The notes beneath the pieces are model-generated. The model had not been told where the DNA came from. It made no database searches and saw nothing but the letters and a program-made list of their open reading frames with translations. The position numbers and the translations under genes are program-made. Positions 1 through 44,409 of a stretch of 44,409 nucleotides of DNA are shown here, in pieces. Origin of the DNA: Opitutus sp. GAS368 (GTDB lineage: Bacteria; Verrucomicrobiota; Verrucomicrobiia; Opitutales; Opitutaceae). The stretch spans positions 1-44,409 of the forward strand of contig CAMCHO010000016.1 of assembly GCA_945874455.1 (NCBI GenBank), written 5' to 3'. The number at the start of each line of letters is the position of its first letter. Position 1 is the stretch's first letter.

Positions 1-1356
1 CAGTGCTTCTCCTCATTCGCGGGCAACCCCTATCTGATCGATCCGACGGCGTTGGTTACCGCCGGGCTGCTACCAATGTCAGCCCTCGAGGGCCTGCGCG
101 CACTGGATGCACAAGCCGTCGATTTCGGCGCGCTCTACCAAGTCAAACGACCGCTCCTGTTTGCCGCCCATGCCGCGTGGCTAAAACAGGCCAGACCGTC
201 GCTCCCGTACGGTGACTTCCCGCGCTTTCAGGCCGACAACGCGCACTGGCTCACGAGCTACGCCTTGTTTTCCGCGCTCAAAGATCACCATGAAGGCCGG
301 CCGTGGTGGGAATGGCCGGCCGAAACGCGGTCCCTCGCCAGCGCGCAAAAGTCTGCGCTCGCCCGACAAGTCGCCACCCGGGCCGAAGCCTACGCATTCA
401 TCCAATATTTTTTCTTCGGGCAGTGGCAGGCGCTCCGCAATCGTGCCTCGCAGCTGGGTATTTCCATCATTGGCGATACCCCGATCTTCACCGCGCTCGA
501 CAGTGCGGACGTGTGGGCGAGTCCGCACCTCTTCCAGCTCGACAAGAAAACGCTGCGCCCCACCGCCGTCGCGGGCGTGCCTCCTGATTATTTTTCGGCC
601 GATGGACAGCTGTGGGGCAACCCGCTCTACGATTGGGCAGCCCACGCCGCCGACGGCTACACGTGGTGGCTCGATCGTCTGCGCGCGAACTTCGCACTGT
701 GCGATGTCGTGCGCCTCGACCATTTCCGCGGCTTCGATGCCTATTGGGCGATTCCGGCCAGCGCCCCGACCGCGCGCACGGGCAGCTGGCAACCCGGTCC
801 GGGTATCGATTTCTTCAAGAAAGTTCGTCGCGCGATGCCCGCGGTGAAACTCATCGCCGAAGACCTCGGCGAACTTTCGCCGTCCGTCGTCACCTTGCGG
901 GAAGCCACCGGACTTCCGGGTATGGCCATTCTCCAATTCGCCTTCGGCGGCGATGCGAAAAACCTCTATCTTCCGCACAACCAGCGCGCCAACAGCGTCG
1001 TTTATCCCGGCACGCACGACAACGACACGACGCTCGGCTGGTATGCCACCACGGACGAACAAGCGCGCGATCACGTCCGTCGTTATTTCCGCGTGAGCGG
1101 TCAGGATGTCGGCTGGGACTTTGTCCGCTCGTCCTTCGCCTCCGTCGCCAATCTCGCCATCATTCCCCTGCAGGATCTTTTCAGCCTCGGTTCGTCTGCT
1201 CGTATCAACAGTCCGGGGACGAGCCAGGGGAATTGGACCTGGCGTTACCGTGACGAACAGTTACGGGCACTTCACGACGGTTCCGCATCCTATCTCCGTA
1301 ACCTCACGGCCCTCTACGGCCGCGACAGCAGTGCGCTCGTACTTCCGGCGAGTTAA
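1..1356 (+). CDS. malQ: 4-alpha-glucanotransferase (amylomaltase), 5' end cut by window
   Basis: GH77 enzyme that transfers alpha-1,4-glucan segments between malto-oligosaccharides in the cytoplasm. The frame is open from base 1, and the first residues (CFSSFAGNPYLIDP) already match the conserved N-terminal part of MalQ, so the start lies left of the window. An ATG at 76 and an alternative start at 52 are therefore internal. The three GH77 catalytic stretches are visible: RLDHFRGF (nucleophile Asp), AEDLG (acid/base Glu) and THDND (third Asp), plus the C-terminal GTSQGNWTWRY. The stop codon overlaps the stop of the convergent RND gene: both lie in the four-base palindrome TTAA at 1353-1356. 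No internal damage is seen. Confidence 0.95.
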   Translation, partial: QCFSSFAGNPYLIDPTALVTAGLLPMSALEGLRALDAQAVDFGALYQVKRPLLFAAHAAWLKQARPSLPYGDFPRFQADNAHWLTSYALFSALKDHHEGRPWWEWPAETRSLASAQKSALARQVATRAEAYAFIQYFFFGQWQALRNRASQLGISIIGDTPIFTALDSADVWASPHLFQLDKKTLRPTAVAGVPPDYFSADGQLWGNPLYDWAAHAADGYTWWLDRLRANFALCDVVRLDHFRGFDAYWAIPASAPTARTGSWQPGPGIDFFKKVRRAMPAVKLIAEDLGELSPSVVTLREATGLPGMAILQFAFGGDAKNLYLPHNQRANSVVYPGTHDNDTTLGWYATTDEQARDHVRRYFRVSGQDVGWDFVRSSFASVANLAIIPLQDLFSLGSSARINSPGTSQGNWTWRYRDEQLRALHDGSASYLRNLTALYGRDSSALVLPAS

Positions 1357-4300
1357 GCCCGCCTTGCCCGACCCCACGCGCCCGCGGTCCACAGCCGCGC
1401 GCGACCCAGCCAAAGATAGACGACCGGCACCGTGTAAAGCGTGAGCAACTGGCTCACGGCCAATCCGCCCACGATCGCGAGCCCCAACGGGCGGCGCATT
1501 TCCACGCCTTCACCACTCGCCAGCACCAACGGCAGCGCCCCCAACAACGCCGCACAATTTGTCATCAAGATCGGCCGCAACCGCAGCAGCGCCGCCTCGT
1601 AAATCGCCTCACGCGGCGCGATGGATCGGCTCCGCTCCGTCGCAATTGCAAAATCGATCATCAGGATCGCGTTTTTCATCACGATGCCGATCAGCAAGAA
1701 TAGCCCGAGCAGCGCGATCAGCGAGAATTCCGTATTCGTCAGCCGCAGCGCCAGCAACGCCCCCAGACCCGCCGACGGCAAGGTCGACAGAATGGTGAGC
1801 GGATGCACCAAACTCTCGTAAAGAATCCCCAACACGAGATACACCGCCACCAGCACACCGAGGATCAGGAACGGTTGATTCTGCAGCGTCTTTTGAAAAC
1901 TCTGCGCACTGCCCGACAACCGCGTCTGAATATCCATCGGCAACATAATGCCCGCGAGGGCGCGGTCGATCGCCGCGAGCCCCTCCTCGAGCGAAACATC
2001 CTTCGCCAACGCAAAGCCCACGTTTTCCGCCGCGAACTGGTTACGATGCCTCACGCGGTCATCGACGATGGAATAGTCGTAGCGCGTAAAGGCTGAGAGC
2101 GGCACCTTCGCCCCATCGGCTCCGATCACCTGCACCTGGTCCAGCACCGCCGGATCCGAGGTGAATTGCGGCTCCAGCTCCATGACCACGCGATACTGAT
2201 TAAGGCGGTCGTAGAGGGTGGCCACCTGCCGTTGGCTGAACGAGCTGTTCAGCACTTGTGACACCATCTGCATATCCACACCTAGGCGACGCGCGGCTTC
2301 ACGGTCGATGTGCAAACTAATCTGCTGCGTGCCGCTTTCGGAATAGTTCTCCACATCGGTGAGCTCGGGCAACTCCTGCAACGCCGCGGCCACTTTGGGT
2401 AACCACTTGCGCAAATGGCTCAGCTCGGAACTCAGCAAGGTGAGGTCGTAGGAGCCCGCGTCCGAGGTGCGGGGCGCATCCATGTCCTGCGAAACGCCCA
2501 TCCACAACATGCCACCCGCCACCGGCGGGGCCGCGAGTCGCAAGCGGTTGACCACCTCGGTCGCCGACACGCCGCGCTCCGCCAGCGGCTTCAACCGCAC
2601 CATCATGCGCGCGTTGTTCAAACCGCTGCTGCCGCCCGAAGAACCGATCAGATCCTGCACGGCGGGATCCGCCATAATCAACTTCCGGTACACATCGACC
2701 TTCGGCTGCATCATGCGGTAGGAAAACGCTTCGTCGCCTCGCACAAAGCCCGTCAATTGTCCGGTATCTTGCGACGGCAGAAATCCCTTGGGTATCTTGA
2801 TGTAGAGCGAAACGTTGAGCGCGATCGTCCCGGCCAAAACGATCAGGGTCAGAGTCGCATGACCTAGCACCCAACTAAGCGACTTCGCGTAGACACCGCG
2901 CACCGCTTCAAATGCACCCTCAGTCACCCGACGCAGCGGGCCCGTGGGGCGAGCCTCTTTGCGCACCAACCACCGCGCACACAAACTCGGCGTGAGCGTG
3001 AGCGACACCGCCAGCGACAGGATGATCGCCGCCACCAAGGTGATCGAGAACTCGCGGAACAACCGTTCGACCAGACCACCCATAAACAAGATCGAAACAA
3101 ATACCGCGACGAGCGAGAGATTCATCGCGAGCAAAGTAAAACCGACCTCCTGCGAACCGCGCATCGCCGCCCGAAATGGCGAGAGCCCGCGCTCAATGTG
3201 GCGGGAAATATTCTCCAATACGACGATGGCATCATCGACCACGAGACCCGCGGCGACAATCAGCGCCATCAGCGACAGATTATTAAGCGAAAATCCGCAG
3301 AGATGCATCACGCCAAACGTCCCGATCAACGACACCGGAATCGCGAGGCTCGGAATGAGCGCCGCGCGCGCGCTACCCAGAAACAAAAATACCACAAGCA
3401 TCACGAGTCCGGCCGAGATCAGCAGCGTGCGCTCGGATTCCCGGAGCGTCGCGCGGATGCCCGGCGAACGATCCATCACCACTGCAAGGTCGGCATCGGC
3501 CGGCAACAACGCGCGCAAGCCCGGTAACTGGGCGTTGATCGCATCAATGGTCGCGATCATGTTGGCGCCCGGCTGACGGCTGATCATGAGCAGCACGGCG
3601 GGCTGGTCATTATGAAAACCGTTACTGTAGCGGTCTTCCACCGAGTCGGTGACTTTCGCGACATCACCCAGCCGCACCGGAGCACCGTCGCGATAACGGA
3701 TGATCATGGGCAAATATTCCTCAGCGCGCCGTAGCTGATCGCTGATCTGCACCTGCCACTGGCGTCCGCCTTCCTCCACGCTGCCACGCGGACGGATCGA
3801 ATTGGCGTTGGCGATCGCCCGACGCACTTCGTCGAGAGCGATCCCGTGATGCGACAGCGCGTGAGGGTTCAACTGGACACGCACTGCCGGCAACGAGCTC
3901 CCCCCGACCGACACCTCACCGACCCCCTGAATCTGGGAAACTTTCTGCGCGAGGACCGTGGCCGCAATATCGTAGAGCGCGCCGGGCGCCAGATTCGGCG
4001 AGCTCAGCGCCAGCGCCATGATCGGGGCCTGCGAAGGATTGGATTTACGATACGTCGGGTTGCCCGGCATGCCGGCCGGCAGTTGACCGCGAGCGGCGTT
4101 GATCGCCGCTTGCACGTCGCGGGCGGCGGCGTCGATGTCGCGGTCAAAATTAAATTCCAGCGTTATCCCGACCGAGCCTTGGCGAGAGTCCGCCGAGATA
4201 TTGGTGATCCCGGCGATGCTGCCCAAGGCCCGCTCCAGCGGAGCCGACACGCTCGAGGCCATCGTTTCGGGACCGGCCCCGGGTAACGACGCGCTCACGC

Positions 4301-4436
4301 GGATCGTCGGGAAATCCACCTGCGGCAGCGGTGCGACCGGCAGCAATCCGTAGGCGAGCGCCCCCACCAGCACGATCGCGACGGCGATCAAAGCACTCGC
4401 AATCGGGCGTCGAACAAATGGACGCGAAAGGTTCAT
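1353..4436 (-). CDS. mdtC: RND multidrug efflux transporter, MdtC-like subunit
   Basis: Inner-membrane proton/drug antiporter subunit of 1027 aa, the usual size for HAE1-type RND pumps. The N-terminus ([13 protein letters not shown], then [14 protein letters not shown] and [15 protein letters not shown]) follows E. coli MdtC rather than MdtB or AcrB as I remember those proteins. The proton-relay pair Asp401-Asp402 sits in TM4 ([13 protein letters not shown]), and the matching TM10 Lys is in [14 protein letters not shown]. It is last of three overlapping genes; its ATG overlaps the mdtB stop as ATGA (4433-4436), indicating translational coupling. MdtB and MdtC form a heterotrimer in E. coli, which fits two different adjacent RND genes. 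No TolC-type gene or BaeSR regulator is nearby. Confidence 0.93.
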
Positions 4437-7400
4437 CCCGAAAGACTCTCGACCGGCTTCCCCGTGACCGCCGCCTTCGCCACCTGCGGCGACTTCGCCC
4501 GGTGCGCGAGGCGATCAAAAAACAGATAGACCACCGGGGTGGTAAAGAGCGTGAGCACTTGGCTGACGAGGAGGCCGCCGACCATAACGATACCGAGGGG
4601 TTGACGCAGTTCCGCGCCGGAGCCCGACGACAACATCAACGGCAACGCACCGAACAGCGCCGCCAACGTGGTCATGAGAATCGGACGAAACCGGAGGAGC
4701 GCCGCCTGCCGAATAGCGTCAACCGGACTGAGCCCCTGCCGTCGCGTCGCATCGAGGGCGAAATCTACCATCATAATACCGTTTTTCTTCACTAAACCGA
4801 TGAGGAGAATCACGCCGATGATCGCGATCATATCCAGAGGACGTCCGGTCAGCCACAGCGCCAGCAGCGCCCCGACCGTGGCCGACGGCAGCGTCGAGAG
4901 AATCGTGATCGGGTGAATCAAGCTCTCGTACAAGACGCCGAGCACGATGTACATCGTCACGACGGCGGCCAACACCAGGAGCAGCGTGCTCGCGAGCGAC
5001 GAGCGGAAAGCGTTCGCGGCACCCTGAAAACGCATCTCGATCGCCGCTGGCACCCCGAGTTCCTCATTGGTTCGTTCGATCGCCGCTACCGCGTCACCGA
5101 GCGAGGCTCCTTTGCCGAGATTGAACGAGACCGTCACCGCCGGGAACTGGCCGACATGACTGATCAACAGCGTAGCCGGCCGCTCCGAGACCCGCGCAAT
5201 ACTGGAGAGCGGCACCGGGCGTCCGGCGCGCGTGCGCACGAAAATCGTCGTCAGTGCTTGCGGACCCGCCGCCAGCCGGGGGTCCACCTCCAGCACGACG
5301 CGATACTGGCTGGACTGCGTAAAGAGCGTGGAGATCTGGCGCTGCCCAAACGCACTGTAGAGCGCATCGTCGATGTCGGCCACGGATACACCGAGCCGGC
5401 TCGCCGCATCGCGGTCAATTTCCAGGAAGGCTTGCAGGCCCTCGTTCTGAATGTCGCTCGCCACATCCGACAAGGCCGGCAGTGCCTGTAATCGCTCGAC
5501 GAGTTCAGGCACCCAACTGTGCAACAATTTCTCATCCGGACTCGTCAGCGTAAACTGAAACTGCGTGCGACTCACCCGGTCCTCAATCGTCAACTCCTGG
5601 ACCGGTTGCAGATACAGCGTGATGCCCGTGACCGCGAGCGCCTGCGTACGCAGACGCTCAATGATCTGGAGCGCGGTATCGGGACGCTGGGCATGAGGCT
5701 TGAGATTAATGAGCATCCGACCGCTGTTGAGCGTGGCGTTGGTGCCGTCGACGCCAATGAACGACGAGAGGCTCGATACCGCCGGGTCCTCGAGAATTTT
5801 GGCCGCGAGCGCTTGCTGGCGCTCAGCCATCGCGGAAAACGAGATCGACTGCGGGGCCTCCGTAACGGCCTGAATCGCGGCATTATCCTGCACCGGGAAA
5901 AATCCTTTGGGCACGATCAGATAGAGCACCACCGTGAGTGCGAGTGTGCCGACCGTCACGAGCAAGGTCGCGCGTTGCCGCAACAACACCCAGTCGAGCC
6001 AAATCGCGTAGCGCGCAATCACCCCATCGAGGAAGCCACGCTTGGTGTGCTCGCGTGGGACGTGGGCCGGCAGCATGCGGGCACACATCATCGGCGTCAG
6101 CGTGAGCGAGACCAGGAGGGAAATTAAAATGGAAACCGCCAGCGTGATCGCGAACTCGTGGAACAACCGCCCGACGATGTCGCCCATGAACAATAACGGA
6201 ATCAGCACGGCGATGAGCGACAGCGTCAGCGAGACGAGGGTGAAGCCGATTTGCGACGCACCTTTCAGCGTCGCCTCCAGCGGCGGATAGCCCTCCTCCC
6301 GGTAACGCGCGATATTCTCCAGCATCACGATGGCATCATCGACGACGAAGCCCGTGGCGACCGTCAGCGCCATCAACGTCAGGATATTGAGCGAATAGCC
6401 GGCCAGATACATCACGCCAAACGTCCCGACGAGCGACAGCGGCACGGCAATGCTCGGGATGATCGTGGCGGCGATGTTGCGCAGAAACAGAAACGTCACG
6501 AGCACCACGAGGAGCACAGCGAAAATAAGTTCGTGCTGAACCGAGCGAACCGAGGAGCGGATACTCTGGGTACGATCCGTGAGCACGGCAACGTCGACGG
6601 CAGCGGGCAGACTGGCCGAGAGTTGCGGGAGCAAGGCCTGCACGCGGTCCACCACTTCGATGACGTTGGCACCGGGCTGACGCTGCACGTTGATGAGCAC
6701 CGCCGGCAACGTATCCGCCCAAGCGGCGAGCCGGCGGTCCTCGGCGGCGTTTTCGATGCGGGCCACGTCGCCTAGTCGCAGGGGCCGACCATCGCGCCAA
6801 GCGATGATGAGATTGCGGTACTCATCGACGGACCGGAGTTGATCATTCGCATCCATCAGAATCGCGCGCAACGGACCATCAAAACTCCCCTTGGGTCCAT
6901 TGACACTGGCCGCACCAATGGCGGTGCGTACATCGGCGAGGCTGAGGCCACGGGCCGCGAGTTCGCCGGGATTGATCTGCACGCGCACTGCCGGGCGCTG
7001 GCCACCGGCGAGACTCACCATGCCGACGCCGGGAATTTGCGCTAACTTCTGGGCGATGCGCGTATCCACCAAATCATGCACCTGCGGAAGCGGCAGACTG
7101 CCGGAGGTCACGGCGAGCGTCAGAATGGGGGTGTCGGCGGGATTGACCTTCCGATAAACCGGAGGCGTGGGCAAATCGTTCGGCAGGAGATTGCTCGCGG
7201 CGTTAATGGCCGCCTGCACTTCCTGCTCCGCGACGCCCATGGAAACCTTCAGCGAAAACTGCAGCGTGATCACCGACGAGCCCCCGGAACTGACCGACGA
7301 CAACTGGTTAACCCCCGGTATCTGACCGAAACGGCGCTCAAGCGGTGCAGTGATTGCACTCGCCGTCACCGCCGGGCTCGCACCCGGGTAGAAAGTAAAA

Positions 7401-7540
7401 ATCTGGATCGTGGGAAACTCCACCTGCGGGAGTGCTGCGACAGGCAGGAGTCGATAGGCGAGGATACCGGAGAGCAGCAGCGCCACCATCAGGAGGCTCG
7501 TCGCCACCGGACGGAGGATGAACGGGCGCGAGGGATTCAT
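4433..7540 (-). CDS. mdtB: RND multidrug efflux transporter, MdtB-like subunit
   Basis: Second RND pump subunit, 1035 aa. The N-terminus ([17 protein letters not shown]) and the stretch [20 protein letters not shown] resemble E. coli MdtB closely. The TM4 proton-relay pair is Asp401-Asp402 ([13 protein letters not shown]) and the TM10 Lys is in [14 protein letters not shown]. The start ATG shares one base with the adaptor stop (TAATG at 7538-7542 on the minus strand). The upstream sequence is purine-rich (AGAAGGAATA just before ATG), one of the few Shine-Dalgarno-like leaders in the window; the same bases encode the Lys-rich tail of the adaptor. Function as MdtB within an MdtABC-like pump is a family inference. 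Confidence 0.93.
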
Positions 7541-8778
7541 TATTCCTTCTTCTTTTTCTTCTTCGCGCCGTCGCCCTTGGCTGCACCTTCGCCACCGGGA
7601 GAATGAGCCGCTTTCGCCGGATCATCGCTCACCACCGAAACCGCGCGGCCTTCGCGCAACCGGTCGACGCCTTCTAGGACGACGAGGTCGCCGGACTGCA
7701 GTCCTTTCGTAATCGACTGCTGTGCTCCGTCGGATGGCCCGAGGACAATGTCACGCACCGTGGCCTTGTTCTCAGCGTTCACGACGTAAACGTACGTGCC
7801 GCGCGAGCCATATTGCACGGCGACACTCGGGATCACCAGGGCGGCCTTCAACGTGCGTACGCGGAGGCGGACATTCACAAATTGATTCGGGAAAAGTTTC
7901 TCGTCGGCGTTAGCGAACTCCGCCTTGAGCCGAAGCGTGCCGGTCGCGAGGTCGATCTGGTTGTCCACAGTCTTCAGGCTGCCGGTGGCGAGCACCACAC
8001 CCTCGCTCCGGTCCCACGCCTCGACGACGAGTTGTTCGCCGGCGCGAAGCGGCTCGACGACTTTCTGCAGTTCCATCTCCGGAATCGTGAACATCACCGA
8101 AATCGGACGCGTCTGCGTGATCACGACCATGCCGCCCGCATCGCCAGCCCGAACGATATTGCCGGCGTCGACTTGGCGGAGCCCCAGCCGGCCAGCAATC
8201 GGAGCTTCGACTTTGGTATAGGCGAGTTGCCGCCGAGCATCTTCGACCTGCGCCTGCGCGGTCGCCAAGGCACCCTCGCGCTCCGCCACGAGGGCCTGCT
8301 GCGCCTCCAGTTGCTGCGGGGAAATGAGCGTCTGCGCATTGAGCACTTTGAAACGCTCCAAGTCGCTGCGTACGGTGCGAAGCTGCGATTCGCTCAACCG
8401 GAGTTGCCCTTCCATTTGCGTCAGCCGCAGCTGATAGGGCAGCGGATCGATTTCCGCGAGCAGCTGCCCCGCAGTCACCTCTTGGCCCTCTGAAAACGCG
8501 ACCCGCAACAACTGTCCGTCAACGCGGCTGCGCACCGTCACGATGTTGAGTGGTACCACCGTGCCGATGGCGCGCAAATGTACGGATAAGTCTCGGGATT
8601 GCGCCGCCTCGGCTTTCACCGGCACCGGCTGGGCATTGCTCTTACTGCTGCGAAAATAGCTTCCGCCGCCGGATTTCGGTGCCTCGGCGCGAAAGCCGAA
8701 ATACCAGACGCCTCCCGCGAAAACCAAGGCGACGGCACTATAGATAAACCAGCTGCGGGAAGATTGAGGGTGCGGCAT
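7540..8778 (-). CDS. mdtA: RND efflux periplasmic adaptor (membrane fusion protein), MdtA-like
   Basis: Adaptor of 412 aa linking the RND pump to an outer-membrane channel. An N-terminal hydrophobic anchor (residues about 10-29, [21 protein letters not shown]) is followed by the first lipoyl half ([20 protein letters not shown]), a coiled-coil hairpin (about 115-190), the second lipoyl half ([19 protein letters not shown]) and beta-barrel and membrane-proximal domains. The C-terminus is a low-complexity tail ending in a run of lysines. It is first in the mdtABC-like operon. The ATG at 8778 has no Shine-Dalgarno sequence; the leader is pyrimidine-rich (CCCACCTCCTTTCGAA). The gene lies 126 bp downstream of the OleB-like gene on the same strand, separated by a 9-bp hairpin. 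Confidence 0.92.
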
Positions 8779-8864
8779 TTCGAAAGGAGGTGGGATCGTC
8801 GGAGATCGTGGACAGTTGCCCGCCAGACGACCACGCAGGGGGCTGCGTTGCTACAAATTTGTTT

Positions 8865-8893
8865 CGCTCAGCGCGTTTCGCACCCGCTGAGCG
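8865..8893. repeat. 9-bp perfect inverted repeat between oleB-like gene and mdtA
   Basis: CGCTCAGCG at 8865-8873 and CGCTGAGCG at 8885-8893 are perfect reverse complements with an 11-base loop. On the minus strand the hairpin begins 11 bases after the stop of the OleB-like gene and is not followed by a T run. It is therefore not a classic intrinsic terminator; it may be a factor-dependent end or an mRNA-stabilising stem that separates the lipid cluster from the efflux operon. Confidence 0.5.
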
Positions 8894-8904
8894 GGGCGAC
8901 CCGA

Positions 8905-9798
8905 TCACGCGCCTCCGAGAAACGACGCGACGCGCGGCACCACTTCGTCCCGCGCGTCTTCGAGCACGTAGTGACCGGCATCAGCGAGGCGGTGCACTGC
9001 CGCTTGGGGCAGAACCTCGCGCCACCTCGCCAAAAACGAGTCGTTGAAACAAAAATCGCGTCCACCCCAGACGATCATCGCCGATCGGTCGCGGAAATGT
9101 CGCAACCCCTGCTCAACCTCGGCCAGAGCCGCCCAACTCCGATGCGCAGCGTCCAACGGGATGTCGCGCACAAACGCACTCACCGCGACGCGATTCGCCC
9201 AGGAATTATAGGGAAATAGCAATCCGGCCCGCTCGTTTTTTGTCAGCGCGCGCCGCTGCATCGACATCCACGTCGCCGGCCACGCAAAACCATTCAGGCC
9301 GCGCACCAAGAGCGGTCCGATCAACGGAGCCTTGCACAGCGCGATGCGGGCCGGGATGCGCGTCGACGCGAATGCCGCCGTATTCAACACCGTCACGCGC
9401 CCAATCAATCCCGGATGGCGCGCTGCGAAGCCGAACCCAATCGCGCCGCCCCAGTCGTGCACGACGAGATGCACGCGGCTCAGTTTCAGTGACGCCACCA
9501 GTGCTTCGACGTCGGCGATGCGGGTTGCCAGCGTGTAGTCGTAGTCTTCCGGCTTCTCGGAAAGTCCCATGCCGATGTGATCGGGCGCGATACAGCGCAT
9601 CGTCGGCGCGAGCGCTGCCACCAGTTTTCGATAGTAAAACGACCACGTCGGATTGCCGTGCACCATCAGCACCGCTTCGTCGCGCCGCGGCCCCTCGTCG
9701 ACGTAGCTCATCCGGGCACCGCTCGCCGTCACCAACGATTTCGGTGCGAACGGGTATTCGCCGGCGAGCCATGCGGGTATCTGGATCGTCGCTACCAT
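8905..9798 (-). CDS. oleB: alpha/beta hydrolase, OleB / haloalkane-dehalogenase-like
   Basis: 297-aa alpha/beta hydrolase of the haloalkane dehalogenase-like branch. Visible motifs are HGNPTWSF (47-54, oxyanion region), HDWGG with nucleophile Asp115, acid Asp248 (WGGRD) and catalytic His276 (AGHYVLEDA). An Asp nucleophile at about 114-115 is what I recall for OleB, the beta-lactone decarboxylase of olefin biosynthesis. The gene overlaps the OleA-like gene by 7 bp, which strongly supports an OleB role over a true dehalogenase. The start is ATG 9798; an upstream in-frame extension to 9894 lies inside the oleA-like gene, is Arg-rich and is rejected. OleC (beta-lactone synthetase) and OleD are not in the window, so the chemistry here is inferred. 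Confidence 0.82.
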   Translation of the reverse strand: MVATIQIPAWLAGEYPFAPKSLVTASGARMSYVDEGPRRDEAVLMVHGNPTWSFYYRKLVAALAPTMRCIAPDHIGMGLSEKPEDYDYTLATRIADVEALVASLKLSRVHLVVHDWGGAIGFGFAARHPGLIGRVTVLNTAAFASTRIPARIALCKAPLIGPLLVRGLNGFAWPATWMSMQRRALTKNERAGLLFPYNSWANRVAVSAFVRDIPLDAAHRSWAALAEVEQGLRHFRDRSAMIVWGGRDFCFNDSFLARWREVLPQAAVHRLADAGHYVLEDARDEVVPRVASFLGGA

Positions 9799-10817
9799 TC
9801 GAGAGCGAGCATCAGACAATTCAGACCGCTCCCGATACCCAGCAAGCCGACGCGGTGACCTTCCCGGACAGCGCCAGCGTCGACGGCGGCACACAACGTC
9901 GCGGGCAAGGCAACCGAGCCTGTGTTACCCAAGGTTTCAAAGGTCGAAAAATCTTTAGCCAGATCGAGGCCCAGGGTCTCATAGAGTTTTCGCCGATGGG
10001 TGCTGCCGACTTGATGGCAAATAAATCGATCAAACGACGCCCCCTGCTCGGCGCTAAAATCCCTCCACGTTGCTTGCGCGAGGCCCACGCCGGCGATCAA
10101 CAACTGCTCCGAATCCGTCTGCATCGCGAGCGCATCGGCGCCGTGGGTATCACCCTGGCAAAGCTCACTGTGCTGGGTCGCGGCGCGCGCGATACCACCG
10201 AGCAGACGATGCGCGCGGCCCTTCACGAGCGAGCGATGACACACCATCGCGGCCACCGCGCCCGAGCCAATGGTGAGATTGGCGAAATACGGTTTGATGT
10301 CGTTTCGCGAAAGCGGTTTTGCCAACAGCGTTTGCACCGTTTGCTCGACCAACGGTCGACCATTCTCACCCGAAACCACGAGCGCGCAGCGAATCTGGCC
10401 GGATTCGATCAGACCGGCCGCGACCGTCAGCGCATTGAGAAAACCGAGACACGCATTCGAGAGATCGAAAATCTGGGCGGTGGACGGAAGGCCTATTTTC
10501 CGATGCGCAAACGACGCCGTCGCCGGTTCCAACATGTCGCGACTCACCGCCGCGTGGACGAATAACTCGACGCGCTCCGCACCGAGCGCGGACTTCGCCA
10601 GCACCGCCCGTCCCGCCTGCGCACTGGCATCCGACGGACGCGTGCCGGTCGGCCACATCCGCCGCTCGCGGATGCCCGACATGAGTTCGAGCCGCCCGAC
10701 CGGCAGCTTGAGTCGCTCATAGAGCGGGCGGAGCCGCTCCTCGATCGCGGCGGAACTCCACACCTCTTCGGGCAACGCGACCGCCAACGACTCGATGCAG
10801 ACGTGTTCGAATTTCAT
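9792..10817 (-). CDS. oleA: OleA-like thiolase-fold condensing enzyme (KAS III superfamily)
   Basis: 341-aa thiolase-superfamily protein annotated as OleA-like: non-decarboxylative head-to-head condensation of two fatty acyl thioesters. The nucleophile is Cys123 in SNACLGF, with His268 (ICHQVGS) and Asn298 (LGNTGS) completing the triad. Glu97 lies 26 residues before the Cys, the same spacing as the catalytic Glu117/Cys143 pair I recall from Xanthomonas OleA, which ordinary FabH lacks. GSGAVA near 185-189 also fits. It lies 10 bp after the FabI-like gene and overlaps the OleB-like gene by 7 bp. The alternative is a generic FabH-like ketosynthase; the Glu spacing and the oleB neighbour argue for OleA. 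Confidence 0.82.
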   Translation of the reverse strand: MKFEHVCIESLAVALPEEVWSSAAIEERLRPLYERLKLPVGRLELMSGIRERRMWPTGTRPSDASAQAGRAVLAKSALGAERVELFVHAAVSRDMLEPATASFAHRKIGLPSTAQIFDLSNACLGFLNALTVAAGLIESGQIRCALVVSGENGRPLVEQTVQTLLAKPLSRNDIKPYFANLTIGSGAVAAMVCHRSLVKGRAHRLLGGIARAATQHSELCQGDTHGADALAMQTDSEQLLIAGVGLAQATWRDFSAEQGASFDRFICHQVGSTHRRKLYETLGLDLAKDFSTFETLGNTGSVALPATLCAAVDAGAVREGHRVGLLGIGSGLNCLMLALEW

Positions 10818-10827
10818 GCGGCGGCGC

Positions 10828-11640
10828 TCACTGCTCCATCCGCATCGCGAGCCGGATAATCTCTTTATCGAAGGTGTTCGCGCCCAGCCCCGCGTCGACC
10901 ACGAGCGTCGTGCCGTTGATTCCGCTGCTCCGCTCGCTTAGGAGAAACACCACGGAGTTGGCGACCTCTTGGGTTTCGAGGTTTTTTTTTCGAAAGGTGA
11001 GCTTCTCCGCATAGAGATAGCTTTCCAGATAGCCGGGAATGCCCGCCGACGCGCTGGTCTTCAGCGGCCCCGCGCCCACGGAGTTGAATCGCACTGCGGA
11101 ATCAGCACTGAACGATTTCGCCAGAAACCGCACGCTCGACTCCAAGGCGGCCTTGACCGGCCCCATGTAGCCGTAGTTGTCGGGCGTCACGAGCAGCGAC
11201 GAAATGCCGATCGTCACGACCGAAGCGGTCGGCGCGAGGTGCGGCTTGAAGGCCCGCGCCACCTCGACGAGGGAGAACGCGGACACCGCCGTAGCCTGCA
11301 AAAAATCGGCGCGCTTCGTCTCGTGAAACGGTTTGAAGCCCTCCGAATAATTCGCAAAAGCGATGGAGTGCACGATCCCGTGCAACGGCCCGTGACCGGC
11401 CGAGGCAATGTCCGCCGCGAGGCGCTCCGCCGCTCCGGGTTGCTCCACATCGCAAAGGAAAACCGGCTTTCCGGCCAGCAGGGTTTCCAACGACTTCTTC
11501 CGTGCCTCGGAACGTACACTATAAATCACGTGCGCGCCCTGCTCTTCGAGGGTCTTCGCGACCCACCAAGCGACGCTCTTGCGGTTCGCGACGCCGAACA
11601 CGAGAAACGTTTTCCCGGAAACGTGCAGAAAATCGCTCAT
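10828..11640 (-). CDS. FabI-like enoyl-ACP reductase (SDR fold), non-canonical active site
   Basis: 270-aa short-chain dehydrogenase of the FabI type. The nucleotide-binding segment [10 protein letters not shown], the HSIAFA stretch (91-96) and the catalytic Tyr156/Lys163 ([14 protein letters not shown]) align with E. coli FabI at the same residue numbers. The first FabI tyrosine (Tyr146 of E. coli) is replaced: [10 protein letters not shown] has Ile at 146. The start ATG at 11640 overlaps the FabZ-like stop as ATGA. Upstream in-frame extension into the fabZ-like gene is rejected. Expected role is NADH- or NADPH-dependent reduction of an enoyl-ACP in this cluster, or a modified reaction given the missing Tyr. 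It is probably not the housekeeping FabI, because it is embedded in an accessory cluster. Confidence 0.85.
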
Positions 11641-12080
11641 GCGGAAGGAGCCCCGTCGGGTGTTTTCCACGCCACGGTGAAGTCCACGCTCAGCACACGC
11701 TTGTCGCCGCACTTTACTTGACCGCTCATCATGGTGAACCCGCCCAGCGCCTCTTTGCGCTTCACCTCGATGGTGATCGTGTCGCCGGGATAGACCGGAT
11801 TGCGAAAACGCACGTCGCTGATTTTCGCGAGCAAGGGCACGCCATCCTGCGTCCCCTGCCCCGCCATCAAGCGAGCCATAAAAAGCGCACCCGTTTGAAA
11901 CACCGCTTCGCACAATAACACTCCGGGCGTGATCGGTGCGCCGGGGTAGTGCCCACGGTAAAAATCTTCGTCGGCGCGAAACGTTCGGCGCGCGACCAAT
12001 CCGTCGGCAGACTCGCTGACAATTTCGTCCACGAACAAAAAAGGTGGCCGGTGGGGAATGAGGTCGGTGACTTGAGACAT
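11637..12080 (-). CDS. FabZ-like 3-hydroxyacyl-ACP dehydratase
   Basis: 147-aa hot-dog-fold dehydratase. The N-terminal [14 protein letters not shown] and the catalytic segment [21 protein letters not shown] give His44 and Glu58, spaced 14 residues apart as in FabZ. The last third diverges and ends in a short polar tail. It starts 2 bp after the stop of the flavoprotein gene and ends in an ATGA overlap with the FabI-like gene, so the three are probably co-translated. It is expected to dehydrate 3-hydroxyacyl chains on the cluster's own ACP. A housekeeping fabZ is likely elsewhere in the genome; this is inference. Confidence 0.88.
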
Positions 12081-12082
12081 GG

Positions 12083-13537
12083 TCAGGTGGTGGCGACGGC
12101 GGCCGATTGCTTCATCTGGAAAATAGCCTTGTCGATCTTGTTGGCCGTGATGACGCCATAATTAATGGTGCCGAGCCAGCCTGACATAATAATTCCAACC
12201 GACCCGGCGTGGTAGAGGCCCGGAAGTTTTTCCGACAGTTCCATCGAAACTTTCAGGCCCTCGAACTTTGTGCCGAATGAGGTGCCGGAGAAATGCTGAG
12301 TGTAGCGCTCGATCGTCCGCGGCGTGGCGGCCTCCAGCCAATCGATCTTCGCCCGCACTCCGGGGATGTATTTCTCCAGCGCCACCAATGACTCCTCGAT
12401 CAACCGTTGCTTTTCCCGCTCGTAATCTTCGTCAGAGAGCTTCTTCCAGTCGGCATACTGGCCATTGAGAGAAACTACGACGGTGTAGCGGTCCGAACCC
12501 GGGCGCGTATCCGGGTAGTAGACAGAAAAAGTTCGGCTCGTGGTATGCAGGTCGGTCAGTTCCGTGCTACTGAACTTCGGATTCTCGGAGGTGAAAACCA
12601 GATCACCAATATGCGGAATGGTTTCGCCCTTGCGGATGCCGAAATAGACTTGGCACGAGCTGGAATTGATCCGGACGGCCTTGGCCTCGGCCACGTAGTC
12701 GGCAGGAAAATTTGCCTCCCCGCCCAGACGGAAAATCGTGTTCTTGATATTGGCGTTGGACAGCACGGCTTTCGCCCGAATCACGCGCCCGCTGGTGGCA
12801 ACGATGCCGCAGGCCACCTTTTGCCCAGCGCGCTCTTCCACCAAAATGCGCTCAACGAGCACCTTCTTGCGCACCTCCACGCCATTCTTTTTCAGCTCGG
12901 CCACCATCTTCTCAATCAAGAGGTCCGATCCACCGCGGAACGTATAGACGCCCGAACCCATAAAATTGGAGAAGACGATGCCGTAGGTGATGGCCGGATC
13001 GTCCAGCGTCGAGCCGTTGGCGTAGGCGATGGGTTCCATCAGGAGGCGTTTCACATCGTCACGCCCCGGGAAAAACCGCTCGAGCATCTCCCCGGTCGTC
13101 TCAGGGTTGTTGTCGTAGAAATTCATCGCCCGCAGGTAGTCGTAGAATTTCTCGACGTGCGCGCGGTCCAGGCCAAATTTCTCGACGAGGACCCGCGTGT
13201 AGTCATCCCGCGTGAAGGTGGTCCACACGTCCATCTGCGGATTGACGAACCGGATGTCCTTCAACGGTACGATCGAGTCCGATATCTCCTTCGTCCAATA
13301 CTTCCGACATGACTTGATCATCCCCACGGGAAATCCGTGCAGGGAAATATCGAAGATATGCCCGCCCTTGCGCGTGAACCACGTGGCGAGTCCGCCGAAC
13401 TGGTAGTGATGCTCGAGCAGCAACACGCGGTGGCCGGCCTTCGCGAGCACGTTAGCTCCCGTGAGGCCGCCTAAGCCGCTGCCGATGACAATCACATCAT
13501 ACTCGTCCGCGACACCTTTGAGCCAGTCGTAAGCCAT
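12083..13537 (-). CDS. Phytoene-desaturase-like FAD-dependent oxidoreductase 2
   Basis: 484-aa CrtI/CrtN-type flavoprotein. The FAD dinucleotide fold is at residues 14-41 ([17 protein letters not shown], ending [11 protein letters not shown]). The C-terminal FAD motif is in [19 protein letters not shown]. The start is ATG 13537 just before MAYDWLKG; an upstream GTG or TTG extension to 13576 is less likely. The leader is pyrimidine-rich and lacks Shine-Dalgarno. The gene sits 40 bp after the isomerase gene and 2 bp before the fabZ-like gene. No phytoene synthase is near, and the partners are fatty-acid enzymes, so the likely substrate is an acyl chain (perhaps ACP-bound) rather than a carotenoid. 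Possible reactions are desaturation, isomerisation or saturation; the sequence alone does not decide. Confidence 0.85.
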
Positions 13538-13577
13538 GGAGAGTCCAAAGTGAGTACGCTCCCGGCCCGAGCGCAAC

Positions 13578-14432
13578 TCAGAGTTTGAGCGCCCGCAGAT
13601 ATTTGAAGGAATCGGGGATGGATTTGAGCGGCATCACCGTCTCGTCCTCCAAGAAATAATGCTTCACGCCGATTTTATGCGCGGCATTCAGTACCTCGGC
13701 CCACTGGATCTGCCCTTCGCCCACCGCCACTTTGGCCGTGGCCGGGCTGCCACCGGTGTGCCCGCCGCGGGTGAAATCCTTGAGCATATCTTTGATGTGC
13801 AGCATCGACCAACGGTCGGGGTACTTGGCCAACAGCTTGGCCGGATCGAGCCCGGTGATGTAAACCCAATAAACATCCATCTGATAGGTCACGAGATCAG
13901 CCTTCGTTTCCCGCACCAAAATATCGAACATCGTCTCGCCGTTACCTGCGGCCGTCGGACGAAACTCGAGCCCGTGAGGATGATAGCCAAAGCGCAGACC
14001 TTCTTTTTTGCAGGCCGCGCCCCACTCGTTGAACTTCGCGGCCATAGCATGGGCCATCGCCTCGGAGAATGGCTTGTCCTTGCTCACCGGTGGATACGGC
14101 ACGACCACGAACTTCAGCCCCAACTCCTTCGCGTCGCGGATGACAGCGGCGATGTCCTTGTCGAACAGAGCGTAGCCGAAATGACCGCTGACCGGAACAA
14201 AACCGCGCGATTTCAACTCCGCCGCGAACAGCGCCGGCGTGAGGCTACCGGTGCCTGCAACCTCGACCTCCTTGATGCCGTAAGACTTGGCGATATCGAG
14301 CGCCCCGGTGGTGCTCTCCTTGGTTTGTGCGCGAAGGCTGTAAAGTTGGAGACCTAGATGGTCACGGAAATCGGCTGCGTGCAGCGCAGCGGCGATGAGG
14401 GGCAACAGAGCGAAGCGCAGGAGTTTTTTCAT
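13578..14432 (-). CDS. Sugar phosphate isomerase/epimerase-like protein with signal peptide
   Basis: 284-aa xylose-isomerase-like TIM barrel (AP endonuclease 2 superfamily). The N-terminus [20 protein letters not shown] is a typical signal peptide, cleaved near residue 20, so the protein is exported. Conserved elements include [24 protein letters not shown] and MLHIKDM, which carry likely metal ligands (His, Asp, Glu). The start at ATG 14432 is set by the signal peptide; the longer open frame to 14798 is rejected. It lies between two flavoprotein genes, 29 bp from one and 40 bp from the other, an odd place for an exported sugar enzyme. The family is common in Verrucomicrobia and Planctomycetes; the substrate is unknown. 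Confidence 0.85.
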
Positions 14433-14461
14433 AAGGAAAGAAAACCGATGTCGGCCGCCGC

Positions 14462-15892
14462 TCAGCCTTTTTGCAAGATGTGATAATTGGCCATCGAAAT
14501 ACCGCTCAGCATGGCCCCGACAATTCCGAGAAACCCTTGGTCGGTCCCACAGAGATAGAGATTGTCGAGCGACGTGCGACCCTGACGGTGTTTCACGGTC
14601 GCCCCGTAAATCGCGCCTCCGAGGTGCCCCGTGAATTTCGTGATCGTGCGAGGCGTGAACATATCGGTCGTGAGCGTTGCCGCCGCCAGCGCATCGTCGC
14701 TCACGAGCGGAGGCAAAAAGCGCCGGGCGCTGCGCTGCACCTCGGCGAACCAACGGAGCTTGTCCGCTTGGTAGTCGGCTTCGGGCTGGCTGGCCCAACC
14801 ATCATAGTTGGCGAGGCAGGTAACCCGGAAAATGCCCTCGGGCAGGACGCGGTCGGCGCCGTAATCAAAGTTATTGGGAATGCAGATGACGCCGCTGCGA
14901 GGATCGACCTGCTCGGTCGGCCGCACGTAATCGAACCGCGAGGAATCATTAAAAAAAACGATCGTATCGCTCCCCCAGCCCAGTCCCGCCGGTTGCCGAT
15001 CGAGAATGCTGATCGTCTCTACGAACGAGAGCGTGGGCGCAGCCGTCGTCGGCTCGCCAGCGCTCGCCGCTACCAGGCGATCGGTCTCCGGCGCGCCAAT
15101 CGAAGAGATGACATGGTCGGCGGTAATCTCTTCACCGCTGTCGAGGATAACCGCGCTCGCGCGGCCCGCGTGGGCGCTGATCTTTTTCACCCCGCATTTC
15201 ATCCGCCGCTCGCCCCCAGCCGCACGATATTTGGCCAAAAGCACGCGGAGCACGACGCGGACCCCTTCCAAAGGTCGCGCAAATCCTTCGAGGAAGAGCG
15301 CCTTGAACATGATCACGAACTGGCCGAACTCCATATCCCGTTCGGTCGCGCTCCCATAATACATCAGCGGGCAAAACAACATGTCTTCCAAGAGCGGATC
15401 GGAAATGTGCCGACGCACCGCTTCACGAGCCGACATCGGCGCGGCGTCGAGCGACACATCATTGAAGGTCCGCACGGCGGTCACGAGTCTCCGGAATCCG
15501 TCGGCTTGCGCAGGAAACGCCGCCACCACTTCGCTCTCAAAGACCGCAAAATCGTTGGTGAAGCGCAGGGAACATTCGCCGCGCGGGCCGAACGCGATCC
15601 GCGACTGCTTCTGTTCGCACAGGGCGAACTCATCGCGTTCAATGCGGAGCTGGCGCAGCAGTTTTCCCAGCGGCGTGCCTTTGACCCTAGGTCGCACAAA
15701 ATTGGTCATCGCGTGGAGGCCCACGTCGAATTTTCGACCCGCGATACTGTAAAAACTATTCAGCCCGCCGACGGCGTTGTGCCGCTCGAAGATGCAGACC
15801 TTCTTCCCGAAGTGCGCGAGGCGAATGCCAGCGGCGAGGCCTGACATGCCCGCTCCAATGATGGCCACGTCGTAGTGGGAGCGGGTGTTCAT
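14462..15892 (-). CDS. Phytoene-desaturase-like FAD-dependent oxidoreductase 1
   Basis: 476-aa CrtI-like flavoprotein. The FAD dinucleotide fold is at residues 8-43 (VAIIGAGMSGLAAGIRL, ending CIFERHNAVGG). The C-terminal FAD motif is LDNLYLCGTDQGFLGIVGA. It is only distantly similar to the second flavoprotein of the cluster, so the two probably perform different steps rather than being a recent duplicate. The start ATG at 15892 lies 10 bases after the T-tract of a terminator-like hairpin; no room remains for a separate promoter downstream of the hairpin. The expected substrate is a cluster-specific acyl chain or polyene; this is inference from neighbours. Confidence 0.85.
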   Translation of the reverse strand: MNTRSHYDVAIIGAGMSGLAAGIRLAHFGKKVCIFERHNAVGGLNSFYSIAGRKFDVGLHAMTNFVRPRVKGTPLGKLLRQLRIERDEFALCEQKQSRIAFGPRGECSLRFTNDFAVFESEVVAAFPAQADGFRRLVTAVRTFNDVSLDAAPMSAREAVRRHISDPLLEDMLFCPLMYYGSATERDMEFGQFVIMFKALFLEGFARPLEGVRVVLRVLLAKYRAAGGERRMKCGVKKISAHAGRASAVILDSGEEITADHVISSIGAPETDRLVAASAGEPTTAAPTLSFVETISILDRQPAGLGWGSDTIVFFNDSSRFDYVRPTEQVDPRSGVICIPNNFDYGADRVLPEGIFRVTCLANYDGWASQPEADYQADKLRWFAEVQRSARRFLPPLVSDDALAAATLTTDMFTPRTITKFTGHLGGAIYGATVKHRQGRTSLDNLYLCGTDQGFLGIVGAMLSGISMANYHILQKG

Positions 15893-15902
15893 GGGCGGCT
15901 AC

Positions 15903-15928
15903 AAAAAAGGCCGGGAATCGTCCCGGCC
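15903..15928 (-). terminator. Intrinsic-terminator-like hairpin between ACP and flavoprotein 1
   Basis: An 8-bp perfect GC-rich stem (GGCCGGGA / TCCCGGCC at 15909-15928, loop of 4) is followed on the minus strand by six T (15908-15903). It lies 25 bp after the ACP stop and immediately before the flavoprotein start. It could end a ketosynthase-ACP message, or act as a partial terminator letting less transcription into the flavoprotein genes. Confidence 0.8.
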
Positions 15929-15953
15929 GAAATATTCGCTCGGCTACTGGCCC

Positions 15954-16217
15954 TCAGCTCTTGCCTGTCAGGGCGTCGAACTTCGGCGTAAGATAATCCG
16001 CGCAGCTGTCGAGGCTCGCGAGCTGTTGATAATCCTTCTCAGGGACCTCAATGCCGTGACGTTTACGGAGCTCCATCACGATATCCAAAAAGTCCATACT
16101 ATCGAGCTGCATCTGGTCGCGCAGCCGCACCTCGGGCTTCACGTTGCTCAAGTCCTCGTCGGGGGCGATGTCGGCAATAATATCGAGCACCACCTGCTTG
16201 CATTCGTCTTTGGTCAT
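15954..16217 (-). CDS. Acyl carrier protein (cluster-specific)
   Basis: 87-aa acidic helical protein with the phosphopantetheine attachment Ser40 in LDSMDFLDIV. This matches the ACP motif D-S-(L/M)-D, here with Met after Ser and Phe after the second Asp. Length is normal for a type II ACP. It follows the ketosynthase gene by 14 bp, and a terminator-like hairpin follows it. It probably carries the growing chain for the ketosynthase, FabZ-like and FabI-like enzymes of the cluster. The pairing with its own KAS suggests an accessory pathway, separate from the housekeeping AcpP, which is not in the window. A few extra residues follow the last helix. Confidence 0.92.
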   Translation of the reverse strand: MTKDECKQVVLDIIADIAPDEDLSNVKPEVRLRDQMQLDSMDFLDIVMELRKRHGIEVPEKDYQQLASLDSCADYLTPKFDALTGKS

Positions 16218-16231
16218 AGTCGGAGCGGGGA

Positions 16232-17470
16232 TTAGGGGACAAACCGTTTAACAATCAACGCGGAATTTATCCCCAACATTCCGAAAGAATTATTAAGGAT
16301 GGTGTCTACTTTCGCAACCGCCCGGGGCTGATTAAGCACCAAGCCCGGCAGCGCACAGAGCGGATCGAGGTCGTCGACGTTGATCGTCGGATGGACAATC
16401 AGGTCGTCGAAGGACTGCAAGTTACCCGCCAGTTCGAGCGCGCCGGCCGCGCCCATGCAGTGGCCAATGTAACCCTTGGTATTGTTGATGAAGGTGTCGG
16501 GGCAGCCTTCGCCGAAGACCGCACGGATCGCTTCGCACTCCTGAATGTCTCCGAGCGGCGTGGCGGTGGCGTGAGTGTTAACAATGTGGATATCGCGCGG
16601 GACGAGGTCGGCTCGGCTGATCGCCGCGCGCACGCATTCAGCCTGGCGCGTGGGATTGGGCAGCACGTAGTCGCTCGCATCACTGTTCACGTGGTAGCCG
16701 GCGATTTCCCCGTAGATTTTCGCACCACGCGCTTGGGCATCGTCCAAACGCTCCAGCGTGTAGAGAGCGCCACCCTCAGAGATCACAATACCGTTGCGGG
16801 CCTTGTCGAAGGGCCGCGATGCCTTGAGCGGGTCGGCGTGCGTCGCGAGGGCGTTCTGGGATTTGAAGCCAGCGAAAATCCCAAACGTGTGGATGCTCTC
16901 GCTCACGCCACCGCAAATCGCGAGGTCCACCTCGCCCAAACGCAACATCTGCGTGGCGTGGATCAGCCCCATGTTTCCTGCCGCACACGCAGCCCCGATC
17001 GTGTAGGCGGGGCCCGTCACGCCGAGATTGAGCGACGCCTCACCGGCGGGGTTGTTCGCGACAGTCCGGGGGTTGTGATAATGCGACCAAAACTTCGTGT
17101 CGTAGTTAAACTTCGAGATGTTGTAGATTTCGTTCTCGGTCTCGACGTTGCCGTGCTCCGTGCAGCCAATGTAAATACCCACACGGTCCTTCGCCACCGC
17201 CTCCCAAATGAGCCCACTGTCCGCCAGCGCCTCGCGCGCGCAGTAAATCGAAATACTCCCGGCCCGCGTGCCGACCCGCACCTCTTTTTTCGTCTGGTAC
17301 TTCTGGGGGTTGTAATCGCACACGCCCGCCAGCTGCGTGCCCATGTAGCGAATCTCGCGGCGTTGAATTCCGGCCACCCCCGCGAGCAGATTAGCCCGGA
17401 ATTCGGCGAGCGAATTACCGTTGGGAGCGGTCAGACCGACGCCTGTGATGACGATGCGCGAGAGCTTCAT
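16232..17470 (-). CDS. Beta-ketoacyl-ACP synthase, FabF-like, variant motifs
   Basis: 412-aa thiolase-fold condensing enzyme of the KAS I/II type, which extends ACP-bound chains with malonyl-ACP. The active-site Cys162 lies in IGAACAAGNMG; His300 is in NTHATATPLGD and Lys332/His337 in TKGYIGHCMGAAGALE. The first His motif is altered from the common N-T/A-H-G-T-S/T to THATAT, which marks a divergent subfamily. The ATG start at 17470 gives MKLSRIVITGVG; an upstream TTG at 17497 is less likely. It is first gene of the minus-strand cluster and divergent from galE with 62 bp between, so the promoter must lie there or inside galE. It may be a dedicated synthase for an unusual lipid. Confidence 0.88.
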   Translation of the reverse strand: MKLSRIVITGVGLTAPNGNSLAEFRANLLAGVAGIQRREIRYMGTQLAGVCDYNPQKYQTKKEVRVGTRAGSISIYCAREALADSGLIWEAVAKDRVGIYIGCTEHGNVETENEIYNISKFNYDTKFWSHYHNPRTVANNPAGEASLNLGVTGPAYTIGAACAAGNMGLIHATQMLRLGEVDLAICGGVSESIHTFGIFAGFKSQNALATHADPLKASRPFDKARNGIVISEGGALYTLERLDDAQARGAKIYGEIAGYHVNSDASDYVLPNPTRQAECVRAAISRADLVPRDIHIVNTHATATPLGDIQECEAIRAVFGEGCPDTFINNTKGYIGHCMGAAGALELAGNLQSFDDLIVHPTINVDDLDPLCALPGLVLNQPRAVAKVDTILNNSFGMLGINSALIVKRFVP

Positions 17471-17532
17471 TAAGGTGGAAGGGAAATCGCTAGCCAACCT
17501 CCGCCCGAAAGCAATACAACCCTCCTTTCTCT
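17471..17532. promoter_or_regulatory. Divergent intergenic region, lipid cluster / galE
   Basis: 62 bp separate the ketosynthase start (minus) from galE (plus) and must contain or lie next to both promoters. I see no convincing -35/-10 pair. The galE leader (CCCTCCTTTCTCT before ATG) is pyrimidine-rich, with no Shine-Dalgarno. Confidence 0.4.
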
Positions 17533-18525
17533 ATGAACGTTCTCGTCGTCGGAGGCGCCGGTTACATCGGCAGTCATTGTGTTCGCCAACTCGCAGCGGC
17601 CGGTCACCGCCCCGTGGTGCTCGACAATTTCGTCTACGGCCACCGCGCAGCCCTCGCGCCCAATGTGACCGTGTACGACGCAAACTTAGGTGACGAACTC
17701 GCCGTCAAACAGATCCTCGTCTCCGAGCACATCGAAGCGGTCATGCACTTCGCGGCCTTCTGCTACGTCGGCGAATCCGTCACCGACCCCATCAAATACT
17801 ACCTCAACAACAGCGCGGCCACCCTGCACCTGCTCAACGCGATGCTCGCTGTGGGCGTGAAGAAATTCATCTTCTCCTCGACGTGCGCGACCTTTGGCGT
17901 GCCGGCGACGCTGCCCATCCACGAGAACCTTCCGCAAGTTCCCATTAACCCCTATGGCCAAACCAAGCTCGACATCGAAATTGCCCTCAAAGCCCTCGCC
18001 CCGGCGACCGGCCTCAGTTTCGCGGTCTTCCGCTATTTTAATGCCGCCGGCGCATCCGAGGACGGCTCGATCGGCGAGGATCATCACCCGGAGACGCACC
18101 TCATCCCCGTGGCCATCGACGTCGCGACGGGCAAGCGCCCGCATCTGGAACTCTACGGCACCGACTACCCAACCCCTGATGGCACGTGCCTTCGCGACTA
18201 CGTGCATGTTGATGACTTGAGCCGCGCCCACATCGCAGCTTTCGACACATTGTCAGCCCCCGGCACGCAGCTCTTCTACAATCTCGGCACCGGTAAACCA
18301 ACCTCCAACCGTGAAGTCATCCGCGCCGTCGAGAACATCGTCGGCCGGCCCGTCAAGGTCATCGCACAGCCTCGTCGCCCCGGCGATCCCCCTGCCCTCT
18401 ATGCCGACTCCACGAAAGCCCGGCGTGAGCTCAATTGGAACGTAAAGTTCGGTGACATCGAATCGATTGTCGCCACGGCCTGGAAATGGCACTCAGCCCA
18501 TCCCCGAGGCTACGCCGATCGATGA
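17533..18525 (+). CDS. galE: UDP-glucose 4-epimerase
   Basis: 330-aa extended SDR that interconverts UDP-glucose and UDP-galactose for the Leloir pathway and surface polysaccharides. The NAD motif GGAGYIGSH (7-15) is followed by the catalytic Tyr141 and Lys145 (NPYGQTK) and the SSTCATFG stretch (115-122), where Thr replaces the more usual Ser. RYFNAAGA and LRDYVHVDDL are typical of GalE. Length is normal. The stop overlaps the next gene as ATGA (18522-18525), so galE and the BtpA-family gene are probably co-translated. UDP-GlcNAc specificity cannot be excluded. Confidence 0.93.
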   Translation: MNVLVVGGAGYIGSHCVRQLAAAGHRPVVLDNFVYGHRAALAPNVTVYDANLGDELAVKQILVSEHIEAVMHFAAFCYVGESVTDPIKYYLNNSAATLHLLNAMLAVGVKKFIFSSTCATFGVPATLPIHENLPQVPINPYGQTKLDIEIALKALAPATGLSFAVFRYFNAAGASEDGSIGEDHHPETHLIPVAIDVATGKRPHLELYGTDYPTPDGTCLRDYVHVDDLSRAHIAAFDTLSAPGTQLFYNLGTGKPTSNREVIRAVENIVGRPVKVIAQPRRPGDPPALYADSTKARRELNWNVKFGDIESIVATAWKWHSAHPRGYADR

Positions 18526-19331
18526 AGCTCTTCGCTACCGCCAAGCCAGTCGTCGCCATGATCCATCTGGGCGCTCTGCCCGGCACGCCCGCGTGCCGCC
18601 GCTCGTTACGCGAGATCGAGACGCAGGCGTTACGAGAGGCCAAACTCTACCGCGAGGCTGGCGTGCACGGCCTCATGTTGGAAAACATGCACGACACGCC
18701 CTACCTCCGCGGACACGTCGGACCCGAAATCGTCGCGGCCATCGCCATCGTCGCCCGTGCCGTCAAGGACGCAGCTGGCTTGCCCTGTGGCCTACAAATC
18801 CTCGCCGCCGCCAATACCGAGGCCATCGCCGTCGCCCATGCCGCCGGCCTAGATTTTATACGGGCCGAGGGGTTCGCCTTCGCGCACGTCGCCGACGAAG
18901 GGATCATCCAGTCGTCGGCCGCCGAGCTGCTCCGCTACCGTCGCGCCATCGGCGCCGACCACGTGCAAGTGTGGGCGGACGTAAAAAAGAAGCACAGCTC
19001 GCACGCGATCACCGCCGACGTAGCCATCGGGGAGACCGCGCACGCCGTCGAGTTCATGCGCGGTGATGCCGTGATCGTGACTGGCGCTGTCACGGGAGAC
19101 GCCCCGCTGCCCGCCGACGTCCACGCAGTGAAACAGGCTACCCGGCTCCCGGTCTATCTCGGCTCCGGTGTGACTGCGGAAAATATCGGCACGTTCCTCG
19201 GCGAAGCCGACGGATTTATCGTGGGATCAGAATTCAAAACCGGCGGCCATTGGTCGGGAAAGGTCGATGCGAAACGCGTGGGGCGTTTCATGTCCGCAGT
19301 CTTCGCCAACCAAACGCCGGCTCGGAAGTAG
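18522..19331 (+). CDS. BtpA family protein
   Basis: 269-aa protein of the BtpA/SgcQ family, a TIM-barrel-type fold. Characteristic segments are VVAMIHLGALPGTP near the N-terminus, GLMLENMHDTPY, EGFAFAHVADEG, VWADVKKKHSSH and VYLGSGVTAENI. BtpA was named for photosystem I stability in cyanobacteria, but the family is widespread in non-phototrophs and its reaction is not settled, so no function is assigned. The start at ATG 18522 is chosen over an upstream GTG or TTG because it begins the conserved region and forms an ATGA overlap with galE. Confidence 0.88.
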   Translation: MKLFATAKPVVAMIHLGALPGTPACRRSLREIETQALREAKLYREAGVHGLMLENMHDTPYLRGHVGPEIVAAIAIVARAVKDAAGLPCGLQILAAANTEAIAVAHAAGLDFIRAEGFAFAHVADEGIIQSSAAELLRYRRAIGADHVQVWADVKKKHSSHAITADVAIGETAHAVEFMRGDAVIVTGAVTGDAPLPADVHAVKQATRLPVYLGSGVTAENIGTFLGEADGFIVGSEFKTGGHWSGKVDAKRVGRFMSAVFANQTPARK

Positions 19332-19408
19332 GGCGAACGTCAGTCTGCCTCAGTCCGTTTGCCTTCGTGCGAGCACTTCAGGCCGAAACAGCGGGCTGAC
19401 GTCCGCCC
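19331..19408. repeat. Inverted repeat between convergent btpA-like gene and lepB
   Basis: The first arm (19331-19343, GGGCGAACGTCAG) pairs with CTGACGTCCGCCC (19396-19408) over 13 bp with one mismatch, enclosing about 52 bases. It starts at the last base of the BtpA-family stop codon and may be a transcription-end structure shared by the convergent genes. There is no T run, so a terminator role is uncertain. Confidence 0.35.
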
Positions 19409-19419
19409 TCAGCCCCACC

Positions 19420-20757
19420 TCAGCGGGCCGGGCCCCAGTGACTGGTGAACGGGAAGTAGATAAACAGCGGCCGGCCGACGACATCCTTGCCCGGCACGTA
19501 CCCCCAGTAACGGCCGTCCGCGCTGTTGCCGGAATTATCACCTAGCGCGAAAAACTGCCCCGGAGGGACCTTGGCTTTTTCGCCCAGCGCCAGCAGGCCG
19601 AACGGTTGGTAGCCACCGTATTTTCCGCTCTGCTCATTGTTCCCGCGAAAAGCCTCTGAACCCTCGATCGGTCGCCCATTGCGAAGCAAGACGCCCGTAC
19701 CACCCGATTTTACCACCGTTGACCCATCAGACGTGGTCTTACCGCTCACGATTTCAAGTTCGTCCCCAGGCGTTCCGACGAGACGCTTAATGTAATATTG
19801 GTCTCCATACGTATCCGCGATGCCCTTGATGTTACCGGTGCGAAAAACAAAACCCTGTCCGGCATCCGGCCGCACGAAATGGTAGCTCATCCGATCGACG
19901 AATAACTGGTCGCCAGTCAACTCATCGAACGACAAAAAGCGCTCTCCAGCGCGCACGAAGCGGCCGGTGCGGATACACCGGACGTTTTCTCCATCGACAT
20001 TCCGCACCTCGAATTGGCCCGCGCGCAGCTTTTTTTCAACCTCAGCGTTGAAGCTCTGGGTCGTGAACTTTTTGCCCGGCGAAACCAGCGCTTCGGAAAC
20101 AACCCAGTCCATGTCAAAATCCAGCGGCAACCGCACTTTCACCGGCTTGTCGCCGACAAAGAGCGTGTACTCGCGCAAGTCGGTCGGAATCACCAGCCAG
20201 GATCGTCCCGAGACGATGCGCGCGCGCACGGCCCCGCGGCTCTGCCCACCAAATACCGGCACCAACACTTCGCCCTCCATCGGGGCATCCAGACGATGAG
20301 GCCAGGCGCCAAAGAGGACGGCCCGCGCCGCCACCGCCGCCGACGAGGGTTCGTCAGCCGGCTTCATAAACACCTCGGGCGTCATCCCGTTGTAGGTCGG
20401 CCACATCGAGTTCGTCGGGATCTTGAAGGGCTGCACAAAATACGTGCGGATCCCAAGAATCACAATCGCCGCCACGAGGAAGAATTCGACATTTTCCACG
20501 AGCGCGCTCTTGGGATAAATAGCCCCACCGGTGCGGCGCAGCACTTCCTCGAGTGCTTCAATTTCAAGTCTCAGCTTTTCCGCCCCGACCTTGTCCTTGA
20601 GCAGCGCCCGGAGCGTCGCGATATGGGCCTGCAATTCGCCCACTAGGGGAGCGGCGAGGATATCGCGACGGAAGTGGTAAACGCGATCAGCGACCTCGAG
20701 CCAATTCGTCGCGTTCTCCCGCATTTTCTTTTCCTGAGACTGAAATAGGCCGAACAT
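19420..20757 (-). CDS. lepB: Signal peptidase I with enlarged catalytic domain
   Basis: 445-aa membrane serine protease that removes signal peptides. A hydrophobic segment (about 89-105) precedes box B with catalytic Ser117 (IPTNSMWPTY). The general-base Lys324 is in YYIKRLVGTPGDE and box E is GDNSGNSADGRYWG. The Ser-Lys distance is about 207 residues, against about 55 in E. coli (S90/K145 by memory). A large domain is therefore inserted, in addition to a soluble N-terminal coiled region of about 80 residues. The start ATG 20757 lies 13 bp after the lepA stop; an in-frame ATG at 20802 would overlap lepA and is less likely. Order lepA-lepB is the same as in E. coli. Confidence 0.9.
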   Translation of the reverse strand: MFGLFQSQEKKMRENATNWLEVADRVYHFRRDILAAPLVGELQAHIATLRALLKDKVGAEKLRLEIEALEEVLRRTGGAIYPKSALVENVEFFLVAAIVILGIRTYFVQPFKIPTNSMWPTYNGMTPEVFMKPADEPSSAAVAARAVLFGAWPHRLDAPMEGEVLVPVFGGQSRGAVRARIVSGRSWLVIPTDLREYTLFVGDKPVKVRLPLDFDMDWVVSEALVSPGKKFTTQSFNAEVEKKLRAGQFEVRNVDGENVRCIRTGRFVRAGERFLSFDELTGDQLFVDRMSYHFVRPDAGQGFVFRTGNIKGIADTYGDQYYIKRLVGTPGDELEIVSGKTTSDGSTVVKSGGTGVLLRNGRPIEGSEAFRGNNEQSGKYGGYQPFGLLALGEKAKVPPGQFFALGDNSGNSADGRYWGYVPGKDVVGRPLFIYFPFTSHWGPAR

Positions 20758-20770
20758 GGCTGCGAATCGC

Positions 20771-22567
20771 TTAGTTGTTTTGGAGCACCTTGATAAAGGC
20801 ATCCGGTGGGATGGATACCTTGCCGATTTGTTTCATCTTCTTTTTGCCCTCTTTCTGTTTGTCGAGGAGCTTGCGCTTACGGCTGATGTCGCCGCCGTAG
20901 CACTTTGAAGTGACGTCCTTCCGCATTTCCTTCACGTTATCGCGGGCGATGACTTTACCGCCAATGGCTGCCTGAATCGCGACCTTGAACATCTGCGGAG
21001 GGATGATTTCAGCGAGCTTCTCGCACAATTGACGCCCGCGGCTATCGGCCTTGTCGCGATGCACGATACAGGAAAAGGCATCGACCGGGTCGCCGTTGAT
21101 CATGATGTCCATCTTCACCAGGTCGGCCACCATGTAGTCGCCGAGTTCATAATCCATCGAGCCATAGCCGTGAGTGATGCTCTTTAAGCGGTCGTTGAAA
21201 TCGACGAGAATTTCGTTGAGCGGCAGCGAGCACTTCAGCATCACGCGGTTCATGTCCAACGTGTCGGTGTGGTCGCAGATACCGCGCTTTTCCATGATCA
21301 ACGCGAGGATATCGCCCATCGAATCGTTGGGCAAAATGATCTGCGCGCGAATCGTGGGTTCCTTGATCTCGATGATGGTGCCGGGGTCCGGCATGTTAAC
21401 CGGATTATCGACTTCGATCAGGTCGCCGCCGTGCTTGATCACATGGTAAATAACACTTGGATACGTCGAAATGATCTCCACGTCGTGCTCGCGACGGATG
21501 CGCTCTTGGATGATCTCCATGTGGAGGAGACCGAGGAAGCCACAACGGAAACCAAAGCCGAGCGCCAGCGAGCTTTCCGAAGCGTAAACGAAGGCCGCAT
21601 CGTTCAGACGCAACCGCCCGAGCGCGGCCTTCAGTTTCTCGTAGTCGTCGCTCTCGAGCGGATACAGACCGCAAAAAACCAGCGGGCGCACTTCTTTGTA
21701 GCCGGGCAGCATGTCCGTCGCCGGCCGGCTTGCGATCGTGATGGTGTCGCCGGTTTTTACGTCAGCGGTGTTCTTGATACTCGAGACGATGTAGCCCACA
21801 TCGCCGGCACCCAGCGAAGGGATCTTCTCCATCTTGGGCATAAAGACGCCCACTTCCTTAACCTCGGCCTTCTGGCCCGTGCTCATCAGCATCATCATAT
21901 CGCCGGCCTTGATCGCGCCGGAAAAGACCCGCACGTAGGCGATGCAGCCGCGATAAGAGTCGTAAAGCGAATCGAACACCAGCGCGCGCGTTTGTGGATA
22001 TTCCTGCCAGCGGGGTTCCGGCACGCGGGCCACGACGGCTTCGAGAATATCAATGATGCCGATGCCTGACTTGCCGCTCGCGAGGATCGCCTCCTCGGCG
22101 GGAATGGTCAGAATATCCTCCAACTGACGCGTGCAGAGCTCGAGATTCGCACTGGGCAAGTCGATCTTGTTGATGACCGGGATGACTTTGAGCTTTTGGC
22201 CGAAAGCCAAGTGGGCGTTGGCGACCGTCTGCGCCTCGACGCCCTGCGCCGCATCGATCAACAGCACCGCACCTTCACACGCCGCGAGTGAGCGCGAGAC
22301 CTCGTAGGAAAAATCCACGTGGCCCGGCGTGTCCATCAGGTTCAGTTTGTAGTCCTGCCCGTCCTTCGCGCGGTAGGTCATCGTGACCGGGTGCGACTTG
22401 ATGGTGATGCCGCGCTCTCGCTCGAGATCCATCGAGTCGAGATGCTGCGCCGTCATGGAGCGCATCGCCACGGTGTTCGTGTGCTCGAGCAACCGGTCGG
22501 AGAGCGTGGTTTTTCCGTGATCGACGTGGGCGATGATGCAGAAATTGCGGGTGTTTTTGGCGGACAT
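20771..22567 (-). CDS. lepA: Elongation factor 4 (LepA)
   Basis: 598-aa ribosome-associated GTPase, the standard length. GTPase motifs are AHVDHGKTT (G1), DTPGH (G3) and NKIDLP (G4). The LepA-specific C-terminal domain is complete through KKKMKQIGKVSIP. The start ATG at 22567 lies 3 bp after the fabD stop, so fabD, lepA and lepB form a likely operon on the minus strand. Confidence 0.97.
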   Translation of the reverse strand: MSAKNTRNFCIIAHVDHGKTTLSDRLLEHTNTVAMRSMTAQHLDSMDLERERGITIKSHPVTMTYRAKDGQDYKLNLMDTPGHVDFSYEVSRSLAACEGAVLLIDAAQGVEAQTVANAHLAFGQKLKVIPVINKIDLPSANLELCTRQLEDILTIPAEEAILASGKSGIGIIDILEAVVARVPEPRWQEYPQTRALVFDSLYDSYRGCIAYVRVFSGAIKAGDMMMLMSTGQKAEVKEVGVFMPKMEKIPSLGAGDVGYIVSSIKNTADVKTGDTITIASRPATDMLPGYKEVRPLVFCGLYPLESDDYEKLKAALGRLRLNDAAFVYASESSLALGFGFRCGFLGLLHMEIIQERIRREHDVEIISTYPSVIYHVIKHGGDLIEVDNPVNMPDPGTIIEIKEPTIRAQIILPNDSMGDILALIMEKRGICDHTDTLDMNRVMLKCSLPLNEILVDFNDRLKSITHGYGSMDYELGDYMVADLVKMDIMINGDPVDAFSCIVHRDKADSRGRQLCEKLAEIIPPQMFKVAIQAAIGGKVIARDNVKEMRKDVTSKCYGGDISRKRKLLDKQKEGKKKMKQIGKVSIPPDAFIKVLQNN

Positions 22568-22570
22568 CGT

Positions 22571-23488
22571 TCAGGCGGCGGTGGTCAGATCGGTAAATTC
22601 AGAAAAGCTCTTCACGCTCCACGTTTTTTCGGTGCGGCGCGCGAGTCCGGCGAGGACTCCGCCCGGCCCGAACTCCCAGAATTCTGTCACACCCGCCGCG
22701 GCGGCACTGCGCATACAATCTTCCCAGAGTACCGACGAAACGACTTGTTTCACGAGCGCGGCCTTGATCGCAGCAGGATCGCGAACCGTCTGGCCCGTCG
22801 TGTTCGCGAACACGGTGAAGCGCGGCGCAGCGAACGGGATCGATTCGAGATACGCCGCGAAGGCCACGCGCGCCGGCTCCATCAGGCGCGAATGGTAGGC
22901 ACCGGCGACGACGAGCGGGATGACCTTTTTCATGCCATGAGCTTTTGCTCCGATCACCGCCGCCTCGATCTTCGCCTTCTCTCCAGAGACGACGATCTGG
23001 CCGGGCGCGTTGAAATTAGCGGCCTCGATGTCGAATTCCTTGCACAGATCGGCGATTCTCCCCCGGTCCTCCCCGATGATCGCGGCCATTCCACCCGTCG
23101 TTTGCTCGCACGCCAGCTGCATGAGCCGACCACGCTCTGCCACGATACGCACGCCCGTCGCAAAATCGAACACCCCCGCCACGCAGTAAGCCGTGACTTC
23201 ACCGAGGCTCAGGCCGAGCGCAAATTGGGGTTCGCCGGACGGCAGTTTCCCCTGCTCGCGGAGCGCGGCCACGAGGGCTAGCCCATGGACGAAAAGAGCC
23301 GGCTGACACACCTTTGTCTGGGTCAGATCGACCTCCGGTCCCTCAAAGCTCACCTTGGCCAAGTCCCAACCAAGCACACGGCCGGCTTCCTCGTAAAGCG
23401 CCCGCGCGGCAGCCGACTGAGCAAACAGCGATTTGCCCATGCCAACCTTTTGGGAGCCCTGTCCCGCAAATAAAAATGCCAGTGCCAT
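22571..23488 (-). CDS. fabD: Malonyl-CoA:ACP transacylase
   Basis: 305-aa FabD that loads malonyl groups on ACP for fatty-acid synthesis. Visible are GQGSQ (9-13), the nucleophile Ser94 in GLSLGEVTA, Arg119 (ERGRLMQ) and His199 (GAYHSRLM). The nucleophile elbow reads G-L-S-L-G instead of the common G-H-S-L-G; the base sequence is unambiguous (CTG for Leu). I believe similar GLSLGE elbows occur in some Chlamydiae and relatives, but cannot check. It is first in the fabD-lepA-lepB run; upstream is a decayed pilT-like pseudogene on the same strand. Confidence 0.94.
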   Translation of the reverse strand: MALAFLFAGQGSQKVGMGKSLFAQSAAARALYEEAGRVLGWDLAKVSFEGPEVDLTQTKVCQPALFVHGLALVAALREQGKLPSGEPQFALGLSLGEVTAYCVAGVFDFATGVRIVAERGRLMQLACEQTTGGMAAIIGEDRGRIADLCKEFDIEAANFNAPGQIVVSGEKAKIEAAVIGAKAHGMKKVIPLVVAGAYHSRLMEPARVAFAAYLESIPFAAPRFTVFANTTGQTVRDPAAIKAALVKQVVSSVLWEDCMRSAAAAGVTEFWEFGPGGVLAGLARRTEKTWSVKSFSEFTDLTTAA

Positions 23489-23536
23489 GATAGGAACTCG
23501 CGAGACAATCGCCCGCCCTCTCGGAATCCAAGCCCT

Positions 23537-24395
23537 AAAAGCGTTTCAGCAGCTTGAAATACCTTGCGGCGGCGTCCGGTTTGCCAAACGCCGAGGCGAT
23601 ACGGCCTTCGCAGGGCGGCGCGGGCGCTTCCGCCCCAGGATTTTCCGCCGCCCATCCGCGCCTTGCCGATGCCCCCCGCCTTCCATAGCCGATACGGGTC
23701 TTTGTTAAACGAACCACTCGCGGAGTGACTGCTCCCCGCCAACGGGCCCTGGATTTTTTCAAACTGAACTTCGACGATGAGGGTCTTCACCGTCGCATCG
23801 ACAGTCAGGATTTCGATTACGGGCAGTCGGCCGTAGCCATCAATTTTCGGCACCAGCTTCTGGCAAACAAACCCGCGTAACGAGCCCGCGATCGCTCCTC
23901 GGGCTTGGATCTGCTCTTCAGCCGGAAAAAACTCGCACCCCCGCGCGCGCGACTGGGCGACGGTCGGAGTGTGCATCGTGGACAACACCAAATGATCGGT
24001 CTCCGCCGCGCTGATCGCCGTCTCCAACGTTTCGCGGTCGCGCATTTCACCGATTAGAATGATGGCCGGTGCGGTTGATGTGGCGCAGCACAATGCCGAC
24101 GAGCGCGCTGGTGAAACGCGTGGACGCGGAACCGCCCAATGCCCTCGACCCATCGGCAAAGTCGACCTGCCCCTAAATTCTCCCACTTTGACCGGAATAC
24201 TTTCGGCACGTGCTCCACGACCCAAGCCTCCGCCTCGTTGCAAGTAATCGGATCCCCATCAACTCGCTTGAGCTTGTTGGAAAGCCGAACGTAGCTGGGC
24301 TTGCTGGGTTTAATCATCACGTCACTCGCCCCGCTGTCGACCGCGAGCCTGAGGAGGTCGTTAATGATTTCGGTATGCGGCGTGACAGTGGACAT
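23537..24395 (-). pseudogene. Decayed PilT/PilU-type twitching motility ATPase
   Basis: Remnant of a type IV pilus retraction ATPase. It starts with an intact-looking N-terminus (ATG 24395, then DLLRLAVDSGASDVMIKPSK), continues as VEGIGRFRVHAFHQR, and then reads ALVGIVLRHIN only after a frame change. Immediately after comes IILIGEMRDRETLETAIS (Walker B region), HLVLSTMHT (His box), LAGSLRGFVCQKLVPKIDG and a weak C-terminal FNKDPYRLWKAG. The central stretch with the Walker A P-loop is missing, and at least two further frame shifts are needed, so this cannot make an active ATPase. The outer boundaries are approximate. No other pilus genes are in the window. Confidence 0.8.
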
Positions 24396-24464
24396 GGGTA
24401 AAAAAGCGTTGCGGATTCCGTATTTCGCCGTGCTCTGTTCCGCACGGCAACACTGCCCGCTCCC

Positions 24465-25352
24465 ATGAAATTCCGTCCGCTCACAGGCACGATCACCGCG
24501 CTCGTAACGCCCTTCCACCAGGGCCAGGTTGACTATGCCAGCCTCAAGAAACTCGTCGCCTACCAAATCAAAGGGGGGATCGACGGGTTAGTTCCGGTTG
24601 GCACCACTGGAGAATCGCCCACGCTTTCCCACGAGGAGCACCTCGACGTCGTTCGCGCCGTAATCGCGACTGCCGCCGGTCGCGTGCCCGTGATCGCCGG
24701 CACCGGCTCCAACTCGACCCACGAAGCGGTCGAACTCACCAAACTTTCCCATGAAGCCGGTGCCGACGCCATGCTCGTCGTCGCGCCCTATTACAACAAA
24801 CCCAGCCCCGAGGGCCTGTTCCGCCACTTCTGCGCCGTCGCCGAGGCGACGGATCGACCGATCATTCTTTATTCGATCCCGGGCCGCTGCGGCATCGAAA
24901 TCGGCGTGCCCGTCGTCGAGCGCCTCCGGGCAAAATATACCCACGTGCGCTGGATCAAGGAAGCGGGCGGCAGCGTCGACCGCGTCGATCAATTGAAACA
25001 AGCACTCGGCTCCGATATTACGGTGCTCAGCGGCGACGATTCGCTCACCCTGCCCTTCATGTCCGTCGGGGCCGAAGGCGTGATCAGCGTCGCATCGAAT
25101 CTCTTCGTCCGCGAGGTCTCGCAACTGGTCCGGCTCGCCTTAGCCAACGATTTTGCGAAAGCGACCAAGCTGCACCGCAAGCTCTACCCTATCTTCAAGA
25201 CCCTGTTCATTGAGCCGAACCCGGTGCCGATCAAGGTCGCCGTCCTTCGTGCCGGCATTATTGCGTCCGCCGAGGTGCGCGCACCGCTGTGCGACATGAG
25301 CGCAGCCAACGCCCAGCTCCTCGAAAAGGCCCTCGCCGCCCTCGGTAAATAA
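24465..25352 (+). CDS. dapA: 4-hydroxy-tetrahydrodipicolinate synthase
   Basis: 295-aa class I aldolase-fold enzyme that condenses pyruvate and aspartate semialdehyde in the lysine/diaminopimelate pathway. Schiff-base Lys165 is in RWIKEAGG, Tyr136 in ILYSIPGR with Arg141, and the GTTGESPTLS loop is at 46-55. It lies 11 bp before dapB on the same strand, supporting DapA over the related lyase at 37046. The ATG at 24465 has no Shine-Dalgarno (leader ACTGCCCGCTCCC). Confidence 0.96.
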   Translation: MKFRPLTGTITALVTPFHQGQVDYASLKKLVAYQIKGGIDGLVPVGTTGESPTLSHEEHLDVVRAVIATAAGRVPVIAGTGSNSTHEAVELTKLSHEAGADAMLVVAPYYNKPSPEGLFRHFCAVAEATDRPIILYSIPGRCGIEIGVPVVERLRAKYTHVRWIKEAGGSVDRVDQLKQALGSDITVLSGDDSLTLPFMSVGAEGVISVASNLFVREVSQLVRLALANDFAKATKLHRKLYPIFKTLFIEPNPVPIKVAVLRAGIIASAEVRAPLCDMSAANAQLLEKALAALGK

Positions 25353-25363
25353 TTTCACCGGCT

Positions 25364-26095
25364 ATGCCTCTCTCAATCTTGATCAACGGCTCCCGCGGCC
25401 GCATGGGCCACGCCCTCGCGGACGCCGCCAAGGAAATGGGCGTCACCATCGGCGGCGCGGTTGACCTCGGGGACGATATCGCGGCCGGCCTCGCTCACAG
25501 CGACGTCGTGGTCGATTTCAGTTCACATCAGGCAACCCGCTCCGTGCTCGAGCTCGCCGTCGCCAATCACAAGGCCGTCGTCCTCGGCACCACCGGCCAC
25601 GCGGCCGAGGAGAAAAAACAACTGCTGGCACTCGCTGCCCACGTGCCTTGCGTGTGGGCCGGAAATTTTTCCGTCGGGGTAAATCTGCTCTTCGCCCTCA
25701 CCCGCCGCGCCGCCAATGTGCTCGGCTCTGACTACGACGCTGAGGTCGTCGAAATGCACCACCGTTTCAAAAAGGACGCCCCGAGCGGCACCGCCGCCCG
25801 ACTGCTCGAGATTATCTTGGAAGAGCGCAATCTGACCGCGTCAGCGCTGCGCCACGGCCGCGAGGGCATTGTCGGCGAGCGCACGCCAACAGAAGTCGGG
25901 ATTCACGCACTGCGGGGCGGCGACGTCGTCGGTGATCATACCGTGTTGTTCGCCGCGCTCGGTGAACGCATCGAGCTGACGCACAAAGCCAGCGACCGGG
26001 GAATTTTTGCGCGTGGTGCCCTGCGCGCCGCCCAATGGGTCGTCCACCAAAAGCCTGGAGTCTACGACATGCAGGATGTGCTCGGCCTGAAATAG
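25364..26095 (+). CDS. dapB: 4-hydroxy-tetrahydrodipicolinate reductase
   Basis: 243-aa NAD(P)H-dependent reductase, second specific step of diaminopimelate synthesis. The N-terminal nucleotide motif is NGSRGRMGH, and the catalytic region EMHHRFKKDAPSGTA carries the paired His and the Lys. The C-terminal RGGDVVGDH and ASDRGIFARGAL are typical. It is slightly shorter than E. coli DapB (about 273 aa). It is probably co-transcribed with dapA. Confidence 0.96.
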   Translation: MPLSILINGSRGRMGHALADAAKEMGVTIGGAVDLGDDIAAGLAHSDVVVDFSSHQATRSVLELAVANHKAVVLGTTGHAAEEKKQLLALAAHVPCVWAGNFSVGVNLLFALTRRAANVLGSDYDAEVVEMHHRFKKDAPSGTAARLLEIILEERNLTASALRHGREGIVGERTPTEVGIHALRGGDVVGDHTVLFAALGERIELTHKASDRGIFARGALRAAQWVVHQKPGVYDMQDVLGLK

Positions 26096-26177
26096 AGCAG
26101 ACCGAGCCGCCCTCTACGGTCGTCCCCCTCCTCGGCCGCTCTTTCCCGCCCCTCCCGCCCGCCTCGATACTTCATTG

Positions 26178-26780
26178 ATGATCACTTCGATCCAAGGCAC
26201 CCTCGCCTCCTCAACGCTGTCGCACGCGATCATCGAATTAAACGGCTTCGGTTACGAGGTGAACATCCCCGTGACCACCGCCGAAAAGCTTTCGTTGCCC
26301 GGCGCCAATGTGAAGCTCCATACCCTCGTAATTTATCGCGAAGACGCGCAGACCCTTTACGGATTCACGACTCCCGCCGAGCGGGATTTCTTCCGACTGA
26401 TGATCGAAAACGTAACGGGTGTCGGCCCCAAAGGCGCGCTCGGGATCATGGGCCGGTTGTCCCTCCCCTCATTGGAAGGCGCGATTCGCTCGGGGGACAT
26501 TGCTTCTTTGGCCAAAGTCCCCGGCATCGGCAAAAAAACGGCCGAACGCTTGGTCGTCGAACTCCGCGCAAAGGTCGGCGCGTCGGACGGTTCCGCGACA
26601 AATCTCAATGGCGAGGCCGCCCCGGCGCCCGCCGGGGAGAGCACCCATCGCGACGCCGTCGCCGCCTTGATCGCCCTCGGTTACAAAGGTGCCGATGCCG
26701 ACCAAGCCATTCGCCACGCCGCGCTTGCCCTCGGGGCCAAAGCAACGACCGAAGCGCTCATTAAAAAAGCGCTGAACTGA
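26178..26780 (+). CDS. ruvA: Holliday junction DNA helicase subunit RuvA
   Basis: 200-aa Holliday-junction-binding protein that loads the RuvB motor. The N-terminal OB domain (MITSIQGTLAS, VIYREDAQTLYGF) is followed by two helix-hairpin-helix motifs (VTGVGPKGALGIM and VPGIGKKTAERLVVEL), an acidic/Ala-Pro linker and domain III (RDAVAALIALGYK). The ATG at 26178 is chosen over the adjoining TTG at 26175. ruvB and ruvC are not adjacent. Confidence 0.95.
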   Translation: MITSIQGTLASSTLSHAIIELNGFGYEVNIPVTTAEKLSLPGANVKLHTLVIYREDAQTLYGFTTPAERDFFRLMIENVTGVGPKGALGIMGRLSLPSLEGAIRSGDIASLAKVPGIGKKTAERLVVELRAKVGASDGSATNLNGEAAPAPAGESTHRDAVAALIALGYKGADADQAIRHAALALGAKATTEALIKKALN

Positions 26781-26847
26781 GCGACCAAAAAAGTCCGAGC
26801 TGCAACCACCAGCACAAGAATGGGCCCGCCTCAGACTGTTTCGCGGA

Positions 26848-27606
26848 CTATTTCGTAATTTGAAAAGCCGTCATCTCCACCACGCCCTGCTGGGTGGGAC
26901 GAGGACGGCCGCCGTAGACAGAGTTCGTCGCGGCCTCGGTGGGTCGCGCCTCGAAGCGGAAGCCTTCCAACTGCATTCTCTGCATGGGCGCGATTTCGAG
27001 GCTGCTCAGCCAATCGAATTGCGCAGGAAGTGAACCCTCCGCTGGCGATTCCCCTCCGGCGATACGAGTGCCGAGCGAGAGGGATCCGAGGGCGAGGCCA
27101 GGCTGCAATTCGCTGCGCCGCGAAGCCGGAACGGTCACGGAGCGGGCAAAACTCGCCTGAGCTGCGATGTTTTCGCTGCGGCCAACAATGACACCCGTTT
27201 CGAGCGCAGGGGCAACGACTGACACCACCGGTCGCGCGATGGCCAAATCCGCCATCGGACGAGACACCGGACCAGCCGCCGGGTTGTGGTTAGCGATGAA
27301 AACGATCGCGACGCACGCGGCCGCCGCGAACAGTCCCGCCGCCCCCCAAACGCCCGTGCCCCACGAAAAGCGACGCGCCCCCTCCACTTCGAACGGTCCG
27401 CGCACCTGCGCACCAGCACTCGCCGCCTCGGCATTGAAGTCTTTCGCGAGCAACAGGCAGGCCTTCTGCATGCGGCAATAATCTAGGTATATCCGGCGGC
27501 GCTCCGGGCTACGCTGGACCTCGGCCTCGAGCCGGGCTGCATCGGCAGGGGTGATCTCGTGATCGAGGTAGAGATTGAGGTATTCGATAAATTCGGAGTC
27601 GTTCAT
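26848..27606 (-). CDS. Putative membrane anti-sigma factor
   Basis: 252-aa single-pass membrane protein. The N-terminal cytoplasmic part (1-80, with FIEYLNLYLDHEITPADAARL) resembles anti-sigma domains of ECF systems. A transmembrane segment at about 85-106 is followed by a Ser/Ala-rich extracytoplasmic region without a recognised domain. Two Cys (44 and 50) are present, but the canonical H-x3-C-x2-C zinc motif is absent. It lies 29 bp downstream of an ECF sigma gene on the same strand, the usual arrangement of a sigma/anti-sigma pair. The name rests on position and topology; the sequence match is weak. Confidence 0.7.
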   Translation of the reverse strand: MNDSEFIEYLNLYLDHEITPADAARLEAEVQRSPERRRIYLDYCRMQKACLLLAKDFNAEAASAGAQVRGPFEVEGARRFSWGTGVWGAAGLFAAAACVAIVFIANHNPAAGPVSRPMADLAIARPVVSVVAPALETGVIVGRSENIAAQASFARSVTVPASRRSELQPGLALGSLSLGTRIAGGESPAEGSLPAQFDWLSSLEIAPMQRMQLEGFRFEARPTEAATNSVYGGRPRPTQQGVVEMTAFQITK

Positions 27607-27635
27607 GGCGGTCAGGTTGGTAATAGGTGTGGTCG

Positions 27636-28241
27636 TCAGGCTTTGAAATCCTCGCCTAGCTTGGAGCGAAGACTCTCCCGGGCACGGGCAATGCGGCTCT
27701 TCACGGTGCCTACGGAAATGACCAAGATAGCGGCGATTTCCTCGTAGGATAAATTCTTGACGTTGCGGAGGACCAAGATCTCCCGGTGTTTTGCCGAAAT
27801 TTTCTCCATCCCTTCGCCGATGCGGTTCACGAACTCCTGATTGACCGCGATGTCGTCCGGCGACTCGACCTCCGCAGGGATGATGTCGGCCAACGTCATA
27901 TCGTTTTCGGAGCTCACGGGCGCATCAAAAGAGACGGACTTGTCGCGTTTCCGGCGCCACCAATACCAATATCGGTTCCGCGCAAGGTTGGTCGCAATCT
28001 GGTAGAGCCATGTAGAAAACGCGGAGTCACCTCGGAAATTCACCAAGCCCCGGTGCGCGCGAATAAACGCGTCCTGCGTCACCTCCTCCGCATCCTGCTG
28101 GTTGCGCAGAAGTTGGTGAACCATCGAATAAATGCGGTCCCAGTAGCGAGAAACCATCTCGTCGAAAGCGGATTGATCACCGCTCTTAAAACGATCCACT
28201 AGGACGCGGTCGCAGGCTACTTCTTGAGCTTTGGAGGTCAT
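27636..28241 (-). CDS. ECF RNA polymerase sigma factor
   Basis: 201-aa sigma-70 family protein with region 2 (DAEEVTQDAFIRAHRGL, then FSTWLYQIATNLARNRYW) and region 4 (HREILVLRNVKNLSYEEIA, GTVKSRIARARESLRSKL); no region 3. RpoE-like class. The start is set at ATG 28241 (MTSKAQEV); an upstream GTG at 28286 would add 15 residues. The neighbouring putative anti-sigma gene suggests release by an envelope signal. The target promoters are unknown. Confidence 0.93.
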   Translation of the reverse strand: MTSKAQEVACDRVLVDRFKSGDQSAFDEMVSRYWDRIYSMVHQLLRNQQDAEEVTQDAFIRAHRGLVNFRGDSAFSTWLYQIATNLARNRYWYWWRRKRDKSVSFDAPVSSENDMTLADIIPAEVESPDDIAVNQEFVNRIGEGMEKISAKHREILVLRNVKNLSYEEIAAILVISVGTVKSRIARARESLRSKLGEDFKA

Positions 28242-28416
28242 ACGTTCTACCTCACTCTGATTGGAATATTTCTGGATTGTTCCCACGTTGAGATGAAATT
28301 CAGGAGTGCATAGGCGCGGCCGGGAGCTCGGTCAATGGCCGCGCGCTTCATTCAGGGCGAAATTCCTTGCCAACCCCCGTGACAAAAATCCATTTGTCTC
28401 CTTCCCACGGATAGGA

Positions 28417-28491
28417 GGGCTGGTAGCTCAATGGTAGAGCAGTTGCCTTTTAAGCAATTGGTTCCGGGTTCGAATCCCGGCCGGCCCACCA
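28417..28491 (+). tRNA. tRNA-Lys (anticodon UUU)
   Basis: 75 nt with encoded CCA. The 7-bp acceptor stem (GGGCTGG with CCGGCCC, one G-T pair) is followed by the D arm TAGCTCAATGGTAGAGC. The anticodon stem GTTGC/GCAAT encloses loop CTTTTAA, placing TTT at 28449-28451. The T arm is CCGGG TTCGAAT CCCGG, with discriminator A. All cloverleaf elements are present. Confidence 0.97.
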
Positions 28492-28514
28492 CCGTCCCCT
28501 TCCCCAACCTGTTC

Positions 28515-28754
28515 ATGAAACGACTCGTCGCCATCGAAGACCGCACCGCTCGTGGCGACATGTTGGTCGAGATTCTTCGTTGGGAGGCCACTTATCCGCT
28601 CGTGGCTGAGCGCCATCGCACCTGAAAATCCGCTGAAGCACTCCGCATCAGAGCCGAGATCGTTTACCGCCACCGCACGAATCCCATCAGAAAGCTCAAC
28701 CTTGACGCGGTTCGCGCTCTAAATTCGGCCATCTACCCGAAAAAGAACGTCTAA
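28515..28754 (+). pseudogene. Small unknown ORF interrupted by in-frame TGA
   Basis: From ATG 28515 a frame reads MKRLVAIEDRTARGDMLVEI up to TGA at 28623-28625, then stays open in the same frame (KSAEALRIRAEIVYRHR, ending YPKKNV) to TAA at 28752-28754. Both halves look like one Arg/Lys-rich protein of about 79 codons with a single internal stop. I do not recognise it. It may be a decayed gene, a TGA substitution within a real small gene, or chance; it begins 23 bp after tRNA-Lys. Its position next to a tRNA might suggest a remnant of an inserted element, but no integrase or direct repeat is seen. Confidence 0.35.
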
Positions 28755-28821
28755 AAACCTTGCGGCAACGGAGCCGATTGACCAATCGTTTTTTCAGTCC
28801 GCACCTACCTCTCTGCTTTTC

Positions 28822-29388
28822 ATGAAACTTGTCTCGAAAAAAATTTGCCTCGTCCTCGCTAGCGCCGCGCTCCTTGCTGCCGGCTGCAGCAAGAAACCTG
28901 AGCGTCCGAATCCGGGCGCCACGGTGCTTGGACCACTGGGTGGTGGCGAAAACGTCGCTCCTCCGAGCAATCTCTCAACGGTATCGGATCTCAACACCTC
29001 GTTGCAGTCGCGTCTGGCCGACGGCGTGATCGACGATGGGAGCACCATCCGCGGATTGCTCCAGCCCGTCTATTTTGAATTCGATCAGTCGGCCATCAAG
29101 CAAAGCGAACGCGAGAAGCTGAAGGCGGCCAAAGAGTATCTCGACAAGAACCCCGCCCAGCGCCTGCTCTTGGAAGGTCACGCGGACTGGCGGGGCACGG
29201 CGGAATACAATCTGGGGCTCGGTGATCGCCGCGCGAATGCGGCGAAAAAATACCTGCTTTCGCTCGGAGTTCTCGCCGACAAGCTCGAGGCTAACTCCAA
29301 GGGCAGCCTCGAGGCCAAAACCAATGCCGATGCCGCCACGATGGATAAAGACCGCCGCGTCGAACTGGTCATTATCAAGGCCAAATAA
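28822..29388 (+). CDS. pal: Peptidoglycan-associated lipoprotein (OmpA/Pal family)
   Basis: 188-aa outer-membrane lipoprotein. A Lys-rich N-terminus and hydrophobic stretch end in lipobox LAAGC with Cys22; Ser at +2 favours outer-membrane sorting. The OmpA-like domain (about 80-186) has VYFEFDQSAIKQSE, EGHADWRGTAEYN, LGDRRANAAKKYL and DRRVELVI, including peptidoglycan-binding Asp and Arg. It probably anchors the envelope as part of a Tol-Pal system, but no tol genes are adjacent. A strong terminator follows. The leader before ATG 28822 is pyrimidine-rich. Confidence 0.9.
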   Translation: MKLVSKKICLVLASAALLAAGCSKKPERPNPGATVLGPLGGGENVAPPSNLSTVSDLNTSLQSRLADGVIDDGSTIRGLLQPVYFEFDQSAIKQSEREKLKAAKEYLDKNPAQRLLLEGHADWRGTAEYNLGLGDRRANAAKKYLLSLGVLADKLEANSKGSLEAKTNADAATMDKDRRVELVIIKAK

Positions 29389-29420
29389 GTTTCCCGATCA
29401 CGGACGTTTTCCCTAAGACG

Positions 29421-29450
29421 AAAAAGCCCCGGGTTTTTCCGGGGCTTTTT
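29421..29450. terminator. Bidirectional intrinsic terminator (pal / M20 peptidase)
   Basis: A perfect 12-bp stem AAAAAGCCCCGG / CCGGGGCTTTTT with a 6-base loop lies between convergent pal (plus) and the peptidase gene (minus). Because of the A and T ends it works as a stem plus T-tract in both directions. Confidence 0.92.
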
Positions 29451-29469
29451 CATGAGCAAAATCGCGAAT

Positions 29470-30840
29470 CTACTCAGCCAGCGCCGCGAGGACACGCCGC
29501 GATGTTTCAATCCCCTTCCGCATGACATCGAGGTTAAAGCTCTCGTTCGGCGCATGCAGATTATCCTCCGGCAGGAAGAGCCCGAACATGACCGAATCCA
29601 ATCCGGTGACCTGCTTAATCTGGGCGATGATCGGCACGCTGCCGCCTTCGCGCAGATAGAGCGGGGCCCGTCCCCAAACTTCCGTGACCGCTTGATCCGC
29701 CGCGCGAAATGCCCGCGCGAGCACCGGCGACTGGTCCGGCGGGGTATTCGCACGGTCCGGCGGCACCACCACGTACGGATCGCCTTTGTGCTGATCCACG
29801 AACTCGATTTTCACCCCGGAAGGAGTGCGCGCCCGGATCGCGGCCATCACCAGCTGCTTGATTTTTTCGGGCTGCTGGTTCGGCACGAGCCGGCAGCTGA
29901 TTTTAGCGAACGCCTTGCTCGGAATGACCGTCTTGGTTCCCTCCCCTTGGTAGCCTCCGCCAATCCCGTTGAACTCGAGCGTCGGCTGAAAGCGTAGCGC
30001 TTCGAACGGCGAGAATCCCGGCAAGGTATAGAAAGCGTCGATACCGAGAAAATCTTTGTAGCTCTGTTCGTCGGCACCCAATTTTTTCAATTCGGCGCGT
30101 TCCCACGGATGCACATCGAGCACCTCTTCATAGAATCCCGGCACGTTCACGAGACCTTCCGGCGTATGCAGCGAGGAAATGATTTCCGCGAGCGCTTGAA
30201 TCGGATTGCGCAATACGCCTCCGTGGAGCCCTGAGTGCAAGTCCCCCTTCGCCCCAGTTACGTGCAGATCGAACAGCGCCAAACCCCGCAGACCACACGT
30301 GAGCACGACTTGGTCCGCCGAAGGCAGTGCGGTATCGGAAAGGTAAACGAAATCCGCCGCTTGTAGCCGGTCTTTGTAGCTCTCCAGAAATTTCGGGAAA
30401 CTGGGGCTCCCCATCTCTTCTTCGCCTTCGATGAGAAACGTGATCCGCAGCGGAATTTTGGGATTGGCCTCCAATAATTGCGCGACCGCGGCAATGTTCG
30501 TCATCAACGGCCCCTTGTTGTCGGCCGCGCCACGTCCATAGATCCGATTGCCGATGATGGTCGGATCGAAGGGCGGCGTATTCCACAAATTCAGCGGATC
30601 GGCGGGCTGCACGTCGTAGTGTCCGTAAATCACCACGTGCGGCCAGCTCGCGTCCCCGCCGTGCTGAGCAAAAATGATGGGGTGCAGATCGGTCTTCACC
30701 ACCTCGACGATAAAACCGAGCGAGCCCAAAAGATTCGCAACGAATACTTGGGCCCCCTGCATTCCATCCCGATACGTGGAGTCGGCGGAGACGCTGGGAT
30801 GGCGGATAAATTCTTTTAGTTTCTCAACGGGATCGAACAT
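29470..30840 (-). CDS. M20 family dipeptidase / metallopeptidase
   Basis: 456-aa zinc-dependent peptidase of the M20 (PepV/CNDP-like) family. Metal-ligand segments are YGHYDVQPADP, GRGAADNKGP, the Glu pair in IEGEEEMGS and HAPNESF near the C-terminus; DLHSGLHGG marks the dimerisation-domain His. The start at ATG 30840 (MFDPVEKLKEF) is preferred; the upstream open extension to 30984 is Arg-rich and not family-like. No signal peptide is seen, so it is probably cytoplasmic. Specificity (dipeptide or N-acyl amino acid) is not evident. Confidence 0.9.
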   Translation of the reverse strand: MFDPVEKLKEFIRHPSVSADSTYRDGMQGAQVFVANLLGSLGFIVEVVKTDLHPIIFAQHGGDASWPHVVIYGHYDVQPADPLNLWNTPPFDPTIIGNRIYGRGAADNKGPLMTNIAAVAQLLEANPKIPLRITFLIEGEEEMGSPSFPKFLESYKDRLQAADFVYLSDTALPSADQVVLTCGLRGLALFDLHVTGAKGDLHSGLHGGVLRNPIQALAEIISSLHTPEGLVNVPGFYEEVLDVHPWERAELKKLGADEQSYKDFLGIDAFYTLPGFSPFEALRFQPTLEFNGIGGGYQGEGTKTVIPSKAFAKISCRLVPNQQPEKIKQLVMAAIRARTPSGVKIEFVDQHKGDPYVVVPPDRANTPPDQSPVLARAFRAADQAVTEVWGRAPLYLREGGSVPIIAQIKQVTGLDSVMFGLFLPEDNLHAPNESFNLDVMRKGIETSRRVLAALAE

Positions 30841-31035
30841 ATCCCGAACGTGAACCAATTCGTTGCCACGCCAATCGGAAAACACGACTACGGAAACTTT
30901 GCTCGGTTCACTGCTCGGTTCGCAGCGCAGCGCGCGCCACCTCCAGCCTGAACGCCGGCCAATCCGCGATCGGTTTCCCCGCAAGAGGGTCGTTCCCCGC
31001 GAGCCACCACCGCCCGGTACACTGCGCCCGGTGCG

Positions 31036-31662
31036 TCAGGGATTCTTCTTCTTCCCTCGCCGAGACCAAAGCCATAGGCCGATGCAGCCGAGTGCGGCCG
31101 CGACGACGATCCAACGAGAGTAGGAGTGCGTCACGGCCAGACTCCGATTGAGCTGCTCAATGTCGTCTTGAAACCTCACCCAGAGCCAATGACCGAGCCA
31201 CACGAAGACCGGCACGCTGATCAGCGCGGCAAACCCGTCGAAGCAGAAAAACTTCCAAAACGACACCCGCATGGACCCCGCCGTAAAAAAAATCGGCGCG
31301 CGCAGTCCCGGCAAGAAACGTCCGAGGAACAATCCCTTCGAACCATGACGTTCGAACAGGACCTCGACCTTCGCCTGTTTGTCGGCGGGAAACAACCGCT
31401 GGAACCACGCTGCGGTCCGCAAACGCGTGCCGAAATATCGGCCCGCAAAGAAGATAATCGAATCGCCGCCCATCACCCCCGCATACATAATGGCACTCAC
31501 GTGGATCCAAGCCCGTCCATCCAACACGCCCAAGGCCCCAGCCGCAATGAGGACGATATCTTCGGGGATCGGCAGGCCTAACCCGCAGAGCAACAGCACA
31601 GCAAATGGGCCCCAGAGCGATAGCGGGGTCCCTTGGAATTGATCCAGAATAGCCTCAAGCAT
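31036..31662 (-). CDS. DedA family membrane protein
   Basis: 208-aa integral membrane protein of the DedA/SNARE-associated (VTT) superfamily. The signature GLGLPIPEDIVLIAAGALG and the F/Y-xGR-x-x-G stretch FFAGRYFGTRL are present, then GSKGLFLGRFLPGLRAPIFFTAG, where the conserved Arg residues lie. At least four hydrophobic segments are seen, ending in a C-terminal TM and a Lys-rich tail. DedA proteins are implicated in lipid flipping and envelope homeostasis. Confidence 0.9.
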   Translation of the reverse strand: MLEAILDQFQGTPLSLWGPFAVLLLCGLGLPIPEDIVLIAAGALGVLDGRAWIHVSAIMYAGVMGGDSIIFFAGRYFGTRLRTAAWFQRLFPADKQAKVEVLFERHGSKGLFLGRFLPGLRAPIFFTAGSMRVSFWKFFCFDGFAALISVPVFVWLGHWLWVRFQDDIEQLNRSLAVTHSYSRWIVVAAALGCIGLWLWSRRGKKKNP

Positions 31663-31810
31663 AGGTAGTCAGGGTATGGACGTCAGTCCTCTTACAGGAC
31701 GAGTGATTCGGGAGGCAGCACGAAAGAGAAGCGCATGGTAAAATAAAGTTTAAGTAGGGAGCCGAGACCGGCAGTTTTGGCAATGTCCAAGAGCACGGTG
31801 CACACGCGTA

Positions 31811-33367
31811 TCAGTGCTTAAAATGCCGCGACCCCGTGAACACCATGGCCATTCCGCGTTCATCGGCCGCGGCGATGACTTCCGCGTCACGTACCGAACC
31901 ACCGGGCTGAATCGCTGCCGTGGCCCCGGCCGCAGCTGCGGCGACCAGGCCGTCCGCAAACGGAAACATTGCCTCGCTCGCCACGATCGATCCGCGCAGA
32001 TCGAGCCCCGCTTCGCCGGCTTTCCACACCGCAATGCGCGAACTGTCCACCCGCGCCATCTGTCCGGCACCGACCCCGAGGGTCTGTTCGCCGCGGCAGT
32101 AGACGATCGAGTTGGACTTCACGTGCTTGCCGACTTTCCAGCCAAAGAGCATCGCGGCCCATTCGTCGGCAGTCGGCTCGCGTTTCGTCACGACCTTGAA
32201 TTCCTTTACGTTGCCGAGCGTGCGGTCTCGATCCTGCACGAGCACACCGCCGACTACCGACCTCATTTCCTGCAACGCGTCGGCTCCAATGCCACCCTTG
32301 GCAATCATCAGCCTCAGGTTTTTTTTCTTCGAGAAAATTGCCATGGCCTCGTCGCTGAAGCGCGGCGCGATGATCACCTCCGTGAAGATCTCGGCAATGG
32401 CCTTCGCCAAATCTCCGTCGAGCGTTTGATTGACGATGATGATCCCACCAAACGGTGCCTGCCGATCAGTGGCGTAGGCCTGCTCCCACGCCGACATGAG
32501 CGTGTCTGCGCTCGCGACGCCGCACGGGTTCGTATGCTTCAAGATGGCCACCGTCGGTCGCTCAAACTCACCGATCAGGTAAGTGGCTGAGGTGATGTCC
32601 AAAATATTATTGAAAGACAGTTCCTTGCCTTGAAGCTGCGCAAAATGGTCGTGAAACGTGCCGTAGAGCGCCGCCTTTTGATGGGGATTCTCCCCGTAGC
32701 GAAGGGACTGCGCTTTTTTCCACGACAGCGTGAGCGCCGGGGGAAATCCGCTCATGGCCTCGAGGTCGGGCTCGACCGCCTGCGACTCCAGATAGCGCGC
32801 GATCGCCGCATCGTAACTCGCGGTGCGCTGAAACACCTTGAGCGCGAGCTTGCGGCGGAGTTCGAGCAAACGCGCCGAATTCCCGTCCCCCGCCATCGCC
32901 GCGAGCACCGCGTCGTAGTCAGCCGGGTCGCACACGACGCTCACGCTCTCGTGATTCTTGGCCGCGCTGCGCAGCATCGAGGGACCGCCGATGTCGATAT
33001 TTTCGATCGCCTCTTCGAAATGCACGTTCGGCTTCGCCACGGTTTCCTCGAAGGGATAGAGGTTCACGACCACGAGATCGATCAGCTCGATGGCGTTGGC
33101 CTTCGCCTGCGCGAGGTGGTCGGCCTTGTCGCGCCGGCAGAGCAATCCGCCGTGAATCTTCGGGTGCAGTGTCTTGACCCGACCTTCCATGATTTCAGGA
33201 AACCCGGTGTGCTGACTGACCTCCGTCACCGGCAAACCGCGCTCCGCCAGCAGTTTCGCTGTGCCGCCGGTCGAGAGCAAGGTGTAGCCGTGCGTGCGCA
33301 CGAGTACCGTCGCGAACTCCACCAGACCACGTTTGTCGCTGACAGAGAGCAGGGCAAGTTTCACCAT
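31811..33367 (-). CDS. purH: Bifunctional AICAR formyltransferase / IMP cyclohydrolase
   Basis: 518-aa enzyme for the last two steps of IMP synthesis. The N-terminal MGS-like cyclohydrolase domain has [21 protein letters not shown] and HPKIHGGLL. The transformylase domain has [23 protein letters not shown] and FPFADGL, ending [10 protein letters not shown]. The start ATG at 33367 ([12 protein letters not shown]) is preferred; the longer frame to 33607 runs into the divergent apaG gene and is rejected. Divergent from apaG with 99 bp between. Confidence 0.96.
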
Positions 33368-33466
33368 AGTGGCGTTTCTGCGCGGCGCCGCGACGTGCGG
33401 CAAGGCCGAAAAAGAACCCCTGCACGACGCGCTTGCCCACACGGCGTTTCCGAGTCTTTTGAGTGC

Positions 33467-33853
33467 GTGTCTAGCTCCTCCTGCGAACTCCCCGGTCTGA
33501 CCGCCCGTCTCGACAAACTCCACTATCACCGTGGAGGCGCGAGCCTGCCGACCGACAAACCCCATGCGTTCATCTACTTTATCACGATTCAGAACCGGTC
33601 CGAACACACGGTCACCCTGCTAGGTCGAAAATGGGTCGTCGCTCACGCCGACGGCACCCGGCTCGTGACCGAGGGAGACAAGATCATCGGTGAAACGCCC
33701 CGCCTTACCCCGGGCGAAGAGTTTTCCTACAACAGCTATCATGTCATCGGCGCCGATGCCCAGGCCCACGGGAGTTTTCACGGTGTGAATGAACTCGGCG
33801 CGAAGATTCACGTCATCTTGCCCCCGTTCGACATGAACCCGCCACGGAGCTGA
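33467..33853 (+). CDS. apaG: ApaG domain protein
   Basis: 128-aa fibronectin-III-like fold of the ApaG family, close to the E. coli length of 125 aa. Family segments are YFITIQNRSEHTVTLLGRKW, TRLVTEGDKIIGETPRLTPG and EEFSYNSYHVIG. Only the C-terminal part of the longer frame from 32630 is coding, since the rest lies antisense to purH. A GTG at 33467 is the best start (VSSSSCELPG); no ATG is available at the right place. The role is linked to cobalt/magnesium resistance in enterics; the biochemical function is unclear. Confidence 0.85.
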   Translation: MSSSSCELPGLTARLDKLHYHRGGASLPTDKPHAFIYFITIQNRSEHTVTLLGRKWVVAHADGTRLVTEGDKIIGETPRLTPGEEFSYNSYHVIGADAQAHGSFHGVNELGAKIHVILPPFDMNPPRS

Positions 33854-33922
33854 GCCCCAAAAAAACTTTCGCGCAAATTCGTCCTCGTTCTCCGCCAGGT
33901 TATCGTTTTGCCTGTTCGGTTC

Positions 33923-35281
33923 ATGAAACTCACAGACCTGAACCGCGACGGCGGCATTGGTGCCAATTCGCTGTTCGTCCAAATCGGCGACCTCAATATT
34001 TTGGTCGATTGCGGCCTAAATCCTAAGAGCGTCGGCCGCGCGGCGACCCCTGATCTTTCCAAAATTCGTGGCATCACGCTCGACCTGATCATCATAACGC
34101 ACTGCCATCTCGATCACATCGGTAGTCTGCCCGTCGTGATGCGCGAGCACCCCAACACGCCCGTCGTCATGACGACGTCCAGCCGCATGCTCATCGAGCG
34201 CATGTTGCATAATTCGGCCAATGTCATGATGCGCCAGAAGGACGAGGCCAACATCCCCGACTATCCGCTCTTCACCCACGACGAGATTGATCTTATTGGC
34301 AAACGCCTCAACGGCCTCCCTTACGGCCATGCCAAACATTTTCGCGGCGCGAAGGACGAAATCGAAATCATTTTTCACCCCGCCGGTCACGTGGCGGGCG
34401 CAGCCGCCGTCGAGCTCCACTACAAGCACCGCCAGATTTTCTTCACCGGCGACGTTCTTTTCGAGAACCAGCGCACCCTCCTCGGTGCCAAGTTTCCTTC
34501 CGGCCACTTCGACACGCTCATCACCGAGACGACGCGCGGCACCACCGAGCGCCCGATCGGCAAGGAACGCGTCAACGAAGTCGCCCGCCTCGTCTCAACC
34601 ATCAACGACACCATCCAACGCGGCGGCTCCTTTCTCCTCCCCGTCTTCGCGCTCGGCCGCATGCAGGAGGTGCTCGCGATCATCCACGACGCCCGCAAAT
34701 TCGGCCGCCTCGTCGATTGTCAAATTTTCGCTTCCGGTCTCGGGATGGATCTCGCCGATTATTTCGATGAAATCAGCCGCAAGACCAAGCACGTGAATTT
34801 CAATCGCAGCATCATCAAGGACCTGAAAATCAAGCCCACCCCGCGCAAACTCGTGGCCGGCGAAGACCCCAAGCAAAACGCCCTTTACATCATCAGCTCC
34901 GGCATGCTCGTCGAGCGCACCCCGAGCTACACGCTCGCCTCAGGCTTGCTCGGCAACGCGCACAACACAATCGGCTTTGTCGGCTACTGCGATCCAGATA
35001 CTCCCGGCGGCAAACTGCTCGCCTCCAAGATCGGCGACACGTTCGTTTTCGAAACCGCGCACGTGAAGGTGAAAATCAAAGCCCGCGTCGAACGCTTCGA
35101 ATTAAGCGGTCATGCCGACCGTGAAGAACTCCTTGAGTTCGCCATCCAGACCGGCGCGCGCAGCATCGTGCTGACCCACGGCGACCAAGCCGCCCGCGAC
35201 TGGTTTGCGGCCCAACTCGCCGAAAAAGCGCCCAACTCCAAGGTGCTCGATCCAGTGCCCCTGCAGACCTATCTGGTGTGA
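33923..35281 (+). CDS. MBL-fold beta-CASP family RNA-processing exonuclease
   Basis: 452-aa metallo-beta-lactamase/beta-CASP protein of the CPSF-73/Ysh1-like branch. The zinc motif HxHxDH is THCHLDHIG (His60, His62, Asp64, His65). Further motifs are HPAGHVAGAAAVEL, FFTGDVLF, the beta-CASP region (GGSFLLPVFALGRMQEVL, ISSGMLVERTP) and the C-terminal ELSGHADREEL and VLTHGDQAA. It is expected to cleave or trim RNA. The start ATG at 33923 (MKLTDLNRDGG) is used; a TTG 15 bp upstream is less likely. It is convergent with the IMPase-like gene. Confidence 0.9.
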   Translation: MKLTDLNRDGGIGANSLFVQIGDLNILVDCGLNPKSVGRAATPDLSKIRGITLDLIIITHCHLDHIGSLPVVMREHPNTPVVMTTSSRMLIERMLHNSANVMMRQKDEANIPDYPLFTHDEIDLIGKRLNGLPYGHAKHFRGAKDEIEIIFHPAGHVAGAAAVELHYKHRQIFFTGDVLFENQRTLLGAKFPSGHFDTLITETTRGTTERPIGKERVNEVARLVSTINDTIQRGGSFLLPVFALGRMQEVLAIIHDARKFGRLVDCQIFASGLGMDLADYFDEISRKTKHVNFNRSIIKDLKIKPTPRKLVAGEDPKQNALYIISSGMLVERTPSYTLASGLLGNAHNTIGFVGYCDPDTPGGKLLASKIGDTFVFETAHVKVKIKARVERFELSGHADREELLEFAIQTGARSIVLTHGDQAARDWFAAQLAEKAPNSKVLDPVPLQTYLV

Positions 35282-35363
35282 GCAGTGGCGGTTGCACGTT
35301 GGGGCCGCTACCAAGCTGCGCCGCAACCCGGCTGGCCATGCTCGCTGGCCTCGCGCGCTGCCG

Positions 35364-35412
35364 GTAGGCGTATCCGCAGCGGTGCGGTCAGGCTGGCCTG
35401 GATACAGCCTAC
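35364..35412. repeat. Palindromic element between convergent genes
   Basis: GTAGGCGTATCC (35364-35375) pairs with GGATACAGCCTAC (35400-35412) as an imperfect inverted repeat with a one-base bulge, around a 24-base GC-rich centre. Its right end covers the stop codon of the IMPase-like gene (35409). It could serve as a shared 3' structure for the convergent genes or be a REP-like sequence. Confidence 0.45.
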
Positions 35413-36206
35413 CCGCTCATCAGCTCGCGCAACCGCGCGCACATCGCGGGACCGCCCGCCACGTAGATAATTGGCTTCATCTGCAAATCAAAGAACCGCA
35501 TTGGCAGTTGCTCGCCGTTGAGAAAATGCACTTCGCCGCCCGTCGCCCGCACCAGCGGGATCGCCGCCGCGAGGTCCCAGATCTTCACGTTGTAATCGAC
35601 GCAGCCGTCGAGGATGCCTGCCGCCACATAGGCGAGGTGCAACGTCGCACTGCCCAAACCGCGAATCTTGAAGTGCGAGAGCACGCCGCTGGCCATGGGT
35701 ATCAGTTGTTTGTCACTGGGACTGTGAAAACCAATCAGCGTTTCCCGCGAGAAGGCTGCGCGCTTCACGCCGGCCACGCGTGCTCCGTCCTGGAGTCCGA
35801 ATCCCGGACCACCGTGAATGAGCACCCGGCGACTCAAATCGTAGACGACCCCATAAATGGGCTCCCCGTGTTCGCAGAGGGCCAGCGAAATCGCGCAGTG
35901 CGGAAATCCCAACGCGAAATTGTTTGTGCCGTCGATCGGGTCGAGCACCCATGAAAAACGCGCCGTCACCGGGATCGGGGCCTCCGTCGCCGCCAGTTCT
36001 TCGCTGAAGAACTGGTCAGCCGGAAACTGCGTGGCGAGCTCGCGGAAAATATTTTCTGAAATGGCCACGTCCGTCGCCGTCACCCGCGTGCCATCGCTCT
36101 TCCATTTACTTTCAGCTCGACCGAATTCGCGATGCAGCAGTGCAGTTTGCGCGAGGACCGCGACCTTGGCGGCGGCGATGCGCGCGAGTAATTCCGATGA
36201 CGACAT
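35409..36206 (-). CDS. Inositol monophosphatase / histidinol-phosphatase-like phosphatase
   Basis: 265-aa Mg-dependent, Li-sensitive-type phosphatase. FFSEEL carries a metal-binding Glu, WVLDPIDGTNNFALG is the IMPase signature with metal-binding Asp residues, and KIWDLAAAIPLVRATGG is the second signature. The family includes inositol-1-phosphatase and HisN-type histidinol-phosphatase; the sequence alone does not separate them. The start is ATG 36206 (MSSSELLARI). No his genes are nearby. Confidence 0.88.
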   Translation of the reverse strand: MSSSELLARIAAAKVAVLAQTALLHREFGRAESKWKSDGTRVTATDVAISENIFRELATQFPADQFFSEELAATEAPIPVTARFSWVLDPIDGTNNFALGFPHCAISLALCEHGEPIYGVVYDLSRRVLIHGGPGFGLQDGARVAGVKRAAFSRETLIGFHSPSDKQLIPMASGVLSHFKIRGLGSATLHLAYVAAGILDGCVDYNVKIWDLAAAIPLVRATGGEVHFLNGEQLPMRFFDLQMKPIIYVAGGPAMCARLRELMSG

Positions 36207-36280
36207 AGCCGTCCAATCCGTGCTATTTTGCGCGCCGGCTCAAACAGAATTGCCACTCCCGGCCAAAATCGGCCGCGGAC

Positions 36281-36862
36281 TCAGTCGTAGTCGTAAAGCA
36301 CCGGATCACGGCGGAGCGGGGGGCGTGGTTTGAACCGATGCTTCGCCTCCTTTGGATTTTTCGGCGGGGAACCGTCGCTGCCCATGCCACCCATCCCGCC
36401 CATGCCCATGTCGTCGCCATAGGGATCGCCACCTTCCGGCTTCTCACCGCCACCCAACTGCTCTTCCAGCGAATCCGGATCCGCTCCCTCTTCCAATTTC
36501 CGTACGACTTCCTCCATCTCACCGTCAATTTTTTCGCCGGTCATTGCCGACATCTTACGCATCATCCGCGCCATTGCCTTCGGGTCATTTTCATCCACGC
36601 CGGAAAACTCCTTTTCCATCGCACCCATCGCCGCTTCCATGCGAGCCTCCTCAGCGGAATCACCCCCCGCCGCCGCCGACTGGGGCGGGGCGGGTTCGTC
36701 GCTTTTCCCTCCCGTCGTCACCGCAAAGGCCGAGACGAGCTTGCGCAGCTTGAATTTCGGATTGTCCGGGCACTTCGGCACTCCCTTCCCCTGAGCCAGA
36801 GTCTTGGCGTAGAATTGGTAGATCGTGTGGTTATCCTGACAATAGTACTCGTAGATCGGCAT
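36281..36862 (-). CDS. FmdB-like protein with degenerate zinc ribbon and Gly/Met-rich tail
   Basis: 193-aa protein beginning MPIYEYYCQDNHTIYQFYAK, the FmdB/YfhD-type putative regulator start. The normal four-Cys zinc ribbon (CxxC ... CxxC) is reduced: each knuckle retains only its first Cys (YCQDN and KCPDN), so zinc binding as in FmdB is doubtful. An acidic helical region (about 75-140, Met/Glu-rich) follows, then a low-complexity tail with repeated GMGGMGG and a basic Pro/Arg end. The start ATG 36862 is fixed by the family; the upstream extension is rejected. The function is unknown. Confidence 0.75.
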   Translation of the reverse strand: MPIYEYYCQDNHTIYQFYAKTLAQGKGVPKCPDNPKFKLRKLVSAFAVTTGGKSDEPAPPQSAAAGGDSAEEARMEAAMGAMEKEFSGVDENDPKAMARMMRKMSAMTGEKIDGEMEEVVRKLEEGADPDSLEEQLGGGEKPEGGDPYGDDMGMGGMGGMGSDGSPPKNPKEAKHRFKPRPPLRRDPVLYDYD

Positions 36863-36893
36863 ACGTGATCGGTTGTAGTAAAGTCCTCGCGAT

Positions 36894-36923
36894 GCGCAAG
36901 GGGCCGCACGACCGGCCCTGCGC
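36894..36923. repeat. Hairpin in the leader of the FmdB-like gene
   Basis: GCGCA-AG-GGGCCG pairs with CGGCCC-TGCGC, an 11-bp stem with a two-base bulge and loop CACGAC. It lies 32-61 bases upstream of the FmdB-like start. A smaller stem GCACC/GGTGC (36927-36941) adjoins it. The 183-bp gap to the next gene (36863-37045) otherwise shows nothing recognisable. Confidence 0.4.
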
Positions 36924-37045
36924 CAGCACCCGCAAGGTGCGGGGATCCTCACGGACGCTTCGGGGGCCATGCGACGCTGGTTTAGCCGGCGACGAGCCCC
37001 GGCCCTGCAGTCCAAATCGAATTCACGCCGGGAGTGAAGAGCGCA

Positions 37046-37972
37046 TCAGGCGACTGGGCGGCAGGCGAAATCAAAAAAACCAATTTCGGTTAACCGAGCG
37101 CGGACGGTGACGAGTTGTGCGGCGCTCGGTTGCGTCAACGGCGGACGCACCGGACCACAGTCCACTCCCAGCATCGCCATGAGCGCCTTCGAGGCAGCGA
37201 GGTGCGTGACGCCGACCCCGTTACAAATCGCGATCATCTTGATCGCCGTGTCCTGCAACTTCCGCGCCGTGAACTCATCGCCGGCCTGGTGCGCCGCCAG
37301 CACACGGAGGTAAAGCGGGGCCGCGTAGTTGTAGGTGCTGCCCACGGCTCCCCGGGCACCGGCTTTCCAGCCTTCGAGCAATAATTCGTCACGACCGAAA
37401 AGAATATCAAAACGACCGCCCGCCGCGGTGACACATGCGCCGTAGTCAGGGAAATCTTCGTAGGTGTATTTCACACCAACGAGCGTGGGGATGCGCTCGG
37501 CCGCCTTCGCGAGAAACTCGGCCACGGGGAAAGTCACCCCGGTCATCGACGGAATATTGTAGTAGTAAAACGGCAGGGACGGCGCGGCTGAGGCGACCGC
37601 TTCGCACCAATCGACAAGCTCGTCAGTGTTGCGCGGTTTGAAAAACATCGGGGCCAAGGCCGAGACCGCAGCCGCGCCAATTTTCGCCGCATGCGCAGTG
37701 AGTTTGCGGGCATCCTCGAGGCAGGTGTGGCCGACGTGGACGATCACGGGCAGGCTCTTATCGGCGGACTCCACCCATTTGGCGGAAACGGCCAGACGCT
37801 CCTCCAGGGTCAGGGAAAGCCCCTCACCGGTCGTGCCACACACGAAGGCGGCGCTCACGCCGTTTGCTCGAAGGAAACGAGCGTAGGTCGGGATGGCGTC
37901 GAGATTGATCGAGCGGTCGGCGTTGAAGGGCGTGAAGGGAGCGGCGACGAGGCCGCGGAATCGGTTTTGCAT
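37046..37972 (-). CDS. nanA: N-acetylneuraminate lyase-type aldolase (DHDPS family)
   Basis: 308-aa class I aldolase of the DapA/NanA superfamily. The sequence is closer to the eukaryotic-type N-acetylneuraminate pyruvate lyase (NPL) as I remember it than to DapA: VCGTTGEGLSLTLEERLAVS, VIVHVG, LPFYYYNIPSMTGV and GARGAVGSTYNY. The Schiff-base Lys is Lys168 (LVGVKYTYED) and Tyr138 is the proton-relay residue. It probably cleaves a sialic acid or a related 2-keto sugar acid to pyruvate plus an aldose. The start ATG at 37972 (MQNRFRGLVAAPF) is used. It lies in a locus with a sialidase-like protein and a TonB receptor, which supports sugar-acid catabolism. Confidence 0.82.
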   Translation of the reverse strand: MQNRFRGLVAAPFTPFNADRSINLDAIPTYARFLRANGVSAAFVCGTTGEGLSLTLEERLAVSAKWVESADKSLPVIVHVGHTCLEDARKLTAHAAKIGAAAVSALAPMFFKPRNTDELVDWCEAVASAAPSLPFYYYNIPSMTGVTFPVAEFLAKAAERIPTLVGVKYTYEDFPDYGACVTAAGGRFDILFGRDELLLEGWKAGARGAVGSTYNYAAPLYLRVLAAHQAGDEFTARKLQDTAIKMIAICNGVGVTHLAASKALMAMLGVDCGPVRPPLTQPSAAQLVTVRARLTEIGFFDFACRPVA

Positions 37973-38108
37973 AGAAAGTGAGTAGTGGAAAATAGCGGAA
38001 CGATCAGAGCGAGGCCGGAGCAAAAAGGAACGTGAGTAGGCACAAGGCGAAACGCCGTGCGACGAAGCTTGTCTAATTCGCTTTTAAAATGAACTCAAGG
38101 GACTGGCG

Positions 38109-38167
38109 GCAGGAGCCCGCTTGCGGGCGATTTTCACGGGCTGAATCGCCCGCAAGCGGGCCCCTAC
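38109..38167. repeat. REP-like palindrome, copy 1
   Basis: 59 bases: GCAGGAGCCCGCTTGCGGGC... and its reverse complement (arms of about 24 bp, two mismatched pairs) around an 11-base loop. Each arm contains its own GCCCGC-TT-GCGGGC mini-hairpin. It is followed by a 35-base tail (38168-38202) that is also duplicated in copy 2. It lies between the TonB receptor gene and the lyase gene. Confidence 0.85.
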
Positions 38168-38225
38168 AAAAAACGTCCTTTGACTCATCTTAAACGCAAT
38201 TTGAATCGCGGAAGTTTGAATCGCG

Positions 38226-38284
38226 GTAGGAGCCCGCTTGCGGGCGATTTTCACGAACTGAATCGCCCGCAAGCGGGCTCCTAC
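38226..38284. repeat. REP-like palindrome, copy 2
   Basis: Second copy of the same element, 117 bp to the right of copy 1. The palindrome is a perfect 24-bp inverted repeat (GTAGGAGCCCGC... to ...GCGGGCTCCTAC, loop TTCACGAACTG). Including the tail (to 38319) the two units differ at 7 of 94 positions by my count. The element ends 5 bp from the stop codon of the TonB receptor gene. Confidence 0.88.
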
Positions 38285-38323
38285 AAAAAACGTCCTTTGA
38301 TTCATCTTGAACGCAATTCGGAA

Positions 38324-41300
38324 TTAGAACGACCCGCGCACGCCGACGTTCGTGTAGAAGCCGAGTTCCTGCCAACGCGTCGGCTTGGCGTAGTCGGGCG
38401 TGCCGGGTGCGTAGCGCTGGAGATCTTGCACGAACCCGCCCCAGTCAACCACCGACGCGTAGAGCGCGTAGCGGCGCGTGAGGTTGTAGGTGGCGTTAAC
38501 GCCGATGCGCATGCGCTTGGCCTGGTAGTTGAAGGTGTCGACCGGCACGGTGGCGCTCGCGGCGACGGCACCCGTGCGGGTATCGCCGAGGTAGCTGATC
38601 GTGGTTTTGAGAGCGAGACGGCCGCGGACAAAATTGATACCCCCGCCGAGCGACTTGGGATTGTAGCCAGAAAAATCGGCCGTGTTGCTACCGCTGAGAT
38701 TGAGCTTGGTGAAGTTCACGAATGCTTGCAGCCCGCGCGCCCACGAGGGCAGGAACGTGAGCGATTGCCGGTAGGACATCTCGAAGCCATCGATCTGCGC
38801 ATCGCCGGCGTTGGTGCGCGTGGCGATCTGGTAGGTGAGCAGCGAGGGATCGCTTTCGAGGCCATACTGCTCGAGGAGCGCGGGTGTGGCCGCGGTGCTC
38901 ACGCTGCCAAAGAAATCCTTCACGCTCTTGCGAAACACACCGATCGAGCCGAACCCGTCCTTGATCTGGTAGCTTTCGAGGGAGAGGTCGTAGCTCCTCG
39001 CGCTCCACGGCTTCAGGCCGGCATTGTTGACGGTGATCACCGGGTTGGCGACGTCCGGATCCGAGATCGACGTGCTGGGGATGACGTTGTTGATATTGGG
39101 GCGGCCGAGCGTCTGCGCATAGGCGGCGCGAAGAATGAGATTTTCTGTGATATTGAACGACGCGTTCACACTCGGATAGATACCATCATAGTTGCGATCG
39201 GCGGTGGCGCCGCGCTCCACGTAGCGGAGCTTGCGAAGGACGAGTGGATCCGTGGAGAGCGGGACGCGCTGGACACCTGCGAGGTTGGGATTGCTGTCGA
39301 CGAGCGTGCCGTTCGCATTGCGCTGAAACTGGGCGTTGATGTCGTTCAGCGGACCCGTGCCCTTGTCGTCGGTGCGCTCGTAGCGGACGCCGGCCACCAC
39401 CCAGAGCCGATTCTTAAACAGACGGGCGTCGGCGCGGAAATAGCCGGCCGTGATTGTCTCCCGCAGCTTACGCGAGTTATTGACGAAATCTTGGTGAATT
39501 TGCGCTTCGTCGAGGACGAACCACGAGGGGTTCGCCTTGTAGAGATCGAACATCTTTTGGCCACTGATCCAGCGGACCTTTTTGCCGAAGACGGTGGGTG
39601 CATCAGTGATGAACGCCTGATCAAAAACGTCGAATCGGCTCGCGAGGCGGTCGGCGGCGAGGGTCGATCCATTCGGACGGAAGGCCCAAGTCTTCCCGTA
39701 GCGGCGCTGGTCAGTGGTGAAGGTGTCGATCGCCGTGCCGACCTTGAGGGTGAAGGGAATCGATCCCAGAAAATCGCGCCCGAGATCGAGGCGGAGGTTG
39801 CTCTTCTGGGTGTTCCAATCGGGCTGGTTGGTCGTCGGGTTTCCCAGGGTGTAGTTGCCTCCGTCGTACACATCGACGGCGGCGCCGGCGCGCGCCGCGC
39901 TATAACGCGTGGGAATCGTGCCGCCCGAGTACGGAATATCGTCACCACGGAGCACGACGCCCGTGAGCGTGGCCGGCGCGAGGTTGAAAAATCCCGCGTC
40001 GATGTCGTGGCGGTCGGTAGCGGAACCGGACAAGGCTCCATTGACCTCCCAACGCCAGAGTTCGCCGCGGTGGCGGTATTTCAGCGTGGAGTGTTTCGTC
40101 TGGGTGGTGATGTCGACGTTCTCGCCGCTGCCGTTCATGGTCACCGTGCCGACGCTGGTGGCTGCGCCTTGTGTAAACGTCGGGCCACCGGTCGCGCCCG
40201 CGCCATAGCCGAAACCGAGCACACTGCGCGTGATATAGAGACCGTAGTCGCGGTAGTTCACGTTCGCCGAGATCGTGTCAGTCGGGCTGATGCGCCAGTC
40301 GATGCCGACGGAGCCCTGCAGCGTCTTGAACGTCTGCGCGAGGCTGTTCCACTGGCTCGTCGTTTGCACGAGCCGCACGAGGTCCCACGTCGGCTGCTCG
40401 TCGGTGTCTTTGGTGCCCGTCTCCATGGGCTTGAAACGCCAGGTGCGCGCGCCGCCAACCGTGATGGCGAGATTGCGATTGATCGGCTGAAGGTAACTGA
40501 AATCGAAGGACGGCTGGATGAACTTCGGCGAGTTGTCGGAGTTGTGGTTGCGCGGCCCGCCGTCGAAGGTGAGACCATTGCGATTGTGAAACTGGGTGTA
40601 AACGTGGTAGTTGAACTTCCGCGTCTTGGACTCGAAGCCGCTGCGAGAAATCAAATTGATCGAGCCGCCGAGTCCTGAGGCGGACATATCGGGCGTGGGG
40701 ACTTTCGTCACCTCGACGCGCGAGACGTTGTTCATCGGCATCTCGCGGAGGTCGAGCGAGCGGCTGTTGCCGCCGAACGACGTGGCCATCTCGCCGCCAT
40801 CGAGCGTCAGGCCCGAGTTATTTCCGGGGAAGCCGCGCAACGAAACCGTCGTGGGCTCCGACCCCGACGTCGCGATGGAGACGCCGGGGAGAAAGAGGAG
40901 AAACTCGCCGATGTTCTCGCTGCCGCGGTCGCCGAACTCGTCGAGGGCAACGACGTTTTTGATGTTCGGGGCGTTGCGCTGCTCGTTCATCGAAATGGCC
41001 TGCGCGCTCATCTCGCGGTCGGCGGTCACGGTGAAGGCATCCAGCTTGATGGTATCCGCGGCCGCAGCACTTCGGCCAGCCCGGTCGAGCACGAGTTCAA
41101 AATCACGACGGGCCTCGGCCCCGGGCGTGACGCTGACGGTCGCCTTCTGGGGCGCCATTCCGAGGTAAGCCACATTGATCCGGGCCTCGCCCGCGGGCAC
41201 ACCGGTGAGGCGAAAAGAGCCCGCCTCGTCAGTAATCACCTCACGACCGGCGCCCTCCAGCGTGACGCGGGCATTGACGAGCGCGGAGCCAGTCGCGGCG

Positions 41301-41407
41301 TTATAAACGCGACCTTCGATGACGCCAGCGGCCGACTGCGCCAAGGCAGCCAAGGGTAAAACGAGCGCGATCACCGCGCAGAGACGAAAAATGATGGACG
41401 GCTTCAT
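38324..41407 (-). CDS. TonB-dependent receptor with carboxypeptidase-regulatory-like domain
   Basis: 1027-aa outer-membrane receptor. A signal peptide (MKPSIIFRLCAVIALVLPLA, cleaved near AQS) is followed by a CarboxypepD_reg-like beta-sandwich (about 28-110, GVIEGRVYNAATGSALVNA), a short linker and the plug domain (about 130-250: LLFLPGVSIATSGSEPTTVS, VSRVEVTKVPTPDMSASGLG). A long beta-barrel ends in the C-terminal Phe (VGVRGSF). The architecture resembles the abundant TonB receptors of Opitutaceae that import oligosaccharides and other bulky nutrients. Neighbouring sialidase-like and lyase genes suggest a carbohydrate ligand. No TonB/ExbBD or SusD partner is adjacent. Confidence 0.92.
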   Translation of the reverse strand: MKPSIIFRLCAVIALVLPLAALAQSAAGVIEGRVYNAATGSALVNARVTLEGAGREVITDEAGSFRLTGVPAGEARINVAYLGMAPQKATVSVTPGAEARRDFELVLDRAGRSAAAADTIKLDAFTVTADREMSAQAISMNEQRNAPNIKNVVALDEFGDRGSENIGEFLLFLPGVSIATSGSEPTTVSLRGFPGNNSGLTLDGGEMATSFGGNSRSLDLREMPMNNVSRVEVTKVPTPDMSASGLGGSINLISRSGFESKTRKFNYHVYTQFHNRNGLTFDGGPRNHNSDNSPKFIQPSFDFSYLQPINRNLAITVGGARTWRFKPMETGTKDTDEQPTWDLVRLVQTTSQWNSLAQTFKTLQGSVGIDWRISPTDTISANVNYRDYGLYITRSVLGFGYGAGATGGPTFTQGAATSVGTVTMNGSGENVDITTQTKHSTLKYRHRGELWRWEVNGALSGSATDRHDIDAGFFNLAPATLTGVVLRGDDIPYSGGTIPTRYSAARAGAAVDVYDGGNYTLGNPTTNQPDWNTQKSNLRLDLGRDFLGSIPFTLKVGTAIDTFTTDQRRYGKTWAFRPNGSTLAADRLASRFDVFDQAFITDAPTVFGKKVRWISGQKMFDLYKANPSWFVLDEAQIHQDFVNNSRKLRETITAGYFRADARLFKNRLWVVAGVRYERTDDKGTGPLNDINAQFQRNANGTLVDSNPNLAGVQRVPLSTDPLVLRKLRYVERGATADRNYDGIYPSVNASFNITENLILRAAYAQTLGRPNINNVIPSTSISDPDVANPVITVNNAGLKPWSARSYDLSLESYQIKDGFGSIGVFRKSVKDFFGSVSTAATPALLEQYGLESDPSLLTYQIATRTNAGDAQIDGFEMSYRQSLTFLPSWARGLQAFVNFTKLNLSGSNTADFSGYNPKSLGGGINFVRGRLALKTTISYLGDTRTGAVAASATVPVDTFNYQAKRMRIGVNATYNLTRRYALYASVVDWGGFVQDLQRYAPGTPDYAKPTRWQELGFYTNVGVRGSF

Positions 41408-41512
41408 GGGAGGACTGGTGTTGGAGTGAAACTGAAGGTGAGAGTGTAACGCGCGTTCGGAGAGCGAGGCATACGAGAAAGCCGTGGTTCTTTTTACCGA
41501 CCAGAGGCGGCG

Positions 41513-42724
41513 CTAATTTTTCGGCGACGGAGAAAACAACCGGTTCGGCTCCGCCCAGGTGAGGCGGGCCATGAGCACGCGGTTGTAGTTGCGGCTGCCC
41601 TTGGTGGGAATCTCGGAGGTGATGACCCACGTCTCACCCGCGCTCACTTCGACCACGCCGAATCCGCCGCCAATGTCGGCGTTGCTCTCGGGGATCAGAA
41701 TCCGCTCGGTGGCGCGGCGCACGCACAGCCGCACCGGATCGACCTCAGCGATAAACAACGGCGCGCGATGCCGCATGACGTGATCGTTATTGGCGCCGCG
41801 CCGCGTGTAGACGAGGTAGAGGGTGTCGTTGTGCGTCAGCCAGTGCTGCTGCGTGTTGTAGCTGCCGAGCACCTTTCCGTCGTCAAACGTCCACTCGATG
41901 AACGGCTCGTAGTTGAGACCATCGCCGCCGCGCGCGACAAAAGCAGAGTGGTCGGCGCGCATCGTGAGATAAAATTTCCCGCCAAACGCGGTGATCGACG
42001 GTTCGTAGAGGCCGCGCTCCCGGGGAATCGTAAACTCGGAGCCGTGTTCGACGTAGGTGAGCTTTTCCCCGTCGAAGCGACAGCGCGCGACGATGGTCGT
42101 GTAGTCGAGGACCTTGGCGTCCTTGCGATAGCGGATCGGCAGCAAGATCTCGCCGTTCGGCAAATCGAGGCGCTGGTGGCAACCGGAGTTCGGCTCCAGC
42201 AACGGACGCCCTTCGTGATCAGTCGCCGGCAACGTCAGCAAGCGCAGCTCGCTCCACTCGCCGGATTGCGGCGCACGCACGGCGTAGGACACCCTTTCAA
42301 GGCCGCGGTCCTCTTTGGTACCACCGAGGAAACCAAACGTTTTGCCTGTCGCCAGCACGCGTCCCGTCGCGGCGTGCCATTGCGGACACACGTCGCCCAT
42401 CACGAAATCGTAGCCTGCAGGCAGGCGGGTGCGCCGGAGAGATGGAATGCGTTTCGGCGACGACCACGTGCGGCCGTTGTCTGTCGTCTCGATGGTAAAC
42501 AGATCCGCATAGCCGTGGGCGCCGGTCGGATCGGTTTCCTGCGTGGTCACCACGACGCGGGCCGGGGAGCCGAGGATCAGCGCGCCGCGCGACTGAGTGA
42601 AGAACTGCTTGCCGCGGCCAGTCAAAAGCGTGGACACGTCCACGCGAAACGCGGGCTGGCGCTCCGCGGCCGGTGCGGTCGCAGCGATCATCAACCCAGC
42701 GAAAACAATGAACCCACTATTCAT
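41513..42724 (-). CDS. Secreted sialidase-superfamily (BNR/Asp-box) protein
   Basis: 403-aa protein with an N-terminal signal peptide (MNSGFIVFAGLMIAATAPAA). An Asp-box lies near residue 80 (TTDNGRTWSSP), and beta-propeller-like segments follow (RGLYEPSITAFGGKFYLTMR, NTQQHWLTHNDTLYLVYTRR). The fold is that of sialidase/neuraminidase-like six-bladed propellers. I cannot verify the full catalytic set (Arg triad, Tyr/Glu pair), so exo-sialidase activity is not proven; other BNR proteins cleave or bind different sugars. The start ATG overlaps the degraded upstream BNR gene by 8 bp. The context with a TonB receptor and a lyase fits extracellular glycan trimming. Confidence 0.78.
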   Translation of the reverse strand: MNSGFIVFAGLMIAATAPAAERQPAFRVDVSTLLTGRGKQFFTQSRGALILGSPARVVVTTQETDPTGAHGYADLFTIETTDNGRTWSSPKRIPSLRRTRLPAGYDFVMGDVCPQWHAATGRVLATGKTFGFLGGTKEDRGLERVSYAVRAPQSGEWSELRLLTLPATDHEGRPLLEPNSGCHQRLDLPNGEILLPIRYRKDAKVLDYTTIVARCRFDGEKLTYVEHGSEFTIPRERGLYEPSITAFGGKFYLTMRADHSAFVARGGDGLNYEPFIEWTFDDGKVLGSYNTQQHWLTHNDTLYLVYTRRGANNDHVMRHRAPLFIAEVDPVRLCVRRATERILIPESNADIGGGFGVVEVSAGETWVITSEIPTKGSRNYNRVLMARLTWAEPNRLFSPSPKN

Positions 42725-43150
42725 CGGTAAGGTGAGCGCAGGGTTGGTCGGAAACGAGGAATTGCCCGAAGCGGATATCGGTGCGCGAGCGGTCCTTGGT
42801 ACCGCTGTCCCAGACCCCGCGAAAATCCCTCGCTGCGACCTCGATGAGCGTGGGGCAGGAGTTCTTGGGGCCGGCGTCGTCGAACGTTGTCTCCGCGCTC
42901 CACGCAGCGCCGGCGGGCTTCAATGGGTAACAGCGCGAGGTGCGGCCGGTGGGCGCGAGTGTGGCAGGGGTGGCGGGGCCGTCCTTGAAAACGGAGAAGT
43001 GCGTGCCGCCGGTCGTGCGGCCGAAAAGGCCTTCGCCTTGGGATTCCAAAGATCGGGCTCCTGCTTCGTGACGTTCTAGGTACGCCCGCCGTCCGTGCTC
43101 ACGGTGGAGAGCGCGCGCGGCGGAGCGGTCAAATCGGGGTGTGTTCATGG
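42717..43150 (-). pseudogene. Degraded BNR-repeat (sialidase-like) gene fragment
   Basis: C-terminal remnant of a second BNR-repeat protein. In one frame the segment STVSTDGGRT is followed by TAG at 43078-43076 exactly where an Asp-box Trp (TGG) is expected, then by NVTKQEPDLWNPKAKAF. The frame then shifts, and GRTTGGTHFSVFKDGP and the typical tail NSCPTLIEVA, RGVWDSGT and DIRFGQFLV are read in another frame. The 5' two thirds of such a gene are absent. The tail overlaps the start of the intact sialidase-like gene, suggesting that tandem BNR genes once formed an operon. Confidence 0.7.
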
Positions 43151-43186
43151 AGACGAGAAAAGTGGCCGGCGGTGACGGCGGCGAAG

Positions 43187-43945
43187 TTACCACTCGCCCT
43201 TACGGCCAAATTTCTCTCGTGCCGCAGCACCGAAGCGGCCGGCTGCCGCGTCGATCGCGTCGCAGATTTCGCCGCAAGATTTCCCGTGGGAATCTCGGGC
43301 CGCAGGAATGAGCGTCTGACATTCGTTGGCGTCCATGAATCGCGCGGCGTCCAAGAGGCGCGCCTCATCTTCGGACGGGATGGCGAGGAAGCCGTGCTTG
43401 TCCGCATGGATGAGCTGGCCGGGCTGCACGGTGCGACCAAAGACTTCAACCGCGCAACCCCAGCGCACCGGGCAACTATGGGCGTGGCCCACGCACATCC
43501 GGCGGGCGATCGCCTTGAAGCCGGCGTTCGTCATTTCATCGAGGTCGCGAATCCCTCCGTCGATAATCGTGCCCACGCAGCCGAGGCTGCGGTGAATATT
43601 GCTGTTCACCTCGCCCCAAAACGCGCCAATGACGTTGGGTTTGTCGAGGTCCTGCACGACGACGATTTTCGGACCCGGAACACTCGCGACATAGCGCCGA
43701 TACTCGATCCACGCGTGGGAATTTTTCTGCGGGTGCGCGGCGTTGCTCGGCTCGCAGACGACCGTCACCGCGCGGCCCACCATCGGGCCCATGTGCGGCA
43801 TGAAGTCACGGGTCTCTTCGAGGTTGAATCCGGACTTCGCCGGGTCGTGGCGGGTGAACTGCTCCCAGCCGTTATAGATCGTCGGAGTGTTCCAGCGCTT
43901 GAGCTGGAGGAGGTCAGCGTGTGAAAGGGAAAGCGGAGCAGACAT
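43187..43945 (-). CDS. RraA-like family protein
   Basis: 252-aa protein of the RraA / 4-hydroxy-4-methyl-2-oxoglutarate aldolase fold. Typical segments are VVVQDLDKP, GAFWGEVNSNIHRSLGCVG, TIIDGGIRDLDEM (Arg and Asp of the active site) and PGQLIHADKHGFLAIP. It is longer than RraA itself (about 160 aa) because of an N-terminal extension with YNGWEQFTRHD. Catabolic clusters often carry such proteins as divalent-metal pyruvate aldolases. Here it lies next to an HpcH/HpaI aldolase gene. The substrate is not evident. Confidence 0.85.
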   Translation of the reverse strand: MSAPLSLSHADLLQLKRWNTPTIYNGWEQFTRHDPAKSGFNLEETRDFMPHMGPMVGRAVTVVCEPSNAAHPQKNSHAWIEYRRYVASVPGPKIVVVQDLDKPNVIGAFWGEVNSNIHRSLGCVGTIIDGGIRDLDEMTNAGFKAIARRMCVGHAHSCPVRWGCAVEVFGRTVQPGQLIHADKHGFLAIPSEDEARLLDAARFMDANECQTLIPAARDSHGKSCGEICDAIDAAAGRFGAAAREKFGRKGEW

Positions 43946-43977
43946 GGTGCGGGTGAGAGAGCGCGGGCGCGGTGAAG

Positions 43978-44409
43978 TCAGATGTTAATCGTGGCGTCGC
44001 GCCCCTGGGCGCAGTCGCTGAGTCGCGCCTTGAGGTCGCCGATGTCGCGGCGAATCCCTTCGGCGAAAAGAATGATGTCGGCAGCGTGGACGATCAGATT
44101 TGCGCCGAGCCGCGCCCAACGCTCTTCGTGGGCGATGCGATTAGCTTGGTACGTCACGTGGGCACCGGCCCCGATCCCGCGGGCCCGTGCTTTGGTGATG
44201 ATCGTGTCGCAGGCGGCGAGGAAGGTAGGATGCTCATAATTCTCCGGCACTCCTAGGCTGCACGATAAATCATGGGGTCCGATGAGAACGCCATCGAGCC
44301 CGTCAACCGCGAGGATCTCGTCGAGGGCGGCGAGTGCCGGGGCGCTTTCGATGTTGACGATGAGGGTGCGGGGCGCGGCCCGTTTTTCCACGTAGGCCTG
44401 CAGATCAGA
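43978..44409 (-). CDS. HpcH/HpaI aldolase family protein, 5' end cut by window
   Basis: C-terminal 143 residues of a class II pyruvate aldolase (2,4-dihydroxyhept-2-ene-1,7-dioate aldolase-like). The visible part contains LIVNIESAPALAALDEI (metal-binding Glu), VDGLDGVLIGPHDLSCSLG (Asp) and the closing helix. The frame stays open to the last base, so the N-terminus lies right of the window; a GTG at 44391 is internal. It is the first visible gene of the minus-strand catabolic run, 32 bp upstream of the RraA-like gene. Probable role: cleavage of a 2-keto-3-deoxy sugar acid. Confidence 0.85.
   Translation of the reverse strand, partial: SDLQAYVEKRAAPRTLIVNIESAPALAALDEILAVDGLDGVLIGPHDLSCSLGVPENYEHPTFLAACDTIITKARARGIGAGAHVTYQANRIAHEERWARLGANLIVHAADIILFAEGIRRDIGDLKARLSDCAQGRDATINI

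Follow-up and report, generated by a model that had tools for sequence, protein, structure and literature searches.

Why does a terminator-like hairpin stand 10 nt before a start codon, between two same-strand genes of one conserved cluster? The question arises in a window of 44,409 nt (the whole stretch of DNA that was analysed), where the hairpin separates the gene of an acyl carrier protein (ACP) from that of a first flavoprotein (flavoprotein 1). A preliminary description had placed it at 15903-15928 and had suggested that it either sets an expression ratio by partial termination or acts as an attenuator. These coordinates are correct, and the strand, left unstated there, is minus; the perfect 8-bp stem, the six T and the distance of 10 nt to the flavoprotein 1 ATG are likewise real.

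The hairpin and its gene cluster

The stem comprises seven G-C pairs and one A-T pair, with the arms GGCCGGGA and TCCCGGCC and the loop CGAT (15928-15909, minus strand), and is followed by TTTTTT (15908-15903, minus strand). A GC-rich hairpin and then a T tract are thus found on the coding strand. In isolation the hairpin folds with an energy of -16.0 kcal/mol, and its stem is predicted with a probability of 0.957 at this locus. The wider 106-nt region has a fold z of -1.82, with 10 of 200 shuffles folding equally well; as it beats its shuffles only moderately, what stands out is the hairpin alone. An in-frame TAG 7-9 nt upstream of the flavoprotein 1 ATG (15892) excludes an earlier start of this gene. 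Inspection by eye of the 10-nt spacer in front of the ATG found no Shine-Dalgarno-like or -10-like stretch. A repeat element was considered and rejected, the hairpin pattern having one other genomic place at up to two mismatches.

The surrounding genes are listed in Table 1. Divergent from KAS, and ahead of it, lies galE (above the TIGR01179 cut-off). Of 20 long stretches from relatives, most share the order galE, KAS, ACP, flavoprotein 1, flavoprotein 2, FabZ, FabI, KAS III and hydrolase, interrupted after flavoprotein 1 by inserts that differ in length; some of the 20 stop early, and one (L172) lacks KAS and ACP at the cluster. The closest solved chains to KAS III, PDB 3row and 3s21 and their relatives, are what we take to be OleA. 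Taken together, the OleA-like protein, the hydrolase and the two CrtI-like flavoproteins hint at a pathway for long-chain, perhaps polyunsaturated, hydrocarbons. The OleA-like and hydrolase genes occupy 8905-10817 at the cluster end. Elsewhere in the genome two OleD-like pieces were seen, on contigs C93 and C256, each at a contig end and below the family cut-off; weak matches to this family also occur in all 14 control genomes.

Table 1. Positions, strands and assignments of the features around the terminator, in window coordinates.
Feature	Positions	Strand	Basis
galE/KAS divergent gap (62 nt) with conserved block TTGTATTGC...TGGCTAGC, presumed promoter region	17471..17532		sequence comparison
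FabF-like beta-ketoacyl synthase (KAS), first of unit	16232..17470	-	PF00109/PF02801; TIGR03150 below cut-off
Acyl carrier protein (ACP)	15954..16217	-	PF00550
Spacer from ACP stop to hairpin, 25 nt	15929..15953	-	sequence
Intrinsic terminator	15903..15928	-	8-bp stem, loop CGAT, six T; position and build conserved
Spacer from terminator to flavoprotein 1 start, 10 nt	15893..15902	-	sequence and aligned genus members
Flavoprotein 1, amine-oxidase/CrtI-like, first gene past terminator	14462..15892	-	PF01593
Xylose-isomerase-like TIM-barrel protein (AP_endonuc_2)	13578..14432	-	PF01261
Flavoprotein 2, amine-oxidase/CrtI-like	12083..13534	-	PF01593
FabZ-like dehydratase	11637..12080	-	PF07977
FabI-like enoyl reductase	10828..11640	-	PF13561
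KAS III, OleA-like	9792..10817	-	NF006720 (PRK09258) above cut-off; nearest PDB chains 3row, 3s21
Alpha/beta hydrolase, haloalkane-dehalogenase-like; putatively OleB-like by position	8905..9795	-	PF00561

A loose terminator match means little in this DNA, because such a scan of 8000-26000 returned 26 terminator-like sites versus 19.4 (sd 4.8) in shuffles. For comparison with other terminators, 444 kb of the own genome were sampled (20 stretches of 20 kb and the window; GC 62.4%), in which a simple script based on codon usage called 354 genes. A looser energy scan of this sample gave 195 matches, which we regard mostly as noise because 150 of them lie inside genes; one weaker hairpin among them is closer to a start (L044, 7 nt) and does not stand behind a same-strand gene. 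Under a strict rule (perfect stem of at least 7, at least 5 T), 10 sites were found in the 444 kb versus a mean of 3.0 in three Markov simulations, eight of them no more than 100 nt past a same-strand stop. Three of the strict sites have a same-strand gene next, and among these the ACP-flavoprotein terminator is the nearest to a start.

Strong post-stop hairpins (-13 or lower) number ten in the own genome, including that behind ACP. Six precede an opposite-strand gene, two of these six being a single window hairpin read on either strand, and four precede a same-strand gene. The ACP-flavoprotein terminator has the same build and strength as these strong post-stop and end terminators. Such strength favors an alternative in which it is the complete terminator of a KAS-ACP unit, with a flavoprotein 1 promoter that overlaps the hairpin or T tract and yields a leaderless or very short-leader mRNA. 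We consider this alternative possible, though rather unlikely, and return to it below.

Conservation at a single junction

Flavoprotein 1 is present in 35 of 38 genomes in a search of relatives and in 141 of 150 in a family search, the own genome being included in both. From the 141 matching family genomes, 100 were added to those already in the set, and those left out were mostly distant genera and split matches. This gave 131 flavoprotein loci, of which 21 without ACP in the stretch were set aside (L025 and L082 are truncated; the 19 genomes behind the rest were analysed separately). There remained 110 junctions, including 102 from the family (Opitutaceae/Opitutae, 37 genera).

The preliminary description had named absence of the hairpin from syntenic relatives as one observation that would speak against it. 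Under the family rule (fold energy -11 or lower, 14-50 nt past the ACP stop), a terminator is present at 75 of the 102 family junctions, in 29 of 37 genera and with differing stems, and absent from 27, these being counts over related genomes and not independent events. A looser rule finds a hairpin with a T tract at 77 of the 102. Across all 110 junctions, the strict junction rule (-13 or lower, 14-50 nt past the stop) is matched at 74 versus a mean of 1.5 in 20 dinucleotide shuffles, and a loose rule for hairpin and T tract at 79 versus 17.8. Conservation at 74 junctions versus 1.5 in shuffles settles that the terminator is real. Its position is kept as well, with a median of 25 nt past the ACP stop (middle half 23-28).

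Each of the eight stem positions is seen as G-C, as C-G and as A-T or T-A, in matches that were required to pair and are no independent test of pairing; the terminator therefore retains its structure while the sequence of its stem changes. It follows a stop codon, and across the family the T tract is kept together with the hairpin. Judged from these sequences, the hairpin after ACP qualifies as a true intrinsic (Rho-independent) terminator. In 25 of the 75 family terminators, from 11 genera, no more than 30 nt separate the T tract from the start codon. In the own genus the terminator is found in nine of nine members and the short spacing in eight; the exception (L008) carries a 60-nt palindrome between terminator and flavoprotein 1 start.

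The gaps of the 20 long syntenic stretches and of the window were scanned over up to 200 nt each. At the ACP-flavoprotein 1 junction a terminator was found in 19 of 20 cases (absent in L168; L172 has no ACP there), versus none in 20 at the KAS-ACP junction and a single weak match (L161, -9.3) among the 117 other junctions and cluster ends. Behind the hydrolase, the last cluster gene, none was found in 16 stretches, and since the cluster end is thus also empty, the lack of matches at other junctions says little on where transcripts end. The terminator has same-strand genes of a single conserved cluster on both sides and is tied to one particular junction, as is expected of an operon-internal terminator.

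Beyond the family the picture is mixed. In a first outgroup set of eight junctions, five are 19-40 nt long and carry no terminator, a long gap (L020) has none either, and two (L026 and L030) have matches. A second set of 32 loci, 31 of them with ACP, yielded six matches, four within 50 nt of the stop. In the sister family f11 (L199-L221) a different, sequence-conserved hairpin, CACAGGC...GCCTGTG followed by TTTCGTTGT or similar, was observed at 18 of 30 loci by a motif search over whole loci on both strands; it lies about 25-45 nt past the ACP stop in the junctions inspected, and its motif was found in none of 120 own-family loci. The f11 hairpin has a poor T tract, mostly failing the T-tract rule, and may do the same job as the terminator or protect an RNA end. 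The latter function could be extended to our locus, where a longer transcript would be cleaved and the stable hairpin behind ACP would mainly stabilise the 3' end of the resulting KAS-ACP mRNA; the T-poor f11 hairpin is in line with this. Protection alone, however, needs no T tract, and the family keeps that tract with its hairpin, which makes this explanation improbable to us.

The 19 family genomes analysed separately (L174-L192) do not have ACP near and ahead of flavoprotein 1. ACP lies 1-3 kb upstream in five of them (G098, G109, G145, G161 and G147). In G094 the distance is 11 kb, and the remaining genomes have ACP far off or on a different contig. KAS adjoins ACP in 18 of the 19, galE accompanies both in 17, and a terminator stands behind ACP in seven. 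Judging by gene order, KAS and ACP probably form a separate unit in these genomes, where flavoprotein 1 is probably expressed by other means. The terminator may thus simply end a two-gene unit, since KAS and ACP stay together in 18 of 19 genomes and the terminator occurs in seven without a nearby flavoprotein 1.

Sequences on either side of the terminator

Ahead of KAS, TGGCTAG is found exactly in 17 of 20 loci within the block TTGTATTGC...TGGCTAGC, which is kept across genera and, in its two-part form, has a single occurrence in the own genome. Sequence comparison suggests that this block in the gap at 17471-17532 is likely a promoter or a regulator site. Between terminator and flavoprotein start, GGCTAG was found in none of 79 segments, and no conserved block was found there across relatives. 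A promoter scan likewise returned no promoter-like minus-strand site between 16288 and 15893, with a scan and matrix that are weak for this phylum: even ahead of KAS, the E. coli-type sigma-70 matrix did not separate real (4.59) from shuffled (4.64) sequence. That the hairpin lies too close to the start for a downstream promoter, as had been proposed, is reasonable given the 10-nt spacer; a promoter that overlaps the terminator is possible, however, and the matrix missed even the presumed KAS promoter.

These observations bear on the complete terminator with a hidden promoter. It has room for a promoter in many relatives, where the gap between terminator and flavoprotein start has a median of 52 nt, and it fits the strength shared with end terminators and the separate KAS-ACP units nearly as well as partial termination does. 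Against it stand the spacer of 10 nt here and the missing block behind the terminator. It is this missing block, together with the short spacing in 11 genera, that tips the balance to partial termination.

Some of the gaps behind the terminator are wide. Of 29 gaps of 60-200 nt, 16 fold far below shuffled energy (z < -3, versus mononucleotide shuffles, a cut chosen after a first palindrome measure had failed), in the shape of long palindrome inserts; the other 13 are not explained in this way. That first measure was useless (23 of 29 versus 21.0 in shuffles). A second, pair-based criterion was matched by 17 of 29 versus 9.86 in shuffles, and once the palindrome is subtracted, a median of 21 nt is left in these 17 gaps. 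Long palindromes of several sequence kinds were seen directly past the terminator in many relatives (L008, L055, L062, L068, L073, L095, L104, L112 and others), as if mobile palindromic elements were inserting there. The idea that short-spaced terminators have weaker T tracts was dropped, the leading T run (4.68 versus 5.31) differing too little.

A conditional attenuator, in which termination is turned on and off by a metabolite, a protein or the ribosome's behaviour at the ACP stop, would suit a site between two genes of one pathway, and has nothing direct in its favor. A tRNA is the sole Rfam match in the window, and no known aptamer family was found. No competing anti-terminator fold was predicted in 69 of the 75 family loci, where the terminator stem itself is the predicted fold with a mean pair probability of at least 0.8, computed with 100 nt of upstream context; the probability is low in L090, L112 and L111 and below 0.8 in L101, L104 and L115. 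No conserved sequence was noticed by eye in the 25 nt that separate the ACP stop from the hairpin. We therefore rejected a riboswitch or attenuator on the grounds of the Rfam result and the 69 predicted stems; control by a metabolite or factor, the second suggestion of the preliminary description, is unsupported and appears very improbable.

Probable partial termination and its precedents

We posit that the hairpin is an operon-internal, partly efficient terminator, and put the probability of this reading at about 0.62 on the evidence of sequence comparison. Transcription would begin ahead of KAS and pass through KAS and ACP, a set fraction of polymerases would stop behind ACP, and those that read through would supply the mRNA for flavoprotein 1 and for the enzymes after it. 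The outcome would be more mRNA for KAS and ACP than for the later enzymes, and the hairpin could also provide a protected 3' end for the short mRNA. A carrier protein is usually needed in excess, which fits more KAS and ACP mRNA. Three points of this reading are inferred: in the cell some polymerases escape termination, flavoprotein mRNA stems mainly from this read-through, and selection maintains the resulting ratio. The expression ratio set by partial termination, as first suggested, is the best supported reading, to which conservation at one junction and the missing block behind it have been added; the interpretation as a whole is partly supported.

Operon-internal terminators are easily dismissed as noise. 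Here one is kept in 29 of the 37 sampled genera despite changing stems, and the other junctions of the cluster are almost without terminators. The locus thereby offers a natural terminator series for the study of protein ratios in a lipid pathway, in a phylum for which, to our knowledge, there is little transcript data. More speculatively, and in our view with only a slim chance of being right, the junction could hold a family-wide selected set-point, at which terminators persist or form anew with different stems, an unrelated hairpin standing behind ACP in the sister family. The ratio of carrier protein to desaturase-like enzyme, and hence the acyl product, would then be tuned by termination strength and would perhaps respond to growth state.

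A limited search of open papers, by titles and the openings of abstracts, found no description of the ACP-flavoprotein junction. Ratio-setting terminators in operons are a kind already known; the site and its conservation are new. The terminator resembles a canonical intrinsic terminator in its 8-bp GC stem, short loop and six T, 25 nt past a stop codon, but differs in that the next same-strand gene begins only 10 nt past the T tract. The cluster in turn resembles the FASII clusters for ladderanes and polyunsaturated hydrocarbons, in which FabF-type synthases and phytoene-desaturase-like flavoproteins occur in fatty-acid gene clusters (PMC2649909). Here, in contrast, OleA-like and hydrolase genes follow and the product is a putative one, suggested by gene families; the portions of that paper drawn on here do not treat terminators.

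The closest precedent comes from ABC-importer operons of cellulolytic Clostridia, whose internal terminators have measured efficiencies of 20.7-96.1% (PMC9045158). Two tested terminators with more than five U stopped more than 90%, yet the downstream mRNA reached 9 and 21% of the upstream mRNA (PMC9045158). Most of the clostridial terminators are U-poor, whereas ours has a full six-T tract; their efficiencies were measured, while ours is presumed to be partly efficient; and the present case concerns a lipid operon of another phylum, with ACP in place of a substrate-binding protein. In the sections of that paper used for this comparison, as at our locus, an anti-terminator is not seen, and both systems share a single hairpin with a T-rich tail, placed after the first, abundantly needed gene or genes (PMC9045158).
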